The notes beneath the pieces are model-generated. The model searched no databases. It saw only the letters and a list, made by a program, of their open reading frames with translations, and was not told the origin of the DNA. The position numbers and the translations under genes are program-made. A DNA stretch of 64,000 nt. Source: an uncultured Lachnospiraceae bacterium (lineage in GTDB: Bacteria; Bacillota; Clostridia; Lachnospirales; Lachnospiraceae). The DNA lies in the NCBI GenBank assembly GCA_951800685.1, contig CATOJY010000002.1, positions 62,001 through 126,000 on the forward strand, written 5' to 3'. Every line of letters starts with the position of its first letter. Positions within the stretch are counted from its first letter, which is position 1. Below are positions 1 through 64,000 of this stretch, piece by piece.

Positions 1-603
1 CTGGACATTATAAAATACCACACGAATTGGAAAATGCTGGCGCTGCCGTCAGAGTGGGCGAATATGGCATACCATAAGAGAAGCCCGCTTAAGGGTTATA
101 CTTTTAAAGATGAGGTGGGACCGCAGCCCATGCCAGACTGTGGCGGAGCGCAGGGAGAGAAAGCGATTCCAGCGGAGCAGGAAGCGTATCTGGTGGACTT
201 GTTGGATTTCCTGCAAGAGAATAAGGCGGAGGCGTTGTTTATTGTATCTCCCTATGGGGAATCGCTGGAAGAACAGCAGATGTTCAACTATATGGCAGAG
301 ATCGTATCCTCCTACGGCTATTCTTTTGTAAATATGAATAATTATTATGAGGAGATTGGTATTATTTTTGAAGAAGACTTCGCAGATTACGGCAGCCATA
401 CGAATGCCATAGGGGCGGAGAAATGTACCGATTTTCTGGAGAAGTATCTGCAGGAGCATTATAAGTTTGCCGATAAGCGTGGGCAAGAACAGTACCAGGA
501 TTGGGATGAAGCCTATGAACTTTGGCAGGCGCAGATGGAGACGGCGCGTGAAACGATCCGTGACAGGATCGCGCGTGGAGAATATGCGGAGATAGAAGAA
601 TAA
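1..603 (+). CDS. SGNH/GDSL-hydrolase-like protein, C-terminal part
   Basis: The frame is open from base 1, so the gene begins upstream of the window; 200 residues are visible, with an internal Met at base 34. The last third contains a D-x3-H-x-N-x2-G block (Asp codon at 385, His at 397) followed by a helix. This matches the C-terminal catalytic block of SGNH/GDSL hydrolases, including the DltD/AlgX-like proteins that work with membrane acyltransferases on surface polymers. The preceding strand ending in SPYGE and the MNNYYE segment fit the same alpha/beta fold. The tail after the block is charged and probably helical. A role in O-acylation or deacylation of the glycan is inferred from context. 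The nucleophile Ser region lies outside the window, so the family call is moderate. Confidence 0.6.
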   Translation: MDIIKYHTNWKMLALPSEWANMAYHKRSPLKGYTFKDEVGPQPMPDCGGAQGEKAIPAEQEAYLVDLLDFLQENKAEALFIVSPYGESLEEQQMFNYMAEIVSSYGYSFVNMNNYYEEIGIIFEEDFADYGSHTNAIGAEKCTDFLEKYLQEHYKFADKRGQEQYQDWDEAYELWQAQMETARETIRDRIARGEYAEIEE

Positions 604-706
604 GGCATGGAGGTACTCAGCTAGGCGATGTGTCACCAAAAGCAGTGGACAGCATGTGTTGTCTGAGAGCACTGACAAAAGTGAGAAGTAAGAGAGGGAA
701 AGAATT

Positions 707-2620
707 ATGTGCGGGATTGCCGGTTTATGTAATTGGGGTGCAGGATGGCAGGAAAACATAGAGCGGATGAATGAGCGGATGCGTTACAGAGGGCCGGACG
801 CGTCGGGTGTCTGGGCATCGGAAGATCAGGCGGTGGTGTTGGGCCACAGACGTCTGGCTGTAGTAGATCTGACACCGTCGGGAGCGCAGCCGATGGAATC
901 GCAGGATGGGCGTTATGTCATGGCATATAATGGGGAAATCTATAATTACCGTATGCTTCGTGCGAAATTGCAGGAGGAAGGTAAAGTAACTGCTTTCAGG
1001 GGGACTTCCGACACAGAGGTCCTTCTGGAAGCAGTTTGTGCGTATGGATTGGAAAAAACACTTGTTATGGCAAAGGGTATGTTTGCAATAGCGGTGTACG
1101 ACAAAAAAGAACATAAGTTATTATTAGCGCGAGACCGTGTTGGTGAAAAACCGTTGTACTATGGATTCGTAGGAAAGACAAAGTTTGTGTTTGGGTCTGA
1201 TTTAAATTCAATCGCCTCGCTGGAGGGATTTCATAATCCTGTGAATGCGAAAGTTTTAGAGCAGTATTTCCGCTATGGCTATGTGCCGGCTCCTCATTCG
1301 ATCTACGAAAATATTTACAAACTGGAACCGGGCAGGCTGCTGGAGATCAGGTCTCCTTTTGCTCAATATGAGAAAAAAACCTATTGGTCGATGCTGGAGA
1401 CGGCAGTCACAGGACAGAAACATCTTTTTCAGGGAAGTGAGCCGGAGGCTGCTGAGGAGTTAGAGCGGCTGTTGAAGAGCGCCATTCGCGATCAGATGGA
1501 GGCTGATGTGCCGGTAGGGGCATTTCTATCCGCAGGGATTGACAGCAGCACTGTGGTATCGCTGATGCAGTCTGTCAGTGAAAGGAAAGTGAGAAGTTTC
1601 ACAATCGGTATGTGGGAGAAGAAGTTTAATGAGGCTGGAATTGCAAAGCAGATTGCAGAACATCTGGGGACGGAGCATACGGAACTGTATATTACAGAGA
1701 AGGATGCACGTGAGGTGATTCCGAAACTGTCCGGGATATTCGGGGAACCATTTGCGGATTCATCCCAGATTCCTACGTATCTGGTGAGTAAGATGACGAG
1801 GGAACATGTGACGGTGTCTCTGAGTGGTGATGGCGGAGATGAATTGTTCTGCGGCTATAATACGTATGCTTCGCTTGACAGGATCTGGAATAAGACCAGG
1901 AAGATTCCCTATCTGCTCCGGCGGCCGGCCGGTGTTCTGCTGGAGACTGCAGGCGGGATAAAAGGGGGAGCGTTGACGACACGTGCCAGGCTTTTGGGTG
2001 CACGCAGCATAGAAGATCTGTATATGCGGTCTGAGATCGGAGAAGGGCTATCATTGCTCTGTAAAGAGAAAGGACAGAGAAAAGGGGAAGCAGATGCCCA
2101 GACAGTCATGGATACCTATCCTGCAGGGACGCTTGTCAATCCACAGCATAATTTGATGCTGATGGATCTTATGATGTATCATCCAGACGATATTCTGAAT
2201 AAAGTAGACAGAACTGCTATGGCGGTATCTCTGGAGACAAGGGTTCCTATGTTAGATAAGGATGTGGTGGAGTTTGCCTGGACGCTGCCGCTTTCTTATT
2301 GTGTGGACAGTGGTGAGCAGGGGACAGGGAGGGTTACAAAGAAGATCTTGCGGGATATCCTGTACAAATATGTGCCGCGCAAATTGATGGAGCGCCCGAA
2401 GAAGGGATTTAGCATTCCTTTGCAGAAGTGGTTGAAAGAACCGGAGCTTCGGGAGTGGGCAGAGAGTCTGATTGACAGGGCTGTATTGGACAGACAGGGA
2501 ATCCTGGATGGGGATGCGGTGTGGAAAATGTGGAGAGACTACCTGGAAAGAGGGGTCTGGCGTGTGCAGATCTGGTACGTCTTAATGTTCCAGGAGTGGA
2601 TGATGTATGCAGGACGGTAG
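707..2620 (+). CDS. asnB: asparagine synthetase B family, glutamine-hydrolysing
   Basis: A 637-residue protein of standard AsnB length. Met-Cys2-Gly at the start supplies the N-terminal nucleophile of the class II glutaminase. RGPDA (28-32) and YNGEIYN (74-80) are further glutaminase motifs. The ATP-pyrophosphatase loop is LSAGIDSS (274-281), with Ala in place of the usual first Gly. SLSGDGGDELF and the PDDILNKVDR block are also present. The family transfers ammonia from glutamine to an adenylated carboxylate, normally aspartate. In O-antigen loci, relatives such as WbpS are thought to amidate uronic acids, so a glycan-amidating role is possible here, but it cannot be told from plain asparagine synthesis. 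The start is fixed by Cys2 and a GAGGGAAAG ribosome site just upstream. Confidence 0.93.
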   Translation: MCGIAGLCNWGAGWQENIERMNERMRYRGPDASGVWASEDQAVVLGHRRLAVVDLTPSGAQPMESQDGRYVMAYNGEIYNYRMLRAKLQEEGKVTAFRGTSDTEVLLEAVCAYGLEKTLVMAKGMFAIAVYDKKEHKLLLARDRVGEKPLYYGFVGKTKFVFGSDLNSIASLEGFHNPVNAKVLEQYFRYGYVPAPHSIYENIYKLEPGRLLEIRSPFAQYEKKTYWSMLETAVTGQKHLFQGSEPEAAEELERLLKSAIRDQMEADVPVGAFLSAGIDSSTVVSLMQSVSERKVRSFTIGMWEKKFNEAGIAKQIAEHLGTEHTELYITEKDAREVIPKLSGIFGEPFADSSQIPTYLVSKMTREHVTVSLSGDGGDELFCGYNTYASLDRIWNKTRKIPYLLRRPAGVLLETAGGIKGGALTTRARLLGARSIEDLYMRSEIGEGLSLLCKEKGQRKGEADAQTVMDTYPAGTLVNPQHNLMLMDLMMYHPDDILNKVDRTAMAVSLETRVPMLDKDVVEFAWTLPLSYCVDSGEQGTGRVTKKILRDILYKYVPRKLMERPKKGFSIPLQKWLKEPELREWAESLIDRAVLDRQGILDGDAVWKMWRDYLERGVWRVQIWYVLMFQEWMMYAGR

Positions 2621-2703
2621 AAGAGAAGGTGGTCTATGCCAGAAATGCTGGCAAGCGGATTGTCCTGATTAAATATTGATTGTTATTATTTACGGAGGAT
2701 ATA

Positions 2704-3792
2704 ATGAAAGTATTAGAACATTACCATCCGGCGCCGATCCGGCCAGAAGATCAAACGGATCTGCTTTCTGTCATTGTGACAGCTTATAATATAGAAGATT
2801 ATATCGAAAGAGGGGTCAGGTCCATCTGTGAGCAGACGTATCGACATCTGGAGATCCTTGTGGTGGATGACGGGTCTACCGATGGCACAGGGCAGTTGTG
2901 TGACAGGCTTGCGGCGAGGGATGCGCGGATGCGTGTCATCCATAAGGAGAACGGAGGTCCGGCAGAGGCGCGGAATGTGGCGATTGCAGAGGCGAAGGGG
3001 TGTTATATTGGTTTCGTGGACGGGGATGACTGGATTGATCCAGACATGTATGAGAAGATGCTGGGCGCTCTGAAAGAGCAGGGAGCTGACCTTGCCATCT
3101 GTAGATATCGTCAAGTGCATAAGACTTATACAGTAGATGAGTCGGTAGACAGGGCGGTTCTGTTTGAGGGACAGGAAGCGTTGCAGTATTATGTGCAGGA
3201 GACGAAGGAATACCAGATCCAGAATGCTGCCTGGAACAAACTATATAAGAAGGAAATTCTGAGAGATCTTACCTTTCCAACGGGCAAATGGTATGAGGAT
3301 ATTATGTTTGCAACGATGGCGCTCAGCCGCGCGGAATGGTGTATTTACCTTGACACATCCTGCTATAATTATATAATAGACAGAGAGGGAAGCATCATGA
3401 ATACACAGATCAATCCGCGTACTTTCACGGATCAGATTCCTGCTTATTATGAGAAGACGGCGTTTCTCAAGGGACTAGGAAGGCAGGATCTTGCAGATAT
3501 TCATGATTATTTTTTTTATAAGAGATTATTGCTTTTCTACGGCCAGCTGCACGAATCAGGCAGGGAGGATAAAGACCAGTATTTGAAACGGATCGAACAG
3601 ATTATACGGAAAGATCAGGAGCGTTATGCTGCTGCGTTTGGCTGTCCAGTGGCAGATCCGAGAGATGGCAGGAAAATGAAGCTCTTTTTACAGTCTCCTG
3701 CCCGGTATCTTCGCAGAATACAACTGGAAGAGCGGGTGGTTATTCCGCTGAAGGTGAGGATCAAGAGAATACTGCACCTGGCGAGGGAATAA
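2704..3792 (+). CDS. glycosyltransferase family 2
   Basis: A 362-residue GT-A enzyme. SVIVTAYN opens the fold near residue 22, DGSTD is at 56-60, and the metal-binding DGDD is at 106-109 followed by WIDP. ED of the WYEDIMF segment is the likely acceptor-side catalytic region. The ATG at 2704 is chosen because GGAGGAT lies six to ten bases upstream; an in-frame TTG at 2680 sits upstream of that ribosome site and is rejected. The protein has no membrane segments, so it should act on the cytoplasmic face on a lipid-linked acceptor. Donor and linkage are not predictable. The C-terminal 80 residues are basic, typical of Firmicute capsule GT2 proteins that dock to the membrane. Confidence 0.92.
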   Translation: MKVLEHYHPAPIRPEDQTDLLSVIVTAYNIEDYIERGVRSICEQTYRHLEILVVDDGSTDGTGQLCDRLAARDARMRVIHKENGGPAEARNVAIAEAKGCYIGFVDGDDWIDPDMYEKMLGALKEQGADLAICRYRQVHKTYTVDESVDRAVLFEGQEALQYYVQETKEYQIQNAAWNKLYKKEILRDLTFPTGKWYEDIMFATMALSRAEWCIYLDTSCYNYIIDREGSIMNTQINPRTFTDQIPAYYEKTAFLKGLGRQDLADIHDYFFYKRLLLFYGQLHESGREDKDQYLKRIEQIIRKDQERYAAAFGCPVADPRDGRKMKLFLQSPARYLRRIQLEERVVIPLKVRIKRILHLARE

Positions 3793-3841
3793 CAGGTGTA
3801 ATTGCAGAAGACAGGGATGTTATGAACAGCAGGGGAGCAGA

Positions 3842-4771
3842 ATGATAATCATACAGCTTGCGGGTGGATTGGGCAATCAGATGTTCCAGTATGCCTTATC
3901 TCTACAATTAAAGAATCTGGGTAAAACCGTGAAGATAGACGACGTGTCAGGATTTGTACAGGATGGGCAGCGTACACCGGCGCTGGTTCCTTTTGGCATA
4001 GTATATGAACGTGCCACCCGGAGGGAGCTGGAAGAAATGCTGGATTCGTCGCCCCTCCTATGGCATAGAATAAGAAGAAAACTGTGCGGCCGTAAGAAGA
4101 ATGCCTATTTTGAAGCAGATAAAGCGTATCATCCTGAGATCATGGAATGGAATAATATTTATCTGGAAGGTTATTGGCAGACTGAAAAATATTTTCAGGC
4201 GGTTTCGGATCAGGTAAAGACCGTTTTCGACACAGACCGGCTGCTCCAGTATCTGGAAAAGCTGGAGGATAAGAACTTACAGGGGTGTCTTGAAGAAATC
4301 ATTTCTACAGAGTCGGTCAGCGTGCATATACGGCGGGGAGATTATCTGCTGCCTGAAAACCAGGTGTTATTTGGCAATATCTGTACGGAAGCTTACTACG
4401 ATGCCGCCATGGAGCGGATGAATAGAGAACACCCGGACTGTTTTTTCTATCTGTTTACGAATGATAAGGCGTGGGCTAAGAAATGGGTTGCAGAGGGCAG
4501 GCCCGTTGCCGCTGGACGGATCAAGGTCATAGATTTGAAGGACATGGAAGACGGAAGTATGGCGGCAGACTATGCGGAGTTTATGCTGATGAGCAGATGC
4601 TGTCATAACATACTGGCCAACAGCAGTTTTAGCTGGTGGGCGTCTTATCTGAATAAGAATGCAGATAAGACAGTACTTGCGCCGGACAGATGGCTGAACG
4701 GCTGGGACTGCCGGGATTTCTATCGGGTAGACATGCACAAGATCCCTTCAGAAGCCGTTGTGGCCAAATGA
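3842..4771 (+). CDS. GT11 alpha-1,2-fucosyltransferase-like
   Basis: A 309-residue protein. It begins with the GT11 signature GGLGNQMFQYA (8-18), has the donor-binding HIRRGDY at 162-168, and NSSFSWWASYL at 260-270. All are hallmarks of bacterial alpha-1,2-fucosyltransferases (WcfB/FutC type, PF01531) using GDP-fucose. Length is normal. It is one of two clear GT11 genes here (the other starts at 16294) plus a diverged relative at 6826. No GDP-fucose synthesis genes (gmd, fcl) are visible in the window, so the donor must come from elsewhere, or the enzyme uses another GDP- or UDP-sugar. The preceding gap of 49 bases has an AGCAGGGGAGCAG ribosome site. Confidence 0.9.
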   Translation: MIIIQLAGGLGNQMFQYALSLQLKNLGKTVKIDDVSGFVQDGQRTPALVPFGIVYERATRRELEEMLDSSPLLWHRIRRKLCGRKKNAYFEADKAYHPEIMEWNNIYLEGYWQTEKYFQAVSDQVKTVFDTDRLLQYLEKLEDKNLQGCLEEIISTESVSVHIRRGDYLLPENQVLFGNICTEAYYDAAMERMNREHPDCFFYLFTNDKAWAKKWVAEGRPVAAGRIKVIDLKDMEDGSMAADYAEFMLMSRCCHNILANSSFSWWASYLNKNADKTVLAPDRWLNGWDCRDFYRVDMHKIPSEAVVAK

Positions 4772-4869
4772 GCTGGGCAGCGGTCAGACTATGTTTGCAA
4801 CAGACAACACGGATAAGCGGTACGGCATAAAGAGAAGTTTCTGATTGGAAGAGGAAAGGAAATCGCTTC

Positions 4870-6678
4870 ATGAATGAACATACAACAAAAGAAAAGCAGG
4901 AGACTAAAGTCACGCTGCTCCAGAAAGTAAGTTATCTTTTCGATAAGAAACAGAAGAAACAGATCATAGGACTGGCAGTGTTGATCTTGATTGGCGGAAT
5001 GCTGGAGACGATGGGGGTATCCATGCTGCTGCCGGTAGTGCAGGCTATCATGGATCCAGAGAAAATCATGGAGAATGAAATAGTAGGCAGGCTGGCAGAC
5101 TTTCTGCAGATCCAGACGAGCAGACAGTTGATTATTCTTATGCTCGGTTCCTTAATTGGACTGTATGTGGTCAAGAATGCATATCTGCTCTTCTTAACGT
5201 ATGTGCAGAATACGTTTGTTACGCGCAACCGTAACCGCATGATCAGCCGTGTTATGCGGGAATTTTTGAACAGGCCTTATGAGGAGTATCTGGGTGCAGA
5301 CATTCCTACAGTGTTCCGGTTGACGGACAGCGATATACCGAATGCTTTTCAGCTGATTCTGGTGATGATCCAGATGGTGACGGAGATTGTGGTGGCAGGT
5401 TCGCTGTGCGTAGTCCTGGTGGTGGTCAGCCCGGCCATGTGCCTGTTCATCTTGTTTATTTTTCTGGGCATGACTCTGATGATCACGAAGGTGCTCAAAC
5501 CTCGCCTGAACGCGATCGGACACAGGAACCAGCAGATCCAGTCCAGAATTGCCAAGTGGAGGATCCAGTCGATCTATGGATTGAAAGATGTTAAGGTGCT
5601 CCACCGGGAAGAGTTTTTTGTGCGCAATTACTATGAGAGCGGCGCGATCGGTGCGGATGTTGCCAGGAACTATGCGGTGTTTAATAATCTGCCGCGGCTG
5701 TTGATTGAGACGATCTTTATGAGCTCTATGCTTCTTTTTATTATGCTGTATATGCTGCGCGGCGGTAATGTCAGTGTGTTGATTCCGCAGCTGTCGGCTT
5801 TTGCAGTGGCAGCCATCCGCGTGATGCCGGGAACAAACCGGATTAACACATATCTGTCGGAGATTGCATATTCACAGCCCTGTCTAGACTATCTGTACGA
5901 AAACCTGACCGCCAATATGAAACAGGATGTCAATGGAAGCGTGACGGGATTGACCGGAGAGCATAAAGTGCGGGTGACAGACAACGGCCTGCAGGATAAA
6001 ATTGTGTTGGATCATATCACGTATGCTTATCCGAATACGGAGAAGAATATCTTTACGGATGCCCATATGGAAGTGCGGAAAGGGCAGTCCGTAGGGATCA
6101 TGGGACCTTCCGGGGCAGGCAAGTCGACGATTGTGGACATTCTACTGGGACTTTTGCAGGTGCAGTCGGGGACGATTACCTGTGACGGAGTGAATATTTT
6201 TGATCATTATGAAGAGTGGCTTAGCAAGATCGGTTATATTCCGCAGTCCATTTATCTGATCGATGAGTCGATCCGTGATAACATTGCTTTCGGAATTGAT
6301 GCGGACAAGATAGACGACAGAAGGATCTGGGAAGTGTTGGAGGAGGCGCAGCTGAAAGAATTCGTGGAGGAGCTGCCAGACGGACTTGACACCACCATAG
6401 GTGACAGAGGTGTCAGAATATCCGGCGGACAGAGACAGCGGCTGGGAATTGCGAGGGCGCTCTACCATAATCCAGAGATCCTCGTATTTGACGAGGCGAC
6501 ATCTGCACTGGATGGAGATACGGAACAGGCTGTCATGGATGCGATTAACAGCTTCCATGGCAGAAAAACGATGGTGATCATAGCCCACAGACTTAACACC
6601 ATTGCGAAATGCGACGTGATCTATAAAGTAGAGAGTGAGAAGATCACAGAGACGTCGTTGCTGGAGTATGACAGATAA
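4870..6678 (+). CDS. PglK-like ABC transporter (flippase), copy 1
   Basis: A 602-residue fused permease-ATPase. The N-terminal half carries about six hydrophobic spans; the last stretch ends in AIRVMPGTNRI, very like the segment preceding the ATPase in Campylobacter PglK. The nucleotide-binding domain has Walker A GPSGAGKST at 412-420, ISGGQ signature at 517-521, and Walker B ILVFDEATSALD just after. PglK-type exporters flip completed lipid-linked oligosaccharides across the membrane. Copies 2 and 3 start at 33003 and 62162. The region 340-375 between the domains is the least similar to the other copies. Exporting a glycan intermediate of this locus is inferred from family and neighbourhood. 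The ribosome site is AAAGGAAA before ATG 4870. Confidence 0.9.
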   Translation: MNEHTTKEKQETKVTLLQKVSYLFDKKQKKQIIGLAVLILIGGMLETMGVSMLLPVVQAIMDPEKIMENEIVGRLADFLQIQTSRQLIILMLGSLIGLYVVKNAYLLFLTYVQNTFVTRNRNRMISRVMREFLNRPYEEYLGADIPTVFRLTDSDIPNAFQLILVMIQMVTEIVVAGSLCVVLVVVSPAMCLFILFIFLGMTLMITKVLKPRLNAIGHRNQQIQSRIAKWRIQSIYGLKDVKVLHREEFFVRNYYESGAIGADVARNYAVFNNLPRLLIETIFMSSMLLFIMLYMLRGGNVSVLIPQLSAFAVAAIRVMPGTNRINTYLSEIAYSQPCLDYLYENLTANMKQDVNGSVTGLTGEHKVRVTDNGLQDKIVLDHITYAYPNTEKNIFTDAHMEVRKGQSVGIMGPSGAGKSTIVDILLGLLQVQSGTITCDGVNIFDHYEEWLSKIGYIPQSIYLIDESIRDNIAFGIDADKIDDRRIWEVLEEAQLKEFVEELPDGLDTTIGDRGVRISGGQRQRLGIARALYHNPEILVFDEATSALDGDTEQAVMDAINSFHGRKTMVIIAHRLNTIAKCDVIYKVESEKITETSLLEYDR

Positions 6679-6825
6679 GGCATTGAAACCATTACAGAGG
6701 GCAGACGACTGGACACAGGCATTAGGACTGGCAGTGTGTCTGGAATAGGCGTTTGTGTGAAATGATATGGGGAGCGGCACTATAGCAGCAAGAACAGACA
6801 GGACGGGAAAGGGAATCACAACATT

Positions 6826-7866
6826 ATGATCGGAACAGAATTTATTGACGGACAGGGTCTTGGGAACCAGCTCTTCTGTTATGTGACGGCAAGAGCAGTG
6901 GCGTTGGAGAATGGCTATGAGTTTGGCACAGCGGGTCAGGAACGTTTTGCGGTTAACATCCATAGCGACAGGGGTATGTATTTTATGGATGTGGATTTAG
7001 GACATGCCATTTCCGAGGAAGAGAAGAAGACATTCGCCGTTTATCATGATATAGAGACCAGGTTATTTATCGGGAATTCCAGACATGATCTTACCCATGG
7101 CTGTTATGTAGCAGGGGCGGATCCAGAGATTCACAGGGTGAAAGACAACACGCTGATTTACGGGAATATGCAGGATGAGTCGTATTTCATCAAATATCTT
7201 CCACAAGTCAGGGAATGGCTGAGAGTAAAGCCGGAGTATGATTCCTATGAATACAGCGGGGAAAACCTGTGCATCATCAATATGCGCGGTGGGGAATATA
7301 CGGGAAGCCCGGAACTATTGATCAGCCGCAGATACTGGCTCCATGGGATCGAGGAAATGAAGAAGATCCGTCCCGACATGGAATTTATGATTGTCACGGA
7401 TGACGTGAAGACCGCAGGCAGGATTCTGCCGGGCATTGAAGCATATCATTTTGATATTGGTAAAGATTATGTGACGCTTAAGAATGCGCATTATTTACTG
7501 TTGTCGAACTCTTCCTTTGCCTGTCTGCCGGCGCATACCAGCGAGACGCTAAAATTCGTGATCGCACCGAAATATTGGGCGCGCCATAATGTGTCCGATG
7601 GCTACTGGGCTTCCGAACAGAATATCTACAGCCTGTTTCACTATATGGACAGGAAGGGAAGGATGTTTACGGCACAGGAGTGCAGGCAGGAGCTGGAGGC
7701 GTATAAGAAGCGTTCTTCTAAGTATGCGCGCATCAATGTAAGGCCAGAAGGTATCCGGTTGAAAGCGGCGCAGCTGCACGGACAGTATATTTATAAGAAG
7801 GCATACTGTGGCAAGATTGCCAGAGGGGTGCAAAGAAGACTGCGGAAGATTATGGGAAAGCAGTAG
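6826..7866 (+). CDS. GT11-like glycosyltransferase
   Basis: A 346-residue protein starting IDGQGLGNQLFCYV, close to the GT11 N-terminal loop GGLGNQxFQY. The central INMRGGEY at 151-158 lines up with HxRRGDY of fucosyltransferases, but His is replaced by Asn and Asp by Glu. The C-terminal NSSFACLPAHTSE resembles the NSSFSWW block without the tryptophans. It is therefore probably a GT-B enzyme of the fucosyltransferase superfamily with altered donor choice. The C-terminus (from about 290) is strongly basic and may touch the membrane. It follows the flippase gene after a 147-base gap holding no recognisable feature except AAAGGGAA before the ATG. Donor unknown. Confidence 0.72.
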   Translation: MIGTEFIDGQGLGNQLFCYVTARAVALENGYEFGTAGQERFAVNIHSDRGMYFMDVDLGHAISEEEKKTFAVYHDIETRLFIGNSRHDLTHGCYVAGADPEIHRVKDNTLIYGNMQDESYFIKYLPQVREWLRVKPEYDSYEYSGENLCIINMRGGEYTGSPELLISRRYWLHGIEEMKKIRPDMEFMIVTDDVKTAGRILPGIEAYHFDIGKDYVTLKNAHYLLLSNSSFACLPAHTSETLKFVIAPKYWARHNVSDGYWASEQNIYSLFHYMDRKGRMFTAQECRQELEAYKKRSSKYARINVRPEGIRLKAAQLHGQYIYKKAYCGKIARGVQRRLRKIMGKQ

Positions 7867-7903
7867 GAATTAGGCCGGGAAGCCAGGGAAGATAAGAAGG
7901 TTA

Positions 7904-9511
7904 ATGATTTGCATGGTGAAAAATAAAAAAAAGAACGAAGAAAACAGATACAAAAAAGGCTGCAGGGCGCTCCAAAAGATCTGGCGGAAGCTGGTTGGCT
8001 ATGCTGCCGGGATTCCCATGGAGAGGATGGCGGTATATGCGGGGATTTTACTGGTCTTGTCTTTGAGCCCGTTGCTGTGGTTAGGAAGATACAACGTGAT
8101 GTGTATTGACGATTACGACTATGGCAGAAGAGTGCATGATGTGTGGATGGAGTCTGGTTCTTTGGTGCAGTCGGTGCAGGCGGCCTGGCAGCAGAATATG
8201 GAGTTTTACCAAGATTGGCAGGGAACTTATATTTCCTGCTTCCTGATGGCGCTCTGTCCAATGAACTTCAAGTATGAGATTGCGTGGGTAGTTCCGCTGC
8301 TAATGGTTGGATTACTTGTTTCTTCTGTGTTCCTGTTGGGTACCCATATTTTAAGGAAATGGCTGGGTGCGGATGCGGCGGGCAGTACTTTTGTCATGTT
8401 CATGGTGCTGTTTATGTTCTATCAGGTGTTGGAAGCGCCTTTCGAGGGAATTTATTGGTATAATGGTGCAACGCATTATGTATTGATGCAGTCAGTGTGG
8501 TTTTTTGCACTGGCGGCGGTATCGTCCAGCTTGTGGACGCAGAAGAAAGCAAAGGAAGTGGTTCTGTGCCTGATGGCGTCCATTCTGGCGGTTATTGTCG
8601 GCGGCGGTAATTTGGTGACAGGGCTGCAGGCGGAGATCCTTCTGGCTCTTCTGGTACTGTATGCGGCGGTGCTAAACCGCAGGAAGCTTATGGCAGTGCT
8701 TATCCCCTTTCTTATAGGCAGCGCTGGATTTCTGGTCAATGTTATGGCGCCAGGAAACATAAGGCGGGGGAGCATGGATATGGACGAGGGTTATTCTGCG
8801 GTGGCGTCAGTGCTTCTTTCGTTTTATCATGCAGTAGTTTTTATCATCCGCTGGACGCCGGTTTTTGTTGTACTCATTTGGCTTGCGCTGCTTCCAGTCC
8901 TCTGGAAGATGATGAAACATTCCAGAAGAGAGTTCCGGCACCCTGTCTGGGTGACAGCAGGCGCGTTCTGCGTTCTGTCGGCTATGTTTACGCCCACGCT
9001 GTATGCGCTTGGTATGGTGGGGCTATCAAGGATTGACAATATCATCCAGATGGTATACTACCTGTGCCTGGTTATGGTGACAGCTTACTGGATGGGGTAT
9101 TTTGCACATAGGAGATCTTACCGGAGGTCAGAGGACGCAGAGACTGATCTGGAACAAGACCTGGCGGGAGATCTGTTTGGCAGTTTCCTGGAAAAGACAC
9201 GGGGCAGAATGACGGCAGTCTGCCTGCTTTTGACGCTCATTGCCTGGATCTTTACGGCAGATAAGAATACTTATACTACGATATCCGCCCTGCGCTCCCT
9301 GCATAATGGGGATGCCCAGACCTTCTATGCGGAGGCTATGGCGCGGCATGAGATCTATACAGATGAAAGGATTGTAGATGTGGAGCTTAAACCCTACTCT
9401 GCCCGGCCGGCTTTGTTTGATTTCAATGATCTGACGGAGGATGCGGGAAATTGGCTGAATCTGGCAGTGATGCAGTATTACCACAAGGCATATGTGAAAG
9501 TGGTGGAATAA
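7904..9511 (+). CDS. DUF6056-like polytopic membrane protein (possible GT-C)
   Basis: A 535-residue integral membrane protein with about ten to eleven hydrophobic spans. After a basic N-terminus and a first membrane segment (43-60), an extracytoplasmic loop starts with CIDDYDYG (67-74). The acidic pair at the beginning of the first outer loop is typical of GT-C glycosyltransferases that use polyprenyl-phosphate sugars, and of the DUF6056 group. A charged stretch around 405-430 (ETDLEQDL) is cytoplasmic or a linker, and the last 70 residues after the final span form a soluble tail. A role in periplasmic-side glycosylation of the exported glycan is an inference. It could instead be a polymer-modifying or protein-glycosylating enzyme. 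Confidence 0.7.
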   Translation: MICMVKNKKKNEENRYKKGCRALQKIWRKLVGYAAGIPMERMAVYAGILLVLSLSPLLWLGRYNVMCIDDYDYGRRVHDVWMESGSLVQSVQAAWQQNMEFYQDWQGTYISCFLMALCPMNFKYEIAWVVPLLMVGLLVSSVFLLGTHILRKWLGADAAGSTFVMFMVLFMFYQVLEAPFEGIYWYNGATHYVLMQSVWFFALAAVSSSLWTQKKAKEVVLCLMASILAVIVGGGNLVTGLQAEILLALLVLYAAVLNRRKLMAVLIPFLIGSAGFLVNVMAPGNIRRGSMDMDEGYSAVASVLLSFYHAVVFIIRWTPVFVVLIWLALLPVLWKMMKHSRREFRHPVWVTAGAFCVLSAMFTPTLYALGMVGLSRIDNIIQMVYYLCLVMVTAYWMGYFAHRRSYRRSEDAETDLEQDLAGDLFGSFLEKTRGRMTAVCLLLTLIAWIFTADKNTYTTISALRSLHNGDAQTFYAEAMARHEIYTDERIVDVELKPYSARPALFDFNDLTEDAGNWLNLAVMQYYHKAYVKVVE

Positions 9512-9578
9512 TGGATGTAAGAAGAGCGGACACAGCATAATTCGGGTGCATCGAATGCCATAAAGAGGATAAGAAGGA

Positions 9579-10331
9579 ATGAAGGATAAGAATAGATTAC
9601 ATCTGCCGAAGGTCACACTGGCGGCGATGACCAGCGTAGATCTTTATGAGACAATCAAGGCGATGGAATATAGTATGCGGCAGATTGATTTCGGGGACGT
9701 GGTGTTGATTACCCACAGGAAGCCATTTATGCTGCCGAAGTCAATACGGTACTCTCATACGTCTAAGCTGGATAATATCGATAAATTCAATTATAAGATG
9801 GTCTATGAATTAGGGGAGCACATTCATACGGATTATATGCTGCTCGTCCATGCGGATGGGTTCGTTGTGCACCCGGAGAGCTGGCGGAAGGAATTTCTGG
9901 ATTACGACTATATCGGTTCCCCCTGGCCGCTTCCTGAAAATGACTATGCTTACCGCGATGCAAAAGGGCAGATCTGCCGGGTGGGGAATAGCGTTTCCAT
10001 CCGCAGTAAGCGGCTGTTGGATTTTCCAAAGCAGGCCGGGCTAAAGTGGGAGAAGATGGAGGACGGCAATTACAATGAAGATACCTTCCTGTGCTGTAAG
10101 TATAAAAATGTGATTGAGGATGCGGGCATGAGATTTGCGCCCATCGAGGTGGCGAAGTATTTTGGGCATGAGCATATGATCGAAGAGATCCGGGATGTGG
10201 AAGCGCCATTTCTTTTCCATAAATGGCGGGGAAGGAATGCACAGTATCCGAGATTTGTAAATCCCTGGAAGGCCAGATGGCGGAAGATAAGGGATATAGT
10301 AAGGCCGCTGCTATTCTGGCGGAAACGTTGA
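9579..10331 (+). CDS. DUF5672 family putative glycosyltransferase
   Basis: A 250-residue soluble protein that fits DUF5672, a GT-A-like family common in glycan loci. Visible landmarks are VHADGFVVHP (90-99), in the place where these proteins carry their acidic nucleotide-sugar site; IGSPWP (112-117); VGNSVSIRS (135-143), the counterpart of the GNGGFSLRS loop; and EDTFLC (167-172). Catalytic activity has not to my knowledge been settled for this family, so the GT role is inferred from the fold and the context. The next gene begins 29 bases downstream. The start ATG at 9579 follows GGATAAGAAGG. Confidence 0.75.
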   Translation: MKDKNRLHLPKVTLAAMTSVDLYETIKAMEYSMRQIDFGDVVLITHRKPFMLPKSIRYSHTSKLDNIDKFNYKMVYELGEHIHTDYMLLVHADGFVVHPESWRKEFLDYDYIGSPWPLPENDYAYRDAKGQICRVGNSVSIRSKRLLDFPKQAGLKWEKMEDGNYNEDTFLCCKYKNVIEDAGMRFAPIEVAKYFGHEHMIEEIRDVEAPFLFHKWRGRNAQYPRFVNPWKARWRKIRDIVRPLLFWRKR

Positions 10332-10360
10332 AGATTGGAAAGAACAGGAATGAGACAGAA

Positions 10361-11302
10361 ATGATTTATGATTGTATCCCCTTTTTTAATGAACTGGATA
10401 TTTTAAAACTGAGAATGCAGATCATGTCGCCTTATGTAGATAAGTTTGTGCTGGAAGAGTCCACAGTGACTTTTTCCGGGGAGCCTAAGGAGATGACTTT
10501 CGCCAAAAATCGGCAGATGTTTGCAGAATTCGAGGATAAAATCATCTATGTGGCAGTGGAGGATTCCCCTATGAGCGGCGTGACCACCCACGAGAGGGAC
10601 AAGTACCAGAAGAACCAGTTAATCCGGGGAATGAAAGACTGTAGGCCAGATGATATCGTTATTTTCAGCGATGTGGATGAAATTCCCAATCCGGTAACAC
10701 TGCAAAAGATTCTGGATGGATTTGAACCAGGGAAGATTTATCATCTGGCCCAGCGGATGTTCTATTGTTTTCTGAATATGGAAGAGATTTCAGGGAATCT
10801 GCTTTCTATCACCGGAGAGTTTCCCGGTGTAGAGCAGAAACAGTGGCTGGGTACGAAAATCTGCAGTTTCGGCAATCTGCCGCCGGAAGGGATTGTTTTT
10901 CTGCGGGAAGTATCTGTAAGAGATCCCCGTAGTGTACGGGTGAAGGACGGAGGCTGGCATTTCGGTTATATGGGCGGGGATTGCGAGAGAGATGTGGCGA
11001 AGCGGATCGGCGTGAAAGTACAGGCGGCGGCCCATCAGGAATACAACAAATCCCGCTATTTGAATGAGGCGGTGGATAGGCTTCTGTGCGGTGAGGATAT
11101 TTTCGGCCGTAACGCCAGGTTTGTGCGGGTACCCATCGACGAGAGTTATCCAGAGTATCTGCGGAAACATCAGGAAGAATATGCTTTTTTGATTGCACCC
11201 AAAGTGAGCAGGGCGGGGATTGCGTGGAAGAGGATGCGATTGGCGGGAATGCAGTGGCTGCGCAAGATACACGGGGCAGTACGGCGTATAATGCACAGAT
11301 AA
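10361..11302 (+). CDS. GT17-like N-acetylglucosaminyltransferase
   Basis: A 313-residue protein matching glycosyltransferase family 17 (PF04724), named for eukaryotic bisecting GlcNAc-transferase III. IYDCIPFFNELDILKLR at the N-terminus, ESTVTFSG, FAKNR, and the acidic metal site FSDVDEIP (102-109) are all typical. The frame runs upstream over the end of the DUF5672 gene, but the ATG at 10361 is preferred: it has AGGAA ten bases upstream and the family begins exactly at this point. Bacterial members occur in surface-polysaccharide loci; donor specificity (GlcNAc or other) is not established from sequence. Cytoplasmic and soluble, with a basic C-terminal helix. Confidence 0.83.
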   Translation: MIYDCIPFFNELDILKLRMQIMSPYVDKFVLEESTVTFSGEPKEMTFAKNRQMFAEFEDKIIYVAVEDSPMSGVTTHERDKYQKNQLIRGMKDCRPDDIVIFSDVDEIPNPVTLQKILDGFEPGKIYHLAQRMFYCFLNMEEISGNLLSITGEFPGVEQKQWLGTKICSFGNLPPEGIVFLREVSVRDPRSVRVKDGGWHFGYMGGDCERDVAKRIGVKVQAAAHQEYNKSRYLNEAVDRLLCGEDIFGRNARFVRVPIDESYPEYLRKHQEEYAFLIAPKVSRAGIAWKRMRLAGMQWLRKIHGAVRRIMHR

Positions 11303-11381
11303 TCCAGGCAGACTGGATGCGCATAGCAGGGAGGCTGCAGACAAAACGGTTGCAAAAGTGGCGGAAAGGAAGAATGTTTTC

Positions 11382-12608
11382 ATGGAATTATACCATAAGA
11401 TCAGGAAAAGCAGACTGCCATGGTATCTCTTCTATATTGGATTGACCATGGAGCTGATCATTGTGATCATCGATAAGAGTAACTATACCAATCCGATCGA
11501 AGGACGTCTGTTTCAGGTCACTTTTCTGTTCTTTTTTCTGAAATTGCTTCTGACAGCCTATACAAGAAAGGAATGGGGGGTCATTCTGCTCCTGGAGCTG
11601 ATCGCAGTGGTGTCTTACCGGGTAACAGGAGGAAATGACCTGATCCGGCTGGTCACTTTTGTGGCGGCGTGCAAAGAGATTCCTTTGAAAGAGATGCTCC
11701 GTTATGCTTTCTATATGACGCTGGTGGGCTGTACTGTGATCGTGTTGCTGTCTGTATCGGGACTTTACGGTGAGATCAGCCTGACGCAGGCGTTTGGGCG
11801 TGAATCTGCGGAGACGACGCTCTATATTGGAGTAGAGCCGTCGGAAGAGACAAGATATACGCTTGGTATGGGGCATCCGAATGCACTTGCCTGCATGTTC
11901 CTGATGTTGGTGGCAATGGGAACCTATGTCTATTTTGATAAGATGAAATGGTACAGTTATTTGTTTCTGATGCTGCTAAATGCAGGAGTCTACAAGCTGG
12001 CTGGGTCTAAGACAAGTATGCTGATTACAACAGCGTTTCTTGTGGGAGCCTGTGCGATGCGCTATTGTGGATTTCTACGAAAGAGTATGGTTACATATCT
12101 GTGCGGTCTGCTGGTGTTTACGTTCTGTGTTGGGTTCTCTGTGGACGCCGCGGTGTGTGCACAGAGGGTGCGGGAAGCGCAGTGGAACGAATTCTTCTAT
12201 CTGAATCCGTATGATAACCAACATATCGTGATGCTGGGCAGGATTGACCAGCAGATTAGCGGCAGGATTAAGTCTTTGACGGAAACAGAGCGCAAGGACG
12301 GCATGATCCAGACATGGTCGCTCTTTTCAGAACCGGAAAACAGAAAACATTATTTTGACATGGGCTGGGTGAAGCTGTTCTACCGTTATGGGATTTTGCC
12401 AGGGATTCTGTATGTTCTGGCACAGCTTGTCTTGTTGTGGCAGATCTATAAGCGCAGGGATGCCTGCGGGCTGGTGGTGTTTGTTGTGATGGCGGTCTAT
12501 ACGGTGGTGGAAGCGCATCTGATCTCGGTATATATCGGGAGGAATTTTCTGCTTATGATGATGGGGAGCTATCTTCTACCTGTGCCAAAACTTGATAAAA
12601 AGACGTAA
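11382..12608 (+). CDS. O-antigen ligase/polymerase-like membrane protein (Wzy-like), copy 1
   Basis: A 408-residue polytopic protein with around ten spans and one larger outside loop (about 255-310). GMGHPNALA at 162-170 matches the HPN motif that opens the key span in many Gram-positive Wzy-like polymerases. It shares spacing and phrases with the protein starting at 22345 (AYTRKEW against PYTKRQW, then a leucine-rich span), so the two are paralogs. Wzy proteins link flipped repeat units on the outer face. An in-frame GTG at 11358 exists, but GGAAAGGAAG lies between it and the ATG at 11382, which is therefore taken as the start. The next gene begins 46 bases after the stop. Confidence 0.82.
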   Translation: MELYHKIRKSRLPWYLFYIGLTMELIIVIIDKSNYTNPIEGRLFQVTFLFFFLKLLLTAYTRKEWGVILLLELIAVVSYRVTGGNDLIRLVTFVAACKEIPLKEMLRYAFYMTLVGCTVIVLLSVSGLYGEISLTQAFGRESAETTLYIGVEPSEETRYTLGMGHPNALACMFLMLVAMGTYVYFDKMKWYSYLFLMLLNAGVYKLAGSKTSMLITTAFLVGACAMRYCGFLRKSMVTYLCGLLVFTFCVGFSVDAAVCAQRVREAQWNEFFYLNPYDNQHIVMLGRIDQQISGRIKSLTETERKDGMIQTWSLFSEPENRKHYFDMGWVKLFYRYGILPGILYVLAQLVLLWQIYKRRDACGLVVFVVMAVYTVVEAHLISVYIGRNFLLMMMGSYLLPVPKLDKKT

Positions 12609-12654
12609 AAGTGCTATTCTAAAACGATATATTATAGGAAGGTACACTGTTGGT

Positions 12655-14067
12655 ATGAACCAGAAAAAGAAGATTATAGAGAGCTATTGTCTGCTATTTA
12701 CAGATTTGTTGAGCATTACAACGGCATATATTCTGGCAATTTTGCTGCGCTATCAGAAATTCAGGAGGGTCATGGAACCGGAACTGCATTTTCTGGGGTG
12801 TGTCTGCTTTCTATTGTTTTGTGTGATCTACAGCTTTCTGTTGGACTGGAACCGGGAATTTCTGCTGCGAGGTATTTTTGTAGAGTTTATCGCAGTGTTG
12901 AAATTTAATATTTTTATGGTGCTCTCCCTGCAGTGCTTTCTGTTTATGATACAGAGGAGTTTTGACTTTTCCAGGCTGGTCATGGGCTATTTCTTTGTCT
13001 TCGATGTGGTGATTGTGTGGCTGGTTCGTCTTTTGATGAAAAAGATCCTGCGTGCTTATTTCACTTCGCAGTCCAATGTCGTCAAGATCATGGTAATTAC
13101 AAAGGACGGGACGCTAAGGAAGACGATTGACCAGTTGAAAGCATATATGGATATCGACTATGAGATCGTGGCGCTTGCCTGCGTGGATAAAGACAGGAAA
13201 GGCGAAGTGATCGAGGGGGTAGAGGTGACGGCGGACGGCAAAGATGTGCTGGAAGCAGCCAGGCAGATGCCGCTTGACGAGGTATTTATCAATCTGCCGG
13301 AGGAAGATAAGCGCTATGTGAAACACATCATCTATGATCTGGAATCCATGGGGATTGCCTGTCATTACAATATAGATGTGATCGAAGGGCCGCAGAAGGA
13401 GATCCGCGTAGGTAGTTTTGCGGGATATACGGTGGTGACTTATTCGATTAATCATGTCGATTATAGACGGATGGCCATTAAGCGCCTGATCGATATTGCC
13501 GGTGGATTGGTTGGGCTGCTGATCACAGCGGTTGCTATGCCCTTCGTTGCGCTGGCGATCCGTATCGACTCGCCAGGGCCAATCCTGTTTGCACAGACCA
13601 GGATCGGGAAAAACGGACGGCGTTTTAAAATCTATAAATTCCGGTCGATGTATTTGGACGCGGAAGAAAGAAGGAAAGAACTGGAGGCGCAGAACGAAAT
13701 ACAGGGGTTGATGTTCAAGATGGAGAATGACCCGCGGATCACGAAGGTGGGGAAGTTTATCCGTAAGACAAGCATCGATGAGCTGCCGCAGTTCTTTAAT
13801 ATCCTTAAGGGTGATATGAGCCTGGTGGGAACAAGACCGCCCACAGAGGATGAGTTTGAACAGTACAATTCCCATTACAGAAGACGGATCAGCATGACGC
13901 CGGGACTCACCGGGCTGTGGCAGATCAGCGGCCGCAGTGAGATCGTGGATTTTGATGAGGTGGTCAAGCTGGACCTGGAATATATTGATAACTGGTCTCT
14001 GGGGCTTGATATCAAGATTCTCTTTCAGACAGTGTGGGTGGTGTTGACCGGGAAAGGCTCGAAATAA
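12655..14067 (+). CDS. initiating polyprenyl-phosphate sugar phosphotransferase (WcaJ/CpsE type)
   Basis: A 470-residue polyisoprenyl-phosphate hexose-1-phosphate transferase, the enzyme that starts repeat-unit synthesis on undecaprenyl phosphate. Four hydrophobic spans occur within the first 130 residues, followed by a Rossmann-like CoA-binding-type domain (about 140-270), a fifth hydrophobic hairpin (near 285-310) and the catalytic C-terminus. That part shows KFRSM (about 328-332), DELPQFFNILKGDMSLVGTRP and the TPGLTGLWQISGR block, all diagnostic of PF02397. The start ATG 12655 has GGAAGG upstream; the in-frame TTG at 12592 overlaps the previous gene. The hexose (Glc, Gal or a modified amino sugar) cannot be assigned. 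It is the only initiating enzyme in the window. Confidence 0.95.
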   Translation: MNQKKKIIESYCLLFTDLLSITTAYILAILLRYQKFRRVMEPELHFLGCVCFLLFCVIYSFLLDWNREFLLRGIFVEFIAVLKFNIFMVLSLQCFLFMIQRSFDFSRLVMGYFFVFDVVIVWLVRLLMKKILRAYFTSQSNVVKIMVITKDGTLRKTIDQLKAYMDIDYEIVALACVDKDRKGEVIEGVEVTADGKDVLEAARQMPLDEVFINLPEEDKRYVKHIIYDLESMGIACHYNIDVIEGPQKEIRVGSFAGYTVVTYSINHVDYRRMAIKRLIDIAGGLVGLLITAVAMPFVALAIRIDSPGPILFAQTRIGKNGRRFKIYKFRSMYLDAEERRKELEAQNEIQGLMFKMENDPRITKVGKFIRKTSIDELPQFFNILKGDMSLVGTRPPTEDEFEQYNSHYRRRISMTPGLTGLWQISGRSEIVDFDEVVKLDLEYIDNWSLGLDIKILFQTVWVVLTGKGSK

Positions 14068-15128
14068 TGGGAAAAGAAAGATGGAAGGTTTTGATGGTCG
14101 GCCCAGACAGGAGCGTTCATGGCGGTATTTCAGGTGTAGTCAACAATTACTATGACGCGGGCTTAGACCAGCTGATTGATCTGTATTATATCGGCACAAT
14201 GGTGGAAGGCTCTAAGATAAGGAAGCTGCTTGTGGCGGGGAAAGCTTACGTGCATTTTCTGGGGAAACTTCCTCATTATGAGATTGTGCATGTCAATGTG
14301 GCGTCGGATTTAAGCTATTATCGGAAGTCCTTCTTTATCCGCACGGCGAAAGCCTGTCGGAAGAGGATAGTCATTCACCAGCATGGTGGAAATTTTCCAG
14401 AGTTCTATGGAAAGGAATTAGACGGCAGAGGCAGACGGAGCGTACAGAAGGTGCTCTCTATGGGAGATGCCTTTCTGGTGCTCGGAACAGCGTGGAAAGA
14501 TTTCTTTGGAGAGATCATTGGACGGGATAGGATCACAGTACTCCCGGATGCGATTCAGATTCCGTGCAGGGAAGAGAAGCAGTACGGCGTTCATAAGATT
14601 CTTTTTCTAGGAAGGTTATGCAGGGCGAAAGGGATTGGTGAACTGCTTGCAGTGATGCCAAAACTTAAGGAGAGATTTCCTGGGGTACATCTGTATCTGG
14701 CAGGAGTCTGGGAGGATGAGAAACTGCGGGCGCAGGCATATATGCTGGAAGACTGTGTTACAGATTTGGGATGGATCAGCGGAGAGAGGAAGAAGGCATA
14801 TCTGGGAATGTGTGACATTTTTGTGATGCCATCTTACTTTGAGGGGCAGTCAGTCTCTATTCTGGAAGCTATGGCGGCGGCCTGCGGTATTGTGGCTTCC
14901 AGAACAGGAGGCATTCCAGATATGATTGTGGAAGAGGAGACAGGTCTTTTAGCGAAGCCGCAGGATGCACAGTCGCTTGCAGAAGGGCTTATGAGACTTC
15001 TGGAGGATGACGGGTTGTGCCGCAGGATGGGAGAGAATGCCCGCAGGAAGGTGGAGAGGGAGTTCTCCATGGAGAAGAATATCAGGCAGCTTTTGGATAT
15101 CTATGCGGAGGTCAGCCTGCAGAAATGA
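14067..15128 (+). CDS. glycosyltransferase family 4
   Basis: A 353-residue GT-B enzyme. VLMVGPDRSVHGGISGVV (8-25) is the N-terminal glycine-rich loop; the C-terminal domain has FLGRLCRAKGI and the retaining E-x7-E motif EGQSVSILE (259-267) followed by TGGIPDM. The ATG at 14067 shares its first base with the stop codon of the phosphotransferase (TAATG), indicating translational coupling, so this is likely an early transferase adding to the lipid-linked first sugar. That order is inferred from position, not proven. No membrane segment is visible. Confidence 0.92.
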   Translation: MGKERWKVLMVGPDRSVHGGISGVVNNYYDAGLDQLIDLYYIGTMVEGSKIRKLLVAGKAYVHFLGKLPHYEIVHVNVASDLSYYRKSFFIRTAKACRKRIVIHQHGGNFPEFYGKELDGRGRRSVQKVLSMGDAFLVLGTAWKDFFGEIIGRDRITVLPDAIQIPCREEKQYGVHKILFLGRLCRAKGIGELLAVMPKLKERFPGVHLYLAGVWEDEKLRAQAYMLEDCVTDLGWISGERKKAYLGMCDIFVMPSYFEGQSVSILEAMAAACGIVASRTGGIPDMIVEEETGLLAKPQDAQSLAEGLMRLLEDDGLCRRMGENARRKVEREFSMEKNIRQLLDIYAEVSLQK

Positions 15129-15136
15129 GGAAAACC

Positions 15137-16249
15137 ATGGACAAAGAGATGCCTCTGATCAGTGTGATCGTTCCGGTCTATAACGGACAGGCATATTTGA
15201 GGAACTGTGTGGAAAGTATTGTGACGCAGACTTACAGGAATCTGGAGATTATCATCGTCAATGACGGCTCCACGGATCAGACCGGCAGGGTGTGTGGGGA
15301 GTTGACGGAAACATATGACAATGTATGTGTACTGACGATGCAGGATGAAGGAGTGTCGGCGGCGAGAAACAGAGGCATGGATGCGGCATCGGGGGAGTTT
15401 ATTACGTTCGTAGATGCGGATGACAGGCTGCTGCCGGAGATGATACAGAGACTATATGCATGTATGGTCAAGACGGGCAGTGATGTAACTGGCTGCCGGT
15501 TTTTCTGTTGGAGATCTGAGGAGGAATGGCAGCAGGTACAGGATGGACATACGGAATCTGCGGCATCTGCCGCAGCAGAAGGGAGCGGGCAGGATTCCGT
15601 GTCGGATGGGCGTGGTATGGAAGACGCCGCCGAAATTTACACACCGCACAGCTATCTGAAAGAGGCCATTCTATGCGGCAACAGCCGGTGCTGGAGTAAG
15701 CTCTACCGCAGGGAAGTAATAGAGAAAGTGCGGTTTCAGGAAAATCTGACGATCGGGGAGGACATGCTGTTTCTAGTCAGCCTGCTTGCGTCCGCAGGAC
15801 AGCTGGCGGAGACGGCGTATGCTGGTTATGGTTATTTCCAGAATCCTGCTGGGGCGATCAACCGGAAATTTACGCCCCGGTATATGGACCAGATCACCTG
15901 TTGGCAGATGGCAAGACAGAAAGTCAGGGCGATGGATCCGGCGATGGATGCGCAGGTTACAGCTCTCCTGCTGACAGGAATTATGTTGACAGCCGGAAAA
16001 CTTGCCGGATTAAGGGCGCAGGAGAGGCATGACAATAGAGAATATATAAGAAACTGCCACGAGAGCCTGAAAGAAGCATTGCTTGTTTCTGGGGCGTTTG
16101 GCAGATTATCAGTGGGATACCGGGTTAAGGTGGCAGTGTTCTATTGCTGCCCGGCAGGCTATCTGTGGCTGTACCATCTGCAAAGCGGCGCCCGGCGTCG
16201 TAGAAAGTATGAGGCGTTGACGGATCGTAATCATGATTCTGCCAGGTAA
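15137..16249 (+). CDS. glycosyltransferase family 2
   Basis: A 370-residue GT-A protein: SVIVPVYN at the start, NDGSTD and DADD as nucleotide-sugar and metal motifs, and IGEDMLF as the acceptor-side acidic motif. An unusual low-complexity insertion rich in Ala, Ser, Gly and Asp lies just after the first half (about bases 15540-15640), between CRFFCWR and YTPHSYL, and is absent from the other GT2 genes here. GAGGA at 15127-15131 favours ATG 15137; ATG 15125, which overlaps the previous stop as ATGA, is the alternative. Either way it is coupled to the GT4 gene upstream. Donor unknown. Confidence 0.88.
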   Translation: MDKEMPLISVIVPVYNGQAYLRNCVESIVTQTYRNLEIIIVNDGSTDQTGRVCGELTETYDNVCVLTMQDEGVSAARNRGMDAASGEFITFVDADDRLLPEMIQRLYACMVKTGSDVTGCRFFCWRSEEEWQQVQDGHTESAASAAAEGSGQDSVSDGRGMEDAAEIYTPHSYLKEAILCGNSRCWSKLYRREVIEKVRFQENLTIGEDMLFLVSLLASAGQLAETAYAGYGYFQNPAGAINRKFTPRYMDQITCWQMARQKVRAMDPAMDAQVTALLLTGIMLTAGKLAGLRAQERHDNREYIRNCHESLKEALLVSGAFGRLSVGYRVKVAVFYCCPAGYLWLYHLQSGARRRRKYEALTDRNHDSAR

Positions 16250-16293
16250 GGCAGGCAGACTGTTGGCGGATACGATGGAGAAGGAGAAAGCAT

Positions 16294-17220
16294 ATGGTAA
16301 TCGTCAAGGCGATGGGCGGGCTGGGTAACCAGCTGCAACAGTATGCATTATATAGAAAAATACAGGCGATCGGCAAAGAGGCGAGACTGGACATATCCTG
16401 GTTTCATGACAAAACACTGCAGGCCAATATTCCGGCGGGAAGAGCGTTGGAATTGGATTATTTGGATCTGCCGCCGTACCAGGCGGCATCCGGGGAGGAA
16501 GTGCGTAGCATTCTCGGCAGGATGTGGGAGGAGCCGGAAAGCGTTGTCGGTAAGATCAGAAGGAAGCTATATCCGGCATCGTCTCCTTTTTTTGTGGAGT
16601 CGGATTTGTACCATGAACAGATTTTTTCCATGGAAGGGAAATACCTGGTGGGGTATTGGGCATGTGAGAAATATTATGCGGATATCCTGGAATGCCTGCG
16701 GACAGAGATCGCGTTTCCGCAATGTGCAGACAAGGAACTGCAGAAGAGGAATGATGATGCGGCGGCACAGATGGAAGAGACAGCGTCAGTCAGTGTGCAT
16801 ATCCGCCGGGGGGACTATCTGGATGAAATCAACCGGGAACTTTTCGGGGGGATCTGTACCGAGGCATATTATGACAGGGCCATCGCCTATGTGAAAGAGC
16901 GGGTCCCGGAAGCGAGATTCTATTTCTTTTCGGATGATGCTGCTTATGTGGAGGCGCATTATCAGGGGGAAGGGATGGAAGTCATTGATCTGAACCATGG
17001 GAAGAACAGTTTCTATGATATCATGCTGATGAGTCGTTGCAGACATAATATTTGCGCCAACAGTACGTTCAGCTTCTGGGGTGCCCGTCTCAATCCCCAT
17101 GATGATAAGATCATGATCCGCCCTTCTATCCATAAGAATACGCAGGTCTGTATACCAGAACAGATGCAGGCGTTATGGGATGGATGGGTGCTTGTCACGC
17201 CGCAGGGAGATGTGGTTTGA
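16294..17220 (+). CDS. GT11 alpha-1,2-fucosyltransferase-like, second copy
   Basis: A 308-residue protein starting VKAMGGLGNQLQQYALYRK. It has HIRRGDY near 169-175 and the C-terminal NSTFSFWGARL, so all three GT11 motifs are kept. It is clearly paralogous to the gene at 3842 but diverged (NSTFSFWG against NSSFSWWA), suggesting a different acceptor. GAGAAGGAGAAAG precedes the ATG. Cytoplasmic, soluble, GDP-fucose-type donor expected from the family. Neighbours on both sides are GT2 genes, giving a run of four transferases between 14067 and 18275. Confidence 0.9.
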   Translation: MVIVKAMGGLGNQLQQYALYRKIQAIGKEARLDISWFHDKTLQANIPAGRALELDYLDLPPYQAASGEEVRSILGRMWEEPESVVGKIRRKLYPASSPFFVESDLYHEQIFSMEGKYLVGYWACEKYYADILECLRTEIAFPQCADKELQKRNDDAAAQMEETASVSVHIRRGDYLDEINRELFGGICTEAYYDRAIAYVKERVPEARFYFFSDDAAYVEAHYQGEGMEVIDLNHGKNSFYDIMLMSRCRHNICANSTFSFWGARLNPHDDKIMIRPSIHKNTQVCIPEQMQALWDGWVLVTPQGDVV

Positions 17221-17246
17221 AAGAACAGATATAGGGAGGGCATCGT

Positions 17247-18275
17247 ATGCAGAAGCCGGGGTATAAGATTAGTGTGATCATTCCTGTTTACAATAAAAAA
17301 GACTATCTGGCGCAGTGTATTGACAGTGTCCTGACACAGACCTATGGGAATCTGGAACTACTGCTTGTGGATGATGGCTCTACGGATGGAAGCGGTGCGA
17401 TTTGTGACAGTTATGCAGTGAAAGATGCGCGTATCAGCGTGTTCCATCAGAAGAATGGCGGCCCAACGGCGGCGGTCATGACCGGCTTAAGGGAAGCGGC
17501 TGGAGATTACTATATGTTTATTGACAGCGATGATCATGTCAGCCAGGAGATGCTTGGGAAGATGGTACAGTGCCTGTCGGGGCAGAAGGGTGAGATTGTC
17601 TGCTGCAATCATGTGCTGGAGAAGCGCAAGGCGACCGTGCCTGTTATTATGCCGCTTCCGCCGGGGGTATATGAAGGGGAACGGCTGCAGAAAGAAGTCA
17701 AGGATAAGCTTCTGGGGCGTGAGAACAGGATCATTCCTATGTCCCGTTGTATGAAACTGTGTGAAAAGTCTGTCTTTGAAGGAAATGAGAAGTATTATGA
17801 TACGAAATTACGAATGGGTGATGACTTCAATCTGATCTATCCGGCGCTGCTTTCGGCAAGCCGGATCGTAATTATGGAGAAGGCGCTTTTCTACCACTAC
17901 CGCTATGTGGAGGACTCCATTGTCCATGGATATGATCCACAGAATGCGGAGAGTGTTGCCGGCTGGTACAGAGCGCTGTGCCGGATTGTCCATGATAAAA
18001 ATGTCCCAGAGGGAGAGAAGTGGCTTAACCGGGAATACTGTTATATGATGTTGTATGTCATGAAGAATGAGTTGAGAAATCCGGAGAAAAATTATATTGA
18101 GAAGATCCAGGGGATATTCTTAAAGCCGGAGGTGAGGGAGCGGATTGAGAGTACGCCGGTTTCCGTAAGCAGCCGTGCGAATGCCCTCCTGTATCTTGGG
18201 ATGCAGTATCCCAATACGATGCTGCTGTGGGTTCTGAGAGCGATCGTGAAACGGTATGATAAGCGTAAAAAGTGA
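17247..18275 (+). CDS. glycosyltransferase family 2
   Basis: A 342-residue GT-A enzyme. SVIIPVYNKKDYL, VDDGSTDGSG and the metal-binding IDSDDH motif (SDD rather than the commoner ADD) are in the first 95 residues. RMGDDFNL supplies the acceptor-side acidic pair. The middle and C-terminus are typical of capsule GT2 enzymes of about 340 residues. AGGGAGGG precedes the start. It lies 26 bases after the GT11 gene and 42 before the pyruvyltransferase. Donor and linkage are not predictable. Confidence 0.9.
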   Translation: MQKPGYKISVIIPVYNKKDYLAQCIDSVLTQTYGNLELLLVDDGSTDGSGAICDSYAVKDARISVFHQKNGGPTAAVMTGLREAAGDYYMFIDSDDHVSQEMLGKMVQCLSGQKGEIVCCNHVLEKRKATVPVIMPLPPGVYEGERLQKEVKDKLLGRENRIIPMSRCMKLCEKSVFEGNEKYYDTKLRMGDDFNLIYPALLSASRIVIMEKALFYHYRYVEDSIVHGYDPQNAESVAGWYRALCRIVHDKNVPEGEKWLNREYCYMMLYVMKNELRNPEKNYIEKIQGIFLKPEVRERIESTPVSVSSRANALLYLGMQYPNTMLLWVLRAIVKRYDKRKK

Positions 18276-18317
18276 TGGAGATTTGGAAACGGAACAGAAA
18301 GGATGAGGTTTCACGGA

Positions 18318-19499
18318 ATGAACGATAAGATTGTATTTTATTTGCATGGTGGCAGCGGGAATCATGGTTGCGAGGCAATCTTAAACAGCACCTGCCATAT
18401 GATCGAAGATCTTCCTAAGCTTCTTGTGACCAACAGTGAGAAGGAGGACAGGTTCTATTCGCTGGAACCGTTATGTGATCTTCTGCAGGAGAGGAAGATC
18501 GCAGAACATTTCTTTGCGCATGTCTGGTATTATGTGTGGCGGGCGGTGTTTCATGACCCGGAATCTTTTATGCGCTACCGCTTCCGCGCGGTTTTGGGCA
18601 GGAATCGTGCACCACTGTATATTTCCACAGGCGGTGATATGTACTGTTACGAAATTTCCAAGAAAGAGGCGATCGTTGCAAACAGCACCTTTGTCAGAGC
18701 TGGGGCGAGGACGATACTCTGGGGGTGTTCGCTGGAACCGGAACTGTTAGAGGAGCCGGAAGTTGTGGCGGATATGAAGCGGTATGCACTGATCACACCT
18801 AGGGAGTCGATCACAGCAGAGGCTTTGAAGAAGGCGGGGGTAGTGGAGAATGTAAAACTGTTTCCCGATCCGGCGTTTGCGCTTGAAGCGGAGAAAATAC
18901 AGCTTCCAGAGGGATTTGCTGCTGGAAGAACGATCGGAATCAATGTCAGTCCAATGATTGTCCGACATGAAAAAATTGATGGAATTACACTTGATAATTA
19001 CCGGAAACTAATAGAACATATCTTACAGACTACGGAGGATTGCGTGGCGCTGATTCCGCATGTCATGTGGAACTATAATGACGACAGGCTGACGCTGCAG
19101 GAACTTTATAGAGGATTTGAGGCTAATGAGAGGGTACTGCTCTTCCCGGATCTGTCCTGTCAGAAACTGAAATATATCATTTCCCAGTGTAAAGCTTTCA
19201 TAGGTGCAAGGACCCATGCGACCATTGCAGCTTATTCGAGCTGTGTGCCTACGCTTGTGGTGGGGTATTCTGTGAAAGCCAGAGGGATAGCGAGAGATCT
19301 GTTTGGGACAGAAGATAAATATGTCCTGCCGGTGCAGGCGCTGGAAAATCCACAGGAATTGATTCAGGCATATGACTGGATGATGGAGCGGGAGGGAGAG
19401 ATCCGCGACAGACTTAAGGCAGTTATGCCAGCGTACTGTGCCAGGGCGAAAGCGGCAGGTGATGAGATCCGCAAAATCTGGGCGGAATGTCATGTGTAG
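18318..19499 (+). CDS. polysaccharide pyruvyl transferase family protein
   Basis: A 393-residue protein of the PF04230 family (CsaB, WcaK, EpsO), which transfers pyruvate from phosphoenolpyruvate to a glycan sugar to form an acidic ketal. The N-terminal LHGGSGNHGCEAIL (9-22) fits the family's opening GNxGxxA loop, STGGDMY is the middle block, and GARTHA (296-301) corresponds to the conserved GxRxH substrate site. The start is taken as ATG 18318, because GATGAGG is nine bases upstream; ATG 18303 would sit directly on its own ribosome site. It would give the polymer negative charge. A minority of family members have other roles. Confidence 0.85.
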   Translation: MNDKIVFYLHGGSGNHGCEAILNSTCHMIEDLPKLLVTNSEKEDRFYSLEPLCDLLQERKIAEHFFAHVWYYVWRAVFHDPESFMRYRFRAVLGRNRAPLYISTGGDMYCYEISKKEAIVANSTFVRAGARTILWGCSLEPELLEEPEVVADMKRYALITPRESITAEALKKAGVVENVKLFPDPAFALEAEKIQLPEGFAAGRTIGINVSPMIVRHEKIDGITLDNYRKLIEHILQTTEDCVALIPHVMWNYNDDRLTLQELYRGFEANERVLLFPDLSCQKLKYIISQCKAFIGARTHATIAAYSSCVPTLVVGYSVKARGIARDLFGTEDKYVLPVQALENPQELIQAYDWMMEREGEIRDRLKAVMPAYCARAKAAGDEIRKIWAECHV

Positions 19500-19595
19500 G
19501 GATAAGAGATCACAGGAGAGGAAACACTGGGCAAGGCAGTAAACAGGCATGCTGCATGAGGGATCAATGCGGCGGATCAAGTGAAAGGCAACCGG

Positions 19596-21128
19596 ATGGG
19601 CAGAGTTAAACAAGCTGAGAAGAATATCTTCTTTGGTTATATCAGTAATTTCATAATCCTGGCGGTGGGACTTTTACAGAGAGATGTGTTCATCAGGACG
19701 CTGGGAAAGACCCTTCTGGGGGTCAACAGCCTGTATACGGATATCTTAAGTATGCTTTCCCTGGCAGAGCTGGGGATTGGGAGTGCTTTAAATTACAGCC
19801 TCTATAAGCCGGTTGCCCAGGGGGATCAGGAAAAAATCAAGTCCTATATGCGGCTGTACCGGACAGCCTATATGGCGATCGCGGGGGTCATAGCGGTGAT
19901 CGGCCTTGCGCTTGTTCCTTTTTTGCCTTATCTGATCAAGGAAAGCGAGAGGGGCGCGATATCAGGCAGGGAACTGACGATCTATTATCTGATCTTTCTC
20001 TTTAATACGGTAAGTACTTACTTTGTGGCCTACAAGTATAGTCTGGCCAATGCGCAGCAGCGTAATTATATACAGACGAACATCGCGACGATCACTAAGA
20101 TCGCCACAGTGCTTGCGCAGATCATTGTGCTGTATGTGACGAAAAATTTTCTGCTGTATCTGTTAATCCAGGCAGCCGTAGAATTGGTACAGAAGATTTT
20201 TGTGAGTCTTTATTTTAATAGACTCTATCCCTACCTGCGGGATAAGAATATCCGAAAACTGGAAAAGCAGGAGACAGATGTTGTCATCACGAAGACGAAG
20301 GCGCTGATGTTCCATAAGATCGGAGATGTGGCGAGGTTGTCTACGGATACAGTGATTATTACCTGGTTTATGAATGTGGACTGGGTAGGGATCGTAGGCA
20401 ATTATACGATGATTATCACCTATGCAGTGAACTTTATCAGTGTGATTTTTAATTCGGTGATCTCAGGATTCGGCAATCTGGTGGCTACGGAGTCCAAGGA
20501 GAAGCAGCATGCCATGTTTAAGGTGTACCGGTTCTTCGCCTGCTGGTTGTATGGATTTGCAGCGGTCGGGTTTTGGCTGCTTCTGACGCCGCTTATTGTG
20601 GGAATCTGGTTAGATGAGAGCTGGCGGTTGGGACAGACAGTGTTGACATTGATCCTGGTGGATCTGTATTTTAAGGGCGGCAGAACTGTGCTGGTCAATT
20701 TCAAGATTGCGGCGGGAGTTTTTGAACAGGATAGATATCTTTCCCTGATCCAGGGAATCGTGAATCTGGTGCTGTCAATCATAGGAATTCAGTATATTGG
20801 CCTTGCAGGTGTCTATGTGGGCACAGTAGTGTCCGGGGTGATGGCCAATCTGATCCAGCCGGTGATTGTATACAGAGACTGCTTTGGGAGACGTGCGTGG
20901 TCCTACTTTGCGGATTCCGTGAAGTATATTGGGGTGATTGCGGCAGTGGCAGCAGCCATGGTGCCAGTGAAACATCTGGTGATGGGAGAGGTGAATCTGA
21001 TTACCTTTGCCGGGATGGCGCTGATCATCACATTCGTTTATAATGCGGCATTTGTGCTGGTATTTAGGCGAACGGAAGAGTTTAGTTATCTGTGGGCGCT
21101 GGTGAAGGGAAAGTTATGGAGAAGTTGA
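19596..21128 (+). CDS. Wzx-type lipid-linked repeat-unit flippase
   Basis: A 510-residue protein with roughly twelve to fourteen hydrophobic spans, as expected for a MATE/MOP-superfamily Wzx flippase. The first helix region GYISNFIILAVGLLQRDVFIRTLG and ELGIGSALNYSLYKPVA are typical of Clostridia capsule Wzx proteins. Wzx moves undecaprenyl-diphosphate-linked repeat units to the outer face for Wzy polymerisation. AAAGG before ATG 19596 chooses this over the in-frame GTG at 19581. It is the only MOP-type flippase here, beside three ABC flippases of a different superfamily. Confidence 0.9.
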   Translation: MGRVKQAEKNIFFGYISNFIILAVGLLQRDVFIRTLGKTLLGVNSLYTDILSMLSLAELGIGSALNYSLYKPVAQGDQEKIKSYMRLYRTAYMAIAGVIAVIGLALVPFLPYLIKESERGAISGRELTIYYLIFLFNTVSTYFVAYKYSLANAQQRNYIQTNIATITKIATVLAQIIVLYVTKNFLLYLLIQAAVELVQKIFVSLYFNRLYPYLRDKNIRKLEKQETDVVITKTKALMFHKIGDVARLSTDTVIITWFMNVDWVGIVGNYTMIITYAVNFISVIFNSVISGFGNLVATESKEKQHAMFKVYRFFACWLYGFAAVGFWLLLTPLIVGIWLDESWRLGQTVLTLILVDLYFKGGRTVLVNFKIAAGVFEQDRYLSLIQGIVNLVLSIIGIQYIGLAGVYVGTVVSGVMANLIQPVIVYRDCFGRRAWSYFADSVKYIGVIAAVAAAMVPVKHLVMGEVNLITFAGMALIITFVYNAAFVLVFRRTEEFSYLWALVKGKLWRS

Positions 21129-21161
21129 GTGATATCATAGCAGTTTAAGGGAAATATAAGG

Positions 21162-22328
21162 ATGGGACAAATGGATAAAAGAATCTTAATGGATACGGCT
21201 TGCCAGGATCTGTTGACTTATGGAATCTGGGATGGAAAGCACAGACTTAAGTATCTGATCAAGAAGTATGGACTGCGCCGCACGGAGGCGCCGCAGGATC
21301 TGATCTTCTGGCCTACCGGACTGTTGGCTGCAGGCCTGTGGCAGTGCCGGCAGGAGATAGAGGAAAGAAGACATGACAGGAAAGATGTAGAAGAGCAGTC
21401 TGTGAAAGGCGGGGGAGGGGATGCCCAGGGCGGACAGGAAGCATATGATGGCCGGCAGGGGTCAGCAGGGATTGAATGGACGCTGATGCGCTATTATGGC
21501 AGATGGCTTGAGAAAGGCAGCAAGATCCTATGGCTGGATGATCTGCTGGCGGGTGAGACACTGTTAAATCTGTGTGAGACCTATAGAAAAAAGAAAGAGG
21601 ACAATGATTTCATAAATGAAAGGACTGTGGAAAGCTATCGTCAGGCAGTGGAAAAATTGGCGGAATTCGCACTTGCCTATCCAACTGACGAGGCAGGCAG
21701 TTTCCCCTATCGGGAGGCGCAGAAGAATGGTTATATCTTTGCAGATTCTATTGGACTGGCATGTCCCTTCCTGTACCAATATGGAGTAATCTATGATAAA
21801 AAGGAGACTATGGAACTGGCGGTGAAGCAGATTGTTAATTTCCTGGCCTACGGCATGGATGATACCACTGGGCTTCCTTATCATGGTTACCGGATCAAAG
21901 ATGACTGTAAGTACGGCATTATAGGATGGGGAAGGGCAGTGGGATGGCTGTTACGTGGTATGATAGGATGTATGACAACGGCTTACGGCGCGGAGCGGCT
22001 TACGGATTCTTATGTGGGAATAGTCGATGCAGCGCTGGCATTCCAGCGAAAGGACGGCTATTTTTCCTGGCAGATGCAGGCGGTAGAAGGGCCGGCGGAT
22101 ACTTCTGCAACGGGCATGATCTGCGCTGCAGTAAAAAAGGGGATCTCTCTTGGCATTTTGCAGGATCAGAAATATGAACAGGCGCTGCAGGCAGGCAGAA
22201 GCGCGATCGAGAAATCCGTCCGGGACGGCAGAGTCTATGACTGCTCTGGGGAATGTGAAGGATTTGGGCAGTACCCGCAGCGGTATGGCGCGTATCCCTG
22301 GGCACTTGGGCCGGCACTGATGTTGTAA
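21162..22328 (+). CDS. GH88/GH105-like unsaturated glucuronyl/rhamnogalacturonyl hydrolase
   Basis: A 388-residue alpha/alpha-barrel-like protein. FADSIGL (194-200; Asp195), WGRAVGW (256-262) and DTSATGM (313-319) correspond to the DxxxM, WxRGxGW and ETSxTA motifs of PF07470 hydrolases, which remove unsaturated uronic acid from polysaccharide-lyase products. A Gly/Gln/Glu-rich insertion (about 65-105) is not expected in the family. There is no signal peptide, so it would act in the cytoplasm, which is odd for a gene between a flippase and a polymerase. It may recycle failed glycan, trim an intermediate, or have a changed activity. ATG 21162 or 21171 are both possible starts. Confidence 0.72.
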   Translation: MGQMDKRILMDTACQDLLTYGIWDGKHRLKYLIKKYGLRRTEAPQDLIFWPTGLLAAGLWQCRQEIEERRHDRKDVEEQSVKGGGGDAQGGQEAYDGRQGSAGIEWTLMRYYGRWLEKGSKILWLDDLLAGETLLNLCETYRKKKEDNDFINERTVESYRQAVEKLAEFALAYPTDEAGSFPYREAQKNGYIFADSIGLACPFLYQYGVIYDKKETMELAVKQIVNFLAYGMDDTTGLPYHGYRIKDDCKYGIIGWGRAVGWLLRGMIGCMTTAYGAERLTDSYVGIVDAALAFQRKDGYFSWQMQAVEGPADTSATGMICAAVKKGISLGILQDQKYEQALQAGRSAIEKSVRDGRVYDCSGECEGFGQYPQRYGAYPWALGPALML

Positions 22329-22344
22329 GGAAAGGCAGCAGAGA

Positions 22345-23946
22345 ATGAACAAATCTATCAAAAAGACAGCATTTAAGAACAAAATAGAAGTGACATGGGA
22401 AGAGGCATGTTATTTTGGTTTCTTTGTGTTACTGTCGCTTACCAAAGGCCTGGGACTTTATGAGGGACAGAAACTGTTTGAACTGCTGGTTCTTCCGGCG
22501 TTTGTGTTTGCCCTTGTGAAACTGGCGATCACGCCTTACACGAAAAGACAATGGGTTGTGCAGATTCTTCTTCTGCTCCTTGTGGCTATTGTGTACTATA
22601 ACTCCAGGGAAAGAGGGATTCTTTTCTTAAGTTTTACGGTACTTGGCATGAAAAATATTTCGGTGAAGAAGGTATTCCATGTGGGGTTGTGGGTATGGTC
22701 TGCCTGTGCCGTCTTTCTAAGTATCTTCTCATTCCTTCGCATAGAGCATACGGTGTACCGGGTACATGCTAAGCTGGGGCTGGGGCATATCTTCCGCTGG
22801 AGTCTGGGATTCAGTCATCCCAATATTCTGCACATTACTTATATGGCGCTTTGCGCCTTCCTTCTCTATGAGTTGGGGGAGAATTATAAATGCAGACATT
22901 TTATAGTCCTGATGGCGGGCAATCTGCTGGTATTTTTCTATTCGATCAGTTATACCGGTTTCGGGATCGTGACGGTTTTGTTGGCGGGTGCGCTGTATGT
23001 GCGGTTTCGGCCGCGGTTTGGCATCGTGGAGAAAGCGCTGGCGAATCTGGTACTGCCGGTCTGCCTGGTCCTGTCGTTCGTCCTGCCTTTCTTTATCAAT
23101 GGAAACCGGTATTCCCGCATGATACAGAAGTTAAATTTTATACTGAATACGAGGATCTGGCTGGCAGAGCAGTTCCTAAAGTCAGAATACCGGAGTCTTT
23201 TCGGGGCTGATATTTCGAAAGTAGTAAAGTCATCTATGACTATGGACAATTCCTATGTGTGGGGCTATATTAATTATGGTCTGGTCTTTTTTGTGATTCT
23301 GATAGCGGGGTATTTTGTCCTGTTGTTTTATGATACCCATAGACAGCGCACCAGGGAGTTAGTCATTCTGGTATGTTTCCTGGGAGCAGGATGGACGGAA
23401 CCGTTGTTGTTTAACACTTCTTTCAAGAATGTTACGCTGCTCTTTCTTGGAAGCTTGCTGTTTTTGCAGAAAGGCGGGGCAAAGGAATACTGTCTTTTCC
23501 CCAAAATGCAAGGAAACGTCGAGATTCCCCTGGCGGGGATTCCAGACAAAATGGCAGCGAGAGCTGCTGAGATCTGGAAGGGCAGTAAGAAGAAAGTTTT
23601 GTGTCTGGCAGTGATGGGAGCGGCAGCAGGATTCCTTCTTTGCGGTGTGTTTTATAGAGCGCCGGAAGGGTATGTGGTACCCCGTCATTATACGGATGGG
23701 CTGGAGGAAGATTCCGTGTATTTAACCAGTGAAGAGGATTCGGTCTATACGGGATGGAAGGTTATGAATTATGTGGACGAGAAGACGCCGATGCAGCTTG
23801 TGCAGGGCAAGGCGGTGGCATTAGAGACAGCTAGATATTACGTGGGCAGTGGATTGATCTGTGGTTTCTTCGCCGGCATGGGCAGCATTCTGTATTGTGG
23901 GCTTACCGGCAGAAAAAGAGGCAGTCTGAGCAATGGCAGCGTGTGA
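22345..23946 (+). CDS. O-antigen ligase/polymerase-like membrane protein (Wzy-like), copy 2, with C-terminal extension
   Basis: A 533-residue polytopic protein with about ten spans in its first 400 residues. LGFSHPN (154-160) is the counterpart of GMGHPN in the first polymerase, and the N-terminal PYTKRQW segment is shared, so these are paralogs. Unlike copy 1 it has a further module: a span near 414-432, an outside segment of about 60 residues rich in acidic residues and repeated DSVY (EEDSVYLTSEEDSVY), and a final span near 493-513. The extension could set chain length or hold a partner; no known domain is recognised. The gene follows the hydrolase with a 16-base gap and AGGAAAGG upstream. 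Confidence 0.78.
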   Translation: MNKSIKKTAFKNKIEVTWEEACYFGFFVLLSLTKGLGLYEGQKLFELLVLPAFVFALVKLAITPYTKRQWVVQILLLLLVAIVYYNSRERGILFLSFTVLGMKNISVKKVFHVGLWVWSACAVFLSIFSFLRIEHTVYRVHAKLGLGHIFRWSLGFSHPNILHITYMALCAFLLYELGENYKCRHFIVLMAGNLLVFFYSISYTGFGIVTVLLAGALYVRFRPRFGIVEKALANLVLPVCLVLSFVLPFFINGNRYSRMIQKLNFILNTRIWLAEQFLKSEYRSLFGADISKVVKSSMTMDNSYVWGYINYGLVFFVILIAGYFVLLFYDTHRQRTRELVILVCFLGAGWTEPLLFNTSFKNVTLLFLGSLLFLQKGGAKEYCLFPKMQGNVEIPLAGIPDKMAARAAEIWKGSKKKVLCLAVMGAAAGFLLCGVFYRAPEGYVVPRHYTDGLEEDSVYLTSEEDSVYTGWKVMNYVDEKTPMQLVQGKAVALETARYYVGSGLICGFFAGMGSILYCGLTGRKRGSLSNGSV

Positions 23947-24020
23947 TGGGCAGCTAGGCTGTCCCATAGACAAGCTCTCTGGAGATGAGCAAAGTATTTG
24001 GAAGAGCATAGGTGGAGAGG

Positions 24021-26048
24021 ATGAACAAAGAAGAACTGCAATATTGCAAAATACTGAAGACAAACATCAACGTGACAAATATGGATAAGACAGTTTCCTA
24101 TATTACAAATAATCTGGAAGCGTTGAAAGGGAACTATATCTGTGTGTCCAATGTGCATACTACGGTGATGGCTTTTCGGGATGAGGCGTACCGTAAGGTG
24201 CAGAACAGCGCTGCGATGGCTCTGCCGGATGGACAGCCGCTTGCGATCACCAGCCGGAGGCGGGGATATACCCATGCAGAGCGTGTACCGGGACCGGATC
24301 TGATGCCGGCGATCCTGCAGCTTTCCCAGGAGAAAGGTTACAGCCATTATTTCTATGGCAGTACAGAGTATACTTTGGAAAAGCTGCGGGTGTCTTTGCT
24401 GCAGAAATATCCGGCGCTTAAGATCGCAGGTATGTATGCGCCGCCGTTCCGTAAATTGACGGACGAAGAGGACGAAGAGGTCGTTCGCAGGATCAATGAA
24501 AGCGGCGCAGATTTCGTGTGGGTTGCGCTGGGGGCGCCCAAACAGGAGAAATGGATGTATGAACACAAAAACAGGGTGGGTGGCCTGATGATCGGTGTCG
24601 GGGCGGCTTTTGATTTCCTGGCTGGAACGGTGAAACGTGCTCCGGAATGGATGCAGCGTTTCTGTATGGAATGGGTCTTCCGGATTAGCCAGGATCCCAG
24701 ACGCATGCTGCCTCGTTATCTCAATACTAATTTTGCTTTTGTCTATCATACGAGCAGAGAGGCAAGGGAAATGCGCCGCAGGAAGAGGGCAGGCGTGCCA
24801 GCAGCAGGAAATAACACAGGAAAGCCGGCGGAAAACAGCGCCAAAGACCATGGGCCTCATGCTAGAAGAGACCATGCGCCGGATGGCAGTAAGCGAGCAA
24901 GACTGGCCAAAGATGCGTTGCGTATCGCTATGATTGGGCACAAGCGCATTCCGTCCAGGGAAGGCGGTGTGGAAATCGTGGTGGAAGAGCTGGCGGTACG
25001 GCTGGCGGCCAGGGGTCATTACGTGGATGCCTATAACCGTTATGGGCATCATGTGTCCGGTAAGAAATATGATGAGGAATATGGCTGGAAAGGCAGGAAA
25101 TTCTATAAGGGAGTCAGAGTCTATATTATACCGACTTTCAGGACAAGCAAGCTGAATGCGATTGTCTATAGTTTTCTGGCGACGCTTAGGGCATTGTTTG
25201 GCAGGTATGATGTGATCCATTATCATGCAGAGGGGCCTTGCGCTATGCTGTGGATCCCGAAACTTTTTCACAAAAAGGTTGTTGTGACAATCCATGGATT
25301 GGACTGGCAGAGAGCAAAATGGGGAAATTTCGCCTCTTATGTTATTAAATTCGGGGAAAAGATGGCCGCAAAATATGCAGATGAAGTGATTGTCTTGTCT
25401 GAGAATGTACGGCAGTACTTTGCAGATACGTATCACAGAGAGGTTACCTATATCCCTAATGGTATTGGCAGGCCAGAGCAGAAAGAGCCGCAGATGATCA
25501 CAGAAAAATACGGGCTTAAGAAAGAAGGATACTTCCTGTCCCTTGGAAGAATTGTGCCGGAAAAGGGAGTGCATTATCTGATCGAAGCCTTTTCGAAGCT
25601 GGACACGGATAAGAAGCTGGTGATCGCAGGCGGCAACAGTCATGCGGTAGAGTATATGGATCAGATTCACCGGATGGCTGCGTTAGATGAGAGAGTCATC
25701 ATGACAGATTTTGTACAGGGACAGATTCTGGAGGAATTATATTCCAATGCCTATGCGTTTGTCCTGCCGAGTGATGTAGAGGGAATGGCGCTGACGCTGC
25801 TTGAGGCCATGAGTTATGGGGATTGCTGCCTTGTGAGTGATATCTGTGAAAATACAGAAGTGGTGGAAGAGAATGCGTTGATCTTCCGTAAAGGGGATGT
25901 GAAAGATTTGCAGAGGAAGCTGGAAGATTTGCTGGTACATCCAGAGAAAGTGGAGGAATACGGCAGCCGGAGTGCAGACTTTATCTGTGGGAAGTATAAC
26001 TGGGACGATGTAGTGGATGAGACAATTCAGATCTATCGAAAGAAGTAA
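24021..26048 (+). CDS. fusion of WecG/TagA/CpsF (GT26) and GT4 glycosyltransferases
   Basis: A 675-residue protein with two complete enzymes. Residues 10-250 are GT26: LPDG (68-71, the conserved Asp), GAPKQEKW (171-178, the conserved Gln-Glu pair) and GVGAAFDFLAG (192-202). This family transfers ManNAc or ManNAcA to lipid-linked GlcNAc. Residues 250-298 form a charged, low-complexity linker. Residues 299-675 are a GT4 starting RIAMIGHKRIPSREGGVE (301-318), like the rhamnosyltransferase-type DUF1972 group, with the EGMALTLLE motif near the end. The order suggests two consecutive sugar additions by one chain. The GTG at 24012 is rejected because AGGTGG is placed for ATG 24021. Moderately sure of both domains, less of the donors. 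Confidence 0.88.
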   Translation: MNKEELQYCKILKTNINVTNMDKTVSYITNNLEALKGNYICVSNVHTTVMAFRDEAYRKVQNSAAMALPDGQPLAITSRRRGYTHAERVPGPDLMPAILQLSQEKGYSHYFYGSTEYTLEKLRVSLLQKYPALKIAGMYAPPFRKLTDEEDEEVVRRINESGADFVWVALGAPKQEKWMYEHKNRVGGLMIGVGAAFDFLAGTVKRAPEWMQRFCMEWVFRISQDPRRMLPRYLNTNFAFVYHTSREAREMRRRKRAGVPAAGNNTGKPAENSAKDHGPHARRDHAPDGSKRARLAKDALRIAMIGHKRIPSREGGVEIVVEELAVRLAARGHYVDAYNRYGHHVSGKKYDEEYGWKGRKFYKGVRVYIIPTFRTSKLNAIVYSFLATLRALFGRYDVIHYHAEGPCAMLWIPKLFHKKVVVTIHGLDWQRAKWGNFASYVIKFGEKMAAKYADEVIVLSENVRQYFADTYHREVTYIPNGIGRPEQKEPQMITEKYGLKKEGYFLSLGRIVPEKGVHYLIEAFSKLDTDKKLVIAGGNSHAVEYMDQIHRMAALDERVIMTDFVQGQILEELYSNAYAFVLPSDVEGMALTLLEAMSYGDCCLVSDICENTEVVEENALIFRKGDVKDLQRKLEDLLVHPEKVEEYGSRSADFICGKYNWDDVVDETIQIYRKK

Positions 26049-26128
26049 GAAGACAGGTTCTGAAACGAATATAGGAATTTAGATAGCAAGATAGAGGTAA
26101 GACGAAACATTTCAGAATGGAAGAAAAG

Positions 26129-27994
26129 ATGCGTAAAAGAAATTATCTGCTCCTGATGCTTGTGCTGTTTCTGGGATTAGGACTGCTGTATGGGAATCAG
26201 GTAAGAAGAAACAGAGTGTATTTAAAAATCGACGACAGTGGACCTTATGTCAGCATCAATCAGGAAAACAGCGTTAACAGGATCGACTTGTGGCAGGAGG
26301 AAGAAGGTGGGAAAGCCTATTTCTTTCTTCCCTCCTGTGTCAGATCGCCCATGGTGAGAGTAAGGGGGCTGGAAGACAATACCATACGGATCGATGGTAA
26401 ACTGTATGCAGAGGGAGATAGTTTCCGTTGGGAGGAAGAACGGGAGTATCAGATGCAGTTTATAGGGGATGCCTATGAAGTGCGCACGTATGCGGTAACC
26501 TTTATGCGATCGGCCAATATTCCGGCAGTTTTTATCCATACGGATAGTGGCAGCATGGAATATCTGAATGCAGACAAGGAAAATGAGGAGACGGGTGAGA
26601 TCTGTATTGTGAGAGGAGACGGCAATACAGAATATCAGGGAAAGCTTGAAAGAATATCAGGACGTGGAAACTCAACATGGAATTATGAGAAAAAGCCATA
26701 TGCCTTGAAATTAACAGAGAAATCCCCCTTGTGCGGACTGGACCGGAGCGACCGGTGGCGTTTGTTAGCGCTCTGGCGTGAAGGAAGTAAGATGGACAAT
26801 AAGATCGCTATGGACTTAGCACAGGAGATGGGAATGGCATACAGCACCCAGGGGGTATGGGTGGACTTATATTTGAATGGAGAATATACTGGGTGTTATC
26901 TTTTGACAGAGTCTGTCAGCGTGGGAGAAGGAAGGGTAGACATCTATGATTTAGAAAAAGATAACAAGAGATATAATAAGGATATTGACAGTGCTGTTCC
27001 ATATCAAGAAGAAAATAACAAGGGATATTTAATAGAGAATGGAGACGATATTACAGGCGGTTATCTGATTGAGAAGGACCATCCGAAGCATTATCAAGTG
27101 GAAGCGAATGGTTTTGTGACTTCAGTCGGAAATCAGTTTACGATCAATGCTCCGAAACATACGTCTAAGGAACAGGTAGAATATATACAGAGTTGTGTGG
27201 AAAACATTGAGCAGATGGTGCGGGCTGGCGATCCGCAGATTTGGGAATATTTGGATCTGGACAGTTTTGCCAGAAGATTTCTTTTGGAGGAAGTAGTACT
27301 CAATACAGATGCAGGACTCACCAGCATGTTTTTTTATAAGGAGCAAGGTGACGGAAAACTCTACTCCGGTCCTATGTGGGATTATGACAATTCTCTGGGA
27401 GAACGCAATTCTGACAGTGAGGCAGGATATGATTATACGCTATCCATTGTAGAGACTACGGAGAATGCGTCGAATGTAATAAACTGGTATGCAAAATTGT
27501 ATCAGAACCCGCAGCTGCAGCAGCGTGTGGTGGAAGAGTATGAGAGGATGCTTCCTTTCTTCGAGGAGCTGTTAGAGAGCGGGATTGACGAATATGCAGA
27601 ATGGATCGGGGCATCTCTTAGGATGGACAGTGTCTTATGGGCGGACAAGAATATTAAAGGGGATTCCACTGGGAAATATCCAGAATATGCAGCAAATATT
27701 AAGTATCTGAAATATTTTATTGCCAAAAGGCTGAATTGGCTTTGTGAGCGGTGGGGTGTCGCGCATGAAGAATTCCAGGTGCCTTCTAATGGCCAGATGC
27801 ATACGGTCACCTTTGCAAATTATGAGGGTGTGATCGATACGATGGAGATTATGGATGGTACAGAGCTGGAGAATCCGTTGGAATACGATGAAAGCATGTA
27901 TCAGGGGTGGACAGACGAATATACAGGAGAGAGGTATAGGAGACAGATCCCGATCTATGCAGACACGGTGTTCTATAATGCGAAGTGGGAGTAG
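26129..27994 (+). CDS. CotH kinase family membrane-anchored protein, copy 1
   Basis: A 621-residue protein. A single N-terminal hydrophobic segment (about 5-22) acts as signal anchor, so the bulk should be outside the cell. SGRGNSTW (177-184) opens the CotH fold (PF08757); the DLYLNGEYTGCYLLTE segment and GPMWDYD (414-420), with the metal-binding WDYD, are the other family signatures. CotH proteins are atypical protein kinases, best known for spore-coat phosphorylation. The last 60 residues (VTFANYEG to YNAKW) look like an InlB B-repeat (Flg_new) surface module. The start is set at 26129 by GGAAG upstream and by the Met-Arg start of the paralog at 38633. Its substrate is unknown. Confidence 0.87.
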   Translation: MRKRNYLLLMLVLFLGLGLLYGNQVRRNRVYLKIDDSGPYVSINQENSVNRIDLWQEEEGGKAYFFLPSCVRSPMVRVRGLEDNTIRIDGKLYAEGDSFRWEEEREYQMQFIGDAYEVRTYAVTFMRSANIPAVFIHTDSGSMEYLNADKENEETGEICIVRGDGNTEYQGKLERISGRGNSTWNYEKKPYALKLTEKSPLCGLDRSDRWRLLALWREGSKMDNKIAMDLAQEMGMAYSTQGVWVDLYLNGEYTGCYLLTESVSVGEGRVDIYDLEKDNKRYNKDIDSAVPYQEENNKGYLIENGDDITGGYLIEKDHPKHYQVEANGFVTSVGNQFTINAPKHTSKEQVEYIQSCVENIEQMVRAGDPQIWEYLDLDSFARRFLLEEVVLNTDAGLTSMFFYKEQGDGKLYSGPMWDYDNSLGERNSDSEAGYDYTLSIVETTENASNVINWYAKLYQNPQLQQRVVEEYERMLPFFEELLESGIDEYAEWIGASLRMDSVLWADKNIKGDSTGKYPEYAANIKYLKYFIAKRLNWLCERWGVAHEEFQVPSNGQMHTVTFANYEGVIDTMEIMDGTELENPLEYDESMYQGWTDEYTGERYRRQIPIYADTVFYNAKWE

Positions 27995-28044
27995 TTCTTC
28001 CTTCGTCTGCAGATGCACAGAATGAAAAAGGCGTGGTTATAAAG

Positions 28045-29292
28045 ATGAAAGTTTTAATAGTCAATAAGTTTCTCTATCCAAATGGCGGATCAGAGACTTA
28101 TATCTTCCAATTAGGGGAACAATTACAGAAAATGGGGCATGAGGTGCAGTATTTCGGCATGGAACATGAGGGCCGGATCGTAGGCAACCGCATTGGAAGC
28201 TATACGTCGGATATGGATTTTCACGCCGGCGGATTGGGAAAGCTCCTCTACCCGTTTCGTATTATCTATTCTGGAGAGGCAAAACGGAAGATGAGACGTG
28301 TCCTGGAGGATTTTGGACCGGATGTAGTACATCTGAATAATATCAATTTCCAGCTGACACCTTCGGTTATCTATGCGGTGCGTGCCTATGAAAAGAAGCA
28401 CAGAAAGCGTATAAAGATCGTATATACAGCGCATGATTATCAATGGGTATGTCCCAACCATATGATGCGGATTCCATCCACTGGAGAGATCTGTTTCGCC
28501 TGCCGCGGTGGTGATTTCAAACAGTGTAGTAAAAACCGGTGTATTCATAATTCCAGGATTAAGAGCATTCTGGGGACTGTGGAGGCGAAATACTATGCGA
28601 TCCGTAAGACATACGGAATGGTGGATGTAATTATATGTCCCAGCGAGTTTATGAAGAAACAGCTGGATACAGATTCTTCGCTGGCAAACCAGACGATTAT
28701 GATGCATAACTTCATAAAGCAGGATCAGTATGCAGGCGGAGGAAAAAGAAGTTATAAGGGAAAAGGGACAAGCAGCATACATCCGTCAAAAAGAGGAGAC
28801 TATGTCTTATACTTCGGACGCTACGCGGAAGAAAAAGGTACAGAGACATTATTACAAGCCTGCAGGGCGCTGCCGGAGATTTCCTTTGTGTTTGCGGGAA
28901 CAGGGCCGCTGGAAGAGAAAGTTAACCAGGCGGTTAATGTGGAAAACCGCGGTTTTGTGTCAGGAGAAGCATTGTACAGGCTGATTGCGGAAGCGAGATT
29001 CAGCGTGTATCCTTCTGAGTGGTATGAAAACTGTCCTTTTTCCATTATGGAGTCTCAGGCATATGGCACACCAGTGCTGGCCTCCGATCTTGGAGGCGCC
29101 CCGGAGCTGGTACAGTCTGGCAAGACAGGCGGCTTGTTCCGTGGAGGCGATGTACAGGATCTGACAGAACACATCAAGGAACTATGGGAATCTCCGGAAT
29201 TATGCCGGGAGTACAGCGAGAACTGCAAAAATATAAATTTTGACACAGTAGAAGAATATTGTGCTAAAATGGTAAAGAATGTATATAGATAA
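28045..29292 (+). CDS. glycosyltransferase family 4 with cysteine-rich insertion
   Basis: A 415-residue GT-B enzyme: VNKFLYPNGGSETYI (6-20) is the glycine-rich acceptor loop, FGRYAEEKGTE the donor-domain start, and ENCPFSIMESQAYG the retaining E-x7-E region. Between YTAHDYQWVC and the first domain's end lie five cysteines (136, 150, 153, 161, 166) around GEICFACRGG. This pattern is known from a GT4 subgroup and may bind zinc or stabilise the loop. The ATG at 28045 is the family start; the longer frame overlaps the CotH gene. It directly follows a CotH gene, as does the GT4 at 40540. Confidence 0.9.
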   Translation: MKVLIVNKFLYPNGGSETYIFQLGEQLQKMGHEVQYFGMEHEGRIVGNRIGSYTSDMDFHAGGLGKLLYPFRIIYSGEAKRKMRRVLEDFGPDVVHLNNINFQLTPSVIYAVRAYEKKHRKRIKIVYTAHDYQWVCPNHMMRIPSTGEICFACRGGDFKQCSKNRCIHNSRIKSILGTVEAKYYAIRKTYGMVDVIICPSEFMKKQLDTDSSLANQTIMMHNFIKQDQYAGGGKRSYKGKGTSSIHPSKRGDYVLYFGRYAEEKGTETLLQACRALPEISFVFAGTGPLEEKVNQAVNVENRGFVSGEALYRLIAEARFSVYPSEWYENCPFSIMESQAYGTPVLASDLGGAPELVQSGKTGGLFRGGDVQDLTEHIKELWESPELCREYSENCKNINFDTVEEYCAKMVKNVYR

Positions 29293-29324
29293 GAGGCCGG
29301 CTATCTAGATGGGAGAAATGGACT

Positions 29325-30323
29325 ATGGCAAGAAGAACATTATACGGAACCGTTATTGTGACTTACCGGTGCAATGCCCGGTGTAATATGTGCGATTGCT
29401 TCAAGGATCCTACCAGACCGGAGGAAGAGATCACGTTAGAAGAGATCAAGAAGCTGCCGGAAATGGCCTTTACCAATATTACGGGAGGAGAGCCTTTTAT
29501 CAGGCAGGACATCCCGGAAATTGTGCGGGAACTATACAAGAAATCTGACAGAATTGTCATATCTACGAATGGGTATTTCACCGACCGGATTATTGCCCTG
29601 TGTAAGGAGTTCCCTAAAGTGGGTATCCGTATCAGTATTGAAGGGCTGCAGGCCACTAACGATGCGATCAGGGGGATTCCCGACGGTTTTAACAGAGGTT
29701 ATAAGACGCTGAAAACGCTGGTAGAAATGAAACACCCTGATGTGGGATTTGGCATGACGGTACAGGATATGAACTGTGAGGATCTGGTGCCGCTTTACAA
29801 TATTGCGAATGATATGAGCATGGAATTTGCCACAGCAACACTGCACAATTCGTTTTATTTCAGAAAGACAGACAATAAGATTGACGATAAGTACAAGGTA
29901 GCGCAAAACTTTGAGAAACTGATCAACGAACTGCTAAAGAGTAAATCGCCGAAGAAATGGTTCCGGGCTTATTTCAACCATGGACTGATTAATTACATCT
30001 ATGGTAACAAAAGACTTCTGCCGTGCGATATGTCCAAAAATGCCTTTTTCATAGATCCGTTCTGTGACGTGATTCCCTGTAATGGTATGGAGAAAAAGGC
30101 AGTTATGGGCAATCTGAAAGAACAAAGCTGGGATGAATTGTGGAATTCCGCGCAGGCGCAGAAAGTGAGAGAGTGTACAAGGAAATGTGACAGAAACTGC
30201 TGGATGATTGGTTCTGCATCACCGGCAATGCATAAATATATCTGGGTACCCGGATGGTGGGTGATTAAGCATAAATTCTTAAAAGGCGGCAGATACAGCT
30301 TAAAGGAGAATAAATTTATATGA
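29325..30323 (+). CDS. radical SAM protein with SPASM-like C-terminus
   Basis: A 332-residue protein. The radical SAM cluster motif is TYRCNARCNMC (C16-x3-C20-x2-C23), then GGEP (54-57) for SAM binding and STNG as the third strand motif. The C-terminal third (from about 233) carries LPCD, DPFCDVIPCNG, ECTRKCDRNC: enough cysteines for an auxiliary [4Fe-4S] cluster of SPASM type. Its stop overlaps the start of the next GT4 as ATGA, so the two are co-translated. Known SPASM enzymes modify peptides or, in some cases, sugars (epimerisation, dehydrogenation). A glycan- or nucleotide-sugar-modifying role is inferred solely from position inside the locus. Confidence 0.88.
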   Translation: MARRTLYGTVIVTYRCNARCNMCDCFKDPTRPEEEITLEEIKKLPEMAFTNITGGEPFIRQDIPEIVRELYKKSDRIVISTNGYFTDRIIALCKEFPKVGIRISIEGLQATNDAIRGIPDGFNRGYKTLKTLVEMKHPDVGFGMTVQDMNCEDLVPLYNIANDMSMEFATATLHNSFYFRKTDNKIDDKYKVAQNFEKLINELLKSKSPKKWFRAYFNHGLINYIYGNKRLLPCDMSKNAFFIDPFCDVIPCNGMEKKAVMGNLKEQSWDELWNSAQAQKVRECTRKCDRNCWMIGSASPAMHKYIWVPGWWVIKHKFLKGGRYSLKENKFI

Positions 30324-31444
30324 AATTTCTGTATGTAGCCCCACGGTATCATACCAACCAGATGGATATTATGAAGGGGCTGGTAGAACATGGACATGAA
30401 GTCTGTTTTATCAGCCATTATGCCGCTATCATAGAGGACTATTCTTATGTGACGCCGGTGGTGCTTGGATATTCCAGGTTATATCAGTTTCTGGACTATC
30501 TGTACGTGCATGTGATCCACAGGAAGAATCCGGAAGCCATTGTGTTCAAGATCCAGCACGGGTTTCCGCCAATGCGCAGACTCAAGAAGATCATCTGCCA
30601 GTTTGCGCCGGATGTAGTGATCCTGCGGGAGCGGTCGGTATATTCTATGGCAGCCTATCTGGTCTGCAGAAAAAAGGGATATCCATGTATCCTCTATAAC
30701 CAGAACCCGTTGTGGTCAGAGCCGGAAAAGACAGATCTTGCACACCGTCTGGTAGCCAGAATGACGCCAAAGCTAAGAATGACACCTGTTATGGGCAGAA
30801 AAAAGACGGGCGCTTCGATTAAGGAAAATGATTATTTCGTACCATTTGTCATAGAACCGCAGAGAGCGCCGGGGGAGAGGGAATATTTTGCAGATGATAC
30901 AGTACATATCCTGTGTATTGGCAAATATGAAATTAGAAAACATCACCTGTTATTGCTGGCGGCGGTGAGACAACTGACGCAGAGCCGGTTACATCTGACG
31001 CTGATCGGCGAGGCTACCAATCATTTTCAGAAAGAATATTGTGAACAGGTGAGACGATATGTGAAAGAACATCATATGGAAGAATTTGTCACAGTAAAGA
31101 CAAACGTTCCCCGCAGCGAAATGGCAGGGGCATATCTGGCGGCCGATTTATATGTGATTCCAAGTACACGGGAAATGGCGTCGGTGTCCCAGTTGGAGGC
31201 TATGAGTTATTCCCTTCCTGTGATCTGCAGTGATGCCAATGGAACAGCTTGTTATGTGGAGGATGGCGTGACGGGCTACCAGTTTAAAGACTGCGACCAG
31301 AATGACTTGCAGGAGAAGCTGGCGATGATGTTGTCTGACAGGGAACAGATGAAAGTCATGGGAGCGGCTGGCTATCAGGCGCTGGTGGAGAAGTATAATT
31401 TTGATAGGTATTTTGAAACAATACAGACTATGCTGGAGAACTAG
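30320..31444 (+). CDS. glycosyltransferase family 4
   Basis: A 374-residue GT-B enzyme: FLYVAPRYHTNQMDIMKGL at the N-terminus, LCIGKYEIRKHHLLLLAA at the donor-domain start, and STREMASVSQLEAMSYSLPV, where the E-x7-E motif is recognisable. The first four bases overlap the radical SAM stop (ATGA). The N-terminal domain lacks the usual GG loop, so acceptor binding may be atypical. The next gene begins five bases after its stop. Donor unknown. Confidence 0.88.
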   Translation: MKFLYVAPRYHTNQMDIMKGLVEHGHEVCFISHYAAIIEDYSYVTPVVLGYSRLYQFLDYLYVHVIHRKNPEAIVFKIQHGFPPMRRLKKIICQFAPDVVILRERSVYSMAAYLVCRKKGYPCILYNQNPLWSEPEKTDLAHRLVARMTPKLRMTPVMGRKKTGASIKENDYFVPFVIEPQRAPGEREYFADDTVHILCIGKYEIRKHHLLLLAAVRQLTQSRLHLTLIGEATNHFQKEYCEQVRRYVKEHHMEEFVTVKTNVPRSEMAGAYLAADLYVIPSTREMASVSQLEAMSYSLPVICSDANGTACYVEDGVTGYQFKDCDQNDLQEKLAMMLSDREQMKVMGAAGYQALVEKYNFDRYFETIQTMLEN

Positions 31445-31448
31445 ATAT

Positions 31449-32327
31449 ATGAAACGCAAGGTCAAGGACATTGTGGCAGGAATCTTTTATTTCTTGTATG
31501 AGAAGGGGATTCTGCACAATAGAATACGAGTGCATACAATAGACGAAACGATCGACGAACTTCTGCATACACAAAAGAGCATGGTCCGGTTTGGGGACGG
31601 CGAAATCGTTATGATTAAGGGCGGCGATCTGATGCTGCAGAAGGCGTCGCCGGAGATTGCGGAAGGGCTTGCCGGAATACTTGCGTATCCTTATGAAGAT
31701 CTTATTGTGACGATTCCGGGAATTTTTGACACACTCTCTGACCATCATAGGGCGAGCAGGCAGTTTTGGAAAGATCATCTTCTTTTTTGCCGGAAAACAT
31801 ATGAAAAGTACTGTAATCCAGACAGGGTTTACTATTCTACGTTTGTCTCGCGGTGCTATTATTATGCCAGTGACCGAAGCAGTTGTGACAGATGGTTTGC
31901 AAAAATAAGAAAAATATGGGAAAATAGGGATATTGTGGTAGTGGAGGGATCAAAGACGCATAACGGCGTGGGGAATGACTTATTTGATCTAGCTGGAAGT
32001 GTTGAGCGGATCATCTGTCCGCCCAGTGATGCGTATGGTGCACTGCCCAGGATTTTGGAAACTTGCATGCAGTATGGAACGGACAGGCTTTTTCTCCTAT
32101 CGGTTGGCGTGGCGGCTAAGTTTCTTGCGCTTGCGCTTTTTACGAAGGGCTACAGGGTGCTGGATATCGGGAATATGGATTTGGAATATGAATGGTATGT
32201 GAGACAGGCGCCGGATAAGATTCCGTTAAAGAAGCATGAGATCGTCGGTGAGAAGGCGAATCGGGAAGCGGCGGTACATGACAGGGAATATGGGAAATAC
32301 CTGGAAGAGATCAAGTACTGGTTATAG
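31449..32327 (+). CDS. GT-D fold glycosyltransferase (DUF1792-type)
   Basis: A 292-residue protein with VRFGDGE (46-52), the Asp-Gly-Glu metal and donor site that defines the GT-D fold (DUF1792, first described in the streptococcal SRRP-glycosylation enzyme dGT1). VTIPGIF, YYSTFVSR, VVEGSKTHNGVGNDLF and ICPPSDAYG are further family landmarks. GGAGAA lies eight bases before ATG 31449; the longer frame overlaps the upstream GT4. In streptococci the enzyme adds glucose to an adhesin glycan; here it sits in a polysaccharide locus, so the acceptor is presumably lipid-linked. Well supported as a fold, not as a specificity. Confidence 0.87.
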   Translation: MKRKVKDIVAGIFYFLYEKGILHNRIRVHTIDETIDELLHTQKSMVRFGDGEIVMIKGGDLMLQKASPEIAEGLAGILAYPYEDLIVTIPGIFDTLSDHHRASRQFWKDHLLFCRKTYEKYCNPDRVYYSTFVSRCYYYASDRSSCDRWFAKIRKIWENRDIVVVEGSKTHNGVGNDLFDLAGSVERIICPPSDAYGALPRILETCMQYGTDRLFLLSVGVAAKFLALALFTKGYRVLDIGNMDLEYEWYVRQAPDKIPLKKHEIVGEKANREAAVHDREYGKYLEEIKYWL

Positions 32328-32399
32328 GACAATAGTGATAGAGAATGTTAGGAGCAGGACAGTCTCCGCTTGGATTTAGGATTTTGTAGAGAGGAAGAT

Positions 32400-32975
32400 A
32401 TGATCGATAGCAAAGAAGCGTTGCGGCGCTATCTGGAACAGGATCAACTGGCGCTGAACAGACGGCAGGACAGGCGTCCAAGATGGTTCAAAGATGAGAT
32501 ATGGAAATTTGAGATTCTGCTGCGTCAGTTAGAGTATGATACAAACTGTCGGAGAGGATTGTGGGGTATGGTGATCAGGAAATATCATGGACTTAGATTT
32601 CATAATCTGAGCGTGAAACTTGGATTTACGATACCAGTCAACGTTTTCAGGGAAGGGCTGTCCATTCCTCATTATGGAACGATCGTTGTGCATGGCGGAG
32701 CTAGGATTGGCAGGAACTGCAGGCTGCAGGAAGGCGTCACGATCGGTGCTACGGACGGAAGCCATGAAGCGGCAGTAATTGGAGATAACTGCTATTTTGG
32801 AAGCGGGGCGAAAGTGATCGGGGCTGTCACCATAGCAGATGATGTGGCTGTCGGTGCCGGAGCGGTGGTAACGAAAGATATTACAGAGCCGGGCACGACA
32901 TGGGGCGGCGTACCCGCAAGAAAAATCAGTGATAAAGATTCGCACAGTAATTTATGTAAGGCGCTTTTTTCATAA
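32400..32975 (+). CDS. serine-acetyltransferase-like hexapeptide acetyltransferase
   Basis: A 191-residue protein. An N-terminal helical part (1-75) precedes a left-handed beta-helix with hexapeptide repeats: IVVHGGARIGRNCRLQEGVTIGA, VIGDNCYFGSGAKVIG, VTIADDVAVGAGAVVTKD, then GVPARKI. HYG and VHGG carry the catalytic-type histidines of CysE relatives. It resembles the CysE-like O-acetyltransferases of capsule loci, using acetyl-CoA in the cytoplasm, rather than housekeeping CysE. AGAGGAAG chooses ATG 32400 over a TTG at 32370. It could acetylate a sugar hydroxyl or an amino sugar made by the 45073-47378 genes. Confidence 0.83.
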   Translation: MIDSKEALRRYLEQDQLALNRRQDRRPRWFKDEIWKFEILLRQLEYDTNCRRGLWGMVIRKYHGLRFHNLSVKLGFTIPVNVFREGLSIPHYGTIVVHGGARIGRNCRLQEGVTIGATDGSHEAAVIGDNCYFGSGAKVIGAVTIADDVAVGAGAVVTKDITEPGTTWGGVPARKISDKDSHSNLCKALFS

Positions 32976-33002
32976 TATAGAGCAAATAGGAGCACATGAT
33001 AG

Positions 33003-34793
33003 ATGAATGAATCAAATAGGAATACAAAGGCAGGGCTTCTTACAAAGCTGGGATATATCTTCGACAAAAGAGATAAATGGAAGATTGGCGCGCTGCTTGG
33101 TGCTGTGGTGGTCGGAAGTTTTCTGGAACTTTTGGGTGTGACAATCTTCATGCCTTTTATTAATATTATCACAGAACCAGGAGAGATCTGGAGGAAGTGG
33201 TATCTGCGTCTGTTCTATGAGCTGTTTCATTTCCAGTCGCCGAAAAGCTTTCTGGCGGCATTGTCAGCGATGATCATAGTCATTTATATTGTTAAGAATA
33301 TCTACCTGATCGTTGAGAAAAGCTATATCTACAGGTTTTCTTACAATACGCAGATGAAGCTGTCAACGAGGCTTCTCAATACTTATATGAAGGAACCATA
33401 CACGTTTCATCTGAATAAGAATATCGCAACTTTACAGAGAAGCCTGCAGGAAGATACGTCAAAGTTCATGCAGGTGATCTTATATTCACTGGAATTAGTG
33501 GCGGAACTGGCGGTATGTTTCGTACTGGTGATTTATCTGTTGTTTGTCAGCAAATCGATCACGGTTATTGTGCTGGGACTGTTGGTGATCTGTGTGGGTT
33601 CCTTCCTGCTTTTGACGAGGAAATACAGCCGTAAGCTGGGACAGGACAACCAAGGCTATCAGGGTAAGATTTTCCAATGGATGAATCAGGCGCTGGGCGG
33701 GATCAAGGAGATTAAGATTCTGGAGAGGGAAGCGTTCTTTACCGAGGAATACCGCAAGTATTATACAAGATATGCAAGGGGACTACGGTTTGCGCGGACG
33801 ATTTCCATTTTGCCGAAATATGCGGTGGAGGCTGTTGCGATCTCCGGACTCCTGGCGGGCATCATCGTTAAACTTCTGTTTGGAGAGGCCGATATGGCCT
33901 ACTATATCCCGCAGTTGACGGTATTCGCCGTGGCGGCATTCCGTCTGATGCCCAGTGTGGGACGGATCAATGAACATGCCACGAATATGTTATATGCACT
34001 TCCATCTGTTGATCTGGTCTATCACGATCTGGTAGAGATTGCGGATTATATTGAGAAACAGGATCATGAAGTCAGGGAAGATTGGAACCTTCATGAAGGA
34101 ATAGCGGTAAAGCATGTCACATACTGCTATCCTGATGCGGAGGAGCCGGTAATCGATGATGCCAGCCTGTCTATTCGGAAAGGGAAGACAGTGGCTTTTA
34201 TCGGCGCATCTGGAGCAGGCAAGACGACAATGGTGGATATTATTCTGGGTCTGCTGACACCGCAGAAAGGTGTTGTTATGGCAGACCAGATCAATATCCA
34301 TGAGAAACCCAAGACTTTTCACGCGCAGATCGGTTATATCCCACAGGTGATCTATCTGTCAGACGACACGATCCGCAATAATATTGCTTTCGGGGTCAAA
34401 GCGTCTGACATTGATGAGCAAGCGGTTCTGCAGGCCATGGAGAAGGCGCAGCTGACTGGATTTGTCAACAGTCTGCCGCATGGACTGGACACGATCGTTG
34501 GCGATAGAGGGGTGAGACTGTCGGGCGGACAGAGACAACGGATTGGTATTGCCAGAGCGCTCTACCATGATCCGGAGATCCTGGTGCTGGATGAAGCTAC
34601 ATCTGCGCTTGATAATGATACAGAGGCAGCAGTCATGGAGGCCGTTGAAAATCTGCAGGGTATGAAGACGATGATTATTATTGCGCACAGACTGACGACG
34701 ATTCGGAATGTGGACATGATCTATGAAGTAGGGGATGGTAAGGTAGTGGAGAAGCGTAAGGATGAGGTGTTTGGCGAGCCGGCGGATTCGTAG
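33003..34793 (+). CDS. PglK-like ABC transporter (flippase), copy 2
   Basis: A 596-residue fused permease-ATPase. About six hydrophobic spans precede AAFRLMPSVGRI, the PglK-like landmark. Walker A is GASGAGKTT (401-409), the signature LSGGQ at 506-510, and Walker B ILVLDEATSALD follows. It resembles copy 1 throughout (FDKRDKWK against FDKKQKKQ at the N-terminus). Expected to flip a lipid-linked oligosaccharide using ATP. It follows the acetyltransferase and precedes a GT-C-like membrane protein, hinting at transport of a polyprenyl-linked sugar used outside. The link is inferred. AGGAG lies twelve bases before the ATG. Confidence 0.9.
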   Translation: MNESNRNTKAGLLTKLGYIFDKRDKWKIGALLGAVVVGSFLELLGVTIFMPFINIITEPGEIWRKWYLRLFYELFHFQSPKSFLAALSAMIIVIYIVKNIYLIVEKSYIYRFSYNTQMKLSTRLLNTYMKEPYTFHLNKNIATLQRSLQEDTSKFMQVILYSLELVAELAVCFVLVIYLLFVSKSITVIVLGLLVICVGSFLLLTRKYSRKLGQDNQGYQGKIFQWMNQALGGIKEIKILEREAFFTEEYRKYYTRYARGLRFARTISILPKYAVEAVAISGLLAGIIVKLLFGEADMAYYIPQLTVFAVAAFRLMPSVGRINEHATNMLYALPSVDLVYHDLVEIADYIEKQDHEVREDWNLHEGIAVKHVTYCYPDAEEPVIDDASLSIRKGKTVAFIGASGAGKTTMVDIILGLLTPQKGVVMADQINIHEKPKTFHAQIGYIPQVIYLSDDTIRNNIAFGVKASDIDEQAVLQAMEKAQLTGFVNSLPHGLDTIVGDRGVRLSGGQRQRIGIARALYHDPEILVLDEATSALDNDTEAAVMEAVENLQGMKTMIIIAHRLTTIRNVDMIYEVGDGKVVEKRKDEVFGEPADS

Positions 34794-34826
34794 AAGAAGC
34801 AGCGGCTGGATAGGTGAGGGAGAACT

Positions 34827-36449
34827 GTGCTGAAAAGAGAGAACCATCCTAAATTGAATAAAAAACAGTCAGAGTGGTTGTTCTATAGTTCACTGGTTTT
34901 GCTGGCTCTTTTCGTTTTTCTGTTTGTCGGTTCCAGGGAACCGGTACTGTTTGATGATAGTGGCTCTTATATGAGAGTAGAACGCTTTGAAGGAGTTATG
35001 CCGGTTTATCCGCTTTTTTTACTGTTGAATCAGGCGCTGTTTGGGAGTGACAGTTATCTCAAAATTGTTATTGTTGAACAGGCGCTGTTAGCGGCTGGGT
35101 GCGTTATTCTTTTTGTCAGGGAGATCAAAGAGAGATTTAAACTGCGGTTTTGGGAAGGCTATCTGCTCTTCTTCCTGTCGCTGCTCTCTTTTACAACGGA
35201 GATGCCAGCGGCGATGATTACGCAGACCATCCTTACGGAAGGTCTGGCGTATGCACTGTTCCACGTTCTGATGATCTTATATTTGCGTGCAGTCTGGAGA
35301 AACAGCTATAAGTTTCTGGCGGCTTCTTTCGGAATGGTATATTTTTTGGCATTGCTGCGTTCCCAGCTGCAGATTCTTTTCGGCGTATGCGGCATTTTAT
35401 TTCTTTATCTGACATGGAAGCGATGTGATTCAATCAGGAAGAAGTTTGCCGGGTGTTTGGCTGGTATTGCCGGGTGTCTGGTGATCGGTGCGGTAGGAAT
35501 TGGGATCACGGCAGCATCGGTGAATCAGTATAACGCACTTATCACAGGTAATGTCAGGGTGAATCTGCTGATCATGAAGATTCAGGACCCGGAGTACTAC
35601 CAGGAATTTAGTATGGGGGAAGACGGCGAGGACAGAGAGCCTGGGGAAATCGAGGAAGCGGTAAAGGATAGACAAGACGTGCATGCTGCAAGAGGGGCTG
35701 ATATCAGGATAAGTCAGTATACCTCCCTCCTGTTTTCAAGAGGTATGTATGAGGCAGATGCGGAGGATGCAGCTTGTTTTGAGGATGAGATGGTGCGGGG
35801 GCTGTATCAGTCTATATATGAAGTGGCAGACCAGGAACAGAAGCGCTATGCTTATGAAGAAAAGAGTCTATGGATCTGGAAAGATATTGTGGGAGGCATA
35901 GGGACTGTTGGAAAAATTGGCGTGGCTGTAGGAAGTGAATTTTATAAGGAAAAATATCCGGAGATTTATGCTGCTGATAACTTTAACGAAATCTGGAACC
36001 GCAGTCTGCAGACAATCGGCCTGACTTTGATCCGGGGGCATTTTGGAAGATTCCTATATCATACGCTTATGATGCTTCCCCAGGGATTTATCTGTACCGT
36101 CTTTTTCCAGATCAAACAGATTTACCTGCTGTGCCATATGATTACGTTGTTTTTATATCTGTCAGCATTTGCCTTGATGATCTGGGGATACGCAGATAAG
36201 AGAGTTCCAAATCAGTGTGCAGAGTTTATGGCGATCGTTCTTGGCAGTAATGTAGTCATGGTGTTGATTATTTCACTTGTATTTTTTGGACAGCAGAGGT
36301 ATCTTGTATATAATTTCGGAATTTTCTATATAGCTTACTATCTGCTGTTAAGAATGCTGTGGAATACTTTTCTTCGTGTCAGAGTAGTGAGGCGGGCTTC
36401 CAGGAAAGATCAAAAGACTATAAGAATTCGGAAAGAACAGGCAGATTAG
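34827..36449 (+). CDS. polytopic membrane protein, possible GT-C glycosyltransferase
   Basis: A 540-residue protein with about ten spans. After span one (about 19-35) the first outside loop has LFDDSGSYMR (41-50), followed by MPVYPLFL; an acidic pair there and a conserved proline-tyrosine are typical of GT-C enzymes of the mannosyl-/arabinosyl-type. A long outside segment (about 240-350) is acidic and helical. The start is GTG 34827, well placed after GGTGAGGGAG. It may use the polyprenyl-phosphate sugar made by the DPM1-like GT2 directly downstream. The family is not recognised with confidence. Confidence 0.7.
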   Translation: MLKRENHPKLNKKQSEWLFYSSLVLLALFVFLFVGSREPVLFDDSGSYMRVERFEGVMPVYPLFLLLNQALFGSDSYLKIVIVEQALLAAGCVILFVREIKERFKLRFWEGYLLFFLSLLSFTTEMPAAMITQTILTEGLAYALFHVLMILYLRAVWRNSYKFLAASFGMVYFLALLRSQLQILFGVCGILFLYLTWKRCDSIRKKFAGCLAGIAGCLVIGAVGIGITAASVNQYNALITGNVRVNLLIMKIQDPEYYQEFSMGEDGEDREPGEIEEAVKDRQDVHAARGADIRISQYTSLLFSRGMYEADAEDAACFEDEMVRGLYQSIYEVADQEQKRYAYEEKSLWIWKDIVGGIGTVGKIGVAVGSEFYKEKYPEIYAADNFNEIWNRSLQTIGLTLIRGHFGRFLYHTLMMLPQGFICTVFFQIKQIYLLCHMITLFLYLSAFALMIWGYADKRVPNQCAEFMAIVLGSNVVMVLIISLVFFGQQRYLVYNFGIFYIAYYLLLRMLWNTFLRVRVVRRASRKDQKTIRIRKEQAD

Positions 36450-36531
36450 AGCGAGAGAAAATGAATGGCATGGAAAAGTGCGTTATGTGTAGTTGGATAT
36501 GGCGGCTATAGAAGATATAGGAAAAGAGAAG

Positions 36532-37263
36532 ATGAAACAAAAAGAACGGGTACTGGTTATCATACCAGCATACAATGAAGCCGAAAATATTGTAAAAGTG
36601 GTCAATCATATGAAAAAGCAGGCGCCGCAGTATGATTATCTGATTGTGAATGATGGCTCTACGGATAATACACTGAAGCTATGCCGGCAGGAAAAATTTC
36701 ATTATCTGGATCTTCCAATTAACATGGGAATTGGCGGTGCGGTGCAGGCAGGCTATATTTACGCTTATAAGAATGATTATGATATTGCGGTCCAGATTGA
36801 TGGGGATGGACAGCATGATATTACCTATCTTGACAGGCTCATAGAGCCGCTTGTCAGCAAAGAGGCGGACGTGGTGATTGGTTCCAGATTTCTGGAGAAG
36901 GAAGGTTTTCAGTCCTCTGCAGGCCGCAGAATGGGGATTATGATTCTGAGCAGATTGATCTGGATTGTAACCGGTAGAAAGATTATGGATGTAACCAGCG
37001 GATACCGTGCAGTCAACCGGATGTTTATAGAGATTTACAGCAAGGATTATCCGATGGATTATCCAGAGCCGGAGGCGATCGTGTCTGCGATCATGCATCT
37101 TGGAAGAGTCAGGGAAGTCCCGGTGCAGATGCGGGCGAGAGAAGGCGGGACAAGTTCTATCACATTCAAGAAATCAATTTACTATATGATTAAAGTAACG
37201 TTGGCAATATTACTCTGCCGTATCAGTTATGGGATACGCAGGGGCAGAAGAGAGGATATCTAG
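36532..37263 (+). CDS. DPM1-like glycosyltransferase family 2
   Basis: A 243-residue enzyme beginning ERVLVIIPAYNEAENI, with VNDGSTD (39-45), the nucleotide-sugar site IDGDGQHD and GYRAVNR. This is the layout of polyprenyl-phosphate mannosyl-/glucosyltransferases (DPM1-like). A hydrophobic C-terminal patch may dock to the membrane, but full membrane helices are absent. ATG 36532 has AGGAAAAG upstream; two earlier in-frame starts (TTG 36493, ATG 36499) have no ribosome site. Only five bases separate it from the next gene. Paired with the DUF2304 protein at 38243, a common pairing in bacterial glycan loci. Confidence 0.9.
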   Translation: MKQKERVLVIIPAYNEAENIVKVVNHMKKQAPQYDYLIVNDGSTDNTLKLCRQEKFHYLDLPINMGIGGAVQAGYIYAYKNDYDIAVQIDGDGQHDITYLDRLIEPLVSKEADVVIGSRFLEKEGFQSSAGRRMGIMILSRLIWIVTGRKIMDVTSGYRAVNRMFIEIYSKDYPMDYPEPEAIVSAIMHLGRVREVPVQMRAREGGTSSITFKKSIYYMIKVTLAILLCRISYGIRRGRREDI

Positions 37264-37268
37264 AAAAG

Positions 37269-38171
37269 ATGCTTTTATCTGAGGTGACAAGAACGGTAGA
37301 AGGTACATTAATTCGGGACGGGGAATTCCAGACACTGGAATACTGCACAGGAAAACTGGAGATTCCCTTTCTGACCTTTATGGGAAATGCGAAGTTTATT
37401 GGGCAGATCAGTCCTTATGCGAGCTGTGTGCTGTGTAGTGAGGAGCTTGTGGAGGAGTTACCGGAAAGCGTTGCCGGTATCTTTCTGTCCCGTTCACCGA
37501 AAGAGGCGTTTCAGAGGATCCACAATGCACTGAGCGGGAGCGACGCCTATCGGCTGCCTGTCAGAGCCAATAAGATAGGGGCAGACTGCCGGATCAGTGA
37601 AAGGGCAAATATTTCACCAAACAGTGTGGAAATAGGCGACAGAGTCGTGATTGAAGCAAATGCCACCATATATGATCATGTAAAGATTGGAAATGACTGC
37701 ATCATACGGAGCGGAGCTGTGATCGGCGGCAAGGCGTTTACCTTTGCCAGGACGCAAGAGTTGGGAATGCTGGGGATGGAAGACTTAGGCAAGGTGGTGA
37801 TTGGCGACAGGGTGGAGGTGTTTTCACTGACACATATTGCCAAAGGGATTCTGCCTACAGATGTGACTTATATTGGGGATGATACGAAGATAGATGCTTT
37901 GGTGCAGATTGGGCACGGAAGTGTTGTCGGGGAAAGAACACTGATTGCTGAGGGTGCGGTCATTGCGGGCAATGTCTCTATAGGAGCAGACTGTTGGGTT
38001 GGGATCAATGCCACGATCTCTAACCGGATCACGGTTGGGAATCGTGCGAGGGTCAGTCTTGGCAGTGTGGTTACGAAGGACGTTATGGATGGACAGACTG
38101 TGACGGGTAATTTTGCAATAGAGCATGGGCGTTTTATCCAGAGTATGAAGAGACTTGTCGGCAGAAAATGA
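37269..38171 (+). CDS. LpxD-like N-acyltransferase (left-handed beta-helix)
   Basis: A 300-residue protein. A short N-terminal globular part (1-95) is followed by many hexapeptide turns. ALVQIGHGSVVGE, with His216, matches the catalytic LVQIAHN region of LpxD. LpxD adds a hydroxyacyl chain to an amino sugar of lipid A, which a monoderm lacks, so here it more likely acylates a nucleotide-linked or lipid-linked amino sugar of the surface glycan. The longest uninterrupted helix, IRSGAVIGGKAFTFARTQ, contains the nonhelical loop typical of the family. Translationally coupled to the GT2 upstream. Substrate unknown. Confidence 0.82.
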   Translation: MLLSEVTRTVEGTLIRDGEFQTLEYCTGKLEIPFLTFMGNAKFIGQISPYASCVLCSEELVEELPESVAGIFLSRSPKEAFQRIHNALSGSDAYRLPVRANKIGADCRISERANISPNSVEIGDRVVIEANATIYDHVKIGNDCIIRSGAVIGGKAFTFARTQELGMLGMEDLGKVVIGDRVEVFSLTHIAKGILPTDVTYIGDDTKIDALVQIGHGSVVGERTLIAEGAVIAGNVSIGADCWVGINATISNRITVGNRARVSLGSVVTKDVMDGQTVTGNFAIEHGRFIQSMKRLVGRK

Positions 38172-38172
38172 C

Positions 38173-38199
38173 TTGACAATCAAAAATATAATTTTTAAT
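38173..38199 (+). promoter_or_regulatory. possible sigma-70-type promoter
   Basis: TTGACA (38173-38178) is a perfect -35 box, followed after a short 15-base spacer by TTTAAT (38194-38199), one mismatch from TATAAT. It stands immediately after the LpxD-like stop in an AT-rich 71-base gap, the only clear internal gap of this composition between 26100 and 43800. It could give the DUF2304-CotH segment its own start. The short spacer makes the call weak. Confidence 0.4.
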
Positions 38200-38242
38200 T
38201 TATGAGATTTACGCTGTAAAATGGCATAGAAATGGAGTAGAA

Positions 38243-38617
38243 ATGATACCTGCTACACTTAGATTGACGCTGATCATTGCGGTCGTCTGTTATTTCATTG
38301 TGATTCTTTATTTTTTAAAACAAAAGGCATTGAACCTGAAATATACATTGCTTTGGCTGGTGGCTGGTTTAGTCATGGGAATTCTTGTGATGGTGCCGGA
38401 GCTTTTGGTATCCATCATTCATATTTTCGGTATTCAGGATAATATGAACGGCCTGTTTATTTTTGCGATTGCCTTTATTATTATGATATTGTTATCTTTA
38501 ACGTCTATTGCATCCAACCAGAACCGTAAGATCCGGACGCTGACGCAGGAGTTAAGTATTCTGGATAAGCGGGTGAGGGAACTGGAAAAAATAGAGGATC
38601 GGGAGAGGAAAGAGTAA
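38243..38617 (+). CDS. DUF2304 domain membrane protein
   Basis: A 124-residue protein with three hydrophobic helices (about 7-25, 34-55, 67-87) and a charged C-terminal coiled-coil-like tail (TLTQELSILDKRVRELEK). This matches DUF2304, a family almost always found next to a DPM1-like GT2, as here with the enzyme at 36532. It probably anchors or assists that transferase at the membrane; this role is inferred from gene association. GGAG precedes the ATG. Confidence 0.88.
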   Translation: MIPATLRLTLIIAVVCYFIVILYFLKQKALNLKYTLLWLVAGLVMGILVMVPELLVSIIHIFGIQDNMNGLFIFAIAFIIMILLSLTSIASNQNRKIRTLTQELSILDKRVRELEKIEDRERKE

Positions 38618-38632
38618 ACATCGGGAAAAGAT

Positions 38633-40537
38633 ATGAGGCATATAAAAAAACAGCGTTGGCCGCTTTGGGCTTTTATGATCCTGTTTCTTGTGCTGATTGG
38701 AATAGGGGAATGGTCAGAGCGTTATAGAATAGAAGATGTGGAAAACTGTATGGAAAGTCTTTCCTTCACAGTAAAGAACGGCAGATCGGAGCAGTGGATC
38801 CGTTGTTTTATAGATGAGGACGAACAGATTTCCTATCTGTTTTTACCTACGTATGCAAATATGAGCAGTGTAGCAGTGGATTTCGGAGGCGCCGACCGGG
38901 TGACGGTTGGACAAGGAGAAAATGCAGTATCGCTGAAACGTGGGGAGACGTTAGGCGCACTGGAAATAGGAAAACAATATGATCTGCGATTTATGAAACA
39001 GGGGGAGATGCTGTCTGAGGAACGATTGGTGATTATGCACTCAGCAAATCTCCCGGCAATGTTTCTGGAAACAGAAAGTGGATCAATGGAAAAGGTAGAC
39101 GCTGATAAAGATTATGAAGAGCCGGGCAGAGTTATGCTGATCGATCTGGATGGCAGTGTTGTCTGTGCAGATAAATTACAGCATATTTCAGGACGGGGCA
39201 ATTCAACTTGGGCATATGCGAAAAAGTCTTATGGTATCAAGCTTAAAGAAGCTGCGGACTTATTCCAGATGGGGAGTGCGAGGAACTGGATACTATTGAG
39301 CAACGTGGAGGATAATACTTATATAAGGAATAAGATTACTTATGATATGGCAATTGCAGCAGGCATGGAGGGAGCGCCAGAGTCAAGATATATAGATTTA
39401 TATATCAATCACGAGTATCATGGCATGTACCAGCTGTGTGAAAAGATTGAAATTGACCAGCAGAGGATTCCAATCGAGGATCTTGGACTGCAGAACAAGA
39501 AACTTAACAAGGGAATAGAGTCAGCAGAACGGTTTCATACAGAAATGCAAAAGGGGGTTTTATTAGAGTACGAGCCTTATGACAGATCGGGAGGCTATTT
39601 GCTGGAGAGGGATGTCATGGCAAAATATGGGTCTGAGATTAGTGGATTTGTGACCCAGGTTTTGCATGACAATTATACAGTGAAAGAACCGAAATATGCG
39701 TCCAAGGGCGAAATGGATTATATCAGTAACTTTGTTTCAGAAATGGAGAAGGCAGTAGTAGCAGAAGATGGAATCAATGAAGATACGGGAATGAGCTATT
39801 TGGATTATCTTGATCTGAGATCATTCGCGCAAAAATACATGATAGAAGAATTATGCAAAAATAATGGTGGTGGGGCAACAAGTTCATTTTTTTATAAGCC
39901 ACAGGATAGTATCAGCAAGAAACTGTTTGGTGGGCCGGTATGGGATTATGACAAGGCCTATGCAAAAATCTATGGCTTCGATGGAACGACCAGAAATCTG
40001 TGTTATCTGAGTCAGCGGGGAGAGAGTACGGTCTTCTTTTGGTATTTAAGCAGGCATCCTGAGTTTCAGCAGATGGTCTCTCAGTGTTATCAAGAATTTT
40101 TTTCGGATTATATACAGAGAATTTGTGATGAATTGATTATCGCCTATGCATCGGAGATCTATGCCGCAGAGGAGATGGACGGGATCAGATGGAAGAAGAT
40201 TTATGGAGAAAGAGATTCTTATGGCCAGAGATCCCAAGTCATCAAAGAGTTTCTAACAGGGCGTAAAGAATTCCTGGATGAAGTATGGACTGGAAAGAAA
40301 GAGTTGTGTACGATACATTTTATTGCGGAAGAATATTCCAGAGATACTTATATGAGTGTAATCAAAGGGGAATGCCCAGGGGTGCTTCCAGTCGGGGAGC
40401 CACACAGCGTGTCAGACGGACGGGTATTTGATGGATGGTTTACACAGGATGGGGAGTTGTTCGATGGAACACAGCCGCTTAATGAAGACATTACGGTATA
40501 TAGCAGCAGTCATGAATTGTCCGGCGCGGAGGAATAG
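38633..40537 (+). CDS. CotH kinase family membrane-anchored protein, copy 2
   Basis: A 634-residue paralog of the protein at 26129. A signal-anchor helix (about 10-25), an outside beta-rich N-terminal region, SGRGNSTW (186-193) and GPVWDYD (434-440) define the CotH fold with its metal-binding aspartates. The C-terminal 75 residues (TIHFIAEEY to VYSSS) again look like a degenerate InlB B-repeat module with GWF. The protein is predicted to act outside the membrane, possibly as a kinase on a surface protein or on glycan. It is followed by a GT4 two bases downstream, the same arrangement as copy 1. Confidence 0.87.
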   Translation: MRHIKKQRWPLWAFMILFLVLIGIGEWSERYRIEDVENCMESLSFTVKNGRSEQWIRCFIDEDEQISYLFLPTYANMSSVAVDFGGADRVTVGQGENAVSLKRGETLGALEIGKQYDLRFMKQGEMLSEERLVIMHSANLPAMFLETESGSMEKVDADKDYEEPGRVMLIDLDGSVVCADKLQHISGRGNSTWAYAKKSYGIKLKEAADLFQMGSARNWILLSNVEDNTYIRNKITYDMAIAAGMEGAPESRYIDLYINHEYHGMYQLCEKIEIDQQRIPIEDLGLQNKKLNKGIESAERFHTEMQKGVLLEYEPYDRSGGYLLERDVMAKYGSEISGFVTQVLHDNYTVKEPKYASKGEMDYISNFVSEMEKAVVAEDGINEDTGMSYLDYLDLRSFAQKYMIEELCKNNGGGATSSFFYKPQDSISKKLFGGPVWDYDKAYAKIYGFDGTTRNLCYLSQRGESTVFFWYLSRHPEFQQMVSQCYQEFFSDYIQRICDELIIAYASEIYAAEEMDGIRWKKIYGERDSYGQRSQVIKEFLTGRKEFLDEVWTGKKELCTIHFIAEEYSRDTYMSVIKGECPGVLPVGEPHSVSDGRVFDGWFTQDGELFDGTQPLNEDITVYSSSHELSGAEE

Positions 40538-40539
40538 AA

Positions 40540-41655
40540 ATGTTAGAGATTGCAGTAGATTTATTATGGCTGCGCCCTGGAAAGGTAGGCGGCACAGAAT
40601 TTTATATCAGAAATTTGTTGGATGGCTTCTTAAAACTTAAGGAGCCTTTTCACCTTTTCCTGCTGGTATCTAAGGATAACCGGGAATCGCTCAAACATTA
40701 CGGAGAGGACGGCAGGATTATCCTTTTGGAGACGAAGGTGATTTCTGCAAACATTGCAGGCAGGATCCTGTGGCAGTTTTTCTGTCAGAACCAGTTTCTC
40801 AGGAGACATAACATACGCAAGTGCTTTATTCCGGTATACTGCCGCCCCTTGCTGAATGGCGGGATCACTTATGTGAATGTGATCCACGACTTACAGGCGG
40901 CGCATTATCCAGAATATCATCCCTTCCACGAAATCGCGTACTCTAAGCTGTGTTGGTGGCTTGACACTCATTTGTCCAGTCATATTGTGGCGATATCAGA
41001 TTGGGTGAGAGAAGATATTATGACAAGATATCATGTAAGGCGTGGGCGGATCACAACGATCTATAATCCGATCACGGTGAGACGGGATGAAACGCTTCCT
41101 TTTCGGCAGCTTGCCGATAAATATCATGTTGAGGATAAGAAATTCTACTATACAGTAGCACAGCTGATCCCACACAAGAATCTGGATACCCTGATCGCAG
41201 TCATGGAACAAATCAAGTTACGAAAGATAGATCTTCCCTGTAAACTGTTGATTTCTGGAGTAAATGGAGAGAGCAGGAGTAAGCTGGAAGCGCAGATCAG
41301 GGAAAGAGGCTTAGAACAGGAGGTGGTCCTGACTGGCTTTGTGGAGAATGCAGAGAGAAATACATTATACCGGGACTGCAAGGCATTTCTCTTTCCCAGT
41401 GTGTTTGAAGGGTTTGGTATGCCAACGATTGAAGCGATGCTATTTGGCACAGTTGTGATTGCCACAGACCGGACATGTATTCCAGAGATCACACAGGGTA
41501 AAGCGAATTATGTGAGAGATCCTTACAATGTGGAGGAGTGGATCCGTGTGATGCTGCACCCAGTTAACCGGGTTGACGAAATGGATTTTAATGCATATGA
41601 TCAGATGCGGCTGAGCAGGAAATACTATAAACTATTACTGGACAAATTAAGGTGA
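40540..41655 (+). CDS. glycosyltransferase family 4
   Basis: A 371-residue GT-B enzyme. RPGKVGGTEFYIRNLL is the N-terminal glycine loop, TVAQLIPHKNLDTL starts the donor domain, and FEGFGMPTIEAMLFG gives the E-x7-E motif. It resembles mannosyltransferase-type GT4 enzymes (AISDWVREDI is typical), but the donor cannot be fixed. It is adjacent to the CotH stop, with no room for an independent promoter. The downstream GT2 frame overlaps its end but starts later. Confidence 0.92.
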   Translation: MLEIAVDLLWLRPGKVGGTEFYIRNLLDGFLKLKEPFHLFLLVSKDNRESLKHYGEDGRIILLETKVISANIAGRILWQFFCQNQFLRRHNIRKCFIPVYCRPLLNGGITYVNVIHDLQAAHYPEYHPFHEIAYSKLCWWLDTHLSSHIVAISDWVREDIMTRYHVRRGRITTIYNPITVRRDETLPFRQLADKYHVEDKKFYYTVAQLIPHKNLDTLIAVMEQIKLRKIDLPCKLLISGVNGESRSKLEAQIRERGLEQEVVLTGFVENAERNTLYRDCKAFLFPSVFEGFGMPTIEAMLFGTVVIATDRTCIPEITQGKANYVRDPYNVEEWIRVMLHPVNRVDEMDFNAYDQMRLSRKYYKLLLDKLR

Positions 41656-41735
41656 TAGGGGGATTAGATGTCATACACTGCTTGTCAAACAGTATGGTGG
41701 AAGAATGGAAAGCAACAGATAGGGATAGGAAACTT

Positions 41736-42641
41736 ATGAAACTGGCAGTTATTCTGGTAAATTATAATGGTAAAAAATATAATACCGCATGTATTGATTC
41801 TATCTTTGCCAATACAGGGATTGCTGCATTAAAGATTATTGTGGTGGATAATGCTTCACAGGATGATTCTGTGAGCCAGATAGAAGAGCGGTGTCACAAA
41901 GAGGAACGGTTGGAGTTAATCAGACTGGATAATAATTATGGATTTTCTTATGCGAACAATGTTGGCATAAGAAGTGCGCAGGAGTGGGGAGCTGATTATG
42001 TGCTGCTTCTCAACAATGACACGGAGATTGCATCGGATATGCTGTCCCATCTGCGGGAGTGTGCAAGAAGGCATCCAGGATGTATGGTCGTGCCGAAGAT
42101 CTATTACAGTGATGACCGGCAAAGAATTTGGTCGGCGGGCGGGGCAGTCTCTCCTGTTGTAAGAAAAGTAAGACATATTGGTATCAACAAGATAGATGAG
42201 GGGCAGTATGATCAGGAGCGGGAGATCGGATTTGCGACAGGATGCTGCCTGTTAATCCCAATGGAAACCATTCAGAAAGCAGGGATGCTGGATGAGAGAT
42301 TCTTTCTTTATTATGAGGATACGGAGTACAGCTTCCGCCTCCATAAATTAGGGATTTCCATCTATTATTGTCCGGAGGCAGTATTGTACCATAAGGTAGG
42401 GGCAAGCTCGAAAGGAGCTGACAGCGCACTTTGTGCCTACTATATTGCCCGCAACTGGCTTCTTTGCAGCAGGCAGCATCTGGCTTGGCGCTATCCTGTG
42501 TTCCTGCTGTACTATATAGTAAATCGTACAGCGTGCTGTTTCGTGTGGCTGATGCGGGGGAAGCGGGAACTTGTCCGTGCCACGATTAGGGGAATCAGGG
42601 ATTACCAGAGAAGAAAGTTTGGGCGGGCAGCTGGTTATTGA
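41736..42641 (+). CDS. glycosyltransferase family 2, rhamnosyltransferase-like
   Basis: A 301-residue enzyme. AVILVNYNGKKY, VDNASQDDS (VDNAS in place of VDDGS) and LNNDTEI are characteristic of the RfbF/WbbL rhamnosyltransferase-like branch of GT2. DERFFLYYEDTEYSFRL is the acceptor-side block. dTDP-rhamnose is the usual donor of this branch, but no rml genes are seen in the window. The ATG at 41736 has AGGAAA upstream; the longer frame begins at GTG 41652 inside the previous gene's stop and is not preferred. Confidence 0.9.
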   Translation: MKLAVILVNYNGKKYNTACIDSIFANTGIAALKIIVVDNASQDDSVSQIEERCHKEERLELIRLDNNYGFSYANNVGIRSAQEWGADYVLLLNNDTEIASDMLSHLRECARRHPGCMVVPKIYYSDDRQRIWSAGGAVSPVVRKVRHIGINKIDEGQYDQEREIGFATGCCLLIPMETIQKAGMLDERFFLYYEDTEYSFRLHKLGISIYYCPEAVLYHKVGASSKGADSALCAYYIARNWLLCSRQHLAWRYPVFLLYYIVNRTACCFVWLMRGKRELVRATIRGIRDYQRRKFGRAAGY

Positions 42642-42675
42642 TTCGTTACATTTGCAATGAAAAAGGGAGTATGCT

Positions 42676-43788
42676 ATGATGAGAAAAGGTTATTATATCC
42701 ATTTTCAGGGCCGGCAGTCGATTGGAGTCAGCAAGAAGATTGATATGCAGATGGAAGAATTCCGTAAGTTCTATGATATGCAGGAGATTGAAGTTGAGAC
42801 ACCTGTCAGGTCGGTTGTGGGAAGGGTGTTCGGCCTGTTTCCAACAGCATCGATCCGAAGAAATTATGCGGAAGCCTTAGAACGGATGAAAGATCCAGAT
42901 TTTGTTTATGTCAGGAGAGCGGTGGCGGACAGGGCGTATCTTACTTTCTGGAGGAATGTAAAAGAGCGGTATCCGCGATGCAGGATTGTGATCGAGCTAT
43001 TTACCTATCCCTATGATAAGGATGATTTTGGCAAATGGAATGCATGGCCGTTTTATCTGAAAGAACTGCTGTACCGTCCGAAACTGAAGAAATATGTGGA
43101 TCGGTTTGTGACTTACACAGAAGATAGGGAGATCTTTGGAATCCCGACGATTCGCTCGGCAAATGGGATCAATGTGGATTCGATTCCACAGATTGGCGGA
43201 CAATTTCAGAATGACAGGATTAATCTGATTGGCGTAGCGTTTATGCAGAGGCATCATGGATATGAACGTATTATAGAGGGGCTGCATACTTATTATGGCA
43301 GCCGGGAGAAGCCACAGTACCGGGTAGATCTGCGTCTGGTAGGCGATGGGCCTGAGAAACCGTATTATCAGGAGCTGGTACACAGATACCAGTTAGAGGA
43401 GTATGTACATTTCTATCCAACGCTGTCAGGGGAGGAGTTAGACAAGCTGTATGATTCCAGTGATATTGCGTTGGTATCGTTTGGGATGTATAAGGCGAAA
43501 TTTTTCGGGAAAATGGGAGCGCTTAAGTCCCGTGAATGCCTTGCCAAAGGAATGCCATTGATTACAGGGTGTGCCATCGACGTCCTGACAGAGGATTACC
43601 CTTATGCCAGGGTATTTCCGAATGATGAAAGTACCGTGAAGATAGAAGATATTGTGGCTTTTTATGAGCAGGTCAGAAATAGGACGGGCAGTAAGAAAGC
43701 GCTGGCTGACGTGATCCGGAAATTTGCGCTAGAACATGTCAGTATGGAAGCTGTCATGAAGCCGGTCATTGAATATATAGAGTCTTAA
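42676..43788 (+). CDS. GT4-like glycosyltransferase
   Basis: A 370-residue GT-B-like protein. The N-terminus (YYIHFQGRQSIGVSKKIDMQ) is unusual and lacks the common GG loop; the middle has GVAFMQRHHGYERIIEGL and LRLVGDGPEKP, typical of GT4 donor domains. DSSDIALVSFGMYKAKFFGKMGALKSRECLAKGMPL occupies the place of the E-x7-E motif, which is not clearly conserved. It may be a divergent retaining transferase. AAGGGAG precedes the tandem ATGATG. The next gene begins 65 bases later. Confidence 0.8.
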   Translation: MMRKGYYIHFQGRQSIGVSKKIDMQMEEFRKFYDMQEIEVETPVRSVVGRVFGLFPTASIRRNYAEALERMKDPDFVYVRRAVADRAYLTFWRNVKERYPRCRIVIELFTYPYDKDDFGKWNAWPFYLKELLYRPKLKKYVDRFVTYTEDREIFGIPTIRSANGINVDSIPQIGGQFQNDRINLIGVAFMQRHHGYERIIEGLHTYYGSREKPQYRVDLRLVGDGPEKPYYQELVHRYQLEEYVHFYPTLSGEELDKLYDSSDIALVSFGMYKAKFFGKMGALKSRECLAKGMPLITGCAIDVLTEDYPYARVFPNDESTVKIEDIVAFYEQVRNRTGSKKALADVIRKFALEHVSMEAVMKPVIEYIES

Positions 43789-43853
43789 GGACGATAGAGA
43801 GGTTGAAAAGAACAGTAAGAGACTCGGAGGGGCTTGGCAAATAGGAGAGGAAC

Positions 43854-44930
43854 ATGATAACGCATATTGTAGGAAACAGACCTCAATTTATTAAGTTAGC
43901 GCCGCTTTATCACGAATTGGAGCGGGGAGGATATGAGCAGAATATTATCCACAGCGGACAGCATTATGATGAAAATATGTCCGATGTTTTTTTTGAAGAA
44001 TTAGGGATACCGGCGCCTTCGGTGAATTTGTCGGCGGGTGGGGGCAGCCATGCGCAGATGACGGCGAAGACGATGGTTGGTCTCGAAAAGGAACTGGTGA
44101 AGCGTAAGCCAGACCTGGTCATTTTGTATGGTGATACCAATACGACACTGGCGGGGGCAGTGACAGCGGCGAAGCTGTGTATTCCGATTGCGCATGTGGA
44201 AGCAGGCCCAAGAGTACATGATAAATCTAACCCAGAAGAATGCAACAGAATTGTAACAGATCATCTGTCAGATGTCCTATTCAGCCCGGACGCCATATCG
44301 TTCCAGAATCTGGAGCGTGAAGGATTGGGGAAGAAGGCATGTATCACAGGTGATATCATGTACGATACGTATCTGTCTATTGCGGCCAAATCGGTTGAGA
44401 ACCGGGATGCAGGGCAGGAAGAGATTGTTGTAATGACATGGCACAGGCAGGAGAACACAGCGGACAGAGGACGTATGGAGAGTATTCTGGATCTGATAGA
44501 GAAGCTGGAAAGCAGAGTGGTTTGTCCGCTGCATCCACGTACCCGGAAATGTCTGAAACAGTTTGGACTGCTGGAGCGGGCTGAGACAATCCCTAATCTG
44601 GAGATCATAGAACCTGTAGGCTATACAGAGATGGTGAGACTCATGAACAGTGCGCGGCTGATCCTGACAGACTCTGGCGGTGTTTCTAAGGAGTCGTCTT
44701 ATGCAGGCGCTAAATGTCTGTTTATGCTGGAACTGGATGTATGGGAAGATCTGGTGCGGGACAACTGGATCCATAAGTTTGATCCTGAGAATACAGCAAG
44801 TGCAGAGGAAGCGCTTGTTTTTGCAAAGAAAGCGCAAAGAGTGGCACAGGCAGATAGGCCGAGCTATTATGGAAACGGTCATGCAGCAGCTAAAATGGTG
44901 CAGGAATTGGAGAATAGAAGTTTTATCTAA
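43854..44930 (+). CDS. wecB: UDP-N-acetylglucosamine 2-epimerase (non-hydrolysing)
   Basis: A 358-residue GT-B-fold epimerase interconverting UDP-GlcNAc and UDP-ManNAc, or the 2,3-diacetamido equivalents (WbpI type). VGNRPQFIKLAPL at the start, SGQHYDENMSD, GDTNTT (93-98), HVEAG (114-118), RIVTDHLSD and SGGVSKESSYAG are diagnostic. Length matches the family. Together with the Gfo/Idh and DegT genes directly downstream it could make a ManNAc3NAc-type sugar, or it may simply feed the GT26 domain encoded at 24021. AGGAGAGG precedes the ATG. Confidence 0.93.
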   Translation: MITHIVGNRPQFIKLAPLYHELERGGYEQNIIHSGQHYDENMSDVFFEELGIPAPSVNLSAGGGSHAQMTAKTMVGLEKELVKRKPDLVILYGDTNTTLAGAVTAAKLCIPIAHVEAGPRVHDKSNPEECNRIVTDHLSDVLFSPDAISFQNLEREGLGKKACITGDIMYDTYLSIAAKSVENRDAGQEEIVVMTWHRQENTADRGRMESILDLIEKLESRVVCPLHPRTRKCLKQFGLLERAETIPNLEIIEPVGYTEMVRLMNSARLILTDSGGVSKESSYAGAKCLFMLELDVWEDLVRDNWIHKFDPENTASAEEALVFAKKAQRVAQADRPSYYGNGHAAAKMVQELENRSFI

Positions 44931-45072
44931 TTATAAAAGGATTTAGTAAAATTTTTTATTGGATCAGTTTGAAGAGAATAAAATTCCAGGAAAGCAGCCG
45001 GGATTTTGTGCGGTTTCTAAGAGTGTTTCTGCCGGGAAATGCGGCGGACAGTGATTCTGATTGGAGGTAATT

Positions 45073-46149
45073 ATGAAATATGCGTTGATAGGCTGTGGGA
45101 GAATCTCTCCTAACCATATTGTGGCGGCACAGAAGAATAATCTGGAGATTGTTGCGATCTGCGATCTGAGTGAACGCAACATGAAGGATAAAATGTTAAA
45201 ATTCAGGCTGCCAGATTCCGTGAATTGTTATACTGATTACAAAGAGATGCTTACCAAGGAGAAACCGGAATTGGTAGCCATTGCGACGGAAAGCGGCAAA
45301 CACGCGCAGATCGCAGTTGACTGCATGACGATAGGGCATGCGAACCTGATCATTGAGAAACCGATTGCGTTATCTTTGGTGGATGCAGACAGGATCATAG
45401 AGACAGCCCATAAGGAAAACGTAGTAGTGTGTGCATGTCACCAGAACCGCTTTAACAAATCTATTCAGAAGATACGGGAAGCTGTGGAAATGGAGCGGTT
45501 CGGAAGAATGTTCCATGGGACGGCGCATGTCAGATGGACGAGGGATTATGAATATTATTCCAGGGCGAAGTGGCGCGGAACCTGGGAACAGGATGGCGGC
45601 GCTTTGATGAACCAGTGCATCCATAATATTGATCTTTTGCGGTGGATGATGGGAGATGAAATAGACTGTGTCGTAGGCATGACGGACAAGCTGAAACATA
45701 ATTATATCGAAGCAGAGGATTTAGGAATTGCCCTGATCAAGTTTAAAAATGGGGCATACGGCATTGTAGAGGGAACTACCAACGTGTATCCTTCCAATCT
45801 GGAGGAGACTTTATATCTTTTTGGGGAAAAGGGAACCGTCAAAGCAGGGGGCAGTTCGGTGAATGTCATAGAAGAATGGCGGTTTGCGGATGTGCTGGAT
45901 GATGCCGAACAGGTAAAGCAGCAGTTCCATGAGAATCCGCCGAATGTGTACGGATATGGGCATACGCCGCTTTATGAGGATGTTGTAAATGCCATCAAAA
46001 ATGGCACACAGCCTTATGTGAATGCCGAGGCCGGCAGGCGGGCATTGGAGCTGGTATTGGCAATCTATCAGTCGGCGGCAACAGGAGAAGTAGTGAAATT
46101 CCCATTGAAGGATTGTGATACGATGCGTTTTCAGGGACGGTTTGACTGA
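45073..46149 (+). CDS. Gfo/Idh/MocA family nucleotide-sugar dehydrogenase
   Basis: A 358-residue NAD-dependent oxidoreductase. The dinucleotide loop is IGCGRISPNH (6-15), EKP (95-97) is the conserved active-site motif, CHQNRFN the next block, and GGALMNQCIHNIDLLRW provides the catalytic His/Asp region. It resembles the Gfo/Idh enzymes that oxidise C3 of UDP-GlcNAcA (WbpB/WlbA role) or C3 of a similar sugar before transamination. Perfect GGAGG sits six bases before ATG 45073. It is preceded by a 142-base gap with no recognisable element, and followed by the aminotransferase. Confidence 0.9.
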   Translation: MKYALIGCGRISPNHIVAAQKNNLEIVAICDLSERNMKDKMLKFRLPDSVNCYTDYKEMLTKEKPELVAIATESGKHAQIAVDCMTIGHANLIIEKPIALSLVDADRIIETAHKENVVVCACHQNRFNKSIQKIREAVEMERFGRMFHGTAHVRWTRDYEYYSRAKWRGTWEQDGGALMNQCIHNIDLLRWMMGDEIDCVVGMTDKLKHNYIEAEDLGIALIKFKNGAYGIVEGTTNVYPSNLEETLYLFGEKGTVKAGGSSVNVIEEWRFADVLDDAEQVKQQFHENPPNVYGYGHTPLYEDVVNAIKNGTQPYVNAEAGRRALELVLAIYQSAATGEVVKFPLKDCDTMRFQGRFD

Positions 46150-46256
46150 TGAAAAAGCGCATGAGTGCGATTAGGATTATCCTGAGAATGTATTGGAAAG
46201 AGCAGTTTAGTGATGTTGAAGGCAATCGGTAGCAGGAATGGGGAAAGAGGTCATTG

Positions 46257-47378
46257 ATGGAATTTCGGGATTTAAAGACACAATATCTACAACATAAAGA
46301 AGAAATTGATTCTGCAATGCAGCGCGTTGTCTGTAATGCACAGTTTATAGGAGGAGAGCCCATACGGCAGCTGGAGGAAGAATTGGCGGCTTATGTTGGG
46401 GTGAAACACTGCATTTCCTGCGCTAATGGGACGGATGCACTGCAGCTTGCGCTGATGGCTTGGGGAGTAGGAGAAGGGGACGCTGTATTTGTTCCTGATT
46501 TCACCTTTTTCTCCACGGCGGAAGTAGTACCATGGGTTGGCACTGTCCCCATTTTTGTCGACGTGGACCGGGATACTTTTAATCTGTCGCCGAGTGCATT
46601 GGAAGAGGCTGTTAAGAGCGTACTCAAAGAAGGCAGATTGACGCCGAAAGTGGTTATTGCAGTGGATCTGTTCGGACAGCCAGCAGATTGTGATACGATC
46701 CGTAAGATTGCGGAGCAATACGGAATGTGGCTTTTGGAGGATGGCGCGCAGGGATTTGCTGGGCGGATTGGTGACCACATGGCGTGCAGCTTTGGCGATA
46801 TCACGACAACCTCGTTTTTTCCAGCCAAGCCATTGGGGTGTTATGGGGATGGCGGCGCAGTCTTTACAGATCATGATGAGTGGGCAGAGCTGATCCGCTC
46901 TTATAAGGTGCATGGAAAAGGTGAGGATAAGTATGATAATATAAGAATCGGACTGAATTCCAGGCTGGATACCCTGCAGGCAGCAATCCTGATAGAGAAG
47001 CTGAAATTCCTGGATGAAGAAACAGAACGTTGTAATGAGGCGGCGAAGAGATACACTTCGTTTTTAAAGGAAATTGTGAAAACACCGATAGTGCTGCCGG
47101 ATTATTATTCGAGCTGGGCACAATATACAGTGCAGTTTGATGGAAAAGAACAGCGGGAAAGGGCTATGGTTAAGCTGAAAGATGCGGGGATTCCAAGCAT
47201 GATCTATTATAAGAAGCCTTTGCATAGACAGAAAGCGTTTGCTGGTTTATTGGCTGGACAGCCGGCATGTCCTATTACAGAGGAGATCTGTGATACCTGT
47301 TTATCCTTACCGATGCATCCCTATCTGAAAGCGGAAGAGATAGAGAGGGTTTGCGATATACTACAGGAGAACCTTTAG
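46257..47378 (+). CDS. DegT/DnrJ/EryC1/StrS sugar aminotransferase
   Basis: A 373-residue PLP enzyme. CANGTDALQLAL is the phosphate-binding segment, LLEDGAQGF carries the ring-stacking Asp, and FFPAKPLG holds the Schiff-base lysine (K191). GYGDGGAV and LNSRLDTLQAAIL are also typical. The Gfo/Idh gene directly upstream suggests that it aminates a 3-keto nucleotide sugar, as WbpE does in the ManNAc3NAcA pathway; transamination at C4 is an alternative. No dedicated WbpA-type UDP-GlcNAc 6-dehydrogenase is visible. AGAGG precedes ATG 46257. Confidence 0.93.
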   Translation: MEFRDLKTQYLQHKEEIDSAMQRVVCNAQFIGGEPIRQLEEELAAYVGVKHCISCANGTDALQLALMAWGVGEGDAVFVPDFTFFSTAEVVPWVGTVPIFVDVDRDTFNLSPSALEEAVKSVLKEGRLTPKVVIAVDLFGQPADCDTIRKIAEQYGMWLLEDGAQGFAGRIGDHMACSFGDITTTSFFPAKPLGCYGDGGAVFTDHDEWAELIRSYKVHGKGEDKYDNIRIGLNSRLDTLQAAILIEKLKFLDEETERCNEAAKRYTSFLKEIVKTPIVLPDYYSSWAQYTVQFDGKEQRERAMVKLKDAGIPSMIYYKKPLHRQKAFAGLLAGQPACPITEEICDTCLSLPMHPYLKAEEIERVCDILQENL

Positions 47379-47460
47379 TACTGCTTAGGTGTGAATGTGA
47401 AGGCTGTGGGGTGTCAGTGTGCAGCCAGGGATGATGGAAGCAAGGTCTGGATAAGATGGC

Positions 47461-49167
47461 ATGATGAATAAAAAAATGGAAACAATACATGGATTTTTAG
47501 CCGCCCGCAACATGGATATCAGCTGTCTTGGACAGTATGTAGAGATGGGCGAATGTAGACAATATAATAATCTTCTGGGCAAGTTTCCGAAGGATCAGGT
47601 GTTTTTGGAGGAAGAGGGTCAGATCAGTTTCCTGGATGGCTATGTGCATAACAAGAAGGAAGTGACCGCAGACAGCGGCAGGGAAGATTGGCCGCGTGCT
47701 TTTGCAGATGCCATGAAGCGGGATCCAGAGCAAACTTTGCAGAGACTGCGGGGTGGTTTCTGCGGTTATCTCTACCACAGTAAGGAATCCAGGCTGATCG
47801 CCTATACAGACCAGACCTCTGTGAAAGTATTGTATTACTATGTAGATGGTGAGCAGTGGATGATTTCCGACTGTCTTGTTTATATGACAGAAGTATTGCG
47901 GGAGAATGATGTCAAGTATGATCTAAACGAGATGGCAGTGAAGTATATGCTGACATATGGCTATATGCTGGATGGAAGTACTTTTGTAAAGCAGATCCAC
48001 CGCCTGCTTCCGGGGCAGATTGTCCGTATTGCAGGAGGCGCTGTCGATGTCAGCAGATATTATGCGATCTGTGACAAAGAAGTGCAGATGTCTGAACAAG
48101 AAGCCGTCGAAAAGGTAGACGCGGCTTTCCGGGAGGCCGTCCGGCGTGAATTTGAAAAGGACCGGGAATATGGCTACCGGCATCTGGTAGATTTAAGCGG
48201 CGGCCTGGACAGCAGGATGGTGTGCTGGGTGGCACATAATCTTGGGTATACGGATCAGTTAAATATTGCATACAGCAAGTCTGGTTACCTGGATGATAAG
48301 ATATCCAGACAGATTGCAGGCGATTTGAAACATGAATACTTGTTTAAGCCGCTAGATGATCTGAAATGGATGTATGACCTTGAACAGATTGTCAGGCAGA
48401 ACAGCGGAGCGGCACTTTATTCCGGCATAACAGGGGGAGCACGGTTGTTGGGGCTGCTCAATAGGGACCAGTTTGGCATTGAGCATACAGGTATGATTGG
48501 AGACGCGGTCTTATCTACCTTTTACCATGATAAGAGCTTTAATTACGGGAAACCCAGGATGGGCTTCCACAGATATTCTGAAAGGCTGGCCTATGATTTT
48601 GAGGATACTGTGACAAAAGCGTATCCCTGCCAGGAAATGTTTGCTATTTATACAAGAGGAATCCTGGGAGCGCAGAGTTCCTATAGGATCAGGCAGCATT
48701 ATGTGGAAACGGCATCTCCATTTATGGATGTGGATTTTCTGGATACCGTTTTCTCGATTCCTTTTGATTACAGGAATGACCACCGCCTCTATCTTATGTG
48801 GATTAAGGAAAAATATCCGGAAGCGGCTCATTACGGCTGGGAGAAATGGGGCGGAGTCAAGCCCATGGAATCACATATTTTCTTACGGAAGTTGAAGACG
48901 ACGCAGGGGCTGCTTTGGCAGATGCTGTGCAATATACTGGGGATTAAGAACAGGGACTCGATGAATCCGTTGGATGCATGGTATTTAGAAGATAAAGAAG
49001 TGCAAAGATACTGTGAATCCTACTATGAGGAGCATATTGGGCATGAGATCTTTAGGGAACCGATTCGGAACGATATTACAGTGATGTTTGGGCAGGGGAG
49101 TGCGGCGGAGAAGAGTATGGCGCTTACGGTGCTGGCAGCAGCGGAGTTGTATTTTAACAAAAGGTAG
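47461..49167 (+). CDS. asparagine-synthase-like protein lacking the glutaminase cysteine
   Basis: A 568-residue protein with an AsnB-like layout. The ATP-pyrophosphatase loop is intact (LSGGLDS, 245-251), and ASPFMDVDFLD and SDCLVYMTEVL match the synthetase half. The N-terminal glutaminase-like domain is kept in outline (GGFCGYLYHSKESRLIAYTDQ), but the protein starts MMNKKMETIHG, with no Cys at position 2. It therefore cannot hydrolyse glutamine in the usual way. It could use free ammonia or another amine to form an amide or lactam on an adenylated carboxylate, for instance a uronic acid of the glycan. ATG 47461 or 47464 are equivalent. Confidence 0.82.
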   Translation: MMNKKMETIHGFLAARNMDISCLGQYVEMGECRQYNNLLGKFPKDQVFLEEEGQISFLDGYVHNKKEVTADSGREDWPRAFADAMKRDPEQTLQRLRGGFCGYLYHSKESRLIAYTDQTSVKVLYYYVDGEQWMISDCLVYMTEVLRENDVKYDLNEMAVKYMLTYGYMLDGSTFVKQIHRLLPGQIVRIAGGAVDVSRYYAICDKEVQMSEQEAVEKVDAAFREAVRREFEKDREYGYRHLVDLSGGLDSRMVCWVAHNLGYTDQLNIAYSKSGYLDDKISRQIAGDLKHEYLFKPLDDLKWMYDLEQIVRQNSGAALYSGITGGARLLGLLNRDQFGIEHTGMIGDAVLSTFYHDKSFNYGKPRMGFHRYSERLAYDFEDTVTKAYPCQEMFAIYTRGILGAQSSYRIRQHYVETASPFMDVDFLDTVFSIPFDYRNDHRLYLMWIKEKYPEAAHYGWEKWGGVKPMESHIFLRKLKTTQGLLWQMLCNILGIKNRDSMNPLDAWYLEDKEVQRYCESYYEEHIGHEIFREPIRNDITVMFGQGSAAEKSMALTVLAAAELYFNKR

Positions 49168-49218
49168 TATATAAGCCGGAAGATAACAGGATCGTATGCA
49201 CGAAAGGAACCAGAAGCG

Positions 49219-50595
49219 ATGGTGAAATATAAAATAGAAGAACTTGATTTTATCTTCATTTACGAGCACAAGGTAAGAGAGCTGGAAAATTTGTGCCTGT
49301 TGAAATATGAATTAGACCGCAGAGGATATAAGAGCAAAATTGTCCATATCGAAGACGCGGAAGCGTTGAAAGCGATGCGCCCCATCTATCATGCGAAAGT
49401 AGTCGTGACAATGGCATGTTACCAGAACAGTTCAATTGAGTGGCATACGAAAAACTTTGTTAAGTTTGATAAACTGATTGATCTGCAGTGGGAGAATATT
49501 GTTTTCCCAATGGATGAAAAAGATAAGAAAGCGTTTAAAAACTATTCCGGCGTGGCGAAAGATGTGGTCAGGATCTCCTGGGGGGAAATGAACAAAAAGC
49601 GTATGCTGGAGGTGGCCGGGATGGATCCGAAAAAGGTGAAGATGATCGGCCACGTGGGTATGGATTTTCTGCGGGAAGAGCTGAAAGGCTACTATCGGAC
49701 CAAAGAAGATGTCCTGCAGGAATATGGCATTCCGGCAGATAAAAAGATTTTCCTTTTCATCTCACCTTATTTTTCTGATAAGCATACGGAAGAATATCTG
49801 ATAGAAATGTGTAAACGTTTTGGAGAAGGATGGAGATACTATTATCAGGACTGCATGCTCCCTTCTAAGAAGATTATTTTAGACTGGATGAGCAAAGTCT
49901 GTGAACAGAGAGAGGATATTGTATTTATTTACAGGCCGCATCCGGGGGAGGAGAGCAGACAGGCGGATGAAATGACGCGGAAATATGCCAATTTTAAAGT
50001 AATCGGCACACAGTCTGTAAAGCAGTGGATCTTGATCAGCGATAAGATTTATACGGGGAACAGTTCTACCTTTGTGGAGGCGTTTTTTGGCAGGAAAATG
50101 TGCTATCTGCTTTTTCCAGTCCCGGTTCCGGCAGACTATGAGCTGGCATTTCTCAAGGAGGCCGATAAGATACAGACCTTTGAGGAATTTGAGAAAACAA
50201 CTCATGACGACGACAGACCTTTTCCGGTCAGCGAGAAGCTGATCGATGAAGTATATACCATTGACTGGGACAAGCCAAGTTATATCAAGTTTGCCGATAT
50301 GGCTGAGGAAGTGATCAAGAATCCTTACTATAATCTGACCAGGGAACAGTTAAAGGCATATTATCACAAGATGGGTCCCGCGGAGAAGCTGACGAAGGCA
50401 CTTACGAAGGTCACGCCTCTCTATAATGTATATCTGACAATGTTGGAATCTGACCGTCCCAGATGGAAATGGTTAGAGACAAAGCGGGAGGACAGAAGGA
50501 AGTTAGAGCGGATCGCGCATGATTTTGAGAAGACGAGTGAGGAAGAGATCACGGCCGTCATTGCAAAGATTGCGGGAGAACTGCAGGCGAAGTGA
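49219..50595 (+). CDS. TagB/KpsC-like GT-B surface carbohydrate biosynthesis protein
   Basis: A 458-residue soluble protein with a GT-B-like C-terminal domain. FIYRPHPGEE is the hallmark of CDP-glycerol glycerophosphotransferases and related Kdo-transferase-like surface carbohydrate proteins, and GNSSTFVEAFFGRKM closes the site. IFLFISPYFSDKHTEEY starts the second half. The N-terminal half is less conserved. Given its place just before the CMP-sugar module, transfer of a CMP-activated sugar is a reasonable guess; glycerol-phosphate transfer is the alternative. The C-terminal 60 residues are a charged helix. Confidence 0.72.
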   Translation: MVKYKIEELDFIFIYEHKVRELENLCLLKYELDRRGYKSKIVHIEDAEALKAMRPIYHAKVVVTMACYQNSSIEWHTKNFVKFDKLIDLQWENIVFPMDEKDKKAFKNYSGVAKDVVRISWGEMNKKRMLEVAGMDPKKVKMIGHVGMDFLREELKGYYRTKEDVLQEYGIPADKKIFLFISPYFSDKHTEEYLIEMCKRFGEGWRYYYQDCMLPSKKIILDWMSKVCEQREDIVFIYRPHPGEESRQADEMTRKYANFKVIGTQSVKQWILISDKIYTGNSSTFVEAFFGRKMCYLLFPVPVPADYELAFLKEADKIQTFEEFEKTTHDDDRPFPVSEKLIDEVYTIDWDKPSYIKFADMAEEVIKNPYYNLTREQLKAYYHKMGPAEKLTKALTKVTPLYNVYLTMLESDRPRWKWLETKREDRRKLERIAHDFEKTSEEEITAVIAKIAGELQAK

Positions 50596-50745
50596 TCTTA
50601 TTATATGGATTGGTGAAGCATGAAGCCGTCCGTAGTATGGAAGTGGTGAATTGTATAGAGAGTTATATTATAGGATATACGATCGGTACAAAGTTACAGA
50701 AAGATGGGAAACAGACAGTACAGTTTAGAAACGGAGGAAGAGAAA

Positions 50746-51423
50746 ATGGACAAAACAATTACAGCAGTGATACCGGTGAAAGGGAACAGCACACGTCTGC
50801 CAAATAAGAATATTCTGCCATTCGCAGATTCAAATCTTCTGATCCATAAGATCAGGCAGTTGAAACAGGTGGAAGAAATCACAGATATTATTGTGTCTTC
50901 TGACTGTGATGAGATGCTTAAAATGGGAGAAGAGGAAGGGGTGACAGCGATCAAGAGACCTACGAAATATGCGGATGAATCAGTGCCGTTCGGTATGTTC
51001 TTGGAGTATCTGAGCGATGAGATGCCAAATGAGCATATTATGTGGGCTTGCGTTACTTCTCCGCTGGTGGAACCTTATCTGTACCGGAAAGCGATCACAA
51101 CTTACTTTGAAAAGCTTCAGGAAGGGTATGATTCTCTAATCACATGCTGCCCCTATCAGACCTATCTGATGGATGAGAAAGGACCACTTAATTTCAGCAT
51201 GGGCTTAGCGCATAAGAATTCAGAGCTGCTTCCGATGCTGTATCACTTTACAAACGGAATCAATCTGGCGCCCAGAGTGAAGTTGAAAGAATGGCATTAT
51301 AATTATGGTCCCAATGCATATAGACTGCTTGTGAATAAGAGAGAGGCAGCTGATATCGATGATGCCTATGATTATGAGTGCGCAAAGGCCATGTATGCTA
51401 TGAAGGATCCCCATCCAACTGTT
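50746..51423 (+). CDS. CMP-sugar synthetase (acylneuraminate/Kdo cytidylyltransferase-like)
   Basis: A 226-residue nucleotidyltransferase. VIPVKGNSTRLPNKNI at the N-terminus is the CTP-binding loop of NeuA/PseF-type enzymes; DIIVSSDCDEM and ATSPL-like VTSPLVEP follow, and ADIDDAYDYECA is the C-terminal metal-binding block. It should activate a 2-keto-3-deoxy sugar acid with CTP. GGAGGAAG chooses ATG 50746. It starts the three-gene module 50746-53585 and is followed by the aldolase after 33 bases. The sugar is not identified. Confidence 0.88.
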
Positions 51424-51456
51424 TAATGACGGGAAAAACAATATAAGGTGAAGGTT

Positions 51457-53070
51457 ATGGCAGAGATTAAATTACTTGACTGTACCCTCCGCGACGGCGG
51501 GTATATTAATGACTGGAATTTCGGTGAATATACAATCAGGGAGATCATGGCTAAGCTGGTCGGGTCGGGCGTGGACTATATTGAGGTGGGATTCCTGCGG
51601 GATTGTGAATATGAAACGGGAAAGGCACTGTTTAATAATTGTGCCGAGATTGCGCAGATTCTTCCAGAAAACCGCGGAAACACGAAGTTTACCGCAATGT
51701 CTTTGCACAATAAATATGACATTGATAAACTGGAACCCTATGATGGAAAGACGATTGATGCGGTCCGAGTGACTTTTCACGATTATGATATTGATGAAGG
51801 GTTAGCTTATATCCGAAAGGTAAAGGAAAAGGGGTATAAGGTCTTCATCAATCCGATCAACATTATGGGCTATTCGGATGAGACGATCTTGCAGATTCTC
51901 CATAAAGTAAACGAGATCCAGCCGTATGCCTTTTCTATTGTTGATACCTTTGGCTCTATGATGAAAGATGATTTGCTGCGTATTTATTCCTTGGTGGAGC
52001 ATAATCTGAGCAAGAATATTGTGATTGGGCTGCATCTTCATGAAAATCTGGCACTTTCTTATTCTCTCGCACAGGATTTCCTGAATATGAAAGCAAGTGA
52101 CAGAGAGTGCGTGATCGATGCTTCCATGCTGGGAATGGGACGTTCTCCGGGAAATCTGTGTATGGAGCTGATCATGGATTATATGAACAAGTACCAGTCC
52201 GGACACTACGATGTCAATCCGGTATTAGATGGGATTGATGATCATATTGCCCAGCTCAAGCAGATTGAGCCTTGGGGGTATAATACTGCCTACTCGATCT
52301 CTGCGAAATATAATCTGCACCGTAATTACGCGGAATTTCTGTTGGATAAAGGACGTCTGCGGGCGAAGCAGATCAATCAGATTCTTGGAAGCATTGCGCA
52401 GGATAAGAAAACGGCCTATGACGAGTCCTATATTGAGGGACTGTATCAGGATTTCCAGAATAGGGATATCGATGATTCTGGCATGCTTAGAATGCTTCAA
52501 CGACAGTTAGCTGGAAGAAAGTGCCTGGTTTTAGCGCCTGGATCAAGTATAGTAAGGGAAACGGAGAAAATTGAAGAATATATCAGAAAAGAGCAGCCAG
52601 TCGTAATTGCTGCGAATTTTGTTCCGGATTCTTACCAGCCAGATTTTGTGTTTTGCTGCAATGCTGTCCGGTTGGAAAGAATCCTGGGCAGCAAGGGACT
52701 GCCGAAGCTGATCTGCACGTCTAATCTGTTGGAGATGCTGCCAGAGAAGAAGCTGGGTGAGGATAAGCTTCTTGCAGTGAATTACAGCGATCTGCATTTT
52801 GGTGAGTCAGGACCATCTGATAACAGCGTGATTATGTTGCTGCGTCTGCTGAGAAAACTGGAGGTATCTGGTGCAGTATTGGCGGGATTTGACGGCTATC
52901 GCACAAATTCTGCGTTTGGCGCTAACTATGCTGCCAATTATATGGCAAGTCAGCATACCAAGGGAGACGAAGAAAACCGGAAGATCAGGGGCTGCATGAA
53001 ACAACTTGCGAAGCATATGGATCTTATGTATTTGACAGAGTCTTTGTACCAAATTGAGGAAGAGAGATGA
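51457..53070 (+). CDS. DRE-TIM metal-dependent aldolase fused to a C-terminal Rossmann-type domain
   Basis: A 537-residue two-domain protein. Residues 1-345 are an HMGL-like barrel: DCTLRDGG (8-15; Arg12, Asp13), IVDTFGS (161-167) and GLHLHEN (191-197), with His193 and His195 as metal ligands. Enzymes such as 4-hydroxy-2-oxovalerate aldolase add or remove pyruvate enolate by this chemistry. Residues 353-530 are a separate alpha/beta domain, CLVLAPGSSI, then PDFVFCCN, SDNSVIMLLRLL and AVLAGFDGY. This layout resembles GT42 sialyltransferases and DUF115/MAF proteins. The gene lies between a CMP-sugar synthetase and a KdsC-like phosphatase, overlapping the latter. Role as an ulosonic-acid synthase is inferred. 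Start ATG 51457 follows AAGGTGAAGG. Confidence 0.87.
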   Translation: MAEIKLLDCTLRDGGYINDWNFGEYTIREIMAKLVGSGVDYIEVGFLRDCEYETGKALFNNCAEIAQILPENRGNTKFTAMSLHNKYDIDKLEPYDGKTIDAVRVTFHDYDIDEGLAYIRKVKEKGYKVFINPINIMGYSDETILQILHKVNEIQPYAFSIVDTFGSMMKDDLLRIYSLVEHNLSKNIVIGLHLHENLALSYSLAQDFLNMKASDRECVIDASMLGMGRSPGNLCMELIMDYMNKYQSGHYDVNPVLDGIDDHIAQLKQIEPWGYNTAYSISAKYNLHRNYAEFLLDKGRLRAKQINQILGSIAQDKKTAYDESYIEGLYQDFQNRDIDDSGMLRMLQRQLAGRKCLVLAPGSSIVRETEKIEEYIRKEQPVVIAANFVPDSYQPDFVFCCNAVRLERILGSKGLPKLICTSNLLEMLPEKKLGEDKLLAVNYSDLHFGESGPSDNSVIMLLRLLRKLEVSGAVLAGFDGYRTNSAFGANYAANYMASQHTKGDEENRKIRGCMKQLAKHMDLMYLTESLYQIEEER

Positions 53071-53585
53071 ACTGGGAGAAGATCAGATATCTGATTATAG
53101 ATGTGGACGGCACCATGACAGACGCAGGTATTTATTATGATGAGCATGGCAACGAACTTAAGAAGTTCTGCACGAAAGATGCGGCAGGCTTTTTTGCGGC
53201 GCGTAAGGCCGGAATACAGGTTATGGTATTGACTGGAAGAGAGTGCGCGGCAACGACCCGCAGAATGACCGAGATGAAGGTAGATTATTTGGTGCAGAAT
53301 TGTAAGGACAAGGTTACCTATCTGGCCCGCTTCATGGAAGAAGAGCAGATTGGCAGAGAACAGATGGGATATCTTGGAGATGATTTGAATGATCTGCCAG
53401 CCATGGGGTTGTGCGGATTTGTGGGCTGCCCAGAGGATTCCTGCATAGAAGTGAAGGAAAGGGCGGATTATGTGTCTTCGGTTAAAGGAGGCCATGGCGC
53501 TGTGAGAGATATTATAGAGCATCTGTTGAGAAGCAGAGGAGAATGGGAAAAAGTCACTGCGGAGATTTATGGGATTGGGATATAG
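53067..53585 (+). CDS. KdsC-like HAD phosphatase
   Basis: A 172-residue capless (C0) HAD hydrolase. IDVDGTMTD (11-19; Asp12, Asp14), LTGRE (55-59), Lys82 in CKDK, and GDDLND (104-109) match 3-deoxy-manno-octulosonate-8-phosphate phosphatase and the related sialic-acid phosphatases. The start overlaps the aldolase stop by four bases (ATGA), showing co-translation. In this module it should remove phosphate from the aldolase product before CMP activation. Length equals that of standard KdsC. Confidence 0.92.
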   Translation: MNWEKIRYLIIDVDGTMTDAGIYYDEHGNELKKFCTKDAAGFFAARKAGIQVMVLTGRECAATTRRMTEMKVDYLVQNCKDKVTYLARFMEEEQIGREQMGYLGDDLNDLPAMGLCGFVGCPEDSCIEVKERADYVSSVKGGHGAVRDIIEHLLRSRGEWEKVTAEIYGIGI

Positions 53586-53603
53586 GAAGGAAAAGAACAG
53601 TTC

Positions 53604-54668
53604 ATGGGGATAATGGATTTCTTAAGAAAATCAGAGAAACTTGTATTCTGGAACCGATGCAGATTACACAGAAATAAGGCTGATTTCAGAAGAATGGTAT
53701 TGGAAGGGTATCACAGTCCGGATTTCCTGGAGCTGCATCATCTGGGAGATGCGTATCAAGGCTGCATTATCTATGCTGCAGAGGAGACGGGAAGCGGCGT
53801 AGGTTTCTTTGCAGAATTAGGAATGACGCTGATCAAATTGTATTATGCCGATGAACGAGGTATGGTGCCTTATGTCCATTGGGGTGAGAACTATGTGTAT
53901 TATGAGCCAGATGGAATCCAGGGGGAAAAGAATGCATTTTTGCACTATTTCCAACCAGCATCAGAAGTGGGATCGATCGAACATGCCTGCCATGTCGTAT
54001 ATCAGGCTTCCTGGCACTGCAACCAGGTCAAGGCACTGTACGGCGCTGTCAGTTATGAGGTGTCAGATGACTATATTAATGCTATGGCGCGTATGTTGAA
54101 GAAATATATTCGGTATAATGATGAGACGAAGCGCTATCTGGAAGAGGAATATTATAGATTGCTGCAAGACAGGAAGACGCTGGCAGTTCATTATCGGGGA
54201 ACAGACTTTAACAAAGGGTATAATAACCATCCAGTGCCTGTCCAGGTAGAACAGGAAATACAGAAGGTTAAAGAGCTGTTAAATGAAAAGGATTACGAAC
54301 AGATTTTTCTGGCGACAGACGAAGCGTCTGTCGTAGAGAGATTTCAGAGGGAATTTGGCGGATTGGTCAGAGTGTACGAAGATACTTACAGGGACGATGG
54401 AAGCGGGGAGTCGATCGCTTTCAGCAAGTCGGAAAGAGAACACCACCATTACAGATTGGGATTAGAAGTCTTGCGGGACCAGTATACCCTGACAAACTGC
54501 GCGGGAATTGTCTGCGGATATTCGAATATTACGTTTATTGCCAGAGTGATGCGCAGAGCCTGGTTTGAACAGGAATGGGAAGACTATTGTCTGATTGATA
54601 ATGGACTGTATCATAACGACAATAGTTTCAGTATGAGTGAGAATGCTAGAAAGAAGGCTTCACAATAA
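53604..54668 (+). CDS. RGTD-motif fucosyltransferase-like protein, copy 1
   Basis: A 354-residue protein. HYRGTDF (196-202) matches the HxRGTD donor-binding motif of the GT23/NodZ and O-fucosyltransferase-like GT-B group; QIFLATDEASVVERF is the following strand, and IVCGYSNITFIARVM the C-terminal donor region. The N-terminal half includes GMVPYVHWG, the counterpart of GYIPVVDM in copies 2 and 3. It is predicted as a cytoplasmic transferase on a lipid-linked acceptor. It follows the phosphatase by 18 bases. Family placement is moderate. Confidence 0.75.
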   Translation: MGIMDFLRKSEKLVFWNRCRLHRNKADFRRMVLEGYHSPDFLELHHLGDAYQGCIIYAAEETGSGVGFFAELGMTLIKLYYADERGMVPYVHWGENYVYYEPDGIQGEKNAFLHYFQPASEVGSIEHACHVVYQASWHCNQVKALYGAVSYEVSDDYINAMARMLKKYIRYNDETKRYLEEEYYRLLQDRKTLAVHYRGTDFNKGYNNHPVPVQVEQEIQKVKELLNEKDYEQIFLATDEASVVERFQREFGGLVRVYEDTYRDDGSGESIAFSKSEREHHHYRLGLEVLRDQYTLTNCAGIVCGYSNITFIARVMRRAWFEQEWEDYCLIDNGLYHNDNSFSMSENARKKASQ

Positions 54669-54685
54669 AAATTTGAGAATACATG

Positions 54686-54717
54686 GTGAATATACAGGCA
54701 TGGTTTGTAATATTCAC
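54686..54717 (+). other. inverted repeat capable of forming a hairpin
   Basis: GTGAATAT at 54686-54693 pairs perfectly with ATATTCAC at 54710-54717. ACA/TGT inside (54694-54696 with 54706-54708) can extend the stem past a single bulged A at 54709, leaving a nine-base loop. No T-run follows, so it is not an intrinsic terminator. It lies in the 69-base gap between the RGTD gene and the GT8 gene and could affect processing or translation of the downstream message. Confidence 0.5.
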
Positions 54718-54737
54718 GAAGAGGATGCAGTAGACGT

Positions 54738-55802
54738 ATGAGAATGAATGTATATCTTACGACGGGCAGGAAGAATTATAAGTATGCCTATGTGGCCATA
54801 CAATCCCTGTTTGAAAATAATCCTGACGCTGAGATCTATCTGTACATTGTGTCAGAAGATCTTGAGGAAAGCGATCTGGTGTATGAGTATGCTTTGGCAA
54901 AACAGCATGGAAATCATATCGTTATCTTACGGTTTGACGAACAGGTGGCGGGGAAGCATATCCAGGTACATGCAGACGACCACTGGCCGATCGGGACGAT
55001 GTCAAGCTATTGGCTGTTTCATGAACTGCTCCCCGAAGAGGTTGACAGGATTCTCGTGATCGAGTCAGATACCGTGATCGTAGGCAATTTGTCTGATATT
55101 TATGAGGTGGATTTTGAGGGGGCGTATGCTGTCTGTCCTGGGCCGGAACATAAGCCGAAGAATCATCGGGATTTTATGCAGAAGATCGGAGGGGACACGC
55201 TCACCTTCGTATTGTCCATGTATGACGTCAGAAAGATCAGAGAAGATTTCCGTCTGGAGGATATCCTTGCCAAAGATGAGATCGTCAAGAAACATGCCGG
55301 GAATTCCCAGATGGAGTTTACGTTTGGATTGTTGTTTAAGGATAGAATAAAATATGTCCCTGGAAAAACATCTTGTATTGATGAAAATGAGAGATATATG
55401 CAGGAATTGGGATATGACTATATCATTGAGTGCGAGAAGACGGCCAAGATCATACATTTCTCCTCTTACAAAGATTACAGCAAGCCGTGGAATCCAGTCT
55501 TCCTTGTGCCTGGCTACCATATCTGGTGGAAGTATGCTGTGAAGAGCCCATATTACAAAGAATATATAGAACGTCAGTGGAAGCTGTATGATGCGGCCAG
55601 GGAGAGACAGGCCGAGGTGCGAAAGAATGTGTCATACAGGAATATTCTGGGGTGTACGTTAGCGCTTATGGTATTGATCCTTTGTACCCTATGCCTGGTG
55701 ACAGATGCCGGGCTGGCAGGAATAGCAGCAGTAGTGGGCGCAGCGGCCGGGGCTTTAGGAGCATCGATTTTTGTAAGATATCTGTCGATTAAATTTGGGT
55801 GA
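54738..55802 (+). CDS. GT8-like glycosyltransferase with C-terminal membrane tail
   Basis: A 354-residue protein. MNVYLTTGRKNYKYAYVAIQSL is a GT8-type start; MSSYWLFHELLPEEVDRILVIESDTVIVGNLSDIYE is the equivalent of the family's YLDxDxxVxGDL region, but the metal motif reads Glu109-Ser-Asp111 instead of Asp-x-Asp. IHFSSYKDYSKPW fits the conserved H-F-x-G/S-x-x-KPW block. Residues about 306-345 form two hydrophobic helices that should tether it to the membrane, which is uncommon in bacterial GT8. The change in the metal motif may still bind manganese. Donor unknown. Confidence 0.85.
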   Translation: MRMNVYLTTGRKNYKYAYVAIQSLFENNPDAEIYLYIVSEDLEESDLVYEYALAKQHGNHIVILRFDEQVAGKHIQVHADDHWPIGTMSSYWLFHELLPEEVDRILVIESDTVIVGNLSDIYEVDFEGAYAVCPGPEHKPKNHRDFMQKIGGDTLTFVLSMYDVRKIREDFRLEDILAKDEIVKKHAGNSQMEFTFGLLFKDRIKYVPGKTSCIDENERYMQELGYDYIIECEKTAKIIHFSSYKDYSKPWNPVFLVPGYHIWWKYAVKSPYYKEYIERQWKLYDAARERQAEVRKNVSYRNILGCTLALMVLILCTLCLVTDAGLAGIAAVVGAAAGALGASIFVRYLSIKFG

Positions 55803-55805
55803 GAT

Positions 55806-57074
55806 ATGAAAAAGAAACTGATACTGGCAACAAACAGCTTTCCCTATGATACTGGCGAACAGGCCTTTATTGCGCCGGAGTTGATGAGGCTGCGGGAAAC
55901 GTATGATATTACGGTGATATCTCATGCTGATGCAGAGCAGATGAAACGTGGTTATGTGGCGGAGCAGTACTTGAAAGGGTTACAGATTTTATGTTTTCCG
56001 CGGCCGGTTCTCACCACGCTCGATAAGCTGAAAGCCTTGTTTTCTTATCTGGGTTCCACAGATGGAAGGCAGGAAATCAGGGAAATTGCTAAGACAAGAC
56101 AGTATATGGCGCAGCGTTTCTATCAGTCTTTATCTTTTTATGCACAGGCATTGGAAGATCAGAAAGAACTCAAGGCAAAAGGGGTTCTGTCGAAGGATGA
56201 GCCGGTTATCTATTATAGCTTCTGGAATACGTATTATTGTTACAGCATGATCCGGGAGAAGAAAAGGTATTCGAATATCAGGGTTATTTCAAGGCTGCAT
56301 GGATTTGACTTGTATCACGAACGAGTACCGGGAAACAGACAGCCCTTAAAACATCAAATGGAGACAGGCTCTGACGGCCTTATCTTTTTGGGATCCTATG
56401 CACGCGCTTATTATCAGAAGCATGTACAGGGGGATGCATCAGGAAAGATACAGACGCATGTCTGTCCATTGGGAACAGAGAGACCAGGCAGACTTATGCC
56501 GCGCCAGAAGGGAGAAGAGTGGCAGCTGTTAAGCTGCTCTGACTTAATTCCCCTCAAAAGAGTAGAGAGGATTATTGATGGTCTTGCAGAGGTACAAAAA
56601 ATAAAGATACACTGGACGCACATAGGAGGCGGCAGCGAGGCGCAAAAGATTCAGGTATATGCCGCGCAGAGGTTAGCTTGTAAAGAGAATATCAGATATT
56701 CCTTTGCAGGAAGAATGGAGCACCATCAGGTACTCCAATATTATGAAACCAATCAGGTAGATTGTTTTATTACGACATCGTCCACGGAAGGGGTTCCGGT
56801 TTCCATTATGGAGGCAATGTCCTATGGTATTCCAATCATAGGGACAGGAGTAGGCGGCATTCCAGAGATGATCCAGGGCAACGGTATTCTGCTTTCCAAA
56901 GATCCCTCCGCACAGGAAGTGGGGGATGCTCTGACTACGGTTTGTTCCATGAACGAACAGGAAACAGACACCTTTAAAGGCAAGAGTTATGAATTGTGGA
57001 AAAAAACCTATGAAATTCAGGCGGCTGTAGGGAAGCTGATAGATATTTTGGAAGAAACCGGGAAGGTTGTATAA
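55806..57074 (+). CDS. glycosyltransferase family 4
   Basis: A 422-residue GT-B enzyme. LATNSFPYDTGEQAFI opens the acceptor domain, LLSCSDLIPLKRVERIIDGL the donor domain, and EGVPVSIME (328-336) is the E-x7-E motif followed by GVGGIPEM. RLHGFDLYHERVPG is typical of the WcaL/colanic-acid-like branch. It begins three bases after the GT8 stop, so the two are coupled. No membrane segment. Confidence 0.92.
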   Translation: MKKKLILATNSFPYDTGEQAFIAPELMRLRETYDITVISHADAEQMKRGYVAEQYLKGLQILCFPRPVLTTLDKLKALFSYLGSTDGRQEIREIAKTRQYMAQRFYQSLSFYAQALEDQKELKAKGVLSKDEPVIYYSFWNTYYCYSMIREKKRYSNIRVISRLHGFDLYHERVPGNRQPLKHQMETGSDGLIFLGSYARAYYQKHVQGDASGKIQTHVCPLGTERPGRLMPRQKGEEWQLLSCSDLIPLKRVERIIDGLAEVQKIKIHWTHIGGGSEAQKIQVYAAQRLACKENIRYSFAGRMEHHQVLQYYETNQVDCFITTSSTEGVPVSIMEAMSYGIPIIGTGVGGIPEMIQGNGILLSKDPSAQEVGDALTTVCSMNEQETDTFKGKSYELWKKTYEIQAAVGKLIDILEETGKVV

Positions 57075-57140
57075 GAATGGCAAAGAGAGTATTGCTACGC
57101 GCTGAAAGCATTTGGAAGCCGGAGGATAAGAGGGATTATT

Positions 57141-58343
57141 ATGCGGATCATGTTTGCGGTTCCATGTTATTGGCCGTCGCAGGACGGCGTTACGATCATT
57201 ACAAGTTACTTAGCGCAGGGGCTCGCCGCTAAAGGACATGAAGTGTCTGTTGTGACCAGTGCAGGAAATGGCGGTCTGCAGGAACTGCCTGAACATGATT
57301 TTCATGAAGGTGTAGAGATCAACAGGATGCGCGTTCAGACCAGATGGCCTCTTTTTCTCAGAGGACGCGACAACAAGAGTACCAAAAGAGCGTATAGAAA
57401 ACAAGTAAAGGATTTTTCTCCAGATGTGCTGATCGTGGTATGCGCACAGACCTGGACGCTTGACTGGATTGTCCCTGACCTGAAGAAACTGGATTGTGTG
57501 AAAGTTTTCTATTCCCATGGGTATTCTGCATGGAAAGAGCAATATTCTTACAAGGAACAGCTCAGAAAACGGAATATTGTAGGAGCATGGTCTGTTTACA
57601 AAGCCAAACGATATTTTGATAGACTACATCAGCATATTCGGTTGTTTGACCGGGTGATCTATCTGTCAGAAGATAATAATGCCGCGGTATATGCCGACCA
57701 ACATGGATTGCACAATGGAAAGATTCTTAAGAATGCGATCGACGATAGATTTTTTGGGGATGATATGAGACATCAGTATGAGGAAAAACAATGTCTGAGA
57801 TATCTCTTCGTGGCAAATTATAATAGAAATAAGAATCAGGAGATGCTGATCCGCGCTTTTAGCGCTGCCAAAATAGAGAAGGGCCAGCTACTTCTGGTAG
57901 GATTTGAAGAAAATGCTTATTATGGACATCTTCAAGAAGTGATTCGAGAAGAATTAGCGGGGCGGAGACAGAAGGAAGTGTTGTTTTATACACATGTTGA
58001 CCGGGAAACGGTGATCGAGCTGTACCGGACAAGCGATGTTTTTGTGTGTCCAAGCCTGTCAGAAAACTATCCGATCGTGGCCCATGAAGCGGCGGCGACA
58101 GGTATGCCGATCATCAGTACAGATGTCGGGATCTACAACAGGATCACGGGGGCCTATATTGTAGAGGATCAGCAAGGGATGCAGAAGGCCATGGAAGAGC
58201 TGTATTATAGCGCAGAGGAACGGAAGCGCAGAGGCAGAGCAGCGTATGACTGGGTATGCGGACAGGGATGCCGGATCCAGGATAAGGTGGATTGGCTGGA
58301 AGCGGATTTAAGGGATCATAGGGGAAAAAGGAATGGATATTAA
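57141..58343 (+). CDS. glycosyltransferase family 4
   Basis: A 400-residue GT-B enzyme. FAVPCYWPSQDGVTIITSYLAQGLAAKGHEV is the N-terminal fold, FVANYNRNKNQEMLIRAF starts the donor domain, and LSENYPIVAHEAAATGMP occupies the E-x7-E position. It is the last gene with the normal base composition of the locus. The next gene's ATG lies eleven bases inside its 3' end. Donor unknown. Confidence 0.9.
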   Translation: MRIMFAVPCYWPSQDGVTIITSYLAQGLAAKGHEVSVVTSAGNGGLQELPEHDFHEGVEINRMRVQTRWPLFLRGRDNKSTKRAYRKQVKDFSPDVLIVVCAQTWTLDWIVPDLKKLDCVKVFYSHGYSAWKEQYSYKEQLRKRNIVGAWSVYKAKRYFDRLHQHIRLFDRVIYLSEDNNAAVYADQHGLHNGKILKNAIDDRFFGDDMRHQYEEKQCLRYLFVANYNRNKNQEMLIRAFSAAKIEKGQLLLVGFEENAYYGHLQEVIREELAGRRQKEVLFYTHVDRETVIELYRTSDVFVCPSLSENYPIVAHEAAATGMPIISTDVGIYNRITGAYIVEDQQGMQKAMEELYYSAEERKRRGRAAYDWVCGQGCRIQDKVDWLEADLRDHRGKRNGY

Positions 58344-59304
58344 AGATAAACTTTATGGAATGTATAAGATGCTTCAAAAGCTGATCAATTTAGAGGGTTA
58401 CTATTTATGTAAAAGAATTAGAGCAAAATATTATATTATATACCGGGAAGAAGGAGGGGCAGGCTTTTTTTCGAATTATATGTGTGTCTTAGGTCATATA
58501 GTATTTGCACGTAAAATGGGTTATATTCCTATTGTTGATATGAAAAACTATCCGACTTTGTATAGTGAAGAGATTCCGGTAGAAGGTGTGGACAATGCAT
58601 GGAATTATTATTTTCAAAATACGGATAGTACATCTCTTGAAGCAGCATATCAGAGTGGACGTTATGTGTTGTGTAATGGTAAGTATATGGAGAAATATTC
58701 AGATAAATATGTTATGCCAAAGTGGCGTTTTCCAACAGAGAGAACGATTGAATTTTATACACCTTTTATAGAGAAAGATATGCGTTTGCGTGATGATTTA
58801 GAGAATGAATTTGAAGCTGCATGGGCAAAACTGGTTGGAAAGGAAGACGTTGTATTGGGGCTTCACATCCGGGGAACGGATATGAAAAACCGTCTGGGAC
58901 ATCCAACACCTGCCCCCACACAGTTTTATTTACAGAAAACATACCAAATTTTGGAGCAACACCCAGAGATCACAAAGATTTTTTTGGCAACAGATGAGAA
59001 CAATATTAAAGTGATTTATGAGAAGCAGTTTCAGAATTCTAAGTATAAGCTGTTTATGAATGAAGCTTTTCGTTTATGGGATGATGGAGGAACAAAAAGG
59101 ACTGGAGTGCACGAAACTAAATTAGATAATCCAAGGAAGTATCATAAATACCTTATGGGTAAAGAAGTACTGCAGGATGCATGGTTTTTAAAGCAATGCG
59201 ATTACTTGATCTGCGGGCATGATAATGTCGCCAATGTAGTCATTCTCTGGAAACAGAACCGCTATAAGGAGCTTGTATGTTTGGATCCAGTTGAGGATGA
59301 TTAA
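58333..59304 (+). CDS. RGTD-motif fucosyltransferase-like protein, copy 2
   Basis: A 323-residue protein with HIRGTDM (178-184), GYIPIVDMKNYP (63-74) and NAWNYYFQ (88-95), the same landmarks as the proteins at 53604 and 60157. IFLATDENNIKVI follows the motif. The likely role is GT-B transfer of fucose or a related 6-deoxy sugar. Base composition is clearly AT-rich compared with upstream genes. Its start overlaps the preceding GT4 and its TAA stop overlaps the stop of the inverted acetyltransferase within a shared TTAA. Confidence 0.75.
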   Translation: MDIKDKLYGMYKMLQKLINLEGYYLCKRIRAKYYIIYREEGGAGFFSNYMCVLGHIVFARKMGYIPIVDMKNYPTLYSEEIPVEGVDNAWNYYFQNTDSTSLEAAYQSGRYVLCNGKYMEKYSDKYVMPKWRFPTERTIEFYTPFIEKDMRLRDDLENEFEAAWAKLVGKEDVVLGLHIRGTDMKNRLGHPTPAPTQFYLQKTYQILEQHPEITKIFLATDENNIKVIYEKQFQNSKYKLFMNEAFRLWDDGGTKRTGVHETKLDNPRKYHKYLMGKEVLQDAWFLKQCDYLICGHDNVANVVILWKQNRYKELVCLDPVEDD

Positions 59305-59993
59305 CCGGAGTTAAGAGAATTTTCTGCAACAGAAATAAAGGTGTCAACATCATCAAAGGCATGAATGTTTTCTTTGATCCATTCAATGTCTTTATTCCAC
59401 CACTGTATTTCCAAGAGTTTTTGGATTTGTTCTGGAGTGAAGCGATATTTTATAACCTTAGCAGGGGTGCCAACTGCGATCGCATACGGAGGAATGTCAC
59501 GGGTGACAAGGGATTTAGCGCCAATAATAGCACCATCGCCAATCGTAACGCCTTCTTTCACACAGACATTATATCCCATCCAGACATCATTGCCGATGAT
59601 TACTTTGTAGTTTGTACCGTGAATGGTGGAATCTTCCATAGGAATACTCTCTGAAAGAAAATTTTCTGGAAGCAGAGAATGGGAACTATAGAAGAGCGGT
59701 GAGGAGGAAACCATGTTTAAAGCATGGTCACCTAACCCGATATGGCAGTTGGAAGCGATAGAACAAAAACGTCCGATTTTGCAGTCATGAATATAGCCAT
59801 TCTCGCCAATGACATAGGTGCCATAGCCAATATAAGATTTATGGATGCGCCCGCCAACGTTATTGTTTCCTTCAAAGAAGTCGTTGTCTGATATGACACA
59901 AGATTTTTGAAAGATGACAGATTTTTCGTGTGCGTTTTTCCACTTAAAGTAGATAAGATACAATTTGTGAAGATATTTAGAAAGTAATCCCAT
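59301..59993 (-). CDS. CatB-type hexapeptide O-acetyltransferase, inverted gene
   Basis: The only clear gene on the minus strand, 230 residues. Hexapeptide turns YIGYGTYVIGENGYIHDCKIGRFCSIASN, then GLGDHALN carrying the catalytic His, VIIGNDVWMGYNVCVKEGVTIGDGAIIGA, and GTPAKVI at the end match the CatB/VatD xenobiotic and sugar acetyltransferases common in capsule loci. ATG 59993 is preferred over 60056, because GGAG sits upstream and because the -10 box of its own promoter (60029-60034) lies inside the longer frame. It would acetylate a sugar hydroxyl with acetyl-CoA. Independent expression is likely. Confidence 0.9.
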   Translation of the reverse strand: MGLLSKYLHKLYLIYFKWKNAHEKSVIFQKSCVISDNDFFEGNNNVGGRIHKSYIGYGTYVIGENGYIHDCKIGRFCSIASNCHIGLGDHALNMVSSSPLFYSSHSLLPENFLSESIPMEDSTIHGTNYKVIIGNDVWMGYNVCVKEGVTIGDGAIIGAKSLVTRDIPPYAIAVGTPAKVIKYRFTPEQIQKLLEIQWWNKDIEWIKENIHAFDDVDTFISVAENSLNSG

Positions 59994-60028
59994 ATTTGTA
60001 CTCCAGTTGTTCGCGAATTTATAGAAAT

Positions 60029-60056
60029 AGTATAGCATAAATAACGAAAATGACAA
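60029..60056 (-). promoter_or_regulatory. promoter of the inverted acetyltransferase
   Basis: On the minus strand TTGTCA (60056-60051) and TATACT (60034-60029) are separated by 16 bases, and TGC precedes the -10 box, giving an extended -10 (TGnTATACT). A start of transcription near 60022 would leave a leader of about 30 bases with a GGAG ribosome site. It fits the isolated inverted gene. Confidence 0.72.
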
Positions 60057-60085
60057 TTAAAAGCTTAGAGGGGAGATTTAAATAT

Positions 60086-60114
60086 TTGCATATTTATTTG
60101 TCATAGATTATAAT
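60086..60114 (+). promoter_or_regulatory. promoter for the 60157 gene and downstream genes
   Basis: TTGCAT (60086-60091) and a perfect TATAAT (60109-60114) with the optimal 17-base spacer. It lies divergent to the minus-strand promoter in the 163-base gap 59994-60156. This is the best-looking promoter on the + strand of the window, and would drive the RGTD protein, the broken acyltransferase and the third flippase. Confidence 0.75.
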
Positions 60115-60156
60115 GTAGACCGTGAATTAGTGAATTAAGGGAAAGGAATAACATTG

Positions 60157-61152
60157 ATGCTGAAGAGAGGTGTACTCTATAACGGGTTATCATATATATG
60201 GCGCAACACAGTATTAAAATTCTACCGGGGCCATGCAGAAAAAAAGCGGGAGCAATACTGGATGGAGAGAAAGGAATGCTTTGGCAAGGAGAATCCAGAT
60301 CAAATTTTTTATGTGATTAGAAGACGAGACTGTTATTGTGGATTATTTTCGTTGTTTTTAACACATCTTCAGAGAATTGATACTGCTATAAAAGCAGGAT
60401 ATATTCCCGTGATCGATATGCAGAATGATTTTAATATTTATCTCACAGGGGATAAAGTCGGTAAGGAAAATGCTTGGGAATATTTTTTCAGACAACCATG
60501 TGGATATTCGTTAGAAAATATCAAAAAGAGCAGAAATATAATTATTGGTTCAGGTGCAGTACCTGAGATGTTTCCCTATCTAAATATAGATTTTCTATAT
60601 GGAAGAACAGGGGAACTTGAATATTGGCGTAAAATTGTCAAAAAATATATGAAATTAAGCGATTTTGCAAAGAGGGAAGTGGAAAAGGAATACTGCAAGC
60701 TGTTTTCAGATGTGGGTGAGGGCAAAGTATTAGGAGTTAAATGCAGAGGAACTGATTATGCGAATGGAAAACCCAAAAATCATCCAATTCAACCGACACC
60801 AGAACAGGCACTTGTAAAGGCGGAGGAGATTTTCAAAGAGCAGCATTGTACGAAGATTTTTTTGGCGACAGAGGACGCAGTGTTCTATCAATTATTTTCA
60901 GATAAATTTGGGGATGCTTTAGTTACGAATAAGACAGTCTATGCAGAATATCATGGGGGATCAACAGGAAGAGAAGAATATGAGCGTGGGGGAGCTTATG
61001 CAAATGGAATGGAATATTTGATTACGACTATGCTGCTTACAAAATGTGATTGTTTGTGCGCAGGATGTGTTTCGGGAACGGTAGCAGCGTTACTTTTGAA
61101 AGAAGGCGAGTATGAGTATACATATTTATTCGACCTGGGTCTATATGAGTAA
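60157..61152 (+). CDS. RGTD-motif fucosyltransferase-like protein, copy 3
   Basis: A 331-residue protein with CRGTDY (196-201; the usual His two residues before Arg is Lys195), GYIPVIDMQNDF (81-92) and NAWEYFFRQP (105-114). KIFLATEDAVFYQLF follows. It matches the 58333 protein in plan, although the sequences are well diverged. AAGGAA precedes ATG 60157, chosen over a TTG three bases before. Predicted GT-B transferase; the loss of the histidine may alter donor or activity. AT-rich DNA. Confidence 0.73.
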   Translation: MLKRGVLYNGLSYIWRNTVLKFYRGHAEKKREQYWMERKECFGKENPDQIFYVIRRRDCYCGLFSLFLTHLQRIDTAIKAGYIPVIDMQNDFNIYLTGDKVGKENAWEYFFRQPCGYSLENIKKSRNIIIGSGAVPEMFPYLNIDFLYGRTGELEYWRKIVKKYMKLSDFAKREVEKEYCKLFSDVGEGKVLGVKCRGTDYANGKPKNHPIQPTPEQALVKAEEIFKEQHCTKIFLATEDAVFYQLFSDKFGDALVTNKTVYAEYHGGSTGREEYERGGAYANGMEYLITTMLLTKCDCLCAGCVSGTVAALLLKEGEYEYTYLFDLGLYE

Positions 61153-61207
61153 AACGACGAACAATTTAAATTAAGCATCATGTTAAGAAGCCATAGGAAG
61201 GATGCTG

Positions 61208-62104
61208 ATGACTGGAGTGAGCACTATAAATGAGAAAAGTGAGAACATAATGATTTGGAGATCTCTTTCGTGCATTGGAGTATTAATATATCACATATTC
61301 CTTCAGTGTAAGATGGATTTTTCTTTTGGAAAGTATGGAGTGCTTTTCTTTTTTATTATTACTGGATATTTGGCATTTGTTTCTACAGATGTGCATGAAA
61401 ATAGGGGACGTTATTGGAAAAAAAGAGTTGTAAGAATTATGCCAATGTATGCGTCTATCTTGTTGCTTTGGATGGTTATATTTGCAGTGCAGGAGAGAAG
61501 TATACAAAAAAGCTGGGAATTGCTTACCATAGATTTTGTTGGTGGTACTTGGACTATATGGGTAACGATTGTATTTTATCTGCTGGCCCCACTATTGGCG
61601 AAAGTCATTGGTTCCTATCGAAAGGGGATAATTTTCTTTTTGTTCTTTTGTAGTTTAAGATTTGCTTATAGTATTTATCGTGTGCAGATTTGGACAGGAC
61701 CTGGCAATATTTTTGTTTTTGCATGGGAGGAGTATTAATATATTTTACGTTTAGAGAAGCAAAAATGAATCAAACATTATTTCTTTTGGGCATAATGATT
61801 ACTTTATTCAAGCTATCTGGTATAAGAGATGATTATTTCTTTTTCTTTCTAGTCTTTATGATTATGTTTTTATCCTCAAATTATGTAAGGATTGGGGGGG
61901 GGGAGACAGTTAATAGCAACAATTGATAAATATTCTTACAATATTTATTTAGTTCATCCGCTTGTTTTATATTTTTTAAAAGAGTATCAATACTATGTAC
62001 AGATTATAGTAGGATTACTTTGGACGTTTCTTTTTGCCTGGTTGAGTTATAAATGTATTGATGAGGGAATTGGAAAGAAACTAAAAAAACTTCTGCGTGT
62101 TTGA
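61208..62104 (+). pseudogene. OafA-like acyltransferase (acyltransferase family 3) broken by two frameshifts
   Basis: Three consecutive frames join into one protein of about 298 residues. Frame A (61208-61720) has RSLSCIGVLIYHI with the conserved first-helix His and GVLFFFIITGYL, typical of PF01757 membrane O-acyltransferases. It then runs into a stop at 61736. The next helices continue in another frame (about 61721-61893, GGVLIYFTFREAK), and the last two (from about 61892, ATIDKYSYNIYLVHPLVLYFL) return to frame A. The first shift falls at T5-G-T5 (61710-61720), the second at a ten-G tract. It would acetylate glycan outside the membrane if intact. It could be a true pseudogene, a phase-variable gene in the off state, or carry sequencing errors. 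Confidence 0.75.
61894..61903 (+). repeat. ten-G homopolymer tract inside acyltransferase gene
   Basis: Ten consecutive G residues within coding DNA of otherwise AT-rich composition. Nine G would restore the reading frame between the middle and last parts of the acyltransferase. Such tracts are classic slipped-strand sites for phase variation. Confidence 0.85.
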
Positions 62105-62161
62105 GGGAACATGCAGTAATCTAAGTTACGGTTGCATAAGGCGAAAGGAATGGAAACGATT

Positions 62162-63961
62162 ATGAAAAAATTTGTCGGCAATGATATTGCTAGTCTAATT
62201 GATGTATTTAGCAGACTGAGATACGTTTTAAATAGAAGACAGAAGAATCTCAGCGTAATTGTTTTTATTATGACAATTATTGGAGCACTGCTGGAAACAT
62301 TGGGTGTATCTATTATTGTACCTTTGGTACAGTCATTTCTATCAGCGGATCAGTTGTTACAGAATGTCTATATTGAGCCAATTGCAGAAGAATTTAATAT
62401 TACGACAGCGCAGCAACTGATTGTTTTTATATCTATTATTGTGATTTTGATCTACATTCTTAAGAATATATATATGGTGCTGCTGTCTTATGTAAGAGTA
62501 AAATTCTCAGTGAAAGTAAAGAGGGAACTTTCCATAAAAATGATGCACGCTTATATGGAGAGGGAATATGCGTATTTTCTTGGAGTAAACACAGCAGATA
62601 TTCTCCGAGGAGTCGGCTATGATGTGAGTGGAGTACAAGGGATTTTGTTCCAATTGTTCCGCATTTTGTCAGATGGGTTGACAGCGGTCTGTGTTTGTAT
62701 ATTTATTATAAAAACAGATTTATCGATGGCATTAAGTATAGTTATCCTTATGGGTCTTTCCTTATGTCTGCTCATTTTGATCTTTAGAAGTAAAATGAAA
62801 AAAATAGGTGATTATTATAGAGAGTGTACAGCTAGGGTAAATAAATATTTGTATGAATCTTTTCAGGGAATTAAAGATGTAATCGTATTTCACAAAGAAA
62901 ACTATTTTATTAGTCAGTATGAAGTTAGCTTCAGCAACCAGCAGACAGCTGAAGTTATGAGAACTCTTGCAACAGAGAGCCCAGCTTATTTTATTGAAGC
63001 TGTATTTGTCAGTGGGTTGATTACTGTAGTAGGGATAAAAATTATAATAGGAAGTAATACTGCAGCGTTTATTCCACAATTAGCGGCGTTTGCTATAGCG
63101 GCATTCAGAATATTACCTTCCATTGGTAAAATATCTGCAGGATTTAACGAGTTAATTTGTGCGTATCCGGCATTAAATGCAACATATGAAAATCTGAAAG
63201 AAGTAGAGACCTTTAAGAAAGAAAGCAGAATACAAGAAAAAAATATCGATGTAGGAAAAGAGATTTTTAGCAGGGAAATAGAAATAAAGGATATGTATTG
63301 GAAATATCCTAATTTGCCAAATTATGTGATTCGAAATTTAGAATTGACAATTCCGAAAGGAAAATCTATTGCATTAATTGGAGAATCAGGTGCAGGGAAA
63401 TCGACATTAGCCGATCTTCTATTGGGCTTGCTGGTGCCGGAACAGGGGGATGTGAAAGTTGATGGCGTAAGTATTTATCATATGATGGATTCTTGGAAAG
63501 AAACAATCGGATATGTGCCACAGACAGTCTTTTTAACAGATGACACAATTCGACATAATATTGCATTTGGAGTAGACGATAAAGATATTGATGAAACTAA
63601 GGTAATCAAAGCGGCAGAGAAAGCTCAACTGATGAATACGATCCAGCAGTTGCCGAATGGTTTCGATACAGTTCTTGGTGAAAGGGGCACACGTTTCTCT
63701 GGAGGGCAAAGACAGAGGGTGGCAATAGCCAGGGCGCTTTATAATGATCCGGAAATTTTGGTGATGGACGAAGCAACGGCGGCGCTTGACAGCGACACGG
63801 AAAATGCTGTTATGGAAGCAATTGATGCTCTACAGGGATATAAGACATTGGTAATCATAGCCCATCGATTAACAACAATACGTAATTGTGATGAAATTTA
63901 TGAGATTAAAGACGGAAAAGCATATAAAAGGGAAAAAAAGGAGCTTTTTGCTAGTGAATAA
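62162..63961 (+). CDS. PglK-like ABC transporter (flippase), copy 3
   Basis: A 599-residue fused permease-ATPase. Six hydrophobic spans end in AAFRILPSIGKI, followed by Walker A GESGAGKST (407-415), the signature FSGGQ (512-516) and Walker B ILVMDEATAALD. It is homologous to copies 1 and 2 throughout, but encoded in AT-rich DNA with different codon use, suggesting separate acquisition rather than recent duplication. Expected to flip a lipid-linked oligosaccharide. GGAAA lies five bases before ATG 62162; earlier in-frame TTG 62132 and ATG 62150 are less well placed. Confidence 0.9.
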   Translation: MKKFVGNDIASLIDVFSRLRYVLNRRQKNLSVIVFIMTIIGALLETLGVSIIVPLVQSFLSADQLLQNVYIEPIAEEFNITTAQQLIVFISIIVILIYILKNIYMVLLSYVRVKFSVKVKRELSIKMMHAYMEREYAYFLGVNTADILRGVGYDVSGVQGILFQLFRILSDGLTAVCVCIFIIKTDLSMALSIVILMGLSLCLLILIFRSKMKKIGDYYRECTARVNKYLYESFQGIKDVIVFHKENYFISQYEVSFSNQQTAEVMRTLATESPAYFIEAVFVSGLITVVGIKIIIGSNTAAFIPQLAAFAIAAFRILPSIGKISAGFNELICAYPALNATYENLKEVETFKKESRIQEKNIDVGKEIFSREIEIKDMYWKYPNLPNYVIRNLELTIPKGKSIALIGESGAGKSTLADLLLGLLVPEQGDVKVDGVSIYHMMDSWKETIGYVPQTVFLTDDTIRHNIAFGVDDKDIDETKVIKAAEKAQLMNTIQQLPNGFDTVLGERGTRFSGGQRQRVAIARALYNDPEILVMDEATAALDSDTENAVMEAIDALQGYKTLVIIAHRLTTIRNCDEIYEIKDGKAYKREKKELFASE

Positions 63962-64000
63962 TGACATTGATTGTAAAGAAATATGTATGGCTGATGTATT
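63954..64000 (+). CDS. possible start of next gene, cut by the window end
   Basis: A frame opening at GTG 63954 overlaps the flippase stop and stays open to the last base (15 codons). AAGGAG is about eleven bases upstream. The piece is too short to identify, and an internal ATG at 63987 could also be the start. Confidence 0.3.
   Translation, partial: MNNDIDCKEICMADV

Follow-up and report, generated by a model that had tools for sequence, protein, structure and literature searches.

To our knowledge, the characterised biosyntheses of CMP-activated ulosonic acids rely on PEP to form the keto acid, via NeuB, KdsA, or their kin. The CMP-Kdo pathway comprises KdsD, KdsA, KdsC, and KdsB, and the CMP-nonulosonate pathways (sialic, legionaminic, and pseudaminic acid) use a NeuB/LegI/PseI-type synthase and a NeuA/PseF-like synthetase. 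A compact gene set in a gut bacterium, an uncultured member of the Lachnospiraceae, apparently directs the synthesis of an acidic sugar akin to sialic acid or Kdo via a pyruvate aldolase. We propose, with a probability of roughly 0.8 that rests on sequence comparison, that the product of this operon is a CMP-activated 2-keto-3-deoxy sugar acid and that the pyruvate aldolase replaces the PEP-dependent synthase (NeuB or KdsA). The module shares its NeuA/PseF-like synthetase with the CMP-nonulosonate pathways but has no NeuB/LegI/PseI-type synthase. It resembles the CMP-Kdo pathway in its phosphatase, which scores over the KdsC/YrbI cut-off, and, at other loci, in KdsB-type synthetases and (in one genus, g10) a KpsF/KdsD-family isomerase. 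It differs from that pathway in that a DRE-TIM pyruvate-type aldolase stands in for the PEP-dependent KdsA and in that the synthetase found here is NeuA/PseF-like. The features, numbered along the 64,000-nucleotide stretch of DNA that we analysed (the window), are:

49219..50595, + strand: putative glycosyltransferase, 458 aa, just upstream of the synthetase (TIGR04396 match)
50746..51426, + strand: CMP-sugar (ulosonate) synthetase, NeuA/PseF-like (ORF 50704-51426; PF02348 match)
51448..53070, + strand: two-domain aldolase, DmpG-type DRE-TIM barrel plus C-terminal domain (PF00682 match)
53067..53070, + strand: ATGA stop/start overlap of the aldolase and phosphatase genes (ORF coordinates)
53067..53585, + strand: HAD phosphatase of the KdsC/KDN-9-phosphatase type (TIGR01670 over cut-off)

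Synthetase, aldolase, and phosphatase are encoded by three consecutive ORFs on the + strand that form one tight operon (50746-53585). The original prediction had named these three adjacent genes and the ATGA overlap of the last two; ORF positions and family scans bear out the former, and the overlap is where the coordinates above place it.

The likelier start of the synthetase is 50746, which is Met15 of the ORF, rather than the ORF opening at 50704. The protein matches CTP_transf_3 (PF02348) with 47.2 bits (cut-off 22.6), and its PDB matches are CMP-Neu5Ac synthetases (6ifd, 6.5e-7; 9ftb, 4.9e-6), as for the CMP-ulosonate synthetase of a PEP-dependent pathway. Its best NCBIfam model is PseF (62.1, short of the cut-off of 205.7). 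R31 and K35 are invariant across 80 aldolase-linked synthetases, including this one. Two types of synthetase pair with the aldolase, NeuA/PseF-like and KdsB-like; by a motif pattern, 40 of 90 are KdsB-like (an earlier pattern left 16 unsorted). Six of the KdsB-like proteins were scanned, and all passed NF003952 and three passed the TIGR00466 (kdsB) cut-off.

The phosphatase (172 aa) is of the KdsC type that acts on ulosonate phosphates: it reaches the cut-off of TIGR01670 (KdsC/YrbI; 127 bits against 106.95), falls short of the equivalog cut-offs for KdsC and KDN-9-phosphatase (135.7 and 134 against 208 and 180), and has 3e81 as its best PDB chain by sequence (E = 4.5e-31). All 35 aldolase-linked homologues, counting that of the window, conserve D12, D14, T56, K82, and D106.

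The aldolase (540 codons, GTG start) matches HMGL-like (PF00682) with 64.3 bits (cut-off 29). Its nearest characterised barrel relatives by profile are the 4-hydroxy-2-oxovalerate aldolases DmpG and BphI, whose NCBIfam models are its best matches, but its scores (69.8 and 59.2) are far under the cut-offs (229 and 286). A profile of the aldolase family finds DmpG (1nvm) at E = 4e-27 and isopropylmalate synthase at best at 2.3e-12, and on this ground we rejected a Claisen-type function like that of isopropylmalate or homocitrate synthase. R15, D16, H196, and H198 are invariant in 63 aldolase sequences and align with R17, D18, H200, and H202 of 1nvm, which we take to be the pyruvate and metal residues of DmpG. 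Counting against our reading, the catalytic His21 of DmpG aligns with Tyr19 in the window aldolase (Tyr, His, and others in relatives). The window aldolase also differs from DmpG and BphI in its C-terminal domain and in its surface-polysaccharide context, where we noticed no neighbouring acylating dehydrogenase as a partner. The closest solved structure by sequence, 3dxi (profile E = 2.8e-49), is described as a putative aldolase only and, unlike the window protein, is a 320-aa chain without the C-terminal domain.

The barrel spans roughly residues 4-300 and the C-terminal domain, of about 190 aa and absent from the original prediction, roughly residues 352-540. A profile comparison of this domain with ten neighbouring MptE-like proteins gave a probability of 38% (E = 3e-4), and a PDB search gave the C-terminal part of SteA (E = 0.24) and an unrelated dehydrogenase (E = 1.1). 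Among 128 related aldolase ORFs, 12 are short; the long form, with the domain, is found in 83 synthetase-linked aldolases and in 21 that are linked to a thiamine (TPP) enzyme. As both contexts have the domain, a role as a dedicated CMP-sugar transferase is unlikely.

We infer the reaction, pyruvate as the donor, the sugar, and the order of the steps as follows. The metal-dependent aldolase would join pyruvate to a sugar phosphate aldehyde to give a 2-keto-3-deoxy-ulosonate phosphate. Phosphate removal by the KdsC-type phosphatase would drive the aldol step, in itself reversible, towards synthesis, and the NeuA/PseF-like synthetase would then add CMP to the ulosonic acid. Finally, the neighbouring glycosyltransferase would use the CMP-ulosonic acid in making the surface polysaccharide whose genes surround the operon.

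The module is widely conserved in gene content, tight linkage, and catalytic residues. A synthetase of the CMP-ulosonate type lies within four genes on the same strand at 89 of the 128 related aldolases and directly upstream at 79. Where a synthetase gene immediately precedes the aldolase (80 loci, counting the window), the two are separated by a median of 3 nt, and by at most 60 nt in 77 loci; the aldolase and phosphatase genes overlap in 19 of 35 loci. We considered whether all HMGL paralogs belong to the system and rejected this: the 340-aa type, which in the window's own genome lies beside tyrS, is partnered by neither a synthetase nor a TPP enzyme nor a phosphatase. With this paralog as the control, a synthetase was nearby in 0 of 21 loci (a few of which are truncated at contig ends). 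The short gaps, the frequent overlap, and the empty control indicate that the module is more than chance. Counting against our reading, 17 of the 128 aldolases have neither a synthetase nor a TPP partner. Because the first set of loci (56 ORFs) supplied the synthetase profile, the second set (72 intact ORFs from 80 loci) gives a cleaner test; the two sets are not fully separate, as L045 and L128 are apparently one contig. With an identity limit of 85%, 114 of 129 aldolases were kept (window included), of which 80 are synthetase-linked. The aldolase tree is a quick FastTree in which 40 of 115 inner branches are poorly supported.

The strongest evidence for our reading is an exchange of KdsA and the aldolase in genus g10, which looks like a non-orthologous displacement when the operons are compared. 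An isomerase of the KpsF/KdsD family (the arabinose-5-phosphate isomerase family) is over the cut-off in 8 of 29 genomes of this genus. Two of these have the operon order synthetase-KdsA-KdsD. In the other six, the aldolase takes KdsA's part (synthetase-aldolase-KdsD in five, synthetase-KdsD-aldolase in one), and KdsA was undetected in these six genomes (one of which, G403, is only 86% complete). The genes that flank the two types of operon are homologous, and in the best-matched pair (G399 and G118), identity is 68% between the KdsD isomerases and 53% between the synthetases. The aldolases of G118 and the window are 42% identical. Five of the six KdsD-linked aldolases are 94-100% identical to G118's, so the swap amounts to about two independent cases. 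The two isomerases that we scanned score 322 and 327 with the KdsD equivalog, below its cut-off of 505, and pass the KpsF/GutQ subfamily cut-off. We predict with fair confidence that the substrate in these six genomes is D-arabinose 5-phosphate, which would yield 3-deoxy-octulosonate 8-phosphate (Kdo-8-P or an epimer). This replacement of KdsA is seen in the g10 relatives and not in the window operon, as no KdsD was seen near the window module, a point against our reading. Two further observations in g10 count against it: 11 of the 17 aldolase-bearing genomes have no aldolase-adjacent KdsD, and a KdsA-bearing genome (G266) also has two aldolases elsewhere, including a synthetase-linked one.

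A second possibility, which we consider improbable, is that the aldolase belongs to a CMP-sugar pathway and uses another donor (for instance 2-oxobutyrate) or a non-phosphorylated acceptor (such as a free or nucleotide-bound sugar aldehyde), with the phosphatase acting at another step. Tyr19 in place of the catalytic histidine of DmpG would fit this. So would the distribution of phosphatases, which also counts against our own reading: no recognised phosphatase lies within 3 genes at 42 of the 89 synthetase-linked aldolases, and the stretches retrieved for the six KdsD-aldolase operons showed none either. However, two different phosphatase families recur (KdsC in 34 of the 89 and the HAD_2 type in 13), and the isomerase that adjoins the aldolase in g10 points to a pentose phosphate.

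Third, and a shade less probable still, the synthetase could activate a nonulosonic acid that is made by NeuB in a distant pathway, while the aldolase makes an unrelated building block of the same cluster. The window's own genome does encode NeuB: its single PF03102 match (C2:13493-14209) lies outside the window, about 98 kb upstream of the synthetase. NeuB is present at E < 1e-40 in 19 of 32 genomes with the module, it lies about 13-25 kb from the aldolase in seven genomes of g10, and a NeuB-like gene (score 74) is found four genes upstream of one aldolase (at L160); the last two points count against our reading. On the other side, the NeuB of the window's genome is adjoined by a separate CTP_transf_3 synthetase (there are four CTP_transf_3 matches in this genome, of which C4:160 borders a contig end that hides its partner), and the genome has no TIGR01362 (KdsA) match. 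Thus, neither NeuB nor KdsA was found to serve the synthetase of the window operon, the case that would have refuted the original prediction. Furthermore, both a NeuB at E < 1e-40 and a KdsA over the cut-off are missing from 12 of the 32 genomes (completeness of 92% or more in all), and no NeuB of over 100 bits lies within 6 ORFs of any of the 128 aldolases. A distant NeuB would also leave the swap of KdsA and aldolase unexplained. The original prediction placed the aldolase in the role of the PEP-dependent synthase, with the phosphatase and the CMP-synthetase acting after it; the g10 exchange, the 89 synthetase-linked aldolases, and the 12 genomes without either synthase support it.

Finally, the aldolase could be a lyase that keeps the ulosonic acid in check or recycles it by cleavage, since the reaction of pyruvate aldolases can run both ways and the catabolic role of DmpG is that of a lyase. 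This is very improbable given the tight coupling of the aldolase gene with those of the synthetase and phosphatase and given that the aldolase takes KdsA's part of the operon in genomes where KdsA was undetected and where nothing else was seen that could supply the acid.

In other clusters, the aldolase lies beside a TPP enzyme and the CDP-dideoxysugar genes RfbF, RfbG, and RfbH (the CDP-3,6-dideoxy-4-keto-glucose genes of a YerE-type pathway). RfbH matches its profile in 13 of 22 TPP-linked loci, and the equivalog cut-offs are passed by one RfbH (L064) and by one RfbF and one RfbG (L098). We call the TPP enzymes YerE-like by context alone: the two that we scanned are of the acetolactate synthase class and below every cut-off shown. 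ErwE is reported to take 4-hydroxy-2-oxo acids as donors (PMC12247030). We infer that these clusters are another use for a 2-keto-3-deoxy acid. They would resemble the branched-sugar pathways of the YerE/ErwE type (yersiniose, erwiniose, and caryophyllose), in which decarboxylation and transfer of the keto acid would take the place of its activation with CMP; the window module has no such TPP gene. More broadly, it is rather likely that there is a widespread PEP-independent route to CMP-activated 3-deoxy-ulosonic acids, in which a DmpG-type metal aldolase acts on pyruvate and an aldose phosphate and stands in for KdsA (and NeuB) through non-orthologous displacement, and that sister clusters feed 2-keto-3-deoxy acids to YerE-like enzymes to make long-branched sugars.

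If our reading is correct, many glycans of sialic-acid-like and Kdo-like kinds go undetected in searches that are keyed to NeuB or KdsA, among them glycans of gut Firmicutes that lack LPS. The aldolase would be a possible new biocatalyst for making ulosonic acids from pyruvate, with arabinose 5-phosphate as a named candidate substrate, and a plausible source of hydroxy-keto-acid donors for YerE/ErwE-type enzymes. The module was not found among the matches listed in a search of the open-access PMC literature (subscription journals and preprints being outside its scope), and the word aldolase does not occur in the available part of PMC12409901.

The original prediction also did not include the upstream glycosyltransferase (49219-50595). 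It matches TIGR04396 (surface carbohydrate biosynthesis protein) with 137.9 bits (cut-off 125) and NF046086 (BFO_1060 glycosyltransferase) with 90.8, below the cut-off of 200; the available part of PMC6388019 does not mention BFO_1060. Homologues occur in 10 loci of close relatives and lie directly before the synthetase in all 8 whose gene order was compared. Its product is a possible user of the CMP-sugar. At other loci, putative glycosyltransferases from families of the CMP-sialate type lie near related modules, as in the CMP-nonulosonate pathways: a scan of 119 of 131 eligible neighbours (the families being the first 25 among the matches listed) found polysialyltransferase/GT52-like proteins and MptE-like proteins, and the latter are related to the GT42 sialyltransferases.

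The original prediction placed a CMP-sugar synthetase, a DRE-TIM aldolase, and a KdsC-like phosphatase next to one another, and open reading frames and family scans agree on all three genes, which form a single tight operon on the + strand. The operon and the gene before it are as follows:

49219-50595: TIGR04396 surface-carbohydrate protein (score above the cut-off), before the synthetase
50746 (likely start; Met15 of a reading frame that opens at 50704), + strand: synthetase, CTP_transf_3/PseF-like by family scans
51448-53070, + strand: aldolase, 540 codons with a GTG start, HMGL-like/DmpG-like by family scans
53067-53585, + strand: phosphatase, 172 aa, KdsC/YrbI by family scans

The predicted overlap of the last two genes is present in these coordinates (the phosphatase ATG and the aldolase stop share ATGA). 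The module is embedded in a glycosyltransferase-rich surface-polysaccharide cluster. Homologues of the TIGR04396 gene occur at 10 loci of close relatives, and the synthetase follows directly in all 8 of these for which the gene order was read. Upstream of the module (43854-49167) are genes for a UDP-GlcNAc 2-epimerase, a Gfo/Idh dehydrogenase, a DegT aminotransferase, and asparagine-synthase-like proteins, which perhaps provide a UDP-diamino sugar by a route that includes an amide step. A CotH-type kinase protein is encoded inside the polysaccharide cluster (38633-40537), and a 540-aa protein at 34827-36449 matched neither Pfam nor NCBIfam models under the thresholds applied.

The operon would thus encode a CMP-ulosonate pathway in which another enzyme class forms the carbon-carbon bond, most likely with a donor other than the usual one. 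We propose that pyruvate, as an enolate bound to a divalent metal, adds to the aldehyde group of an aldose phosphate. The reversible aldol step would be pulled forward first by the phosphatase and then by the CTP-driven activation, and a glycosyltransferase would consume the CMP-sugar. In the window, the synthetase belongs to the NeuA/PseF-like type, and the phosphatase is closest in the PDB to the 3e81 group, whose entry bears the name acylneuraminate cytidylyltransferase; we take 3e81 to be a KDN-9-phosphate phosphatase. No isomerase was seen near the window module. Among the matches listed from the open PMC literature, we found nothing on this module.

A less likely alternative is that a NeuB or KdsA encoded elsewhere serves the module synthetase. 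In the genome that contains the window, KdsA gave no match and NeuB a single one, which lies about 98 kb upstream of the module and is adjacent to its own synthetase. NeuB was found (E < 1e-40) in 19 of 32 module-bearing genomes of the same order. At the site of every one of the ten weaker PF03102 matches, the KDO8P-synthase model also gives a match under its cut-off; we take these ten for DAHP synthases. KdsA exceeded its cut-off in 3 of 33 genomes searched, with the window's genome counted among the 33; in G198, a truncated match falls short of it. In 12 of the 32 genomes, each with a completeness of 92% or more, NeuB at E < 1e-40 and KdsA over the cut-off are both missing (G283, G318, G373, G349, G376, G064, G116, G053, G267, G051, G206, and G136; in G318, the synthetase is several genes from the aldolase). 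As for NeuB, two observations count against our reading. First, in seven genomes of one genus, g10, the distance between NeuB and the aldolase is about 13-25 kb. Second, at locus L160, a NeuB-like gene (132 bits against a PseI cut-off of 340) is four genes upstream of the aldolase. This locus (2307-8584) has, in one row, the NeuB-like gene, an FkbM-family methyltransferase, a TPP enzyme, a KdsB-like synthetase, and the aldolase, and it fits neither simple context.

Genus g10 also suggests an exchange of KdsA for the aldolase. The KpsF/GutQ/KdsD family, which includes arabinose-5-phosphate isomerases, is over its cut-off in 8 of 29 g10 genomes (two of these KdsD proteins scored 322 and 327, below the KdsD equivalog cut-off of 505). 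KdsA is over its cut-off in two of the 29, each time beside KdsD: the order is synthetase-KdsA-KdsD in G399 and KdsB-like synthetase-KdsA-KdsD in G266. In the other six of the eight (G118, G230, G397, G398, G403, and G408; G403 is 86% complete), KdsD adjoins the aldolase and KdsA was not detected; the order is synthetase-aldolase-KdsD in five and synthetase-KdsD-aldolase in G403. Between G399 and G118, KdsD is 68% and the synthetases are 53% identical; thus, the operon flanks are homologous, with KdsA or the aldolase as the third gene. As five of the six aldolases (G118 counted) are 94-100% identical to that of G118 (G403, 68%), the swap amounts to about two cases. For these six genomes, D-arabinose 5-phosphate is the most likely aldose phosphate. 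The G118 and window aldolases are 42% identical over 332 aa. The exchange is not strict genome-wide: G266 holds the KdsA operon, one synthetase-linked aldolase, and one TPP-linked aldolase. Also, an aldolase match (E ≤ 1e-45) occurs in 17 of the 29 genomes, and in 11 of these it has no KdsD beside it. Neither of the two profiled phosphatase families (KdsC and HAD_2) was labelled in the g10 KdsD stretches read. At five g10 loci (L048, L049, L082, L096, and L207), a gene close downstream of the module encodes a secreted-looking protein of small size (about 180-200 aa, by eye).

Of the 128 aldolase reading frames that we collected, 56 come from the order to which the window's genome belongs and 72 from the best 80 loci listed for public genomes. 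For 89 of them (32 of 56 and 57 of 72, respectively), there is a CMP-ulosonate-type synthetase no more than four genes away in the same orientation, and for 79 it is directly upstream; with the window included, the gap has a median of 3 nt and is at most 60 nt in 77 of 80. The KdsC gene overlaps the aldolase gene at 19 of 35 loci, including the window. Among these pooled loci, KdsD was found only at L082 and L096, both from g10. As a control, a paralogous aldolase (the type beside tyrS in the window's genome) had none of these partners at 21 loci. Carriers among the matches listed, many of them metagenome-assembled, include Lachnospiraceae, Gemmiger, Bacillus, Paenibacillus, Proteocatella, Akkermansia, Bacteroidales, Spirochaetaceae, and Gastranaerophilales. 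Seventeen of the 128 have neither a synthetase nor a TPP partner, which counts against the reading.

The module's partners are exchangeable within their function. Of 90 synthetases, the window's among them, 40 were sorted by motif as KdsB-like and the remainder as NeuA/PseF-like. All six KdsB-like synthetases scanned score above the cut-off of NF003952 (3-deoxy-manno-octulosonate cytidylyltransferase), and three of them above that of TIGR00466 (kdsB): two from genomes without a KdsA match (G326 and G126) and that of L152. The phosphatase is KdsC-type for 34 and HAD_2-type for 13 of the 89 synthetase-linked aldolases; at 42 of these loci, no recognised phosphatase lies within three genes, which again counts against the reading. 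In a quick tree, the partner (synthetase or TPP enzyme) changes at least four times and the choice of KdsC or HAD_2 at least three times. Scans of 119 neighbours of synthetase-linked aldolases gave polysialyltransferase (7), GT52 (7), and MptE-like (6) matches. In the corresponding scan around TPP-linked aldolases (61 neighbours), 25 of 68 families were listed, and these three were not among them. When ten MptE-like neighbours were combined into a profile, it hit GT42 sialyltransferases (about 5e-4) and 5mu5 (6.8e-5), presumably a Maf protein. L047 (G249:C610, 1242-10130, on a 10-kb contig) has two aldolases with different synthetases (by motif, one NeuA/PseF-like and one KdsB-like) and a further KdsB-like gene. 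L044 (G283:C4, 3260-15409) is a variant cluster that combines the aldolase, KdsC, and a KdsB-like synthetase with an initial sugar transferase, a polysialyltransferase-like protein, and genes that by eye are ABC-exporter-like. It is reminiscent of ABC-exported capsules with Kdo linkers; L113-L115, L128, and L129 have similar layouts by gene size.

The aldolase family profile gives much stronger matches to 3dxi, a putative aldolase (E = 2.8e-49), and to DmpG (1nvm, 4e-27) than to isopropylmalate synthase (2.3e-12). R15, D16, H196, and H198 are invariant in 63 aldolase sequences and align with R17, D18, H200, and H202 of 1nvm, the pyruvate and metal residues of DmpG. Tyr19 of the window aldolase sits at the position of DmpG His21, a catalytic histidine, and this difference counts against the reading. 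After the barrel comes a C-terminal domain of about 190 aa (52501-53070) with a weak likeness to MptE-like proteins and SteA and no Pfam match. It is conserved in both synthetase-linked and TPP-linked contexts (motifs APG.S, TSN, and AGFDG) and is missing from 12 short forms among the 128 relatives.

The TPP-linked aldolases (22 of 128) have a TPP enzyme beside them and no synthetase. Two of these enzymes were scanned and fall into the acetolactate-synthase class, with scores under the cut-offs shown. RfbH is present at 13 of the 22 loci and an HAD_2 phosphatase at 8; one RfbH, one RfbF, and one RfbG passed their equivalog cut-offs. RfbF, RfbG, and RfbH make CDP-3,6-dideoxy-4-keto-glucose. According to PMC12247030, this sugar is the acceptor of YerE, ErwE prefers 4-hydroxy-2-oxo acids as donors, and the enzyme for caryophyllose is similar. 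DmpG-type aldolases make products of this class of acids. We infer that the TPP enzymes are YerE-like and are fed by the aldolase. A second full-length aldolase in the window's genome (L043, C24:1-17000; gene at 6396-8039, 35% identical) lies next to genes for a TPP enzyme and an RfbH-like DegT protein and to SDR genes; this locus, one of the 22, is a candidate cluster for a long-branched CDP-sugar.
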